35,154 nt of DNA from the IMG/VR virus record IMGVR_UViG_3300042482_001018, positions 1-35,154 of that record. The stretch is one strand, 5' to 3'. The first letter of the stretch is position 1. Each line of letters begins with the position of its first letter. This stretch comes from a virus. The translations under genes and the position numbers were made by a program. Of this stretch, positions 1 to 35,154 are shown one piece after another. The notes under the pieces were generated by a model. It was not told where the DNA came from. It did no database searches and worked only from the letters and a program-made list of their open reading frames with translations.

Positions 1-1
1 G

Positions 2-700
2 CCAGCATACAACAAAGTTGACGGCATCCTCTATATTGGCGACGGCTCTGCCGTAGTGCCAGTCGGTGGTGCGCATTACGCGACAGCAGCAGCCCTCGCC
101 AGCGAGAGCAGCGCACGCACATCGGCGGTCTCAGCAGAGGCTTCCCGTGCGACAGCAGCGGAATCGGCCCTCGGAACACGCATCGACAATGTTCTCTCGA
201 ATGTTGACGGCGCAGCCCTCGACTCCCTCACAGAAGTCGTCACCGCCTTCCAGAGCGCAGACAGCACCCTCAATGGTGCTATCAGCTCCCTCGCCGCCAG
301 CGCATCGAGCGCATTGACCTCTGAGGTCAATCGTGCTACGGCCGCTGAAGGTGTCATCGCCGCGAACCTCGCGACAGAAATCACCGACCGCGCATCAGCG
401 ATCACGACGGTCCAAGGTAATGTCAACACCGTTGCAGGCAATCTCGCCAGCGAGACTTCCGCTCGCACCAGTGCTGATTCCACATTGACATCGAACCTCT
501 CGAGCGAAATCTCGCGTGCGACCGCCGCTGAAGGCGTCGTAGCAGCGAATCTCGCCACCGAGATTACGGATCGTGCCTCAGCAGTGACCGGAGTGACTAA
601 CTCGCTGAACAGCGAGATCAGCCGCGCCACAGCAGCCGAAAACTCTCTCGACGGTCGTCTCGACGCCATCGAAGCAGAAATCGACGGCGGCGGCTTCTAG
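2..700 (+). CDS. Tail fibre-like coiled-coil protein, 5' end cut off
   Basis: The reading frame is open from base 2, so the true start lies upstream of the window; an internal GTG at 56 is probably not the start. The first visible residues (YNKVDGILYIGDG) resemble the short beta motif found in phage fibre and tropism-determinant N-termini. The rest is a long Ala/Ser/Thr-rich helix with repeated blocks such as SRATAAE and LATEITDRAS spaced regularly, which is typical of trimeric coiled-coil shafts of phage tail fibres. It ends in a Gly-rich tail (DGGGF). A strong terminator follows directly. Role as a fibre or fibre-attachment protein is inferred from repeat architecture and from fibre-like neighbours; the receptor-binding part is not identifiable. 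Confidence 0.7.
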   Translation, partial: PAYNKVDGILYIGDGSAVVPVGGAHYATAAALASESSARTSAVSAEASRATAAESALGTRIDNVLSNVDGAALDSLTEVVTAFQSADSTLNGAISSLAASASSALTSEVNRATAAEGVIAANLATEITDRASAITTVQGNVNTVAGNLASETSARTSADSTLTSNLSSEISRATAAEGVVAANLATEITDRASAVTGVTNSLNSEISRATAAENSLDGRLDAIEAEIDGGGF

Positions 701-709
701 ACCCTCCCC

Positions 710-762
710 CTCCGTGCGGTGGTGCGGCTCGTCCGCGCCACCGCTACGGAGCCCCTTTTTTT
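710..762 (+). terminator. Rho-independent terminator after the first fibre gene
   Basis: A long GC-rich hairpin has arms at about 710-727 and 733-751, with one bulged A and one wobble pair, closed by a short loop (CTCGT). It is followed by CCCC and seven T residues (756-762). It lies 9 bases after the stop codon of the upstream gene and ends 11 bases before the next start, so it separates two transcription units or attenuates read-through. Confidence 0.85.
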
Positions 763-773
763 AAGACATCTCT

Positions 774-1139
774 ATGCCCACCTTACTGACCAAGCGGACC
801 TCCGTCGCAGGCCGAGTGCCGACCGCACAGCAACTCGCTGTGGGGGAGTTGGCCATTAACCTCGCCGACCGCATCCTGTATTCTAAAAATACAGCCGGAA
901 CGGTCTTCTCGCTTGGAGCGGGTGGTGCGGCAGAGGCTTATTTATTTTCCGCCGCCGTGAGCGGCAACTATCTTTACATCGGGCGTCTGGCTGAAAGCGA
1001 CATCCCGAACTCGGGCTCTCCGGACAATGCGACAGCCTGGACGATCTACCGCATTACAACCAATGCGGCGGGCGACGCCACCGCGACTCAAACCGCCACA
1101 GGCGCGTGGAGCAACCGCGCATCCCTTTCTTACTCCTAA
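774..1139 (+). CDS. Small virion protein with fibre N-terminal-like motif
   Basis: This encodes 121 residues starting at an ATG without a Shine-Dalgarno sequence. The N-terminal half (residues 1-50) has the pattern KRTSVAGRVPTAQQLAVGELAINLADRILYSKN, seen at the N-terminus of many phage fibre and tropism-determinant-like proteins, where a short beta hairpin attaches the fibre to the tail. The C-terminal half (GDATATQTATGAWSNRASLSYS) is Thr/Ala-rich and probably beta structured. The upstream partial gene begins with a related motif, so the two may assemble in the same fibre complex. No enzymatic motif is visible. A virion role is inferred from the motif and from position. Confidence 0.6.
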   Translation: MPTLLTKRTSVAGRVPTAQQLAVGELAINLADRILYSKNTAGTVFSLGAGGAAEAYLFSAAVSGNYLYIGRLAESDIPNSGSPDNATAWTIYRITTNAAGDATATQTATGAWSNRASLSYS

Positions 1140-1158
1140 CCTAAAAACCAAACACCCT

Positions 1159-1440
1159 ATGAACTCTACCAACCCCATCGAAATCGCAGGAGTCCAATAC
1201 CCGAAATACTCGCTCAACCTCGCCATCACCGGCAAGTATAACGGCGATGGTTCTTCAGACGCCAATGTCGCCATGCGCCTCATCCCGACCCGCATCGAGG
1301 ACGGCGAAGTCATCGCCGCTGACGAAGCCGCCATCGGAATCGCTCTCGGATCACTGGCAGGAAGCGACGAAGCCACCCAGCAGGCCGTGGGCGCGATCCA
1401 AGCCGCCCTCCAAGCCTACATCACCGCGAAAGGACTCTAA
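1159..1440 (+). CDS. Hypothetical small phage protein
   Basis: This encodes 93 residues. I place the start at the ATG at 1159, just after the upstream stop and an A/C-rich leader, rather than at an upstream in-frame codon that would overlap the previous gene. The N-terminus (IEIAGVQYPKYSLNLAITGKYNGDGSSDANVAMRLIPTRI) looks beta-rich, and the C-terminal half is an Ala/Gln-rich helix (residues about 60-93). I do not recognise a family. It sits between fibre-like genes with only 3 bases before the next start, so it is probably a tail or fibre-associated protein. Confidence 0.55.
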   Translation: MNSTNPIEIAGVQYPKYSLNLAITGKYNGDGSSDANVAMRLIPTRIEDGEVIAADEAAIGIALGSLAGSDEATQQAVGAIQAALQAYITAKGL

Positions 1441-1443
1441 GCC

Positions 1444-2865
1444 ATGTCAAATGTTCGCGCATTCCGAGCTGGCAACTGGTCAGACACTAATACAACCACA
1501 TCCCCGTGGGCCACTGGCGGCGTTCTCTATGCGCCCAATTCGTCCGACGATGTTTACACCAATGGGTTTACAATCACTGTTGATAATTCGCCAACTGTAA
1601 TTTCTATCACGAACACATCAGCGACTTCGCGAGTGTGGAAAGACGGCGCCACGGCGGCAGCCCCCGCAGGAGGGGGATTCGTGCTCGCCAACGGCGTCAC
1701 ATTGACAGCCACCACGGCCTCGCTTACGCCGGTAATAGGAAATTTTCTCACTCTATCCGGCACAAATTCAGCGTCTTTTGTCGGGAATATTACTGGAAAC
1801 CCTGGCTTTAATTACTCTGTTGTAAACACAAGCTCTGGAACATTAAATTTCACAGGTTTTACTGAAGCAACAGGCGTTGGTGGTGGAACATTTCGCAACC
1901 AAGTCGGCGGATCGTTAATAATAAACGGAGGAGTAATTAGCAGTGCAACCTCTGTTGCAATTTACCAAGACGCTGGCGGGAACACGACAGTCAATGGGTA
2001 TTGCACATCAAACGGCACATCAGCAGTAAATAATGTTGGCGGTGGTCAAGTTACCATTGTTGGGACCATGACCGCCTCAAATGGAGGCGGCAATGCAGTC
2101 CGATCAACCAACATCTCTAGCCTCGTTCGAGCCTCGGGATCATTTATTTGCGCGTCCGATGGGACAATGGCAGTGGCAGCCATAAAAATGATTTTGAACA
2201 CCACTCCGACAAACGCCAAAACCCGCTACGCTCTCAACGGCACCGGCACTTATGTGGATATGTTCACCGCCGACAACTCGCTCGGCCAAGCGTCAGTTGC
2301 CGATGTCCGCAGCGGCACGGTCTACGCCAGCGGATTGTTGACAGGCACATGTGCAGTCCCAGTCGCCTCCAGTGTGGCAAGCGGAGTCCCCGTCGATGCG
2401 ACCGTCGGATCGGCAGTCCTTACCGCCGCAGCGATCCGGACCGAGCTGGCTGTGGAGTTAGCCCGCATTGACGCCGCCGTCTCCAGCGCAGGCAACGCAC
2501 CGACAGTCGCCCAGATCCGCACCGAGTTGGACAGCAACTCCACCAAACTGGCCAACCTCGACGCTACCGTCTCCAGCCGCCTCGCGCCATCCGGCACGCT
2601 GGCCGTTGTGACCACGCTGACCAACGCACCAACCGTCCCCACCGCAGCCGCCATCGCCACACAGGTCCGCACGGAGCTGGCAACGGAGTTGGCCAGAGTG
2701 GATGCCGCAGTCAGCACGCGCCTCGCCTCCTCGGCCTACACCGCGCCATCGAACAGCGATGTCACCGCCATCAAAGCCAAGACGGACCTCCTCGAAACAA
2801 CCCGCCTCGCGCAGTGCAGCACCGTGGCCACCACCGGAGCCCAACTCGCGGCCGCCCTCAGCTAA
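1444..2865 (+). CDS. Tail fibre/spike-like virion protein
   Basis: This encodes 473 residues. Residues about 10-270 are rich in Gly, Asn, Ser and Thr with short alternating strands (GGGTFRNQVGGSLIINGG, TTVNGYCTSNGTSAV), as expected for a beta-helix or beta-prism receptor-binding domain. Residues about 325-470 contain repeated helical units (AAIRTELAVELARIDAAVSS, AAIATQVRTELATELARVDAAVST) that look like a trimeric coiled coil. The codons of the beta-rich part are visibly more AT-rich than those of the coiled coil, suggesting that the receptor-binding domain has been swapped in. The gene lies among other fibre genes and just upstream of the lysis cassette. The exact ligand is unknown. Confidence 0.6.
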   Translation: MSNVRAFRAGNWSDTNTTTSPWATGGVLYAPNSSDDVYTNGFTITVDNSPTVISITNTSATSRVWKDGATAAAPAGGGFVLANGVTLTATTASLTPVIGNFLTLSGTNSASFVGNITGNPGFNYSVVNTSSGTLNFTGFTEATGVGGGTFRNQVGGSLIINGGVISSATSVAIYQDAGGNTTVNGYCTSNGTSAVNNVGGGQVTIVGTMTASNGGGNAVRSTNISSLVRASGSFICASDGTMAVAAIKMILNTTPTNAKTRYALNGTGTYVDMFTADNSLGQASVADVRSGTVYASGLLTGTCAVPVASSVASGVPVDATVGSAVLTAAAIRTELAVELARIDAAVSSAGNAPTVAQIRTELDSNSTKLANLDATVSSRLAPSGTLAVVTTLTNAPTVPTAAAIATQVRTELATELARVDAAVSTRLASSAYTAPSNSDVTAIKAKTDLLETTRLAQCSTVATTGAQLAAALS

Positions 2866-2868
2866 CAA

Positions 2869-3051
2869 ATGGACCACCACCACTTCAACGCCACATTGAC
2901 CGGCCTCGTCGCTACGGCGAGCGGCGTCACGGTCTCGTTGCTGCCGGAGATCGAGGCGTGGCTGCGCGTCTCCTCGCTAGTGATCGGCTGCGCGGTGGGC
3001 ATCGCATCCTTTATCGTCATCGTCCGAAAGTGGGACGTGCCGAAGGAATGA
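2869..3051 (+). CDS. Small membrane protein, holin-like
   Basis: This encodes 60 residues with two probable membrane segments (about 8-27 and 33-53: SSLVIGCAVGIASFIVIV), separated by a short polar turn and followed by a charged C-terminus (RKWDVPKE). The size, topology and position immediately upstream of a second holin-like gene, a lipoprotein and a cell-wall hydrolase fit a phage holin or antiholin. The start ATG follows the upstream stop by 3 bases. No family-specific signature is visible, so holin is an inference. Confidence 0.55.
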   Translation: MDHHHFNATLTGLVATASGVTVSLLPEIEAWLRVSSLVIGCAVGIASFIVIVRKWDVPKE

Positions 3052-3083
3052 AACTTAAAACTTAAAACTTTAACCTTAAAACT
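3051..3083 (+). repeat. TTAAAAC heptamer tandem repeat, copy 1
   Basis: Directly after the upstream stop codon are heptads in one register at 3055, 3062, 3069 (variant TTTAACC) and 3076. The same heptamer array recurs before two other genes (3414-3436 and 5912-5925). It lies in the 5' leader of the next gene and may act on translation or be a dispersed repeat. Confidence 0.8.
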
Positions 3084-3094
3084 AACCTCCCCCC

Positions 3095-3265
3095 ATGAAC
3101 ACACTACTCCAACGATTGAAGGAACCGTCCACGTTTCGCGGGCTGGCGATACTCGCCGGTCTCTGCGGTTACGCCATCGACCCCGCGCAACTCAACGCCA
3201 TCTCTAGCGCCGTGATCGCGGTGCTGGGACTCATCGAGGTCTTCCGCCGTGAGCCCAAAATCTAA
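3095..3265 (+). CDS. Holin-like small membrane protein
   Basis: This encodes 56 residues. The polar N-terminus (MNTLLQRLKEPSTFRG) is followed by a hydrophobic segment (LAILAGLCGYAI), a DPAQLNAI turn, a second hydrophobic stretch (AVIAVLGLIEVF) and a basic tail. The pattern LKEPSTFRGLAILA followed by IDP is common in small phage membrane proteins annotated as holins. The 3' end overlaps the following lipoprotein gene by 17 bases. Together with its neighbours it forms a lysis cassette. Function is inferred from topology and context; whether this or the upstream gene is the actual pore former is open. Confidence 0.6.
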   Translation: MNTLLQRLKEPSTFRGLAILAGLCGYAIDPAQLNAISSAVIAVLGLIEVFRREPKI

Positions 3266-3413
3266 CGCTCTCCTCATTATCTTGTCGGTCTTCGCTGGCT
3301 TCCTGACCCTGCTTCTAAGCGGGTGCGCTGGCTGGCGAGCGCCGCAAGTGTGTATCCGTGGAGACTACGGCACCCTGTGCTATGAGCTCCCGATGCCGAC
3401 ATCTTCCAAATGA
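3249..3413 (+). CDS. Small lipoprotein, possible outer-membrane spanin
   Basis: This encodes 54 residues, starting with GTG inside the end of the holin-like gene in another frame. A hydrophobic signal segment (ALLIILSVFAGFLTLLL) leads to a lipobox (LLSGC) with the acylated Cys at residue 26, followed by a short periplasmic tail with two further Cys (VCIRGDYGTLCYE) and Pro residues. In Rz/Rz1-type systems the outer-membrane spanin is a short lipoprotein embedded in or overlapping lysis genes, which this matches. A partner inner-membrane spanin was not identified; one of the two upstream membrane proteins could serve. The lipobox suggests a host with an outer membrane. Confidence 0.6.
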   Translation: MSPKSNALLIILSVFAGFLTLLLSGCAGWRAPQVCIRGDYGTLCYELPMPTSSK

Positions 3414-3436
3414 TTAAAACTTAAAACTTAAAACTT
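3414..3436 (+). repeat. TTAAAAC heptamer tandem repeat, copy 2
   Basis: Three perfect consecutive TTAAAAC units plus TT lie between the lipoprotein stop and the start of the hydrolase gene, 3 bases before its ATG. It is the same unit as at 3051-3083 and 5912-5925. Confidence 0.85.
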
Positions 3437-3439
3437 CTG

Positions 3440-3979
3440 ATGCTCCCCCCGTCCCGCCCCCAGCAAGCGAAGTCGAAGACGCAAGCCCTGCTCGCCAAGG
3501 CTCGCGTGGAGGATGCCGTCGCGCTGGTGGGGATTCGCGGCTACTACCGCGACACGATGGGCGTGGCTGGAGAGAATGACCGTGGCATCTACGACGATGC
3601 CATTTTCCTTGTCTCGCAAAATGCCTACGCCGCTTTCAATGCGAATACCGACCCTAGCGTGAAGCGCAAGGGCATCGCTGTTCTCAAGACCGGCGTGCAT
3701 CGGTATCGCAAGGGCGCGCACGGCCTCAGCAAGCCTGGTGGCGGCTATCCCGCGCTGCGCCCAGCGAACCCCGCTGAGGAACTCCCTGTGACCCGCGACG
3801 GTGAGGGCGACAGCATGGGGGTGGCGATCAACATCCATCGCGGCAGCTACAACACGACTTCCTCGCTTGGTTGCCAGACGCTCCACCCGAGCCAGTGGGA
3901 ATCTTTTATTGCGCTGGTGTACTCCGAAATGGACCGCGCCGGTCAGAAGACAATCCCGTACCTTTTGGCGAGCACTTGA
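3440..3979 (+). CDS. YkuD-like cell-wall hydrolase, probable endolysin
   Basis: This encodes 179 residues. The C-terminal half contains VAINIHRGSYNTTSSLGCQTLHPSQW, which resembles the L,D-transpeptidase (YkuD) catalytic pattern His...Ser-x-Gly-Cys: His133, Ser142, Gly144 and Cys145. In phages such domains are found as peptidoglycan-degrading or peptidoglycan-remodelling lysins. The N-terminal part (residues 1-60) is basic and helical, with no signal peptide, so export would need the holin. It follows two holin-like genes and a spanin-like lipoprotein. It is preceded by a heptamer repeat and has no clear Shine-Dalgarno sequence. The bond cleaved cannot be told from sequence alone. Confidence 0.6.
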   Translation: MLPPSRPQQAKSKTQALLAKARVEDAVALVGIRGYYRDTMGVAGENDRGIYDDAIFLVSQNAYAAFNANTDPSVKRKGIAVLKTGVHRYRKGAHGLSKPGGGYPALRPANPAEELPVTRDGEGDSMGVAINIHRGSYNTTSSLGCQTLHPSQWESFIALVYSEMDRAGQKTIPYLLAST

Positions 3980-4004
3980 CACGCTCCCGCATAATTAACC
4001 CTAG

Positions 4005-5903
4005 ATGCCCGACGACCAAACAATCACCGAAGGAGATGCCGGATTCCTCGGCATGGCGTCGCGGCTGAACCCGCTCCAACTCCAGCCTGGCATGGTCCAG
4101 TACTGCGAGAATATGCGGCTCGACCGAGGTGTCGCGCAGACGCGCAAGGGCGCGAAGCGTCTTGGCGATGGGATCTCCGCAGGCACGCAGCCTCTCACTC
4201 TGCCTTTCGTGCTCGATGCAAACGCCCGAGTGCGCACGATCTACTCGGGCGGCATCTTCGCCAGCGGCGTTTTTTCGTCGCCTAACTACGACGACGAGAA
4301 TGAATACATCGTCCTCTGCGGGCCGACCTCGGCGTATCTCTATAGACAGAATGAGCCTATCGAGGAGATCAACTATCCCGCCACCGGCACAGCGTCCGAC
4401 GAGATCATCGAGCCCACGGACAGCGTTTCGACCATCCAAGCATTCAACCGTTTCTACCTCCTGCGCGAGGCCGACATGACTCTGCCTGGCTGGGATTGGA
4501 AATACACCACCGCCAGCGGCATCGCGGTCTCTGGCACCACGGCTACCGTCTACATCACCGCCCATGGCCTCACTGCTGGCCAGCGGGTGCGTATAGAGGA
4601 GGGGAGCCAAGCGGCATTCCAGGGCCATGAGTTCGACGTCCTCTCGGCCTCGACAAATTCCTTCACCATCGCCGTGCCCTCTGGCACTGCGCCGGATGTC
4701 GCCGCCGACATCGCAATCCGCCGAGTCAAAGCCCCGCTGTGGTGGGATGGCTCGACCATCGAGTTTCAACGCGCCGCCTCAGGCGTGCCTGCCGAGGGCG
4801 TGACATTTAAGACCCTGCGCTCCACCGGCTGGGCCAGCTACATCGGCAATCGACTCTGGATCCCCGACGGCCGCGACACCGTGGCGATCTCCGATGTGCT
4901 GGATCCCGACCTCTACGACCCCTTTTTCCAATCGTTCCGCGCCAACCAGGGCAGCAACGACTACCTCGTCGCCATTCACCCATGGGTCGAGGGCCAAGCG
5001 CTGGTATTCATGCGTAACTCGATCTGGCTTGCCAACCTCACCGACACGAGCAACGCGACAGGAGACGCCTTCACGGTGGACTCTGCCGTTTCCAAGCTCA
5101 CGCTCCTCACCGACGAGATCGGCTGCGTAGCCCGCCGCTCGATCCAGACGGCCGGTCAGTTTGTGTTTTTCCTCAGCGACTCCGGCGTTTACCGGCTCGA
5201 TACCCAGCTCGACCTCAAGCTCCGCGCCAACACCCAGCCACTCTCGGACCCCATAGCCGACCAGATCGACGAAATCAATACGGACTACGCTTACAGGGCG
5301 GTGGGCAAGTGGTGGAATAACCGCTACTACCTCGCTGTGCCTATCGGCGATACGGCGGAGTCGAACAACACGCTCTTCCTGTGGAACGCCCTCAACTCGC
5401 AATGGGAAAGCCGCGACAGCTACGCCATCAACCTCGACGAGCTACTGGTCGCCACCTACTCCAGCCAGCGCCGCCTCTTTGCAGCGAGCCGCGCCGGAAC
5501 GCTCTTCCTGCTCGATGAGCTGGACTACGGCGACGATGTGCCCTACGCGAACGCGCAAGACCTCTACACCGAAATCCCCTCCGAGCTCATCACCCGCCGC
5601 TACGGGTGGGGGAGCCTCAATGCCAAGCGCCTGACCCGAGCCAAGGCCAGCGTGCTGCTGCCAAATGCCTCCGCCTGCACGCTCGATGCCGTGACCACCG
5701 ACTACGACGCGGACTTCCAAGTCGCCTCCTTGGCAAACACGGGCGACGAGGAAGACTACACGCTCAAAGCCCCCCTGCGCTGCAAAGCCACCGGCCTCGA
5801 CCTCCGCTTCCGCACGCAAAGCGGCCGCCCCATCCTCCGCCAGATCAGCGCCGAAGCCACCCGCTCCGCCCTCGATCCCACCGAAACCCGCACTTTGAAT
5901 TAA
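4005..5903 (+). CDS. Large virion protein, beta-propeller-like (tail/stabilisation)
   Basis: This encodes 632 residues. The N-terminus (GMASRLNPLQLQPGMVQYCENMRLDRGVAQTRKGAKRL) is a pattern I associate with podovirus tail-tube or stabilisation-type virion proteins. An insert at about residues 165-235 (GTTATVYITAHGLTAGQRVRIEEGSQ...FTIAVP) looks like the FCCH-type beta domain found as an accessory module in phage proteins. The rest is rich in repeated W/Y-G-x-S-D blades (WASYIGNRLWIPDGRDTVAISD, KWWNNRYYLAVPIG, LFLWNALNSQWESRD), consistent with a beta propeller. Its size and place between lysis and fibre genes support a structural role. No enzymatic motif is visible. Confidence 0.6.
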   Translation: MPDDQTITEGDAGFLGMASRLNPLQLQPGMVQYCENMRLDRGVAQTRKGAKRLGDGISAGTQPLTLPFVLDANARVRTIYSGGIFASGVFSSPNYDDENEYIVLCGPTSAYLYRQNEPIEEINYPATGTASDEIIEPTDSVSTIQAFNRFYLLREADMTLPGWDWKYTTASGIAVSGTTATVYITAHGLTAGQRVRIEEGSQAAFQGHEFDVLSASTNSFTIAVPSGTAPDVAADIAIRRVKAPLWWDGSTIEFQRAASGVPAEGVTFKTLRSTGWASYIGNRLWIPDGRDTVAISDVLDPDLYDPFFQSFRANQGSNDYLVAIHPWVEGQALVFMRNSIWLANLTDTSNATGDAFTVDSAVSKLTLLTDEIGCVARRSIQTAGQFVFFLSDSGVYRLDTQLDLKLRANTQPLSDPIADQIDEINTDYAYRAVGKWWNNRYYLAVPIGDTAESNNTLFLWNALNSQWESRDSYAINLDELLVATYSSQRRLFAASRAGTLFLLDELDYGDDVPYANAQDLYTEIPSELITRRYGWGSLNAKRLTRAKASVLLPNASACTLDAVTTDYDADFQVASLANTGDEEDYTLKAPLRCKATGLDLRFRTQSGRPILRQISAEATRSALDPTETRTLN

Positions 5904-5911
5904 ATGCGCCC

Positions 5912-5925
5912 TTAAAACTTAAAAC
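5912..5925 (+). repeat. TTAAAAC heptamer tandem repeat, copy 3
   Basis: Two perfect TTAAAAC units lie in the 31-base gap between the propeller-like gene and the S74 tail-fibre gene. They match the arrays at 3051-3083 and 3414-3436. Confidence 0.8.
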
Positions 5926-5934
5926 TCTTCTCTC

Positions 5935-7662
5935 ATGGCAACTCTTACTAAAGGCAAAACATTCAGCAACGGCGAACTCGTCACTCCGGCGGCGCTGCAC
6001 TCTATGGTGGACTCTGGCACCGTCACCAACATCGTCAACGCCGACATCTCCGCCAGTGCTGCCATCGCCGACACGAAGCTCGCGCAGATCACCACGGCAG
6101 GGAAGGTGCTGCCCGCTGCGGTGCAGGGCACGGCGGTAGTGACGGCGGATCCTCGCCTTTCGGATGCCAGGCCGCCGACCGCGCACACCCACGACGACCG
6201 CTACTACACCGAGACGGAAATTGATACCAAGCTCTCGGGACTGCCGGTGAGCAGCCACACGCACACGATTGCCAATGTGACCGGATTACAGACGGCGCTT
6301 GATGGCAAGCAAGCGTCTGGCTCTTACGCGGCCGCTTCGCATACGCATGACGCCTCGGCAATCACCTCCGGCACGCTCGCCAACGCCCGCACCACGGCGA
6401 CATCCGCAAATACGGCGAACGCCATCGTGGCTAGGGATGCCAGCGGCGACTTCTTGGCTGGCAAAATCAACGGGCTCACCGTAGGAATGGGCGGCGGTAG
6501 CCAAGTTAGCAATACGGCGGTGGGGTTGCAGGGATTAAATGCAAATACCAGCGGATATAACAATACGGCGGTGGGGTGGAGCTCACTCCAATCAAACACA
6601 ACTGGACTACACAACACAGCGATAGGGGCAAACGCATCTGCTAGTAACACAACTGGGATTAACAATACAGCAGTCGGTTTCCAAGTCCTGAAAAATAACA
6701 CAACTGGCTATCTCAACACAGCGATAGGGGCAAACGCATCTGCTAGTAACACAACTGGCTATCTCAACACAGCGATAGGTGTCGATGCCTTTTTTAGTAA
6801 CTCAACCGGCTATAAAAACACAGCGCTTGGGTATGCAACCCTGACCCTTAACACAACAGGAAGACATAATGTAGCTTGCGGGTCACAAGCCCTTTATAAA
6901 AACATCAATGGAGCTTATAATCATGCTGGCGGGTCAGATGCCCTCTATAACAACACAACTGGAAACTATAATGTTGCTACAGGCAATACCGCTCTTTTTA
7001 ACAACACAAATGGAAGTTTCAATATTGCGACTGGCGCGGATGCCCTCTATAACAACACAACTGGGAGCAATAACACAGCAGTGGGTTATTCAGCGCTTGT
7101 TTTAAACACTTCGGACAATTATTCAACGGGAATAGGGTACCAAGCCAATGTCACTGGATCAAATCAAGTCCAGCTTGGGAATTCCACTGCGACCACTTAC
7201 GCCTACGGCGCGGTGCAAGACCGGTCCGACATCCGAGATAAAGCCGACATCCGCGATACGACTCTTGGGCTGGACTTTGTAAATGCGCTTCGTCCGGTGG
7301 ATTTTAAATGGGATATGCGTGAGGATTACCGGTCGGAAGCACCCCAAGCTCCCGACCAAGATGCAAGCCAAGAAGCAAAAGTAGCTTACCAGACAGCAAA
7401 AGCAAAATGGCTGGAAGATGGGAAACTTGCAAACATCACCCGCGATGGGTCAAAGAAGCGTGGGCGGTATCACCACGGCCTTATCGCTCAAGAAGTGAAA
7501 TCCGTTTTGGACTCTAAAGGACTCGACTTTGGGGGATACCAGGATCACTCGATCAAGGGGGGAGACGACGTACTCTCTATTGGCTATGAAGAACTCATCG
7601 CGCCGATGCTCAAGGCGATCCAAGAACTCGCCGCCCGCGTCGCCGCCCTCGAAGCCCGATGA
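5935..7662 (+). CDS. Tail fibre with 17-residue repeats and S74 chaperone domain
   Basis: This encodes 575 residues. The N-terminal part contains HTHD/HTHT collar motifs (AHTHDDRYYTETEIDTKL, SSHTHTIANVTGLQTALDGK), typical of trimeric phage fibres. Residues about 193-396 are twelve 17-residue repeats of the form NTAxGxxxxxxNTTGxx, a trimeric beta-roll. The C-terminus is an intramolecular chaperone/peptidase S74 domain: RSDIRDK supplies Ser431 and Lys436 in the S-D-x-x-x-K dyad that auto-cleaves the chaperone after trimer folding. It is followed by LDFVNALRPVDFKW, YHHGLIAQEVKSVL and a terminal coiled coil (LKAIQELAARVAALEA). This is a confident receptor-binding fibre. The repeat region is AT-rich compared with its flanks, suggesting exchange. 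Confidence 0.9.
   Translation: MATLTKGKTFSNGELVTPAALHSMVDSGTVTNIVNADISASAAIADTKLAQITTAGKVLPAAVQGTAVVTADPRLSDARPPTAHTHDDRYYTETEIDTKLSGLPVSSHTHTIANVTGLQTALDGKQASGSYAAASHTHDASAITSGTLANARTTATSANTANAIVARDASGDFLAGKINGLTVGMGGGSQVSNTAVGLQGLNANTSGYNNTAVGWSSLQSNTTGLHNTAIGANASASNTTGINNTAVGFQVLKNNTTGYLNTAIGANASASNTTGYLNTAIGVDAFFSNSTGYKNTALGYATLTLNTTGRHNVACGSQALYKNINGAYNHAGGSDALYNNTTGNYNVATGNTALFNNTNGSFNIATGADALYNNTTGSNNTAVGYSALVLNTSDNYSTGIGYQANVTGSNQVQLGNSTATTYAYGAVQDRSDIRDKADIRDTTLGLDFVNALRPVDFKWDMREDYRSEAPQAPDQDASQEAKVAYQTAKAKWLEDGKLANITRDGSKKRGRYHHGLIAQEVKSVLDSKGLDFGGYQDHSIKGGDDVLSIGYEELIAPMLKAIQELAARVAALEAR
6511..7122 (+). repeat. Twelve 51-bp units in the tail fibre gene
   Basis: Twelve 51-base units encode NTAxG...NTTG repeats. 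Units 3 and 5 contain an identical 45-base segment (6612-6656 and 6714-6758, offset exactly 102). The segment is AT-rich relative to the rest of the gene. Such arrays can expand or contract by recombination and change fibre length. Confidence 0.9.
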
Positions 7663-8054
7663 CCTCCGCCCCCTCCATGCTCAAGCAAGACCTCTACCGC
7701 AGTCCGAAGCTCGCGGTGCGGCGGAGCCCTGTGCATCGCTGGGGAGTCTTTGCGGTCGAGCCTATTGCCGCTCACGAACTCCTTGAGGAGTCACCCTTTT
7801 TCTACCTCGACAAACGCGAGATCAAAAAAGCCCCCGCCTGCGAGCCCTACACCTACTACTTTGACGACGCCTGGAGCATCGTCGGCCTCGGCCTCGCCGG
7901 ACTCTACAACCACGCAACCACCCCCAACGCAGACCACCAAATCGACAAATTAAACGAGGTCATGCGGCACTACTCCACCCGCGCCATCCAGGCCGGTGAG
8001 GAGATCACACTCCACTACGGCGAAGAAAACGCCGCCAACTTCCAGAAAGACTAA
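7659..8054 (+). CDS. SET-domain protein (possible lysine methyltransferase)
   Basis: This encodes up to 131 residues; the ATG at 7659 overlaps the upstream stop (ATGA), and a second in-frame Met at residue 7 (7677) is possible. The order of SET motifs is preserved: RWGVFAVEPIAAHELLEE (about 28-44), GLYNHATTPNAD (81-92) and the C-terminal GEEITLHYG (113-121). SET proteins transfer methyl groups from S-adenosylmethionine to lysines. The usual NHS of motif III reads NHA, but the Asn-His and the catalytic-type Tyr (LHYG) are kept. There are no pre- or post-SET Cys clusters, so this is a minimal compact SET like small viral forms. It lies between a tail fibre and a virion protein, so a phage or host protein target is plausible but unproven. 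Confidence 0.8.
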   Translation: MTSAPSMLKQDLYRSPKLAVRRSPVHRWGVFAVEPIAAHELLEESPFFYLDKREIKKAPACEPYTYYFDDAWSIVGLGLAGLYNHATTPNADHQIDKLNEVMRHYSTRAIQAGEEITLHYGEENAANFQKD

Positions 8055-8059
8055 ATACT

Positions 8060-10597
8060 ATGCCAATGAACATGAGCAACGGTGGAGGTGGTGGAGCAAT
8101 GAGCGCAGCGCCTGCGGCGATGAGTAACGCCATGTCCGGTGGCGGCAACGCCATGTCCGGTGGCAACAACGCCATGTCCAACGCAATGAGCGGCGGCATG
8201 GGCATGGGCGGCATGAGCGCCCCGCCAGCCCCGCAGCCGCGCAACTTTGCGGAGGAAATGGGAGCCATATCTGGCTCCGCCTCTGCAAACGCCCAATCGC
8301 AGGCCGACATCAGCGTAAACACCGCCGACCGACTCAGCGACCAAGCTATTGAAAGCACAGGCGACATCGCCAAGAAGCTCGGCGATAGCACCTACACCGC
8401 CGCCGCTAACCAAAATATCCGCGACGCTGGGACATCCTCCGCCCAGCTCGGCCAGAGCTACAATCAAGTCGGCCAAGTCGCCGACCGTGTGGCCGCCTAC
8501 AACGACCCCGCCCAAGCCCGCCTCAACGAGATGGCCCTCGGCCAACTCTACCGGCCCGACCAAGTTTCCTCTCAATCCGTCTCCGCCGACCAAGCGCAAG
8601 GTGCCCGCGTCGCCGATGTCGGCCGCATGCAAGCCGCCCAGGCCAATGGCCCCTCCGACGTCCAAGGCCCCGCAGGCTACAGGCCCGATCAAGTTTCCTC
8701 CCAAGCCGTCTCGGGCGCTCAAGTCGGCCCAGTCGGCGACATGCAAGCCGCCCGTGCCAACGCAGCCCGTATGCGCCAAGTCGCCGATGTGCAAGGTGCC
8801 AGCGTAGGCGGACTCGAGCGAGTCGGCGGCGTGCAAGTCGGCGGCGTGGACCCCATGGAAGCCGCCCGCATACGGCGCACGCAGGATGTCACATCCCGCG
8901 ACATCCGCGCCAGCGGAGCCGAGCGAGCACTCATGGACGAAGCCCGAAGCAATGGACTCTACGGGCAACTCCGCGACCAAGCCAGCAACGACCTCTCCCT
9001 CGGCCGGTCCCTCTCCGCCGAGCAAAGCCGCGACGCAATCCAATCCTCCCGCGCCGCATCCTCCGCCCGTGGACTCGGCCTCGGCCAATCCGCCATGGCC
9101 GCCGAGCTCCTCAACCGCGACCGCTTCGCTACTGCCAGGGAAAACGAACGCCGCACCTTCGCAGGCAATGTGCTGAACCAAGGCACGGGTCTCCAGCAAG
9201 CCGCCAACCAAGCCTACATGGGCCGCCAAGAGAGCAATGTCGGCCGCTCACTCCAAGCAGGGCTCGCCAACCAATCCGTCGCCGCCAACCGATCCCTCCA
9301 GCAAGCCCAGCTCAACCAGCAAGCTGGGCTCACCACCAACCAAAACGCCCAGCAACGCGTCCTCGCCGAGGCCGGTTACGCCCAGCAGGCCGGACTCTCA
9401 AACCAAGATTTCGCCTTCCGCGCAGGCTCGCAGGACGCCCAACTCCAGCAGCAAGCCGGACTCGCCAACCAGCAATCCGCCCTGGCGACCAACCAATTCA
9501 ACGCCGCAAACCGCCAGGCGACCAGCCTCCAAAACGCCCAGTTCGCCCAGCAGGCTGGCCTTGCCAACCAATCGACCGCCCTCCAACTCGGCCAAACCAA
9601 CGCCCAATTTCAACAGCAAGCCGCCCTTGCCAACCAATCCGCCGGACTCCAGGCAGGCCAGCTCAACCAATCCGCCAACGCCCGAGCCGCTGAGTTTCAA
9701 CAGCAAGGTGGCCTCCAAGCCTCGCTCGCCAACCAGCAGACCGGCCTCCAGCTCGGCCTCACCAACGCCCAACTGCAACAACAGGCCAACTCCGCCTCCT
9801 ACGAAGCCTCCCAGCAATCAGCCATGGCAAACGCAGGCTACGCGCAGCAGGCAGGGCTGGCAAACCAACAGGCCAACCTCACCGCCGCTCAATACAACAG
9901 CAGCCAAAACCTCGCCGCGCAGAACGCCAACCAATCCGCAAACTACAACGCGAACTACGCGAACCAAAATTTCCTGCAAGGCGTCTCCAGCCAGAATTTC
10001 AACCAATTTTCCGGCCAGCAAGGCATGCTCGGCTCCCTCTACGGCCAGCAAGCAGGCATCGCCCAAAACCAATACACCAACAACCTCGGCCTCGCCCAGG
10101 CCAACGTCGCCCTCGACCCCTACCAACGCGCACTCGGCAGCAACATCCCTATAGCCAGCCAAGGCAACGCCGCCAACATGATCGGCCAGAGCTTCGGGAA
10201 TACCATGACCTACGGCAACGACGTCTACAACACCAACACCAACATGCAGGCGAGCTTGTATAACAGCTACAATAACAACACCACCGCCCTTAAATCTGCT
10301 AATATCCAATCCGACGCCTCACGCGACGCCGCTGGCATGGGACTACAAGGTGCGGCTATGGGAGCAAGCGCCATCATAGGAGCCGCCGCCGCAGCCTGTT
10401 GGGTAGCCCGCGCCGCCTTCGGCACGACCACTACTCGTTGGGTGGAATACCGCCGCGCCATGCTCCGCCATGCCAGCGACCGCACGATCCGCCTCTACTG
10501 CCAGCACGGCCAATCCATCGCCGCCGCCATCACCACGCCACTCCGCCGCCTCGTAGCCCGCCTCACACTCCGCACCCTTCAATGGTCCTGGAACTAA
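8060..10597 (+). CDS. Repeat-rich virion protein with CWVAR C-terminal module
   Basis: This encodes 845 residues. Residues 1-60 are a Met/Gly/Asn/Ser low-complexity segment with repeated NAMSGG units. Residues about 165-225 contain a duplicated block (RPDQVSSQ-VS). Residues about 390-640 are tandem Gln/Asn-rich QQAGLANQ-type repeats, probably a long helical or fibrous rod. After a small hydrophobic Ala/Gly segment, the C-terminus (from Cys780) is a short module, ACWVARAAFG...RWVEYRR...YCQHGQSIAAAI, related to the CFI-box/CWVAR C-terminal domain seen on unrelated phage virion proteins. The last 16 bases overlap the YcaO gene start, so the two are translationally linked. It is probably an internal or ejected virion protein. 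It is also the best placed candidate substrate of the downstream YcaO-TfuA pair, which is an inference. Confidence 0.7.
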   Translation: MPMNMSNGGGGGAMSAAPAAMSNAMSGGGNAMSGGNNAMSNAMSGGMGMGGMSAPPAPQPRNFAEEMGAISGSASANAQSQADISVNTADRLSDQAIESTGDIAKKLGDSTYTAAANQNIRDAGTSSAQLGQSYNQVGQVADRVAAYNDPAQARLNEMALGQLYRPDQVSSQSVSADQAQGARVADVGRMQAAQANGPSDVQGPAGYRPDQVSSQAVSGAQVGPVGDMQAARANAARMRQVADVQGASVGGLERVGGVQVGGVDPMEAARIRRTQDVTSRDIRASGAERALMDEARSNGLYGQLRDQASNDLSLGRSLSAEQSRDAIQSSRAASSARGLGLGQSAMAAELLNRDRFATARENERRTFAGNVLNQGTGLQQAANQAYMGRQESNVGRSLQAGLANQSVAANRSLQQAQLNQQAGLTTNQNAQQRVLAEAGYAQQAGLSNQDFAFRAGSQDAQLQQQAGLANQQSALATNQFNAANRQATSLQNAQFAQQAGLANQSTALQLGQTNAQFQQQAALANQSAGLQAGQLNQSANARAAEFQQQGGLQASLANQQTGLQLGLTNAQLQQQANSASYEASQQSAMANAGYAQQAGLANQQANLTAAQYNSSQNLAAQNANQSANYNANYANQNFLQGVSSQNFNQFSGQQGMLGSLYGQQAGIAQNQYTNNLGLAQANVALDPYQRALGSNIPIASQGNAANMIGQSFGNTMTYGNDVYNTNTNMQASLYNSYNNNTTALKSANIQSDASRDAAGMGLQGAAMGASAIIGAAAAACWVARAAFGTTTTRWVEYRRAMLRHASDRTIRLYCQHGQSIAAAITTPLRRLVARLTLRTLQWSWN

Positions 10598-11757
10598 CAG
10601 AGAAAATCCGACTCGAAGGAGCCCACCGCGCCTGCACTCCAGAGCAAACGCTGGAGCGCATGCGGCCGCATTTCCACGCCGCAGGCATTACCCGCCTCGC
10701 CGAGATCACCGGGCTCGACCGCATCGGTATTTGTGTTGCCCAGTGCATCCGGCCAGATGCCATAGTGCTGGCCGTAGATTCCGGCAAAGGAGCCACTCCT
10801 GCCGCAGCGAAATGCTCGGCTATGATGGAAGGCTTCGAGCGCCATGTCGGCGAGACCAGCCTCCCCCGGCACATCCTCGCCACCGCAGCGCAGCTCGGCG
10901 ACAAAGCCGAGACACGCCTGCCGCTCTCCAAGGGAGCTGTCTTCCACCCCCACGCCCTCATGCCGTGGACCGAAGTGCGAGGCCTACAAAGTGGAGCTGC
11001 CCGCATGGTGCCTACCGACACCGTGCGCCTCATCGCCCGTCCAGACCCCGCCCCGCTTACCAGCCTGCCATTTGCCTACACAAGCAACGGCCTCTCCTCT
11101 GGCAACACCTACGCCGAAGCTGTCTGCGGTGGCCTCTACGAGTGCATCGAACGCGACGCCACAGCCATCGCCCAGCACAGGCTACAAGATTTTCCCCGTG
11201 TCGATCTCGACACCATCACCGACCCCACCGTAGCCCGGCTCGTCCGCACACTGCGAGACGCCGACATCACCCCCGTGCTCCTCGATGTCACCAGCGACAT
11301 CGGCCTGCCCACCTACATAGCCTACCTCATCGACTGCGAGAGCGGCTGCGGAGTCAATAAAGGCTACGCCGCCCACCTCGATCCAGCCGTGGCCCAAGCC
11401 CGCGCTCTCACCGAGACCATCCAAGCCCGCGCTGTATGGATCGCCGGAAGCCGCGACGACTTCCTCCACGCCCGCTACGAGATGGTCAAAGCCACCGACT
11501 CCTCCGCCATTCTCGCCCGCCTCTACAAGCACGCCACCACCAGCGCAAACGCCCATCCCGACCGCTCCCGCGACACCTTTGAGGCAGACATAGACACCCT
11601 CCTCAATCTCCTCGATGCCGCCGGCGTCCCCGAGCCACTCGTTTATGAGTTCCCCCACGACTACCCATGCGCCGTGGTGCGAATCATAACCCCTACGCTG
11701 GAAGGCTACACCTTCGACTACTCGCAACCAGGCCACCGCGCCAGGAGGGCTAAATGA
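10582..11757 (+). CDS. ycaO: YcaO-domain protein (ATP-dependent amide-backbone modification)
   Basis: This encodes 391 residues from the ATG at 10582, which overlaps the end of the upstream virion gene by 16 bases. The frame stays open further upstream, but only as a shadow of that gene. YcaO motifs are clear: SGKGATPAAAKCSAMMEGFERH (residues 67-88), SNGLSSGNTYAEA (168-180) and LYECIERDA (185-193), the ATP/Mg-binding core. YcaO enzymes use ATP to activate a peptide-bond carbonyl, giving azolines from Cys/Ser/Thr or, with a TfuA partner and a sulfur donor, thioamides. The C-terminus lacks the Pro-rich end of azoline-forming E1-independent types. The TfuA gene follows with an ATGA overlap. No ThiF-like or ocin-ThiF partner and no precursor peptide gene is visible. 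Codon usage matches the neighbours, so it is a settled part of the phage. Confidence 0.93.
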   Translation: MVLELTEKIRLEGAHRACTPEQTLERMRPHFHAAGITRLAEITGLDRIGICVAQCIRPDAIVLAVDSGKGATPAAAKCSAMMEGFERHVGETSLPRHILATAAQLGDKAETRLPLSKGAVFHPHALMPWTEVRGLQSGAARMVPTDTVRLIARPDPAPLTSLPFAYTSNGLSSGNTYAEAVCGGLYECIERDATAIAQHRLQDFPRVDLDTITDPTVARLVRTLRDADITPVLLDVTSDIGLPTYIAYLIDCESGCGVNKGYAAHLDPAVAQARALTETIQARAVWIAGSRDDFLHARYEMVKATDSSAILARLYKHATTSANAHPDRSRDTFEADIDTLLNLLDAAGVPEPLVYEFPHDYPCAVVRIITPTLEGYTFDYSQPGHRARRAK

Positions 11758-12770
11758 AAATCTTCCTCGGCCCCACCCGCCCCGGCAATATCCCCGCCGA
11801 TGCCGACCTCCGCCCCCCGGCACAGCAAGGCGACATCGCCGCCGCCGCTCTCGAAGGCCCAGATACCATCCTCCTCATCGACGGCCTCTTTCACCAAAGC
11901 CTTGCCCCCTGGCACAAGGAAATCCTCTTCGCTATCGAGCAGGGATGCCGCGTCATCGGCGCAGGCAGCCTCGGCGCACTCCGCGCCGTCGAGTGCGCCC
12001 GCTACGGAGCCGAGCCCGTCGGCATCATCGCCGGGTGGTATGCCGACGAATCCTGCACCGACGATGCCGATGTAGCCCTCGCCCACGGCCACGCCGAAGA
12101 CGGCTACCGCGCCCTCTCCATTCCAATCGTCAACCTCCGCGCCACCGCCGAGTGCCTCGTCGCCGACGGCCTCCTGCCGGCGGCCGACCTCGCAGGCATC
12201 CTCGCCACAGCCCGCAGCATCTACTATGTCGAGCGCAGTTGGCCCCGCCTCCGCCAAGCCCTCGGCCTCGTAGCAGACCTCCTCCGCGAGAACTACCGCA
12301 ACCAGAAAGCCCTCGACGCCGAGAAAGCCATCCGCCACGCCCAGCATGTCGCCGCTCCCCTCCAGCGCGACACGCCCCAGCACACGCACAGCGCCTATTT
12401 TCTCGCCCTCCTCGCCAATGACCTGCCAACCGGCGACGGCCAACGCCAGCACCACCTCACCAGCGAAGCCGACCGCACCCTCGCCACCGACCGCCACCTC
12501 GTCTCCGAGTTGGCCCAACTCCTCGGCATCGTCACCACCCCCGAAGACATCTTCGCCGCCAGCACCCGCATGTGGCATCGCCTCGGCATCACCGACTCGA
12601 AAACCGCAAAATGCTGGCTCTCCGAGCACGCCTGGACCGACGAGCAATGGTATGCCCACGCCCAGCGCGAAGCCCTCCGCCAATCCGCCCGCGATTGGCA
12701 CAACGCCAGCGGTGCCTGCCTCGACATCGTTCCACTCACCCTCGCCCACAACTTACTCAACCCAGCCTAA
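11754..12770 (+). CDS. tfuA: TfuA-like protein, partner of YcaO
   Basis: This encodes 338 residues; the ATG overlaps the YcaO stop (ATGA). The conserved TfuA core is intact: LLIDGLF (40-46), HKEILFAIEQG (54-64), GAGSLGALRAVE (69-80), GWYADE (94-99) and DDADVALAHG (103-112). The remaining about 200 residues are helical, as in many TfuA proteins. TfuA occurs next to YcaO in thioamide-forming systems, such as methyl-coenzyme M reductase thioglycine in methanogens and thioamide RiPPs of the thioviridamide and thiovarsolin types. There it is thought to help deliver sulfur or activate YcaO. Its presence here points to thioamidation rather than azoline formation. The sulfur source would have to come from the host, because no sulfur-carrier gene is seen nearby. 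Confidence 0.93.
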   Translation: MKIFLGPTRPGNIPADADLRPPAQQGDIAAAALEGPDTILLIDGLFHQSLAPWHKEILFAIEQGCRVIGAGSLGALRAVECARYGAEPVGIIAGWYADESCTDDADVALAHGHAEDGYRALSIPIVNLRATAECLVADGLLPAADLAGILATARSIYYVERSWPRLRQALGLVADLLRENYRNQKALDAEKAIRHAQHVAAPLQRDTPQHTHSAYFLALLANDLPTGDGQRQHHLTSEADRTLATDRHLVSELAQLLGIVTTPEDIFAASTRMWHRLGITDSKTAKCWLSEHAWTDEQWYAHAQREALRQSARDWHNASGACLDIVPLTLAHNLLNPA

Positions 12771-12775
12771 TACCC

Positions 12776-13309
12776 ATGCCATACAACCCCTCCGTCAATG
12801 ACCGCTCAGGCGAAATTTACGCCCAAGGCAGTAATAACGCTGCCAACCTTTACGCCCAAGGAGCTGCAAACATGCAAAACTCCCTTACCTCGTCCTTCAA
12901 TACGGCCATGGGCATGGTCAGCAACAATATAGAGAAATCCCAAGAAAACCGGATCGCCTCGGACGGTGCCAATGCCAAGTTCGACATGCTCAAGAACTAC
13001 AAAAAAACCGACGACACCCCGCTTTTCACTCAAGAAACTATCGACAAGTTCGACACCATGCCGCTCGGAAAGCGCCAAGCCTATGTCCAGACGGCAGAGG
13101 CTATTATGGACGACGATCTCAAGCGGTGGATGTATTCTCAGCAATACAACGCCCAAAACAACCGCGTGAACGCGCAGATGCTCGCCCAGCAACCCGCCGC
13201 CAACCAAGTCCCCATGAATACCAACGCCGCCCCCGCAGCGCAACCCCAGGGCAATCCCGCCGGCGGGATCAACATGAACTTTGTGACGGAGCCGAAACAG
13301 CAACAATAA
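12776..13309 (+). CDS. Hypothetical virion-associated protein
   Basis: This encodes 177 residues from the ATG at 12776, 5 bases after the TfuA stop; an upstream in-frame opening would overlap TfuA and is ignored. The N-terminus contains two copies of a short motif (IYAQGSNNAANLYAQGAANMQN), followed by a helical middle (KRQAYVQTAEAIMDDDLKRWMYSQQYN) and a Gln/Asn/Pro-rich C-terminus with the tail TEPKQQQ. The composition resembles the repeat protein upstream of YcaO. I do not recognise a family. It lies in the operon of large internal virion proteins and may be a small ejection or core component, or a second potential YcaO target. Confidence 0.55.
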   Translation: MPYNPSVNDRSGEIYAQGSNNAANLYAQGAANMQNSLTSSFNTAMGMVSNNIEKSQENRIASDGANAKFDMLKNYKKTDDTPLFTQETIDKFDTMPLGKRQAYVQTAEAIMDDDLKRWMYSQQYNAQNNRVNAQMLAQQPAANQVPMNTNAAPAAQPQGNPAGGINMNFVTEPKQQQ

Positions 13310-13313
13310 TAAT

Positions 13314-14201
13314 ATGGACGCCCCCCAATCCACCGACCTCATCACCTTCGCGGAGAACTACAATATGGGCGGCGCCGTGCCTCAGCCGCCTCCCAAGGCA
13401 TCCAAAGGCAACAGCTTTGATTTTGGCAGCATCGTCGTGCAATCCGACGAGGATTTCGCCCGACTGCCAGACTCGCAAAAGCAACTCCTGCGAAACATGA
13501 AGCAGGGCATCCAATATACGCCGCAGGCCGCTGCTGAATTCGTTGAGACCTTCAATACCCGCCTCATCGAGCAGTCAACGCCAAAAGCCCAAGCCGAGGC
13601 GTCCGCAGCTCAGTTGTCGGCCCGCAAAACCCAACTCGATATCGGCAAGCTAGAGCAAGAGACCATCGCCAAGGCGAAGGAACAAGCCGAGATCGATGTG
13701 CGCAAGCAACTCGTCCTTGGAAAGATCGAAAAATTTACAAACCCAAAAGCACAAGGGTATACACCGATGGACGGTCTGGTGGGCAAGTGGGATGGGTCCG
13801 CAGGGGCGATGATTGACTCTGGCGGATGGAACGATGCCAAGGCAGCCCAGCGTGCCGAACTCGAGCGACTCGTTAATAACGACGTGCTAGAGCTCACGAA
13901 ATTCCTAAAGCCCGTCTCCCAGGACGAATTGAAATTCCTCAAAAGCATGACGCCGCGTCTCCACCAGAACGACACGATCTGGAAGGACTACCTGCTGGAT
14001 GCCAAGACACGCATCGAAGGTGCAGGTCAACCCGCGCCATCCCAAGCGCCAACACAGCCGGCCGCCCAACCAAACTCCGCCGCCGCTTTCCACCAAGCCC
14101 CGCCACAGGCAGCCCCAGCGCAACCCGCCGCTCCACAATCCCGCGTGATACGCGGACAACGCTTCGTACAACTCCCCAATGGCAACTGGATCCCCCAATA
14201 G
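13314..14201 (+). CDS. Coiled-coil virion-associated protein
   Basis: This encodes 295 residues. Residues about 85-140 form a charged coiled coil (KAQAEASAAQLSARKTQLDIGKLEQETIAKAKEQ). Residues about 145-225 are a helical domain, and residues about 235-280 are a Pro/Ala/Gln-rich linker (APSQAPTQPAAQ). The protein ends in a short conserved-looking motif, IRGQRFVQLPNGNWIPQ, that resembles terminal tags on other phage internal proteins. The end overlaps the next, very large gene by 23 bases. No family is recognised. Context suggests an internal core or tail-tip protein that works with the 1855-residue protein. Confidence 0.55.
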   Translation: MDAPQSTDLITFAENYNMGGAVPQPPPKASKGNSFDFGSIVVQSDEDFARLPDSQKQLLRNMKQGIQYTPQAAAEFVETFNTRLIEQSTPKAQAEASAAQLSARKTQLDIGKLEQETIAKAKEQAEIDVRKQLVLGKIEKFTNPKAQGYTPMDGLVGKWDGSAGAMIDSGGWNDAKAAQRAELERLVNNDVLELTKFLKPVSQDELKFLKSMTPRLHQNDTIWKDYLLDAKTRIEGAGQPAPSQAPTQPAAQPNSAAAFHQAPPQAAPAQPAAPQSRVIRGQRFVQLPNGNWIPQ

Positions 14202-17200
14202 AGAATTCTCCACCGAGGAACTCGATGCCATGGCCGCAGCCGAGCTGCCGGTCGAGAATCCAGAAACTTCCCGCACCGCCTCTGCTCCCGTAGCAAGCGC
14301 ACCAACAGCGCCTGAAGCAACAGGCTCACCCGAGTTGGCCGTCGGGGACGGGACTTCTTTTTCCATGCAAGAGCCGCCTCGCGGTCCCGCTATGGGACCC
14401 GTCGCAAAACTCGAGGCCGGACGAGAGTACTCGACCGAGGAACTCGACCGCATCGAACAAGCCAACAAGCCCAAGGAGTACACCGCAGACGAACTCGACA
14501 AGGCAACCGTCGATGCACTCAACGACCCAAAGTACATCCCAACGCGGGACGAGTACTTCGAGCAGAAGGAGACCAAGGAACGCATGGTCGCCGCTGGCAA
14601 GCTGCCAGGCACCGCTGAGCTAGGAGCGAAGTTGGTGGGCGGATTATTTGTGACACTGGCAGATGCCGCATACACATATCTGGTAGATGCAGAAGGAAGC
14701 ATCACAAAACTACCAGAAACGTGGGATCGCGCTATGGCTGGAAAATTAAAGTATGCTCCAGGAGAATCTCTAGCTAGATCCCCAGCAACACTCCAGACTG
14801 GTTTGGGACGAGCATCACTTGAAGCACTAAAGCTCGGAGGATGGGCCAAGCAACTCCTCGAGGGTGACCCGAAGTACCGCGACGAGGCGACGGGAGAATT
14901 CTTCACATTTAGCGATCCCGATTTCCTGCGCCAGCAGATGGAGCAAGGCAAAAAACTCAGACCGACCAACGAGGAAGACCTCAAGGACTGGGAATTCGAG
15001 AACCATCTTTTCAAAAAAGGCATCGATTCCGAGTACCAAGACCTGGGACAAAAGGCCGGACCCACCGAGCTACTCGCCCGCGTACTCACCGGACGCAACC
15101 AAAACGAGCTCCCCATCGAGTCGCAGTCTCAAGTCGCAGAGATGGGATTAGATATTACAAATGCAATTCCATTCGGCGCCGGAGCGAAGGCGCTGGGATT
15201 ATCTCGCGGCATGAAGCTCGTCTCTTCACAGGCGGCAGGAGTCGTCGAGAAGCTCTCAGGCGGGCTGGTAAAGGGCAACGATGTTCTAGCCGAGCGCTTC
15301 GCCAAGGTCGTTACCAACACCACAGGACTCGCGCCCGAGGACTTAACGACGATGGGCAAAGCACTCAATTACGGAAAAAATGTAGGCATCGGCGCAGGCA
15401 TCGCCGGAGGCGCAGCCGCAGTAGGAGCGCCGCCCGAGGTCGCTGCATTCATCACGGGATTCTACCCCGCGTACAAAGCAGGCTTAGGCGTGCTCCGCAA
15501 AATCGAGACTGGGGCCGGAACGACTAAGATCATCATGCGCGAAGCCGCCGACGCCACGAACGGCCTCGACCAAGCCGCCCGCGCCGCCGTGCTGGCAAAC
15601 AACTCCGTGCCGCAGGTCTTCAAGGAAGTCCTAGAGCGTCCAAGCCAGTTCGTCAGCATCGAGAGCACACCCGCCCGACTCGCCGCGAATCAATCTCTCT
15701 CTCCGCAGATGCGTGCCTTCATGGGCAAGCTGTCGAACCCCGCCATCGTCCAAGCCGTGCGCGGATCCAGCGCACTCGCCAAGGGCGCCGTGAAAGGCGC
15801 AGCTATCAACGCCCCCTTCGCCGCTCTCGCCTACAACGCCGGAGAGGACGAACAAGCCGCCGGCATGCTCGGCGCTGGCGTCGCCTTCGGTGCCGCAGGT
15901 GCAGGCATCGATAGATTCACAGGTCTCCAGGAACGCCGCCAACAGGCCGCCATCTCCGACGTATCCCGCATGCTGGTAGATGTGGAACTCAACGCCGGAG
16001 ATGTCTCCAAGCTCATGTCCACGCAGACACCAGACAACCTCGTCAAGCTCGCCGCCATGCAGGGCACGTTCCGCAACGGCCTTGACTTCGTCCCGCTCAA
16101 CGCCATCGACTACGAGAAAAATGTGTCCTCCAATGGAGGTGCTGGTGCGGCCGGTCTTTTTCTACAAGCTATCCCAGGCGAACGCGCACGCATCTACATC
16201 AACCTCGACGCGAAACGCCAAGGCATCGAGCCGCACGAATTCGGCCACGCCCTGCTCGCGAGCGGCGCCCTCGACGGACAGCAAAAGTACGCCGCCCGCG
16301 CTTGGGTAGAGAAAGCCTACGGATCCGACGGCATCAAGTCCCGAGCCTCCGAATACGCCAGTGCCATCATCAGAGCCAAAAACTCCGAGGCATTCCCCGA
16401 CGGCAACTTCGAGATCAGCCCAGGCACACTCGCCAGCGAGATGGACAACCTCACGCAGGGCGGACTCGCCAGAGGCGACATGGACGGGCTCGACTGGGCC
16501 CGAGACGAGATCTTCGCCGAGACCTTTGCCCAAGCCAGCCAGTCGATGGACTTCTCAGCGATCCGCCGAGGAGCACCCGCCGGCGGCAACGTCCTCACCT
16601 TCGCCGAGGGTATCCTCGGAGCCCAATCCCGAGCCCTCTCCGCGAGCGGTGTGCGTATCGACTCGCAGACCGGCGCCCCGCTCGACACGCCGGACGCCCT
16701 TTTCAAAGATAACCCGCTCCTCGCCACCGACAAGAATCTCATCAACCAACTCGGGACCTACATCAATAACTACCGGCAGTGGGCAAACGACCCGACCCAC
16801 GAAAAGCCACGCCCCAACAAAGTCGCCCCCAGCGGCCGCGCCAGCGACGTCATCAACAACCCTCAGGTCACCTTCTACGACAGAGGAGACGGAGTCAAAG
16901 CCACCACCTTCGCCGTACAAGACCCCGTCACCGGACAGGCCGTCCTCCGCGACCAGCGCGACCTCAACGCCGAGCACGCCAAGGTCAAAGATCAACTGAA
17001 GGCCCTCGGAGGGTCCAAGCTACTCCAGCCATCCGACCCCGTCCTAGGCCCCAAGAAGACAACCGACGGCCGCGTGACCGTGCGTGGACGTGTGCTGCCG
17101 CAGTCCTTCGACTTCCTCAACGGATTCATGCCGCACATCCGCAACTTCGCTCGGCAGTTTGAAGCCCTCGGAGCCGCAGGCGAAAGCATGCAGGTCCGCT

Positions 17201-19746
17201 ACCACGCCATCGGCAGCGGAGACTCCGGCGCATTCCAGATCAAGAAGCTCGGCAACCTCGAGGCCATCACCCGCGAAGTCGTGCCGTGGGGCTGGGAGCT
17301 CACCAAGGCCGGAAACCTCAACGCGACCGTGCTCGATCTCTCGCAATTCCGCAACCGCGCCATGCGAGCCATCAACGATAACAACCCCGCGCTCGCCGTC
17401 TTCGAGTGGGACATTGGCAAGATTGAGGGCGACCTCAAGCAGTGGATGCAGAACCACCGCTCCGAACTCCCAGGCAACAACAAAATCGGCGACCTCAAGC
17501 GCGACGTGCTCAACTCCCTCGTCGGTGTCGCCACGACCGAGAACAGATCCCGCAACCCGCTCCACGGATCCTTCGGCCCTGGAAGCGCGATCAAGCAATT
17601 CCGCCTCGACCGCGTAGACGCCGCCGTCGGCACCGGACGCCAAGGCTTCCACTTCGACTACGAAAAAGCCAAAGGCAACTTCATGCCAGACAAACCCGCC
17701 CCCATGCCGGACTTGTCAAGAGACCTGCCAACGGATAAAGGCCAAGCTGTGCCGGAGAACACTCCAACTACAGGAAAACCATTTGAGTTTTTCTCAATAA
17801 GAAACAAAGAAAAATCTCCATTCCTTGGATCACGGTTTGGACAGGATATCGAGCCACATGGGAAATACATGGCTGAATCCACGCCCCGAGCTTCGGAAAA
17901 TCTGGATGCACGATTTGAAAAAGGAGCGGTTCGTTTTGAAAACCCACTTGTCGTTGATTTTGGAGGTGGCTACGGCGACTCATCTAACTGGAAAAATGTC
18001 CTTTCAAGCCAATATGAAGGAAAAACAGGATTAGAGCTATCGCAAGCCATCCGAGATGCTGGCCACGATGGAATTATCACCATGGAGCCTTCCAAAGGCC
18101 CCAACCGGCCAGCCCATACAAGTGAGATCGTAGATATCCGAAACCTGCAACCCCAAGGCCAAGCGATGCCGGATGCGGTGCCGGACAAAATATCTGGTGC
18201 ATTACCGAGACGCGGTGCTACCATATCTGGTAAAGCGGAGGTATCAAATGACGGAACGATCACATACAAAGGCAAAGAGCCAGCGCAATGGAACCCGCAA
18301 GAATTTGAAGCGTTTGGTAAAGAATTCGGTGTCCGAAACCTTGGCCCTATCAGCAAAATCTCCAATATCGTGGATGAGCTGGGAAGACCTGTGGCGCAAA
18401 TACCCGGTGGACTTGACGGAAAGTTTACCTACTACGACCTCCTACACCTCAAAGCCAACGCGGTAGATGTAAGAACTCTGCCTGTTGATTTGCACGGGCA
18501 ACTAACAGCCAAGCTGGCCCGCACGATGGCGCCAGATCGTGGAAACAAGGTGCAAAAGTTCAATGGCATCCTTTTCGGAATGCTGTCACCGAATTCACCA
18601 CTGCTTCCAAATGAATTTGGCCAAGCCCGTATGAGATTCGGCTCGATGGACGAAATCAAAAAGTTCGCCGATCTCCTTCCAGACAATCCTACCAAGGATC
18701 AGCGCAAGGCAGTCAATGAACGGCTCAAAAAAGAACTTGGATTCACCGCCGCCAAGAGCGGGGGTCTCGGCATCGGCATTTCGGTGGACTTGTCCAACAT
18801 CGTGATAGCCGCAAAAATGTTCCACAAGAATCCTGATTTCTTTATCAAAAAACCCAAGGAATCCTGGGCAAACTTCGTAGACAAGCTCACCACTCAGGTA
18901 TCTGGTCTTGGAACCAAAACGGCATCCTTCGGCGGAGTCTGGCAAGATCCGTTGAACGCCGGTATTTCGGCTATGGACCGCCACATGGCCAGAGCATTCA
19001 GCGACGAACTTCTCAACAATCCCGACATACGCGGAAGGTTTGAAGGAATTATTGTGAAACGATTTAATAATCTCGTCACAGAATCCAAAGATACCGCCAG
19101 AAAAGCCGACGCCAAAATTCGCAGAGCAAAAACTGAAAAAGCCAAGGCAGCAGCAGAACAAGAAAAGGCCACGGCTATGCAGAACCTGCCTGACCCCACT
19201 GCACTCAATGCGGACACATTAGACGATGTGCTCGGCCAAGCAGAAATCTTCGGCGCAGACCGCGTTAAAGATTTCGTCAACGAGGCCGTGTTTGCCGCCA
19301 TGGGCAGTCGCAAAGCGAAGTATCAGATGAATGATGGAACCGTGAACCCCAACCTTCCCCCATCAATTCAAGGCGTAGAATGGGTTCAAACACCCAAGGA
19401 TTTTCAAGTCATGTCCGAAGCATACAGACTTGCTCTGGAGATCAATGCCGAGCGTGCAAAATCAATAGGCATCGAAATTTTCCCAGCGCAATGGACTCTG
19501 TGGGATCGCATCAGGGGTCGCGTTGAGCCGCATGAAGCGATGTTTCCTGGTCTTGAAAAACTCCCCGCGCTCAATGACAGGCAACTCGCCTCGGCTTTCT
19601 CTGCCAACAAAAAAGCCGGATACGCCTCCACTCCCGCTCCAGGTCAACCGTGGAAACGCAAATCTGGGATCAATCCTGCCGAGTTGGCTTACTTCGGAAT
19701 CCCGATTGCCGCCGCCGCAATGTCACAGCAAGAAGACGAAAAGTAA
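14179..19746 (+). CDS. 1855-residue polyvalent-type internal/ejected virion protein
   Basis: Three short repeats of the form (F/Y)(S/T)xEELD lie at the N-terminus (residues 10-16, 84-90 and 101-107). Hydrophobic Gly/Ala-rich segments near residues 395-420 and 555-570 could insert in a membrane. HEFGH at 686-690 is a zinc metalloprotease HExxH motif, as in MPTase-type polyvalent proteins. Around residues 1195-1320 the pattern GKYMAE...LSQAIRDAGHDGIITM...SEIVDIRNL resembles ART-type (ADP-ribosyltransferase-like) polyvalent domains. Around 1470-1605, GILFGMLSPN, GLGTKTASF (1576-1584) and MDRH (1599-1602) resemble an HhH-GPD glycosylase-like fold. A charged coiled coil follows at about 1630-1670. 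Such giants are carried in the virion and injected with DNA. The ART and HhH calls are weaker than the HExxH call. A terminator follows. Confidence 0.8.
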   Translation: MATGSPNREFSTEELDAMAAAELPVENPETSRTASAPVASAPTAPEATGSPELAVGDGTSFSMQEPPRGPAMGPVAKLEAGREYSTEELDRIEQANKPKEYTADELDKATVDALNDPKYIPTRDEYFEQKETKERMVAAGKLPGTAELGAKLVGGLFVTLADAAYTYLVDAEGSITKLPETWDRAMAGKLKYAPGESLARSPATLQTGLGRASLEALKLGGWAKQLLEGDPKYRDEATGEFFTFSDPDFLRQQMEQGKKLRPTNEEDLKDWEFENHLFKKGIDSEYQDLGQKAGPTELLARVLTGRNQNELPIESQSQVAEMGLDITNAIPFGAGAKALGLSRGMKLVSSQAAGVVEKLSGGLVKGNDVLAERFAKVVTNTTGLAPEDLTTMGKALNYGKNVGIGAGIAGGAAAVGAPPEVAAFITGFYPAYKAGLGVLRKIETGAGTTKIIMREAADATNGLDQAARAAVLANNSVPQVFKEVLERPSQFVSIESTPARLAANQSLSPQMRAFMGKLSNPAIVQAVRGSSALAKGAVKGAAINAPFAALAYNAGEDEQAAGMLGAGVAFGAAGAGIDRFTGLQERRQQAAISDVSRMLVDVELNAGDVSKLMSTQTPDNLVKLAAMQGTFRNGLDFVPLNAIDYEKNVSSNGGAGAAGLFLQAIPGERARIYINLDAKRQGIEPHEFGHALLASGALDGQQKYAARAWVEKAYGSDGIKSRASEYASAIIRAKNSEAFPDGNFEISPGTLASEMDNLTQGGLARGDMDGLDWARDEIFAETFAQASQSMDFSAIRRGAPAGGNVLTFAEGILGAQSRALSASGVRIDSQTGAPLDTPDALFKDNPLLATDKNLINQLGTYINNYRQWANDPTHEKPRPNKVAPSGRASDVINNPQVTFYDRGDGVKATTFAVQDPVTGQAVLRDQRDLNAEHAKVKDQLKALGGSKLLQPSDPVLGPKKTTDGRVTVRGRVLPQSFDFLNGFMPHIRNFARQFEALGAAGESMQVRYHAIGSGDSGAFQIKKLGNLEAITREVVPWGWELTKAGNLNATVLDLSQFRNRAMRAINDNNPALAVFEWDIGKIEGDLKQWMQNHRSELPGNNKIGDLKRDVLNSLVGVATTENRSRNPLHGSFGPGSAIKQFRLDRVDAAVGTGRQGFHFDYEKAKGNFMPDKPAPMPDLSRDLPTDKGQAVPENTPTTGKPFEFFSIRNKEKSPFLGSRFGQDIEPHGKYMAESTPRASENLDARFEKGAVRFENPLVVDFGGGYGDSSNWKNVLSSQYEGKTGLELSQAIRDAGHDGIITMEPSKGPNRPAHTSEIVDIRNLQPQGQAMPDAVPDKISGALPRRGATISGKAEVSNDGTITYKGKEPAQWNPQEFEAFGKEFGVRNLGPISKISNIVDELGRPVAQIPGGLDGKFTYYDLLHLKANAVDVRTLPVDLHGQLTAKLARTMAPDRGNKVQKFNGILFGMLSPNSPLLPNEFGQARMRFGSMDEIKKFADLLPDNPTKDQRKAVNERLKKELGFTAAKSGGLGIGISVDLSNIVIAAKMFHKNPDFFIKKPKESWANFVDKLTTQVSGLGTKTASFGGVWQDPLNAGISAMDRHMARAFSDELLNNPDIRGRFEGIIVKRFNNLVTESKDTARKADAKIRRAKTEKAKAAAEQEKATAMQNLPDPTALNADTLDDVLGQAEIFGADRVKDFVNEAVFAAMGSRKAKYQMNDGTVNPNLPPSIQGVEWVQTPKDFQVMSEAYRLALEINAERAKSIGIEIFPAQWTLWDRIRGRVEPHEAMFPGLEKLPALNDRQLASAFSANKKAGYASTPAPGQPWKRKSGINPAELAYFGIPIAAAAMSQQEDEK

Positions 19747-19757
19747 TTGGAGCAACA

Positions 19758-19791
19758 CGCCCCGAACCCTAAAAAGTCGGGGCGTTTTTTT
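19758..19791 (+). terminator. Rho-independent terminator ending the virion operon
   Basis: A perfect 8-bp stem (CGCCCCGA with TCGGGGCG) and an 11-base loop are followed by seven T residues at 19785-19791, 11 bases after the stop codon of the 1855-residue protein. It closes the long structural operon before the attachment region. Confidence 0.9.
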
Positions 19792-19825
19792 GTTGTGAAG
19801 CGGTAGGTCAAAGTATGTCCCATCG

Positions 19826-19865
19826 GTGCCAATTCCGTGGGGTCCTGACCCACGGAATTTGGCAC
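19826..19865. repeat. Inverted repeat in the attachment region
   Basis: The arms 19826-19841 and 19849-19865 are reverse complements except for one extra A, with a 7-base loop. The TGCCAA core recurs at 19869 and 19880 outside the hairpin. There is no T run, so it is not a terminator. It is more likely a binding site for integrase, excisionase or an accessory protein. Confidence 0.7.
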
Positions 19866-19897
19866 TGATGCCAAAACGGTGCCAAATCCCCTAGGAA

Positions 19898-19929
19898 GTG
19901 GGTAGATTCGAATCCCACCCCCTCCGCCA
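19898..19929 (+). other. Putative attP with tRNA-Ser 3' end
   Basis: The stretch from about 19906 to 19929 reads as the 3' end of a bacterial tRNA-Ser: T-loop TTCGAAT, stem CCCAC, acceptor CCCCTCC, discriminator G and CCA. The rest of a tRNA is absent, and a TAGA insertion separates the GTGGG from the loop, so the tRNA is not functional. A tRNA 3' fragment about 140 bases upstream of a tyrosine integrase is the classic attP arrangement, in which integration restores the host tRNA. Phage genes on both sides argue against this being an attL or attR boundary. Confidence 0.7.
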
Positions 19930-20034
19930 TTTTGGAAGTTTTCAGAAGAGGTTGGAAAAAAGGCTGAGAACGTGATTCTAAGAGGGTCTGAAGGGTTTTG
20001 ATGATCTCGGAAAAAAAACGATGAATTTACAAAA

Positions 20035-20067
20035 GTGTCACCGTGTGTCACCGTTCTGTCACTGACA
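20035..20067. promoter_or_regulatory. Phased TGTCA boxes abutting the integrase start
   Basis: GTGTCACCGT occurs twice in perfect tandem (20035-20044 and 20045-20054), followed by a third box inside the palindrome TGTCACTGACA (20057-20067). The TGTCA cores are spaced 10 and 11 bases apart, on one face of the helix, ending 4 bases before the int ATG. They are probable integrase arm sites or an operator controlling int. Confidence 0.6.
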
Positions 20068-20071
20068 TTTT

Positions 20072-21079
20072 ATGGACTTACACAAACTATTGCCGGAATT
20101 TGATAGGGTGAAAGCGCGATGGGTGATCGATGTTCCCAGCTCGCTGAATAAGGGCATTCGTAAAAGATATTTTTTCAAAACAGCGGAGGAGGCGAATCGG
20201 GCGCATGCGGATCTCATTTATTCGCTCACTCTGACGGGTGATTTGCCGAGCACTACGAAGTCGGGTGAAAGCGTGGCTTTCTTTGCGGCTCAGTTTCTCG
20301 CTAAGAAATCTCTCGAGGTGGAGCCGGTGTCGCTGCGCCAAATTAAGTGGGGCATAAATTTGCTGTGCCAGAAGTGGGGGCGCAAGCGTCCAGCAGACCT
20401 AAAGCCGGCACACATGCGTGCCTGGATCGATTCTTTGCCGCTGACGACTCGCGGGAGGTGGAATGTGTTTGCGGTCTGCCGCGATTATTTTAACTCACCG
20501 ATTGGTCGTGAGGCTGTCTCGGCTAACCCGTTCAACGATGCGCCTCCGAAACGAGACAAGGGCGCGAGGTTGCCTATCCTGACTCTGGAGCAAATGAAGG
20601 CGCTGTTGGCCCATGAGTGGCCGGTGTGGTTCAAGTCTTGGTTGGTTGCTGGCGCCTTTGCTGGACTACGAACGCGAGAGATCTTTGCGGTGGACAACTC
20701 GGCCATTGATTGGGAGTACAAGGAGATCGTGATCCGACGCGAGGATGCAAAGCAGGGCGAGGCGGCGCGGCCTCGCTCGGCTACCATTCAAGACCCTTTT
20801 GCGCGACACATGCCGAGACGCTCGGGGCCGCTGGTCGATGGCTGGTGGAAGAAGGGCTGGGAACGGACGGCGAAGGAGGCGTGCATGGTTATTGGCGTGG
20901 ATGTGTCTCTTGGATGGCCTACGAATTGCCTGCGACATTCGTTTGCTTCTTACCATCTGGCCCATTTTAAGGACGCAACGAAAACGGCCTTTGAGATGGG
21001 GACTTCGCCGGACTTACTTTACGCCACATACGCAAATCTTGTATCCCGCCGCGATGCAGAGAAGTGGTGGGCGCTGTGA
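20072..21079 (+). CDS. int: Tyrosine-family integrase
   Basis: This encodes 335 residues. A core-binding SAM-like domain spans about residues 65-150, and the catalytic domain begins near 168. The catalytic signature is visible: Arg200 in AGLRTRE, LRHSFASYH with Arg288 and His289, and the nucleophilic Tyr in LLYATYANLV (Tyr320 is the best candidate, Tyr317 the alternative). The second His/Trp position is occupied by MGTS. Tyrosine integrases join attP to a tRNA attB, which matches the tRNA-Ser fragment upstream. The N-terminal arm-binding domain is short. The gene is preceded by phased TGTCA boxes and is convergent with the lipoprotein gene, from which it is separated by 4 bases. Confidence 0.92.
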   Translation: MDLHKLLPEFDRVKARWVIDVPSSLNKGIRKRYFFKTAEEANRAHADLIYSLTLTGDLPSTTKSGESVAFFAAQFLAKKSLEVEPVSLRQIKWGINLLCQKWGRKRPADLKPAHMRAWIDSLPLTTRGRWNVFAVCRDYFNSPIGREAVSANPFNDAPPKRDKGARLPILTLEQMKALLAHEWPVWFKSWLVAGAFAGLRTREIFAVDNSAIDWEYKEIVIRREDAKQGEAARPRSATIQDPFARHMPRRSGPLVDGWWKKGWERTAKEACMVIGVDVSLGWPTNCLRHSFASYHLAHFKDATKTAFEMGTSPDLLYATYANLVSRRDAEKWWAL

Positions 21080-21083
21080 CTTT

Positions 21084-21467
21084 TTATTGCCGCTGGGTGA
21101 GTGAGGGCTGCTGGGGATAGTGGAGGGCTGTGTTGGGGTGGATGAAGACGCAGCGGCTGGGGGCGGTGGATCGGGCGGCGAAGGTTTGCTCTTGGATAGT
21201 GCCGTCGGTCCAGCGGGCTCGGATGGTGTGGATGTCGTAAAAATCGTAGGGCCAATGCCCTTTGTAGGCGTCTTTGATTACGACGTTGCATGGACTGACT
21301 CCGGCGACATCGTTGTTCCAATCGATGATGGCGCCGGCGGGGAGGGTGCTGACGGAGATGCGGTGGTCGCTGTTGGTGATTTCTTTGACGACGGGCTCTG
21401 GCTTGGTCTTTGCGGTTGCGCAGGCGCTCAGGGTGGCTGCGAGCAGTAAAATGGAAAGTGCTTTCAT
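21084..21467 (-). CDS. PEGA-like lipoprotein, probable moron
   Basis: This encodes 127 residues on the minus strand. The signal peptide MKALSILLLAATLSAC has a lipobox (LSAC) with lipidated Cys16. The mature part contains ISVSTLPAGAIIDWNNDVAGVSPCNVVI, which matches the pattern of PEGA surface domains, and a C-terminal W/Y-rich segment. It would be exported and anchored in the host envelope. Its orientation against the integrase, its place between int and the control region, and its separate transcription fit a lysogenic-conversion gene, for example surface alteration or superinfection exclusion. That role is an inference; only the lipoprotein nature and the PEGA-like motif are visible. Confidence 0.75.
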   Translation of the reverse strand: MKALSILLLAATLSACATAKTKPEPVVKEITNSDHRISVSTLPAGAIIDWNNDVAGVSPCNVVIKDAYKGHWPYDFYDIHTIRARWTDGTIQEQTFAARSTAPSRCVFIHPNTALHYPQQPSLTQRQ

Positions 21468-21511
21468 GGTATTTTAAATGTAATACAAAGTGCTTAAAAT
21501 CAAGAATATGA

Positions 21512-21523
21512 CCCCCCCCCCCC
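21512..21523. repeat. Twelve-C homopolymer
   Basis: A run of twelve C residues lies in the 115-base gap between the lipoprotein and the reverse-strand RHH gene, about 45 bases upstream of the lipoprotein start. Such runs slip during replication and sequencing, so the length is uncertain and could be phase variable. Confidence 0.6.
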
Positions 21524-21582
21524 ATCAACCACATCTTTGTCTGGGTGAGATTCTGGGCACGAAGTGAGGTCGATAACTTTTC

Positions 21583-21876
21583 CTAGCCAGCCTTTCGGGA
21601 GGGCTTGGTCGCTCGAGTTGATGGCCCAGTATCGGAATTCTCGGAGGCTGGACTGATCACGACACCAACACTCCTCTTGGGCTTTTCGACTTTGGTTGCT
21701 TTGCGATCTGCTTCCATCATGGCGCGTATGGCCTTTTGGACCATCTTGGAAAAATCGGTGGGGCAGTATGCATTTTCTCGTTTGGCGTTGTGCTCCTCGA
21801 CTACTTCTTTCAAATAATCGAAGAGCTCTTTCGGCATCGAAATATTCACTTTTGATGATCCAGCTTTTGTCTTCAT
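21583..21876 (-). CDS. Ribbon-helix-helix DNA-binding protein (possible repressor)
   Basis: This encodes 97 residues on the minus strand. I choose the ATG at 21876, preceded by GGTGGG, over an upstream TTG at 21912, because the repeated GTAGCA boxes then fall in front of the gene. The N-terminus SSKVNISMPKELFDYLKEVVEEHN is the strand and first helix of an RHH fold, followed by FSKMVQKAIRAMMEAD as the second helix. The C-terminus is a basic, Ser/Pro-rich tail. RHH proteins bind DNA as dimers of dimers. It is divergent from a second RHH gene at 22034, with repeated boxes between them, the layout of a lysis-lysogeny or autoregulatory switch. Repressor function is inferred. Confidence 0.7.
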   Translation of the reverse strand: MKTKAGSSKVNISMPKELFDYLKEVVEEHNAKRENAYCPTDFSKMVQKAIRAMMEADRKATKVEKPKRSVGVVISPASENSDTGPSTRATKPSRKAG

Positions 21877-21885
21877 ATTCCCACC

Positions 21886-22033
21886 AGTAGCACCATTTGC
21901 TACCGAGTGCAAAATAAATTTACGCCTTCCGAGCTAGTGTTTATGTCGGTGTCAAGTGTTTTCTTCATTAGTAGATCACCCCACTTTTATTTTTTTCTTT
22001 ACTTGGTAGCACCAGTTTTATTTAGTAGCACCC
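21886..22033. promoter_or_regulatory. GTAGCA operator-like boxes between divergent RHH genes
   Basis: The core GTAGCACC occurs at 21887, 22006 and 22025, and an inverted TGCTACC occurs at 21898. One inverted pair sits just upstream of the minus-strand RHH start. The other two, 19 bases apart, end at the base before the plus-strand RHH start. The AT-rich stretch between (about 21910-22000) probably holds the divergent promoters, though no convincing -35/-10 pair is visible. Confidence 0.6.
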
Positions 22034-22207
22034 ATGCAAGGTGCCTACGTTAAAATCTCAGTGAGTATGCCGGACGACATCTACGGATTTCTGAAGGTTA
22101 AAAGTAATGCGGGGGGAACTCCGATTAGCAGGTTGGTAGCTCAAGCGGTTGGCAGAATGGCCGATCAGGACGCGAAAGCTAAAAACAAGCGGAGGGCCTC
22201 GAAATGA
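22034..22207 (+). CDS. Ribbon-helix-helix DNA-binding protein
   Basis: This encodes 57 residues. AYVKISVSMPDDIYGFLKVKSNAGGTPISRLVAQAVGRMADQ follows the RHH pattern: a short strand, helix A, a Gly turn, then helix B, ending in a basic tail (KAKNKRRASK). The start codon directly abuts an AGTAGCACCC box, so self-control is likely. It overlaps the excisionase-like gene by ATGA. It faces another RHH gene (21583-21876), a pairing that resembles cI/cro logic built from RHH proteins. Which one favours lysogeny cannot be told from sequence. Confidence 0.7.
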   Translation: MQGAYVKISVSMPDDIYGFLKVKSNAGGTPISRLVAQAVGRMADQDAKAKNKRRASK

Positions 22208-22377
22208 CCCCTGCCTACCTCAAACCACGGGAAGCGGCGGAGTACCTATCGATCTCCGTTGCGACTCTCTACGCCCTCCAGGGGGATGGGATTTTAAAAT
22301 TCTACAAACTGGGCGGCAGCACGCTTCTCAAGGTCTCTGAACTCGACGCGGCGGTGGAGTCCGGCCTTGTCGCCTAA
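22204..22377 (+). CDS. Excisionase-like helix-turn-helix protein
   Basis: This encodes 57 residues. YLKPREAAEYLSISVATLYALQGDGILKFYKLGGSTLLKVSELDAAVESG is the MerR/excisionase-type winged HTH pattern (HTH_17): a PREAAEYLSIS helix pair, a recognition turn, a beta wing with a Gly-Gly, and a final helix (SELDAAV). Such small proteins act as Xis or as small regulators. The start overlaps the stop of the RHH gene (ATGA), so it is co-expressed with it. With an integrase and attP nearby, the excisionase role is plausible. The distance from int (over 1 kb) is larger than usual. Confidence 0.7.
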   Translation: MTPAYLKPREAAEYLSISVATLYALQGDGILKFYKLGGSTLLKVSELDAAVESGLVA

Positions 22378-22385
22378 TCACGATT

Positions 22386-22505
22386 ATGGAACACGCTGAA
22401 ATACTCCGCAACCTCCAGTACTCGCTGGATTTTCTAACTTTGGTGGGTCCGGTGGCAGGCGCTCTCTACGTCACGTTCTTTGTACTGGGGGGTGCAAGGA
22501 AGTGA
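22386..22505 (+). CDS. Tiny membrane protein
   Basis: This encodes 39 residues: a polar start (MEHAEILRNLQYSLD), a single hydrophobic segment (FLTLVGPVAGALYVTFFVLGG) and an ARK end. The stop overlaps the next GTG start. Its function is unknown. It lies 8 bases after the excisionase-like gene at the head of the early operon. Confidence 0.45.
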   Translation: MEHAEILRNLQYSLDFLTLVGPVAGALYVTFFVLGGARK

Positions 22506-22660
22506 CGGCGACCTTTGGCATTTGCCTGGTCGTGCTGACCTTTGGGTCTTGCTGGGCCTGCTACCGGCTCGGGGTGGAAGAGGAGCGCCACCGCTGGGTG
22601 ACGATGCTTCGCAACCGCCGCAACCGCCGCCTCGATGACGAGGACAATTTCACAAAATAA
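22502..22660 (+). CDS. Small single-span membrane protein
   Basis: This encodes 52 residues starting at GTG (GTGA overlap with the upstream stop). An N-terminal hydrophobic segment (ATFGICLVVLTFGSCWACY) contains two Cys and is followed by a strongly basic cytoplasmic tail (RHRWVTMLRNRRNRRLDD) ending in acidic residues. The Cys/Trp-rich membrane edge and Arg-rich tail suggest an inner-membrane protein with the tail in the cytoplasm. No family is recognised. With its 39-residue neighbour it forms a small membrane pair at the start of the early operon. Confidence 0.45.
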   Translation: MTATFGICLVVLTFGSCWACYRLGVEEERHRWVTMLRNRRNRRLDDEDNFTK

Positions 22661-22673
22661 AAAAACACAAAAC

Positions 22674-23621
22674 ATGAAACTACAAATAGTAACTGGTAAA
22701 ATCCAGCGGGCCCAGCGGGTCTGCTTTTACGGGGTGGAGAGTGTCGGTAAGACGACTCTGGCCGCCAAGGCTCCATCCCCCCTCTTCCTCGATGTCGAGA
22801 ACGGCACTTCGCACCTTGATATTCCTCGGGTGGCGACTCCGACGTGGGCCGCTCTGAATGAAGCGGTGCGGGAGCTGGCAACGGAGAAGCACGAATTTAA
22901 GACAATAGTGCTGGACTCTATCGACTGGGCGGAGCGCTTGAACCATGAAGCTCTGAAGGAGGAGAAGAAAATCAAGAGCCTCGAGGAGATACCGTACGGG
23001 AAGGGCTTCACGATGGCGGCGGAGCGCATGGCTCGCTTCCTCGGTTCCCTCGACCTCCTAATCGAGGCTGGGATCCATGTCCTGCTGATCGGTCACGCCC
23101 AGGTGAAGCGGCAGGAACCACCGGACCAAGTGCTCCCGTACGACAGATACGAGCTGAAATTAACGAAGCAGGCGAGCCCTCTGGTGAAAGAATGGGTGGA
23201 CCACCTTTTCTTTCTGAACTTTAAGACCCGTGTGGTGGAGTCGGAGTCCGGCAAGGCGAAAGGACGAGGCGGCAAGGAGCGCATCATCTTGACCTCGCAC
23301 TCGGCGGCCTACGACGCGAAGACCCGCTCGGCTCTGGCGGAGGAACTCCCGATGGAGTGGGCGAGCATCGAGTCGCTCTTTGTCTCGAGCGTGCCGGCTA
23401 AGGTGCCGGTGCCGCAGCTTTCCCCGCTGGATATCCTCAAGGCAAAATTCAAGGACAAGGGCGACGAAATAACGGCATTCCTGCGGTACCGAGGCAAGAT
23501 CGGCGAGGACCAGCAGTGGACCGATGCTCCGCTGGACTACATCGCCCAAGTGCATGCGACCCCGTCGAAGTTCCTCGATGCGGTGGATGCGTGGAAAGCC
23601 TCCTGCGTGGAGCAGGCATGA
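22674..23621 (+). CDS. RecA-fold ATPase, Sak4-like recombination protein
   Basis: This encodes 315 residues from the ATG at 22674, after an A-rich leader. The Walker A motif is GVESVGKTT (Gly20 to Thr28), the Walker B is FKTIVLDSIDW (Asp81), and a sensor-like LLIGHAQVKR follows near residue 145. This is the AAA_24/phage nucleotide-binding protein pattern, related to Sak4 single-strand annealing ATPases. The C-terminal about 90 residues are variable. Sak4-type proteins anneal or pair DNA together with the phage SSB, and an SSB-like gene and an exonuclease lie downstream in the same operon, supporting this role. Confidence 0.8.
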   Translation: MKLQIVTGKIQRAQRVCFYGVESVGKTTLAAKAPSPLFLDVENGTSHLDIPRVATPTWAALNEAVRELATEKHEFKTIVLDSIDWAERLNHEALKEEKKIKSLEEIPYGKGFTMAAERMARFLGSLDLLIEAGIHVLLIGHAQVKRQEPPDQVLPYDRYELKLTKQASPLVKEWVDHLFFLNFKTRVVESESGKAKGRGGKERIILTSHSAAYDAKTRSALAEELPMEWASIESLFVSSVPAKVPVPQLSPLDILKAKFKDKGDEITAFLRYRGKIGEDQQWTDAPLDYIAQVHATPSKFLDAVDAWKASCVEQA

Positions 23622-23848
23622 AGGACGTCGATCTCGCTCGCGACAGGCCCGTCTTCCGACGGGGTCAGGATTCTACGCACATGAACTGGGCCTGCCTTCA
23701 CTACGACGATGCGAGGACGGGGGTCGACTACCTGACTAGTGCCGAGTGCGACGAGATAAATGCCGCCTGCAATGCCTTCTTTAAACGCAAGGGCATGGTC
23801 TACGGCGTGGCCTACATGAAACAAGCAATCAAACATGCAGCTAAATAA
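23618..23848 (+). CDS. Hypothetical early protein
   Basis: This encodes 76 residues; the ATG overlaps the upstream stop (ATGA), which I take as the start. It has an N-terminal basic segment, a middle with WACLHYDDARTGVDYLTSAECDEI and a C-terminal helix (FFKRKGMVYGVAYMKQAIKHAAK). Two Cys and several His residues do not form a clear zinc motif. It sits between the Sak4-like ATPase and the RecB-type nuclease, so an accessory role in recombination or DNA degradation is possible. No family is recognised. Confidence 0.5.
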   Translation: MKDVDLARDRPVFRRGQDSTHMNWACLHYDDARTGVDYLTSAECDEINAACNAFFKRKGMVYGVAYMKQAIKHAAK

Positions 23849-23851
23849 AAT

Positions 23852-24895
23852 ATGAAACCATTGACATTAAAAGACATCCGTCCGTCCCTGCTCCCAAAGC
23901 TCTGGGAGTGCCCTAAGTACCGGCCGAAGCCTGGGCCTGCGGGTCCGGCTGCGGAGCGGGGCACCCGTATGGACGAGTCATTCCGCTACGCCGTGATGGG
24001 CGACCGCTCGAAGCTTGAGGCGCTACCTCCCGAGGACGGCGCCAACGTGCAGTGGGCTATCGACTTGGTGGAAAGATACAAGTGCAACGGCACGCTGGAG
24101 GCCCGAGAGGAGTACCTAGCCATGCCTGTGCCTGGGCTACCTCACGTCGGCACCGCAGATATCCTTTGCGACCGCACCGGTTGGGTAGGGGATCTCAAGA
24201 CGGGCCAGATGCGCAATTATTTTCCGCAGATGGCGGCCTACGCCCTGTCTTGTATGGTGCGCACGTTTGAGCAGAACTGGGCGACCCACATCATCTACTG
24301 CGACCAGCAGAAGGTACTGAGCTACAACTGGACGCTGGAACATGCGCAGGAAACTATCGACACGATAAAAGCCGCTGCGCTGGACCCGAATTCCCAGCCC
24401 CAAGCGTGCGACTACTGCACCTGGTGCGCGAATTATGCCACATGCCCTGCCGTGGTCCGTCCCATCCTCGATGGGCTCGCAGTCATCGATGTGCCCAAGA
24501 CCTCGGTGCCGGAGATCCTCGAGCGGGTGATGGCTACGCCGGAAACTCTGGCTCAGTTCGCCTCTCAATGGAAGGCCGTCGAGAAGGCGGTGGCCGAGCC
24601 GGCCCTCGATGAGCTCAGAAGATTACTCGAGGAGGGCGGCGAGGTAGACGGCTGGAAGATCACCGAGGTGAATGGCCGCGAGTACTTTGACGTGGAGGCA
24701 ATCCTGCACGTTGCACGCGAAACGAATGCCCCAGTCGAGAGCATCATCTTGGCTATGGGCGGCAAGATGTCTGGCAAGTCCTACCGAGAGTGGGCTGCTG
24801 CGCTCGGCCGTGAACCTCTCCCATCCCACAGCCGCACCGGATCGCCAAGCAAACAACTTCGCCAGGTGAAAACCAAACCCAAGCTGAAAAACTAG
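23852..24895 (+). CDS. RecB/Cas4-like PD-(D/E)XK exonuclease with Fe-S cysteines
   Basis: This encodes 347 residues. The nuclease core is HVGTADILCDRTGWVGDLKTGQ, with Asp103, Asp114 and Lys116 as metal ligands and catalytic Lys, followed by a QMAAY motif (126-130). Cys20 near the N-terminus and a Cys cluster CDYCTWCANYATC (186-198) match the one-plus-three Cys arrangement of AddB/Cas4-type 4Fe-4S nucleases. Such DUF2800-like phage nucleases supply 5'-3' resection for single-strand annealing, matching the Sak4-like ATPase upstream. The C-terminal third is helical and basic, possibly DNA-binding. An 88-base GC-rich gap follows. Confidence 0.8.
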   Translation: MKPLTLKDIRPSLLPKLWECPKYRPKPGPAGPAAERGTRMDESFRYAVMGDRSKLEALPPEDGANVQWAIDLVERYKCNGTLEAREEYLAMPVPGLPHVGTADILCDRTGWVGDLKTGQMRNYFPQMAAYALSCMVRTFEQNWATHIIYCDQQKVLSYNWTLEHAQETIDTIKAAALDPNSQPQACDYCTWCANYATCPAVVRPILDGLAVIDVPKTSVPEILERVMATPETLAQFASQWKAVEKAVAEPALDELRRLLEEGGEVDGWKITEVNGREYFDVEAILHVARETNAPVESIILAMGGKMSGKSYREWAAALGREPLPSHSRTGSPSKQLRQVKTKPKLKN

Positions 24896-24983
24896 TTTCC
24901 TCGCTCGGCTGGAAAGATCCGGCGGCAGGGGCAAAGGGGGGCCGCGCACCCCAAAAAACGCGGACCAAACAACTAAAAACAAT

Positions 24984-25484
24984 ATGGATAACGAAAATAG
25001 ATACGTCAACGAAACGGGCCGCTTCCTTTGCAAGGTCAAGGCCCCAGGGAACGGGTGGATCGGCGTCACCGACTCCGGCAGCGAATTCATCCGAGTGCCG
25101 GCGGTAGTGACCGACGCGGGTTCGCAAAACGGGCGCGAAATCGTCTGGCGCGGATACCTCACAGAGAAGGCCGCGAAGCGCACGATGCTCACGCTCGACG
25201 ATTGCTTCGGCAAGAACTGGGACATCAAGTCGCTCGCCAGCGGCACGGCTACCTTCGCAGGACAGGCGTGCTCGATCACCGTGGAGACCGAGGACTACAA
25301 CGGGGAGACCCGATTCAAGGCTCGCTGGCTCAACCCTTCGGAACAGACCCCGAAAAACGAAGTCGATCCCGACCTCATCGAAAAACTCATCGACCGCCTC
25401 TCGACCATAGACCGTGGCGACGACGTGAAGGTGCCGACAAAGCCCGCCAACAAAACCGCCGACGGAGACGACATCCCGTTCTGA
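24984..25484 (+). CDS. Single-stranded DNA-binding-like protein
   Basis: This encodes 166 residues. The middle (ETGRFLCKVKAPGNGWI..., residues about 10-115) is beta-rich, as expected for an OB-type fold. The C-terminus is acidic and ends in ADGDDIPF, very like the DDIPF tail of bacterial SSB that recruits partner proteins. Many phages with Sak4-type annealing ATPases encode a DUF669-like SSB nearby. Its position after the nuclease and before the RuvC-like gene, 2 bases away, supports a role in phage recombination and replication. Confidence 0.75.
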   Translation: MDNENRYVNETGRFLCKVKAPGNGWIGVTDSGSEFIRVPAVVTDAGSQNGREIVWRGYLTEKAAKRTMLTLDDCFGKNWDIKSLASGTATFAGQACSITVETEDYNGETRFKARWLNPSEQTPKNEVDPDLIEKLIDRLSTIDRGDDVKVPTKPANKTADGDDIPF

Positions 25485-25486
25485 GC

Positions 25487-25921
25487 ATGACGATCCTTGC
25501 CCTTGACCCTGGCACTACGGAGACGGCGTTTGTCCTTTGGGACGGGCGCCGGATCATCGATGCCGACCACCTGCCCAATGCGGAGATCAGACAGATCTTG
25601 ATCGGCCGCGAATATGACGCGGTGGCCTGCGAGATGATCGCATCCTACGGCATGGCCGTGGGCAAGGAGGTCTTTATGACCTGCGTGTGGATCGGGAGAT
25701 TCACCGAGGTGGCACGGGTCGAGCCACGGCTCTGCTACCGGCGCGACGTCAAGCTCCACCTCTGCCACTCCCCAAGGGCCAAGGACGGCAACGTCCGGCA
25801 GGCGCTCATCGACCGACTCGGGCCACAAGGCACAAAGAAGTCCCCAGGCCCGACCTACGGCATGAAGAGCCACCTGTGGGCGGCACTCGCGGTAGCCGTC
25901 TACGCCTTCGATACAAAATGA
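25487..25921 (+). CDS. RuvC-like Holliday junction resolvase
   Basis: This encodes 144 residues. The N-terminus MTILALDPGTTETAFVLWDG carries the RuvC-fold DPG motif (Asp7), and Glu49 in AVACEM is the second acidic ligand. The C-terminal segment GMKSHLWAALAVAVYAFD corresponds to the last helix of RuvC-type nucleases, but the usual final Asp is not obvious. RuvC-like enzymes cut four-way junctions to allow packaging of recombined DNA. It overlaps a 30-codon downstream ORF by ATGA. Confidence 0.8.
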   Translation: MTILALDPGTTETAFVLWDGRRIIDADHLPNAEIRQILIGREYDAVACEMIASYGMAVGKEVFMTCVWIGRFTEVARVEPRLCYRRDVKLHLCHSPRAKDGNVRQALIDRLGPQGTKKSPGPTYGMKSHLWAALAVAVYAFDTK

Positions 25922-26010
25922 AAGCAATCATCTTCAGCATCTTAGCAATCGGCATCGTCTTCTCTGGAGTCTTCCTGTGGGCGATCCAAGAAAACGACGA
26001 CAATATATGA
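25918..26010 (+). CDS. Tiny membrane peptide
   Basis: This encodes 30 residues: a single hydrophobic segment (AIIFSILAIGIVFSGVFLWAI) and an acidic tail (QENDDNI). Both ends overlap neighbours by ATGA, which supports real translation. Its function is unknown. Confidence 0.45.
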   Translation: MKAIIFSILAIGIVFSGVFLWAIQENDDNI

Positions 26011-26210
26011 GCACAACAATCACATGGGTTCCGGCATCAACGCCACCGGACGACGGCGAGACCGTCATCATCCACACACTCGGCGGCGAGGTCTGGACAG
26101 GATTCCTCGAAGGCAAAGTCTGGCGCAATGTATCAGGCGCACGAATTCACGACGAGGAGCCTGTATTGCACTGGGCAGCAATGCCAATACCACCGGAGGA
26201 CGAGGAATGA
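26007..26210 (+). CDS. DUF551-like small protein
   Basis: This encodes 67 residues from the ATG at 26007 (ATGA overlap). The pattern TWVPASTPPDDGETVIIHTLGGEVWTGFLEGKVWRNVSG...PVLHWAAMPIPPEDE matches DUF551, a small beta-rich phage domain with terminal W-x-x-MPxPP. The biochemical role of DUF551 is unknown. It lies in the early operon between the RuvC-like gene and the replication genes. Confidence 0.7.
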   Translation: MSTTITWVPASTPPDDGETVIIHTLGGEVWTGFLEGKVWRNVSGARIHDEEPVLHWAAMPIPPEDEE

Positions 26211-26413
26211 GCGAACCAGACTGGACCAAGATAGAGCAAGAACGAGACCGAGCCGAAGCGCTCCCCGAGAGCGCATGGGTGAGCGACACCCCAGAGACCG
26301 AGGCCGCCGTCGCCGCATCGGGATCCCTCTGGTCATTCCCCCTCCGCGAATGCAGCCGGCGCCTCGAGCGCCAACGCAACGAACTCAAGGCACTTTTTAA
26401 GAAGGGTAAATAA
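26207..26413 (+). CDS. Hypothetical small helical protein
   Basis: This encodes 68 residues from the ATG at 26207, overlapping the DUF551 stop. It is highly charged and mostly helical (WTKIEQERDRAEALPES, FPLRECSRRLERQRNELKALFKKGK), with a Trp-containing middle. No family is recognised. It is tightly coupled to its neighbours in the early operon. Confidence 0.5.
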   Translation: MSEPDWTKIEQERDRAEALPESAWVSDTPETEAAVAASGSLWSFPLRECSRRLERQRNELKALFKKGK

Positions 26414-26414
26414 T

Positions 26415-26849
26415 ATGGCAGGAGATTGGATCAAGTTTGAAACAACGACCCCCGACAAGCAGGAGGTCCACGACATAGCGGCAACGCTAAATCTGGACCC
26501 CGATGCGGTCGTCGGGAAGCTCATGCGGGTCTGGAGATGGTTCGACGGGCACACCAAAAATGGTGACGCTTCCGTCACGGTCTCAGCGTTGCTAAATCGC
26601 GAGGTTGGCGTTGAGGGGTTCATCGAGGCCATGGTGAACGTGGGCTGGATCCTGCGCTCCGGTAAGTCAATTACGCTATCTAAGTTTGAGAGGCATAATG
26701 GTAAGACAGCAAAGGAGAGAGCTTTAAGTGCTAAGAGGAGTTTGAATTATCGTCACGGTAAACCTCACGCTCCCGTCACGGTCTCACCGTCACCTAGAGA
26801 AGAGAATATAAAGGGGTCTACGACCCCCACATTCAGAACCTGCCTGTAA
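26415..26849 (+). CDS. DnaT-like replication/helicase-loading protein
   Basis: This encodes 144 residues. The N-terminal about 95 residues (GDWIKFETTTPDKQEVHDIAATLNLDPDAVVGKLMRVWRWFDGHT...VSALLNREVGVEGFIEAMVNVGWI) match the winged-helix N-terminal domain of phage replication proteins that load DnaB-type helicases. KFERHNGKTAKERALSAKR is the typical following basic segment. The protein is short; these proteins often have a longer C-terminal part, so it may be a minimal form. It lies just upstream of the DnaB-like helicase, in keeping with a loader or initiator role. Confidence 0.8.
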   Translation: MAGDWIKFETTTPDKQEVHDIAATLNLDPDAVVGKLMRVWRWFDGHTKNGDASVTVSALLNREVGVEGFIEAMVNVGWILRSGKSITLSKFERHNGKTAKERALSAKRSLNYRHGKPHAPVTVSPSPREENIKGSTTPTFRTCL

Positions 26850-26855
26850 CCGAAA

Positions 26856-28124
26856 ATGAGAACCAATCTCGCAACCAGATGGCCAGACTCTGACCTCCTT
26901 ACCCAGCCGATGCAAAAAGCCGTCCCATTCAACGAATCAAGCGAAAAGGCTGCAATCTCAGCTATCCTGGCGAACAACCAAAACCTCGAAGCCATGAGCT
27001 GGCCAGAGGATCTCTTTTTCATCCCGAAGCACCGAACCATCCTCGCTGCCGCAAAGAAGTGCCACGAAAGCGGGTCAGGAAAGAATGATTTCTTCGCAGT
27101 CCAAGCCGAGCTCGAGCGCACCGGACTTCTCGAATCCATCGGAAGCCTCGCCGAATACATCACCAATACCCCATCCGACCCCGAGACCACCCGATGGCAC
27201 CGAGCCTACCTCGTAGACTCCGCTCGATACCGCAACGCCGCAAAAATCCTCGCCGAAGCCCAAGAATCCTTCCGAGATGAGACCGGCGACATCGGATCCG
27301 TCTCCCTTGCCCTCTCCGAGTGCGCTGCAACCTTAGACAAGCCCCGCAAATCCACCAAGGACCACATCAACGATCTCGTCGCCGAGCTCGAGGACAAGGT
27401 CCCCACCGTATCCTACGGCACAGGCATATACGCCCTAGACGAAATCGCCTCCGGTGGAGTCAAGCCTGGGGAACTCATGACCATCGCCGCAGAAACATCG
27501 GGCGGCAAAACGATCCTCCTCCTCCAGATCGCCCTCGAGGCCATGCGTGCCGGCAAGCACGTCCTCATCTTCTCCCTCGAGATGCCGGCCAAGAAGGTCC
27601 TCGCCCGATTCATCTCCAACCTCGCCGGATTCCCCATCAAACGCATCAAGCAAGACCCAAACGCCCAAGAACTCCACCGCTTCAACGCCGCGACCTCCGA
27701 CATCTCCCGCATGAATGTCCAAGTCGAGTCGGGCTACTCCGACATCGACAGCATCGAATCTGCCATCAGGGAGTTCGCAAGCCAAGGCCGTGCCGACCTC
27801 GTCGTCGTCGATTACATCCAACTCGTCCACCTCCGCAACATGAACTCCAACGAGACCCGCGAACAACACGTCTCCGAAATCACCCGCCGCCTCAAAGCCA
27901 TCGCCCTGCAACTCAACCTCGCCCTAGCCACCGCTTCCCAACTCAACGAGGAAGGCCGGCTCCGCGAGTCTCGCGCCATCGGCCACCACTCCGACCACGT
28001 CTGGCTCATCCGCAAGTCCGAAGACGGATCCGCTGTACACATCGCAAAGAACCGCGACGGCGAACGAGACAGATCCTTCCCAGTAACAATGCGCGGAGAT
28101 ATCTCCCGCTTCGAGATCCGCTAA
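26856..28124 (+). CDS. DnaB-like replicative helicase
   Basis: This encodes 422 residues. An N-terminal helical domain (about 25-125: SSEKAAISAILANNQNLEAMSWPEDLFF...) precedes a RecA-type core: SYGTGIYALDEIASGGVKPGELMTIAAETSGGKT (Walker A, Lys218, Thr219), FSLEMPAKKVLARF, the Walker B DLVVVDYIQLV, then TREQHVSEITRRLKAIA and a C-terminal SRAIGHHSDHVWLI with an arginine finger-like region. This is the DnaB/gp4 helicase family that unwinds DNA at the phage fork. It follows the DnaT-like gene directly. No primase domain is present, so host primase would be used. Confidence 0.9.
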   Translation: MRTNLATRWPDSDLLTQPMQKAVPFNESSEKAAISAILANNQNLEAMSWPEDLFFIPKHRTILAAAKKCHESGSGKNDFFAVQAELERTGLLESIGSLAEYITNTPSDPETTRWHRAYLVDSARYRNAAKILAEAQESFRDETGDIGSVSLALSECAATLDKPRKSTKDHINDLVAELEDKVPTVSYGTGIYALDEIASGGVKPGELMTIAAETSGGKTILLLQIALEAMRAGKHVLIFSLEMPAKKVLARFISNLAGFPIKRIKQDPNAQELHRFNAATSDISRMNVQVESGYSDIDSIESAIREFASQGRADLVVVDYIQLVHLRNMNSNETREQHVSEITRRLKAIALQLNLALATASQLNEEGRLRESRAIGHHSDHVWLIRKSEDGSAVHIAKNRDGERDRSFPVTMRGDISRFEIR

Positions 28125-28127
28125 CCC

Positions 28128-28379
28128 ATGACAAAGTCCTACTCCATCGACCCCAACATTGGCTGCCCGTCCTGCAACAAGGAATGGCAAGACCACCCAG
28201 GCATCCGCCACACCTGCCGACTCGCTACCGATCTCGCCGAATCCCTCCGATGGGCCATCGACCACATCAATCCCCCCGAATACTCCCGCGACATCAGCGA
28301 ACAAGAAATCTACTTCCACTCCCTCGAAGAGGCCCGACGCCTCGTAGTCGAAGCATCCAACTGGAGATCAAAACCATGA
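28128..28379 (+). CDS. Hypothetical protein with Cys/His cluster
   Basis: This encodes 83 residues. Near the N-terminus, IGCPSCNKEWQDHPGIRHTC has Cys13, Cys16, His23 or His28 and Cys30 spaced like a small zinc ribbon or treble-clef site. The rest is helical and acidic (LAESLRWAIDHINPPEYSRDISEQEIYFHSLEEARRLVVEA). No family is recognised. The ATG is 3 bases after the helicase stop, and the gene overlaps the next gene by ATGA. Confidence 0.55.
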   Translation: MTKSYSIDPNIGCPSCNKEWQDHPGIRHTCRLATDLAESLRWAIDHINPPEYSRDISEQEIYFHSLEEARRLVVEASNWRSKP

Positions 28380-29164
28380 AACCCCAACGCACAGCCAAAC
28401 CCGAAACAAAGAACTCCATCGCCACCAAACTTGCGACTGAATTCTCTGTGAGCGTCCAAACAGCGACCCAGTGGTTCGATGCCGGCTGCCCGATGGACTA
28501 CGAGGAAGCCAAGGAGTGGAAGCTACAGAGGCGTGCAGAGGCCGCGATCAAGTCCGAGCAAGGGTCAAGGCCCAACAAGCTGGAAAAAGCCCTACAACAA
28601 GCCGCAGCGTGCGAAGAGTCGGTGAACTGGGACGCTATGTCCACCCAGTTTCGGCAGATGTGCGACATCGTCGCTGAGTTTTATCTGATCGGGATGACGG
28701 TCAACTCCATCCACGCCAAGCTCGGTGTCGCCATCCCCGTGATCAATAGGATCATAGCTAACCACCCCGATACTAAAGAGAAGGAAGCTCAAGTCCGCAC
28801 CAATCGCCTTCGCGAAATCGCCAGATTATCCTCGGATGCACTCGTTGACATGTTAGCTGACCCACTTCAGCTCGCCAAGATGAAACCCGCAGAACTTAAT
28901 TTCATCCTTGGCACCGCTCAAGACAAACTCAGAGACTCTGAAGGTGGAGCGCAACTCACCATCAGCATCCACAACAAGATCAACTTACTATCCTTCGAGG
29001 AGCTCATCAACAGCATACCAAAACAGGTCGATGCCATTGACGGAGAGTTCGAGGTCGAGACCCCCTCGGAAACCAGTAACGGTGCAGAAGTCCCCGTTTC
29101 AAAAGCCATGCTCAGTCTCAATAAGGCCCCTAAAAAGGGTGATATTACTGAGGTGAATTCGTAA
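28376..29164 (+). CDS. Probable terminase small subunit-like DNA-binding protein
   Basis: This encodes 262 residues from the ATG at 28376; the frame is open upstream only as a shadow of the helicase gene. The N-terminus SIATKLATEFSVSVQTATQWFDAGCPMDYEEAKEW is a helix-turn-helix, and a second HTH-like stretch lies at about 110-135 (VAEFYLIGMTVNSIHAKLGVAIPVINRII). Residues 140-195 are helical, and the tail is acidic and Ser/Pro-rich. HTH organisation, size and the place upstream of TerL fit a small terminase that recognises pac or cos, though two small genes intervene. A regulator of late transcription is an alternative. Confidence 0.5.
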   Translation: MKPQRTAKPETKNSIATKLATEFSVSVQTATQWFDAGCPMDYEEAKEWKLQRRAEAAIKSEQGSRPNKLEKALQQAAACEESVNWDAMSTQFRQMCDIVAEFYLIGMTVNSIHAKLGVAIPVINRIIANHPDTKEKEAQVRTNRLREIARLSSDALVDMLADPLQLAKMKPAELNFILGTAQDKLRDSEGGAQLTISIHNKINLLSFEELINSIPKQVDAIDGEFEVETPSETSNGAEVPVSKAMLSLNKAPKKGDITEVNS

Positions 29165-29168
29165 GTGA

Positions 29169-29200
29169 TTGCAACACAACAACCGAGAATTATGTATAAT
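29169..29200 (+). promoter_or_regulatory. Candidate late promoter
   Basis: A perfect TATAAT at 29195-29200 is preceded by TTGCAA at 29169-29174. The 20-base spacer is longer than ideal, so the -35 is doubtful. It lies after the end of the early operon and upstream of the packaging genes, a sensible place for a late promoter. Confidence 0.35.
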
Positions 29201-29229
29201 AGGTGTTATGAGAAGTTATGGGTCAAAGA

Positions 29230-29285
29230 GGGGGGGAGGGGGGTCGATTCCCAGCCCCACGATTTTCACCCCCACTCATCCAGCC
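29230..29285. other. G-run followed by C-runs
   Basis: Seven G (29230-29236), A and six G (29238-29243) are followed within 45 bases by C-rich runs. The stretch could form a quadruplex-like or long hairpin structure in the leader of the packaging genes. It has no coding role that I can support. Confidence 0.4.
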
Positions 29286-29298
29286 CCCGAAAAATTTT

Positions 29299-29577
29299 AT
29301 GAAAAACACGAACCAAAAGCAAGAGAGTAAACCCGAAACGAAACAGATGGAGTTGCCTGAGTGGCCGAAGCGTGGAAAGACGGCGCCTGGGAGACAGCCA
29401 CAGAATCCGAGGATATTGCGGGTGGATATCGAGGGGGTGGTGGTGAATGTGTCGGTGAGGAACAATTCGTTTTATCGCGCGAACGAGCCGGTGGTGGTGG
29501 GCAAGGACCCTGCTGGTGCGTTGGTGGACGTAAAGCCGAAGACATCTGTGCTGTTGCACGGGGGGTACGAGGGATGA
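29299..29577 (+). CDS. Hypothetical protein
   Basis: This encodes 92 residues from the ATG at 29299; an upstream in-frame start would include the G-rich leader and is unlikely. The N-terminus is polar and Lys/Gln/Glu-rich, and the C-terminal half is a small beta domain (ILRVDIEGVVVNVSVRNNSFYRANEPVVV...). No family is recognised. It precedes a coiled-coil gene and TerL and may be a packaging accessory. Confidence 0.5.
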   Translation: MKNTNQKQESKPETKQMELPEWPKRGKTAPGRQPQNPRILRVDIEGVVVNVSVRNNSFYRANEPVVVGKDPAGALVDVKPKTSVLLHGGYEG

Positions 29578-29801
29578 GCACACCAGAGACTGACGACCTT
29601 GCGAGGGGTAACCATGTCGTGCCGGTTGAGTGGGCGCAGCAGTTGGAACGTGAGCGTAACGAAGCACAAGAGAAATGCGCAACAGAGGCCACTGAGCATA
29701 TGCTGGTCGTTAACAAACTTGCTGGTGAGCGCGACGAGGCGAGGGAGGAAGTGAGGTTACTCAAGGGCATCCTCGATGTGCTGAAAAAGGAGGCGCAATG
29801 A
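29574..29801 (+). CDS. Small coiled-coil protein
   Basis: This encodes 75 residues from the ATG at 29574, overlapping the upstream stop. Residues about 20-75 form a charged coiled coil (QLERERNEAQEKCATEATEHMLVVNKLAGERDEAREEV). Its stop overlaps the TerL start. It may be a packaging accessory. The sequence is too short and generic to assign. Confidence 0.5.
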   Translation: MSTPETDDLARGNHVVPVEWAQQLERERNEAQEKCATEATEHMLVVNKLAGERDEAREEVRLLKGILDVLKKEAQ

Positions 29802-31408
29802 CCTTTACGCAATCACCGCACCCGTTGTTGCCGTTTATCCCGCCGGAGCATTTTTTGGCGGATCCTGAGGGGGCTAAGAGGTTGTTGGTGGAGCGGGAGA
29901 AGAGGATTTCTAGCGAGAAGGAGGATCCGGTGCGGTACGGGTACGAGCCGGAGCACTGGACGAAGGCGGAGAAGATCGCCAAACGCTACCGCGACCTCTT
30001 GGTGTTGGGCGGGAATCGCTCGGGGAAGAGCACATGGGCGGGGAAGATGGTCGTCCGCACGTTGCTGGAGAAGCCGGCGAGCAGGGTTTGGTGCTTTCAG
30101 ACTACGAATGACAACAGCATCAGCATGCAGCAGCCGATTGTTTGGAATTTCATGCCTCGGGAGCTGCGGGTGGCGAAGCGGAACAAGGTCACCAACATTT
30201 CGTACACGCAAAAGAACGGATTTTCGGAGAATACGGCGGTGCTTCCGAACAAATCGCAGGTGTGGTTTCGGAATTACGCCCAAGACATCACCACCATCGA
30301 GGGAGGCGAGATCGATTTAGCCTGGTGCGACGAATTAGTCCCCCTTGATTGGCTCGAGACCATCCGATTCCGCCTTCTCGACCGGAATGGCATCCTTCTC
30401 GTCACCTTTACGCCCATCGAGGGCTACAGCCCCACGGTAAAAAACTATCTCCAGGGCGCGAAAACGATTGAGGAGGGGGAGGCCGAGCTTTTGCCGAAGA
30501 AAAACGGGAAGGGCTTTGAGATGGTGCCGGTGGTGCAGGAGTGCACGACGCGGAATGCGGGCGTCATTTATTTTCAGACAAAAAACAACCCGTGGGCAGG
30601 GTACGGCCGGATGAAGACCGAGCTCGCCAAGCAGCCGAGGGAAAAAATCCTCTGCCGCGCTTACGGCGTCCCGATTAAAGCGACCGCGACCCGTTTTCCG
30701 CGCTTCCGTGAGGCGGTGCATGTCGTCAAGGCCGACCAAGTGCCGAAGGACGGGACGAACTACCTCTTCTGCGATCCGGCGGGCGGGAAAAACTGGTTCA
30801 TGTTGTGGATCCGCATCGATGCCGGCGAGCGGGCGTGGGTTTACCGCGAGTGGCCGCAGACCGACACATACATCGAGGGCGTCGGGCACGCTGGGCCGTG
30901 GGCGGTGTCGAGCGGCAAGAAAGCCGACGGCGAGGCCGGAGACGGGCAGAAGAGTTTCGGCTTCGGCCTGCTCGCGTACAAGGGCGAGATCGAGCGGGTC
31001 GAGAAGCTCGACGGGGTCGAGGTCTTTGAGCGGTGGATAGACTCAAGGTATGCGAATACGACCGTCGCCGGCACGCGGGAACAAAGCACCACCCTCTTGG
31101 AGGAGTTGGAAGACGCCGGCATGAGTTTCCGAGCTTGTCCTGGCGAGAACATCGAAGAGGGAGTCGGCCTCATTAACGACGCAATCTATTACAATGAAGA
31201 ACACAAAATCGACCACACCAACGCACCGAAGCTCTACATCTCCGAGTGCTGTACGAATACCATCTGGGCCCTCAAGGAGTGGACCGGAAGCGACGGACAG
31301 AAGGGCGCCAGCAAGGACCCCATCGACTGCCTCCGATACCTCCTTACCTCTGGGGTCGGCAACGTGGAAGGAGGGCGTCTCCATGTTACTGGCGGCGGGA
31401 CTTACTAG
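29798..31408 (+). CDS. terL: Terminase large subunit
   Basis: This encodes 536 residues. The Walker A is VLGGNRSGKST (71-79), the Walker B IDLAWCDE (172-179) has the catalytic Glu179, and a coupling-type segment LLVTFTPIEGYSP follows. The C-terminal nuclease domain starts near LFCDPAGGKNWFMLW (Asp326), and a late PIDCLRYL motif is typical of its last helix. TerL pumps DNA into the prohead and cuts it. Unlike most genes here it has a strong Shine-Dalgarno (GGAGG) 4 bases before the ATG. Its 3' end overlaps the next gene by 26 bases. Confidence 0.92.
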   Translation: MTFTQSPHPLLPFIPPEHFLADPEGAKRLLVEREKRISSEKEDPVRYGYEPEHWTKAEKIAKRYRDLLVLGGNRSGKSTWAGKMVVRTLLEKPASRVWCFQTTNDNSISMQQPIVWNFMPRELRVAKRNKVTNISYTQKNGFSENTAVLPNKSQVWFRNYAQDITTIEGGEIDLAWCDELVPLDWLETIRFRLLDRNGILLVTFTPIEGYSPTVKNYLQGAKTIEEGEAELLPKKNGKGFEMVPVVQECTTRNAGVIYFQTKNNPWAGYGRMKTELAKQPREKILCRAYGVPIKATATRFPRFREAVHVVKADQVPKDGTNYLFCDPAGGKNWFMLWIRIDAGERAWVYREWPQTDTYIEGVGHAGPWAVSSGKKADGEAGDGQKSFGFGLLAYKGEIERVEKLDGVEVFERWIDSRYANTTVAGTREQSTTLLEELEDAGMSFRACPGENIEEGVGLINDAIYYNEEHKIDHTNAPKLYISECCTNTIWALKEWTGSDGQKGASKDPIDCLRYLLTSGVGNVEGGRLHVTGGGTY

Positions 31409-31574
31409 CGCACGCACGCTGCGGAAGCGGGACGTGATGGAGTTGCTGGAGATCAGCGACGCCACCTACAAGACCTACGTCTCTGTCGGTCTCCTGCGGC
31501 CCATTGCAGCGCCAGCAGGCACACGGCACACGTTCACGCTGGCGAGCATCATCAAGCAATTTCAACTCCAATAA
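31383..31574 (+). CDS. Small helix-turn-helix protein
   Basis: This encodes 63 residues. TLRKRDVMELLEISDATYKTYVSVGLLRPIAAPAGTRHTFTLASIIKQFQ is a MerR/excisionase-like winged HTH. I choose the ATG at 31383, overlapping the terminase end. It may regulate late genes or act as a DNA-binding accessory in packaging. The excisionase-like gene at 22204 has a similar fold but different sequence. Confidence 0.6.
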   Translation: MLLAAGLTSARTLRKRDVMELLEISDATYKTYVSVGLLRPIAAPAGTRHTFTLASIIKQFQLQ

Positions 31575-31579
31575 ACACT

Positions 31580-31864
31580 ATGTTCAACCTCACAAAAAAA
31601 CCCATCCGATACATAACTCCCGAGCGCCTCGATGACGACGACATGGTGACCGCGCTGTGCATGCCAGGCACCAAGCCGCTTGTCGTGCAAGCCGTCTTGC
31701 AGGTCGTGCGCGACCACATCGACGACGCGGTGGAGCTTGTCGGCAGCATTAAGACGGCGACCGAGCACGGCCAGCTCGCCCACTGCGCTGGGGCCCTAGA
31801 CGCCCTGCGGGCGCTGGAGAGCGACCTGATGATTCGCATCGACGAGGCGAGCAGGGCGGGGTGA
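31580..31864 (+). CDS. Hypothetical protein in the packaging operon
   Basis: This encodes 94 residues. The N-terminal beta segment (NLTKKPIRYITPERLDDDDMVTALCMPG) is followed by helices (VVQAVLQVVRDHIDDAVELV, LAHCAGALDALRALESDLMIRIDEA). No family is recognised. It is the last plus-strand gene before the small reverse-strand cluster. Confidence 0.55.
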   Translation: MFNLTKKPIRYITPERLDDDDMVTALCMPGTKPLVVQAVLQVVRDHIDDAVELVGSIKTATEHGQLAHCAGALDALRALESDLMIRIDEASRAG

Positions 31865-31867
31865 GGA

Positions 31868-32056
31868 TCAGATCTTAGACTCGATGTACTTTCCGCGACT
31901 TAGGTCGCCGCGTTGCCGGTCGAGTTTGGCCCATGACTCGGGCTGCATGGAGACGGAGCGAGTGACGGCTGTCCGGCCTTTGGAGTTGGCGGATTTCTTG
32001 CCTACGGGGCGACCCGCACCTTTGCGCGGGCCACCGTGGGTTGTGGTTTTCTTCAT
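31868..32056 (-). CDS. GPRKGAGRP-type small DNA-binding protein
   Basis: This encodes 62 residues on the minus strand. The N-terminus MKKTTTHGGPRKGAGRPVGKK is a basic Gly-rich motif common in small phage and plasmid RHH regulators. The C-terminus (TRSVSMQPESWAKLDRQRGDLSRGKYIESKI) fits an RHH strand and helix. It is probably a transcriptional regulator of the small reverse-strand cluster or of head genes. The basic N-terminus may bind DNA nonspecifically. Confidence 0.65.
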   Translation of the reverse strand: MKKTTTHGGPRKGAGRPVGKKSANSKGRTAVTRSVSMQPESWAKLDRQRGDLSRGKYIESKI

Positions 32057-32065
32057 CGTGGTTAA

Positions 32066-32341
32066 TTAAACACCAAGCTCGTCAGAACCTGGAATGATTG
32101 CACCGACTCGAAAAGAAACGCCAAGCTCGCTTTCGGCGGCGGCAATGGCGGCACGAACATCAGCAACAGGGACATAGCAACGGAGGTCGCCTGTCGCCTC
32201 GCAGCGGTTGAATAGACTATTCCCGTCCCACGCGAAGATGTCACCATCTGCATAAAAGTCTGCTCCGCGATCATTGATTTCAATCGAAACACCGGCTGGG
32301 GAGTTGGCTTCGTGGTCTGCGTTGAATTTTGTGGTTTTCAT
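32066..32341 (-). CDS. Hypothetical protein, reverse-strand cluster
   Basis: This encodes 91 residues on the minus strand: MKTTKFNADHEANSPAG followed by a compact alpha/beta segment. The 5' leader (32342-32369) closely resembles that of the next upstream reverse gene (32413-32592). No family is recognised. It lies between capsid-assembly and packaging genes and is independent of the late operon. Confidence 0.55.
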   Translation of the reverse strand: MKTTKFNADHEANSPAGVSIEINDRGADFYADGDIFAWDGNSLFNRCEATGDLRCYVPVADVRAAIAAAESELGVSFRVGAIIPGSDELGV

Positions 32342-32380
32342 ATTTTGATTTTCGGTTTTTTGGTTTGATTGGTTGGGTTT

Positions 32381-32403
32381 GGAGCGGGGATCGAACCCGC
32401 GCC
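32381..32403 (-). other. Isolated tRNA T-arm-like hairpin
   Basis: On the minus strand, GCGGG TTCGATC CCCGC forms a perfect T-arm (plus positions 32384-32400). No D or anticodon arm and no acceptor partner can be found upstream on that strand, so it is not a complete tRNA. It may be a tRNA remnant or a coincidental hairpin between two small genes. Confidence 0.35.
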
Positions 32404-32412
32404 GTTTTTTAG

Positions 32413-32592
32413 TTAAGCATTAATCCACTCTTCAAAAGTTTTTAGTGGTTCTCCGTTGCGAGTTATGTCTCCACCTTTTCCGTCATTAGCACATTCGATG
32501 TATACATTGTAGCGATCAACAATCGTTCCGTTGTAACGCGTAACTGTGATCTGTGGTTGGAGTGTTCCGTTTTTGTTGATTCCTGTTTTCAT
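32413..32592 (-). CDS. Hypothetical protein, reverse-strand cluster
   Basis: This encodes 59 residues on the minus strand from the ATG at 32592. A longer upstream reading would add 28 residues without a better leader. The sequence MKTGINKNGTLQPQITVTRYNGTIVDRYNVYIECANDGKGGDITRNGEPLKTFEEWINA is beta-rich with a helical end. The leader shares an AAACCAAAAAACC motif with the gene at 32066-32341, and both begin MKT, suggesting co-regulation or duplication of the 5' region. No family is recognised. Confidence 0.5.
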   Translation of the reverse strand: MKTGINKNGTLQPQITVTRYNGTIVDRYNVYIECANDGKGGDITRNGEPLKTFEEWINA

Positions 32593-32644
32593 TTGATTTG
32601 GTTTTTTGGTTTCGTCGTCGCCGTGGTGGCTCCGATCTGGACAT

Positions 32645-32673
32645 ACAATCTCACAATCTTGATTTCCCGTCAA
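32645..32673 (-). promoter_or_regulatory. Weak reverse-strand promoter candidate
   Basis: On the minus strand, TTGACG (32673-32668) is followed after 17 bases by GATTGT (32650-32645). The -35 is good and the -10 poor. It would drive the small reverse-strand genes. Confidence 0.25.
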
Positions 32674-32806
32674 CAACTTTTTTTCAAATAAATGAAAATG
32701 ATTTTGGAGGCTTGCGGATGCGCTTAAACACTAGCAAAAAAAGACAGGTCGAATTCACCTGCGGTTTTCTGCTCACTGGATTAAATGCCATCAGGGTGAG
32801 TTTTTT

Positions 32807-32836
32807 TAGGTCGTTATAGGTCGATATAGGTTGATT
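32807..32836 (+). repeat. Three 10-bp TAGGTCG iterons
   Basis: TAGGTCGTTA, TAGGTCGATA and TAGGTTGATT lie end to end with an exact 10-base period, so the boxes face one side of the helix. They are 115 bases upstream of the scaffold-like gene. They are a candidate regulator-binding array, or a terminase recognition site. Confidence 0.65.
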
Positions 32837-32951
32837 TGTGTCGGTGTGGGTTTCGGCGTGTTGCCAGCGCGAGATTTGATCGCAAGGTCACGCATTAACG
32901 AGACCCCTGTGCCACTCGCAAAAAGGCGCTGACCCACTTGGTTGGAATGCC

Positions 32952-33953
32952 ATGATGACAGACACAAACGACACCCCAATGCAGCTCTCCGACATCGCAG
33001 CCGAAATCGGCTTCGCTCTCGAAGAGATAACCCCGCAGGAACAACCCACCGCCGAGGAGACCGAGGACGCGCCAGAAGCGCAGCCAGAGGCCACCGACAC
33101 GGAGGATGCCTCAGCGGAATCTGATCTTTCACAAGAAGACGACAACGACAAGCCCGACGACGCCGAACCCGACGACGCCGAGCCAGAAGAAGAGAAGACC
33201 CCTACTTCCGACAAGCTGCTCAAGCGGATCGATAAGATCACGTCCAAGCGGCGAGAGGCAGAAGAACGTGCCGACACTTTAGAGACCGAGGTCAGTGAGC
33301 TCCGAGCCAAGCTCGAAGCCTCCACGCCGGTCCAGATCACTCCCTCCCCGAGCAATCCGCTCGCCGACGTGGAGACTTCGGACCAACTCGAAGACAGGAT
33401 CTCCACCGCGAAAAAAATTCGCGCCTGGGCGATCAAGAATCTCGAGGGCGGCACGGTCCAGAATGCCAGCGGAGAAGAGGTCTACTACGAGCCATCTCAG
33501 GTGCGCGAGTACCTAGCCACCGCCGACGAGCTCCTCACCGAGCACGCGCCGAAGCGCAAGGAATGGATCGCGCAGCGCGACATGGTCATGCCGGAGACGA
33601 AGCAATTCTATCCCGCACTCTTCAAGGTAGGCACGCAGGAGCACAGCATGCTCACGGCCACGCTCAAGGAGCATCCCTATTTGCGGAATCTTCCGCACCT
33701 CGAGATGATCATCGGCGACGCCATGGAGGGCATGAAGATGCGCTTCGCCCGTGCCGGCCAAGCAACAAAGAAGGCCACCGCCAAGGTCGAGTCGAATTCC
33801 AATGTGAGAGCCAGTTCCCCTCCTAGTCCTGCAAAAGGTGCCCGAGTGCCCGCCCAAGACATTGCGAACCGCGACGGAGCGCAAGCGCTTTTCAAGCGTG
33901 GATCCTCGCTCAAGACCGACGACATCGCCGCCTATCTCGAAGGCGCACTCTAA
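32952..33953 (+). CDS. Scaffold-like head assembly protein
   Basis: This encodes 333 residues (a second Met lies one codon in). The N-terminal about 80 residues are very acidic (Asp/Glu/Pro/Ala-rich, with a DDAEP repeat), followed by a coiled coil (DKLLKRIDKITSKRREAEERADTLETEVSELRAKLEA, about 88-125). The C-terminal part is helical with a basic linker (RAGQATKKATAKVES) and ends in SLKTDDIAAYLEGAL. Acidic N-terminus, coiled coil and position directly before the major capsid gene fit a phage scaffold. A head protease domain is not seen. Confidence 0.75.
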   Translation: MMTDTNDTPMQLSDIAAEIGFALEEITPQEQPTAEETEDAPEAQPEATDTEDASAESDLSQEDDNDKPDDAEPDDAEPEEEKTPTSDKLLKRIDKITSKRREAEERADTLETEVSELRAKLEASTPVQITPSPSNPLADVETSDQLEDRISTAKKIRAWAIKNLEGGTVQNASGEEVYYEPSQVREYLATADELLTEHAPKRKEWIAQRDMVMPETKQFYPALFKVGTQEHSMLTATLKEHPYLRNLPHLEMIIGDAMEGMKMRFARAGQATKKATAKVESNSNVRASSPPSPAKGARVPAQDIANRDGAQALFKRGSSLKTDDIAAYLEGAL

Positions 33954-33993
33954 CCCCAAAAACTAAAAATTCAGATACCCCCCCCTTAACATT

Positions 33994-35016
33994 ATGGCAG
34001 CTACACTTATTACCTCCCAGACTGGCATCCGCCAGGATCTCAGCGATCTGATCGCTGTGGTTGACGCAAAAACTTGCCCCGTCGTTTCGATGGCAAAAAA
34101 AGGCTCCGACCCCATCAATCCCCTCACACAATGGCAAGCGGACGGCTTTAACGCCGTGACCGTTCCTGCCGGCGTCCTATCGAATACGGATGTTTCCTCA
34201 TCCGACTTCATCGACAACGCCGCGAACCGCGTTCTCCTCTCCGCCCGCATCCAGAAGTTCCGCGAAGTCCCATCCGTGGACGATCTCGCTCAGAACGTCT
34301 CTGAGGTCGCAGGCATCGGCAAGAAAAAGGAAATGGCACGCGCCGTATCCAAGAGCCTCGAGCAACTCAAGCGCTCCATGGAAGCCGCATTCTGCTCCGA
34401 CCAAGAAGGCGTCGAGCAGTCCGGTGCGACCCCCTACAAGACCCGTGGTCTTGGCAAGTGGATCCAGAACGGCGCTCAAGCCGACCTCCCTGTCAACGCG
34501 GCGTACCGCACCCCAGCGGGTTCGATCAATGCAACAGCGACAGCTTCGCTCACCGAGAACAACATCCAGGATATGTTGCAGAGCCTCTACGAGCAGACCG
34601 GCAAATCGAACACATTCAGCCTCATTTGTGGCCCAGTGCTCAAGCGCCAGTTCACCTCATTCACCCGCACCCAATTCGCATCCACGAATGTCGCCAGCGC
34701 CATCCGCGTGCTGAACCAAAAAGACGAGAATAAAATCGTCTCCACGGTTGACATCTTCGAGGGCGACTTCGGCACACTCGAGCTCATTCCATCGCTCTTC
34801 CTCGCTCAGGACGCTACCGGCGCCTCTGCTTCTGCCGTGAAAAACGGACGCGGCTATGTGCTCGACATGGACATGGTCGAGCTGCGCTACAACCGCAAGC
34901 CACGCTACCAAGAGCTAGAAGACCGTGGCGGTGGATCACGCGGCATCGTGGACGCCATCTGCGCCCTCTGCGTGAAGAGCCCACTCGCACTCGGTAAGTT
35001 CGCTCCGACTGTTTAA
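33994..35016 (+). CDS. Major capsid protein, SU10/DUF5309-type
   Basis: This encodes 340 residues. The N-terminus (TSQTGIRQDLSDLIAVVDAKTCPVVSMAKKGSDPINPLTQWQADGF) and the pattern TFSLICGPVLKRQFTSFTR...VDIFEGDFGTLELIPSLFL...YVLDMDMVELRYNRKPRYQELEDRGGGSRG match the SU10/DUF5309 major capsid family with an HK97-type fold. The start ATG is preceded by a run of C and CTTAAC and has no Shine-Dalgarno sequence, which is notable for a gene that must be very highly expressed. A strong terminator follows. Confidence 0.85.
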   Translation: MAATLITSQTGIRQDLSDLIAVVDAKTCPVVSMAKKGSDPINPLTQWQADGFNAVTVPAGVLSNTDVSSSDFIDNAANRVLLSARIQKFREVPSVDDLAQNVSEVAGIGKKKEMARAVSKSLEQLKRSMEAAFCSDQEGVEQSGATPYKTRGLGKWIQNGAQADLPVNAAYRTPAGSINATATASLTENNIQDMLQSLYEQTGKSNTFSLICGPVLKRQFTSFTRTQFASTNVASAIRVLNQKDENKIVSTVDIFEGDFGTLELIPSLFLAQDATGASASAVKNGRGYVLDMDMVELRYNRKPRYQELEDRGGGSRGIVDAICALCVKSPLALGKFAPTV

Positions 35017-35039
35017 ATAAAAACCTCCCCCGCATAGGT

Positions 35040-35100
35040 GGTGGGGCGCTCTCTCCCCCTAGACATACGAGCGCCCCACCAAATTGCGGCCAATTTTTTT
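35040..35100 (+). terminator. Double-hairpin terminator after the capsid gene
   Basis: A perfect 11-bp stem (35040-35050 with 35070-35080) is followed by a smaller 6-bp hairpin (35081-35096, loop CGGC) that runs into a T tract ending at 35100. It probably limits read-through from the highly expressed capsid gene, 3 bases before the next ATG. Confidence 0.75.
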
Positions 35101-35102
35101 AA

Positions 35103-35154
35103 ATGTCCGATCTCGCTGTAGAACTCGAATCTGATCTGGGAGACCTTGCCCCAT
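35103..35154 (+). CDS. Start of a gene cut by the window end
   Basis: An ATG at 35103 opens a frame (MSDLAVELESDLGDLAP) that continues to the end of the window. Acidic residues dominate. It follows the major capsid gene, so a head-completion or head-tail joining protein is likely, but too little is visible to assign. Confidence 0.5.
   Translation, partial: MSDLAVELESDLGDLAP

Follow-up and report, generated by a model that had tools for sequence, protein, structure and literature searches.

The results showed that related phages with a nearly identical N-terminal chassis of a very large protein bear different C-terminal cassettes on it, and that identity between them switches at a short recurrent linker. 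The protein is encoded in a 35,154-nucleotide virus record (the window, i.e., the whole stretch of DNA that was analysed) with head, tail and replication genes alongside. The initial annotation had described a single ORF of 1855 residues with a HEFGH motif, and the ORF list and translation confirmed this, the frame being open without an internal stop. The best reading of this chain is a polyvalent-type phage protein in which a conserved chassis of ~1190 residues is followed by exchangeable cassettes, and its size and multidomain make-up are those of the polyvalent proteins (PMC5512222). Full-length or chassis-length homologues were found in 20 IMG/VR loci, while the whole chain had no match above threshold in Pfam or PHROGs. 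The phage belongs to a poorly sampled lineage, and a scan of genome contigs with the chassis as query found no host genome or prophage. The features are listed in Table 1.

Table 1. Features of the chain and of neighbouring genes (positions in the window).
Feature	Position	Strand	Basis
Complete chain, 1855 aa	14179..19746	+	ORF list and translation
Conserved chassis, residues 1-1187	14179..17739	+	common to 20 IMG/VR relatives
Short N-terminal motif, 3 copies (REFSTEELD, REYSTEELD, KEYTADELD), residues 8-107	14200..14499	+	read from sequence
Zincin-like metallopeptidase domain, residues about 618-790	16030..16548	+	HExxH and downstream Glu helix
HEFGH, residues 686-690	16234..16248	+	nearly invariant in sister lineage too
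RDEIFAETFA, residues 775-784	16501..16530	+	conserved in chains, also in sister lineage
Linker 1, GQAVPE (GGCCAAGCTGTGCCGGAG)	17740..17757	+	chassis/cassette I joint
Cassette class I, ART-like, residues 1194-1326	17758..18156	+	separately inherited module
Linker 2, GQAMPD (GGCCAAGCGATGCCGGAT)	18157..18174	+	cassette I/cassette A joint
Terminal cassette class A, HhH-GPD-like motifs, residues 1333-1855	18175..19743	+	matches in other phage loci
GxGxKTA...DRHMAR signature of cassette A	18904..18993	+	invariant G, K, T, D, R, H, R in 11 sequences
Tyrosine integrase, directly downstream of chain	20072..21079	+	phrog_1 3.7e-21
RHH-like regulator; no GQAMPD linker here, linker in relatives' copy	21586..21933	-	comparison with relatives
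Sak4-like recombinase (annealing protein)	22635..23621	+	phrog_124 1e-45; conserved in relatives
Exonuclease	23852..24895	+	phrog_69 1.4e-16; conserved in relatives
SSB-like protein	24984..25484	+	phrog_378 2e-4

The chassis forms the N-terminal two-thirds or so of the chain (residues 1 to about 1190) and is mostly 70-81% identical to those of the 20 IMG/VR relatives (54% for L002, 64% for L010) and 28-37% (~33%) identical to that of a sister lineage. Among the relatives, the C-terminal third draws on a set of about nine terminal cassettes and ten optional ones, giving more than 15 architectures among the module classes. Each of the terminal classes A, B, D, E, F, K and L was found behind different preceding cassettes, and the sister lineage has the same terminal classes. 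Pairs such as L015/L020 and L007/L009 have chassis 95-97% identical in DNA, yet their tails are unrelated. Along compared sequences, DNA identity is ~1.0 up to the linker and ~0.25 thereafter, and the mirror-image pattern was also found. Across 151 informative junction pairs, identity ended at +18 when the upstream side was shared and began at -3 when the downstream side was shared.

The linker that joins the cassettes is 18 nt long and encodes GQAMPD, GQAVPE, GQATPD, GQAFPA, GQAMPS or GQAMPN, position 4 thus accepting M, V, T and F. All copies in the chains are direct and in frame. Throughout 20 whole virus records the linker occurred only in the chain gene and, in many, once in an RHH-like regulator gene, which holds the sole copy on the opposite strand; a reversed-pattern control gave zero. 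In this chain-unrelated regulator the same linker also marks module exchange: L006 and L015 have unrelated N-terminal domains followed by a 100% identical linker and tail, and L007 and L015 show the reverse. The sister lineage has the same peptide in other codons (GGG CAG GCG vs GGC CAA GCC), so that a role in DNA only was judged insufficient, and a distant lineage flanks the same HhH-like cassette with a different linker whose core, FMP(D/E/A), is the same. The codon bias of the linker (CCG, GAT) may stem from common descent instead of a DNA-level role.

The chassis contains the N-terminal motifs, Gly/Ala-rich hydrophobic helices and a zincin-like metallopeptidase region. The N-terminal triple motif is possibly a packaging or targeting motif. 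In 21 chains the H, E, G and H of HEFGH are invariant, with F 95% conserved, and RDEIFAETFA is nearly invariant; for these reasons HEFGH is not a chance HExxH, and the RDEIFAETFA region likely holds the third zinc ligand. At the level of sequence, the HEXXH helix and following Glu helix of the polyvalent MPTases are both present, and the chain likely carries a metal-dependent protease, as judged from this zincin signature. An AlphaFold model of residues 507-1187, built from 12 sequences, reached a pLDDT of 60; its low-confidence zincin region runs helix-strand-strand-strand-HExxH helix-Glu helix, the order seen in polyvalent MPTases, and Foldseek against the PDB returned no significant zincin match for it. 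Thus, the protease proposed in the initial annotation holds in its motif and Glu helix, kept in all chains, but has no fold match behind it, and the model was too poor to prove a zinc site around HEFGH. A very weak Foldseek line to IrrE (zincin-like; E 4.5) was not used as evidence.

The ART-like and HhH-like segments that had been proposed downstream are both real modules, inherited separately, with their assignments holding to different degrees. Cassette I is also found in L005, in the unrelated chains of L104-L106 (75-89% identity) and, at ~45%, in Gordonia phage Skog gp167 and podovirus ctMEh928. It had no match in Pfam, PHROGs or PDB profile searches, and no ART-PolyVal (PF18760) match above the curated cutoff was obtained for the window's chain. 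The ART reading is nevertheless plausible because relatives carry ART-PolyVal in the same slot above that cutoff of 31.2 bits (L015, 35.5; L004, 35.9; L017, 34.6; L117, 54.8). The HhH-like segment (about 1344-1850) corresponds to cassette A, which other phage loci, many with a different chassis, carry at 63-97% identity. Its sequence GLGTKTASF...AMDRHMAR has the motif order GxGxKTA...DxHxxR of HhH-GPD DNA glycosylases, with key residues invariant in 11 sequences, and we take it to correspond to the GxGxKTA hairpin with catalytic Lys and then the Asp in DxHxxR of endonuclease III. No Pfam HhH-GPD, PDB profile or sequence, or Foldseek match was found for cassette A; the Foldseek search against the PDB used a poor model (residues 1192-1855 from 15 sequences, pLDDT 49). 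The HhH assignment holds at motif level, and the ART assignment is made plausible by relatives. Profile-profile comparison of cassette A with B, D and E was too shallow to relate them, and D and E have in common a short C-terminal motif, QAxxWxxEKDxW (E 0.0013, probability 19%).

We consider it probable that the chain is a chassis with exchangeable cassettes that are swapped at the linker and delivered to act as early effectors, the linker also being a hinge or processing site. The 18-nt repeats would supply short homology for phage recombination, and the Sak4, exonuclease and SSB encoded nearby would enable in-frame cassette swaps during co-infection or against prophages. Annealing of single strands by Sak4 together with its own SSB is described for phage HK620 (PMC5928155), and the exonuclease is a possible recombination partner. 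Gene position and the literature on polyvalent proteins (PMC5512222) suggest that the chain is probably virion-delivered, entering the host along with the DNA, and that the cassettes possibly serve against host defence, as effectors early in infection. The varied tails probably alter the action of the chain within the host cell. The linker peptide persists across lineages in spite of synonymous changes and would also have a function in the protein, most likely that of a hinge or of a site where the chain is processed by its own metallopeptidase.

The chain had initially been taken for one injected anti-defence effector of fixed make-up that has three activities, in which case the C-terminal differences would be ordinary divergence. 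The zincin signature and the ART-like and HhH-like motifs agree with such an effector, but unrelated tails on near-identical chassis, with identity switching at the linker, contradict its fixedness; because both its ART-like and its HhH-like part can be exchanged as cassettes, the three-part polypeptide of the window is one combination among many, and a fixed effector is scarcely credible. Initiation of translation inside the chain, at the linker (ATG CCG, preceded at some joints by a weak AAGG at a distance of 7 nt), yielding free cassettes from the same mRNA, would fit the ATG or GTG at most joints and the AAAGG or CAAGG upstream of several. It was rejected as very unlikely because ACG and TTT replace the ATG in L006, L015 and L017; moreover, many joints lack a ribosome-binding site and the RHH gene would yield only a 50-residue tail. 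Programmed switching by the adjacent integrase would resemble the shufflon, which has a constant N-terminus, exchangeable C-terminal segments, an adjacent recombinase gene, inverted sites and silent segments. The first three features recur here, the integrase gene adjoining the chain both in the window and in those relatives whose loci were read. However, neither inverted copies of the linker nor silent cassettes were found near the chain gene, any temperate phage simply needs an integrase, and relatives have two unrelated integrase types after the chain (64-68% vs ~28% identity to that of the window), in both orientations. As the linker stays the same whichever type of integrase is present, we rejected this reading, which is quite improbable.

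A more serious, though still rather doubtful, alternative is that processing of the protein is the linker's main role: the polyprotein would be cut at xMP(D/E) by its metallopeptidase or a head protease, and exchange would be a side effect, joints being tolerated there in every case. The peptide conserved through synonymous codon change, the core shared with the distant lineage, the zincin within the same chain and the proposal that polyvalent MPTases process their own chains (PMC5512222) all favour it; against it, position 4 varies more than a strict protease site would lead one to expect, N4 vRNAP, with its MPTase, is packaged uncut (PMC5512222), and the RHH regulator has no obvious reason for cleavage. 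Short conserved linkers could also simply have survived, passively, at places where selection allows a joint. An unlikely further reading is a dual-purpose GQAMPD that provides DNA homology for swaps and also serves as the cleavage site through which the metallopeptidase of the injected chain releases separate effectors. The RHH-like regulator has the same joint between its DNA-binding part and its tail; a resident regulator could therefore be cut by an incoming chain as well, and effector delivery could thereby be coupled to the lysogeny decision or to superinfection.

The mosaic make-up of polyvalent proteins is already known. With a constant chassis, a countable set of cassettes and a single joint sequence, the exchange becomes legible to the nucleotide here. 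To our knowledge, how such proteins gain or lose domains in frame has never been demonstrated. The linker also offers a handle for new early-infection effectors, as any segment flanked by two linkers is a candidate. Two questions come within reach of experiment: does the metallopeptidase of such chains cleave at the joints, and are joints of ~18 nt used by annealing-type phage recombinases?

T4 Alt and the internal proteins have an N-terminal capsid targeting sequence that is removed by the gp21 protease; there, too, a short peptide is common to otherwise different injected proteins and the cargo varies between related phages, whereas here the peptide lies between cassettes within one chain and its cleavage is proposed. 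Short repeated sequences also mark exchange points in the conserved boundary sequences of lambdoid mosaicism and in tail-fibre recombination boxes, but here they lie inside one ORF as serial in-frame repeats and also in an unrelated gene. The MuF polymorphic toxins are temperate-phage proteins with variable C-terminal domains, including ART and metallopeptidase (Jamet et al., 2017, PMC5576092), and resemble the chain in these respects, but have one toxin domain instead of several cassettes in series. No MuF domain was found in the chain by Pfam, and an integrase follows it within about 90-330 nt (window, L002, L003, L009), with no toxin-specific immunity gene seen, ORFs below 70-90 aa aside. 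Also close are the polyvalent proteins of phages and conjugative elements, for which co-delivery with DNA and self-processing have been predicted (Iyer et al., 2017, PMC5512222). As in these, a large multidomain phage protein combines a zincin-like MPTase (HEXXH and Glu helix) with ART domains within the same chain family and in variable architectures. Unlike in that work, the text of which does not contain the word "linker", here a fixed chassis carries cassettes with a single recurrent peptide at their joints, exchange takes place precisely at that peptide, and the same joint is also found in a regulator gene.

Translation of the window, a complete IMG/VR virus record of 35154 bases, confirmed that an uninterrupted ORF (14179-19746, +) encodes a chain of 1855 residues, and that the HEFGH motif lies at residues 686-690, as the initial annotation had stated. 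A search of the whole chain against Pfam-A and PHROGs recognised no domain. The nearest named phage is 'Phage C75C1' (terminase 34%, capsid 31%), and the lineage of the window is, therefore, poorly sampled. Given that the chain gene adjoins tail and internal virion genes and that the chain contains hydrophobic Gly/Ala-rich stretches at residues about 395-440 and 541-580, it would fit a protein that is delivered with the virion. The chain may also act early in the host. Among the neighbouring genes, the phage-borne SET-domain gene is present also in six relatives (~62%), and the YcaO and TfuA-like pair, likewise carried by a phage, recurs in at least six relatives, where identity ranges from 66 to 98%; no precursor peptide for this pair was identified. 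The gene for the 845-aa protein may be a second mosaic gene, since relatives match it in parts only (69 to 934 aligned residues). None of the genes of the window could be recognised as a portal gene.

Features flanking the chain gene in the window, and the joint-bearing regulator of one relative
Feature	Position	Location	Profile match
Virion protein, weakly similar to internal virion proteins	4005-5903	5' of chain	
Tail spike	5935-7662	5' of chain	
SET-domain protein	7659-8054	5' of chain	PF00856, 1.3e-10
845-aa protein	8060-10597	5' of chain	
YcaO and TfuA-like genes, adjoining	10594-12770	5' of chain	PF02624, 1.5e-63; PF07812, 1.1e-33
295-aa protein		5' side, overlaps chain start	
Integrase, then lipoprotein-like gene and RHH-like regulator on minus strand		3' of chain	
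Sak4, exonuclease, SSB, replication genes, terminase, scaffold, major head protein		further 3'	
Interval without long plus-strand ORF (~1.5 kb)	31408-32952	between terminase and scaffold	
Regulator with GQAMPD joint	17734-18120 (-)	related locus L003	

An IMG/VR search with the chain returned 20 loci (L-numbers). In nearly all of them the alignment ran from residue 1 to ~1194, with 70-81% of aligned positions identical, and then ended abruptly; this value was 64% in L010, the match reached further into the tail in L005 and L010, and in L002 it extended to the chain end (62%). The unmatched tails behind this conserved chassis form separate cassette classes. Terminal classes are A (window), B, D, E, F, K and L, with T and V single, and the optional cassettes ahead of them include I (ART-like, window), G, C, J, Q, U, H and M, as well as three diverged ART-PolyVal cassettes (O, R and S). 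Among the orders were I-A (window), G-A (L002) and H-A (L109); C-B (L008), G-B (L020), G-C-B (L089) and I-J-Q-B (L005); C-D (L010) and J-D (L016); E alone (L006) and C-E (L080); R-F (L015) and U-F (L018); K alone (L009) and G-K (L052); L alone (L021) and G-L (L036); and S-T (L017). A cassette related to class D also occurs in a 3125-aa protein (5313-14690) of Limnohabitans phage DC33 (PQ492659.1), a 39-kb phage record whose Inoviridae label appears wrong.

The joints between cassettes read GQAMPD or a near variant (GQAVPE, GQAMPE, GQATPD, GQAFPA, GQAMPS or GQAMPN), mostly encoded by GGCCAAGCCATGCCGGAT. In 20 virus records, complete or partial, this DNA pattern was confined to the chain gene (up to four copies) and, in many records, one other gene, where it occurs once; a reversed control pattern had zero occurrences in the 20 records. 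At joints with one common side, nucleotide identity was ~1.0 on that side and ~0.25 on the opposite side, with the linker present in both: the 120 nt before the linker are identical in L052 and L089 and the sequences are unrelated beyond it, while in L015 and L018 the side after the linker is common and the side before is unrelated. Breakpoints in 151 informative pairs, drawn from 62 chain joints, were numbered relative to the linker's first base. Identity stopped at +18 (10-90%: 15-24) when the upstream side was common and started at -3 (-21 to 0) when the downstream side was common. All joints have a similar linker, so what matters is that identity fails to extend past it. Tail exchange is both recent and frequent, since chassis whose DNA is 95-97% identical across 2.6 kb bear unrelated tails, as in L015 (R-F) and L020 (G-B) or in L007 (E) and L009 (K).

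The other gene encodes a small minus-strand protein, located behind the integrase in relatives, in which a ribbon-helix-helix (RHH)-like N-terminus, assigned by sequence inspection rather than by profile, is followed by GQAMPD and a polar tail. Besides L003, joint-bearing copies were found in L006, L007, L009, L015, L016, L017, L018, L020 and L021; the window's own copy is without the linker. The regulators of L006 and L015 are unrelated before the linker and identical in the linker and the following 100 nt, and those of L007 and L015 have the N-terminal side in common. The putative DNA-binding part and the tail are, thus, swapped independently at the linker, with the switch falling within about two bases of it (13 informative pairs). 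The alignments show modular exchange at the linker for two genes, the chain and the RHH-like regulator.

The initial annotation had proposed that the chain is an injected anti-defence polypeptide combining protease, ART-like and HhH-like modules. HEFGH and RDEIFAETFA were conserved in 21/21 chains and almost fully conserved in the sister lineage, and a low-confidence model of the zincin region placed a helix, three strands, the HExxH helix and the Glu helix in the order described for polyvalent MPTases (PMC5512222). The protease is, therefore, supported by motifs and element order, but Foldseek with this model gave zero significant matches. Cassette I, related to gp167 of Gordonia phage Skog and to a podovirus ctMEh928 protein, had no profile match itself, and the ART-like assignment is made plausible by ART-PolyVal scoring above cutoff in the same slot of other phages. 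In cassette A, GLGTKTASF and AMDRHMAR (Lys-to-Asp spacing 20 residues) were conserved in 11 relatives with invariant key residues, in the order of HhH-GPD glycosylases; Pfam, PDB profile and fold searches were all negative.

The linker peptide is evidently conserved across lineages. In the sister lineage (L109, L110, L112, L127-L133), whose chassis are 28-37% identical to that of the window, the same terminal classes recur (A 76%, F 80%, B 54% and E 42% identical) and the joints are GQAMPD or AQAMPD, several per chain in L133. Linker codons are unusually uniform in the window's lineage (Pro CCG 25/31 vs 20.5% elsewhere in the same genes; Asp GAT 20/21 vs 34.7%). The terminal joint of the sister lineage uses different codons, GGG CAG GCG ATG CCG GAT, with GGG at 10/17 joints of that lineage overall. 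That the peptide was kept while synonymous sites changed argues for a role of the linker as a peptide, possibly as a hinge or as a cleavage site, the latter in line with the proposal that polyvalent MPTases process their own chains (PMC5512222). The L113 chain, with a degenerate linker (RAMPD), a broken zincin site (HELGE for HExxH) and zero optional cassettes, fits a connection between linker and peptidase as a single case. In the distant chains L114-L119, cassette A (62-67% identical) occurs together with further cassettes, and the joints are FMP(D/E/A) or FKPAE; the GQAMPD-type and FMP-type linkers often have the DNA core ATGCCGG in common.

At the DNA level, site-specific switching of cassettes by the adjacent integrase is improbable, since integrases of two unrelated types are found at this position and the linker does not differ between them. 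Exchange more probably proceeds through short-homology annealing recombination. Sak4 and an exonuclease are encoded in the window and its relatives, and an SSB in the window; Sak4 of phage HK620 carries out single-strand annealing with its SSB (PMC5928155), and annealing proteins of this kind have been tied to phage mosaicism (PMC5499656).

No recurrent joint that punctuates a chain, marks almost all exchanges and occurs in a regulator gene as well turned up in the open-access literature searched, which is weak evidence of novelty. MPTase and ART domains are already known from polyvalent proteins, and variable C-termini from the MuF polymorphic toxins of temperate phages (PMC5576092); what would be new here is the recurrent in-chain joint held in common with a regulator gene.
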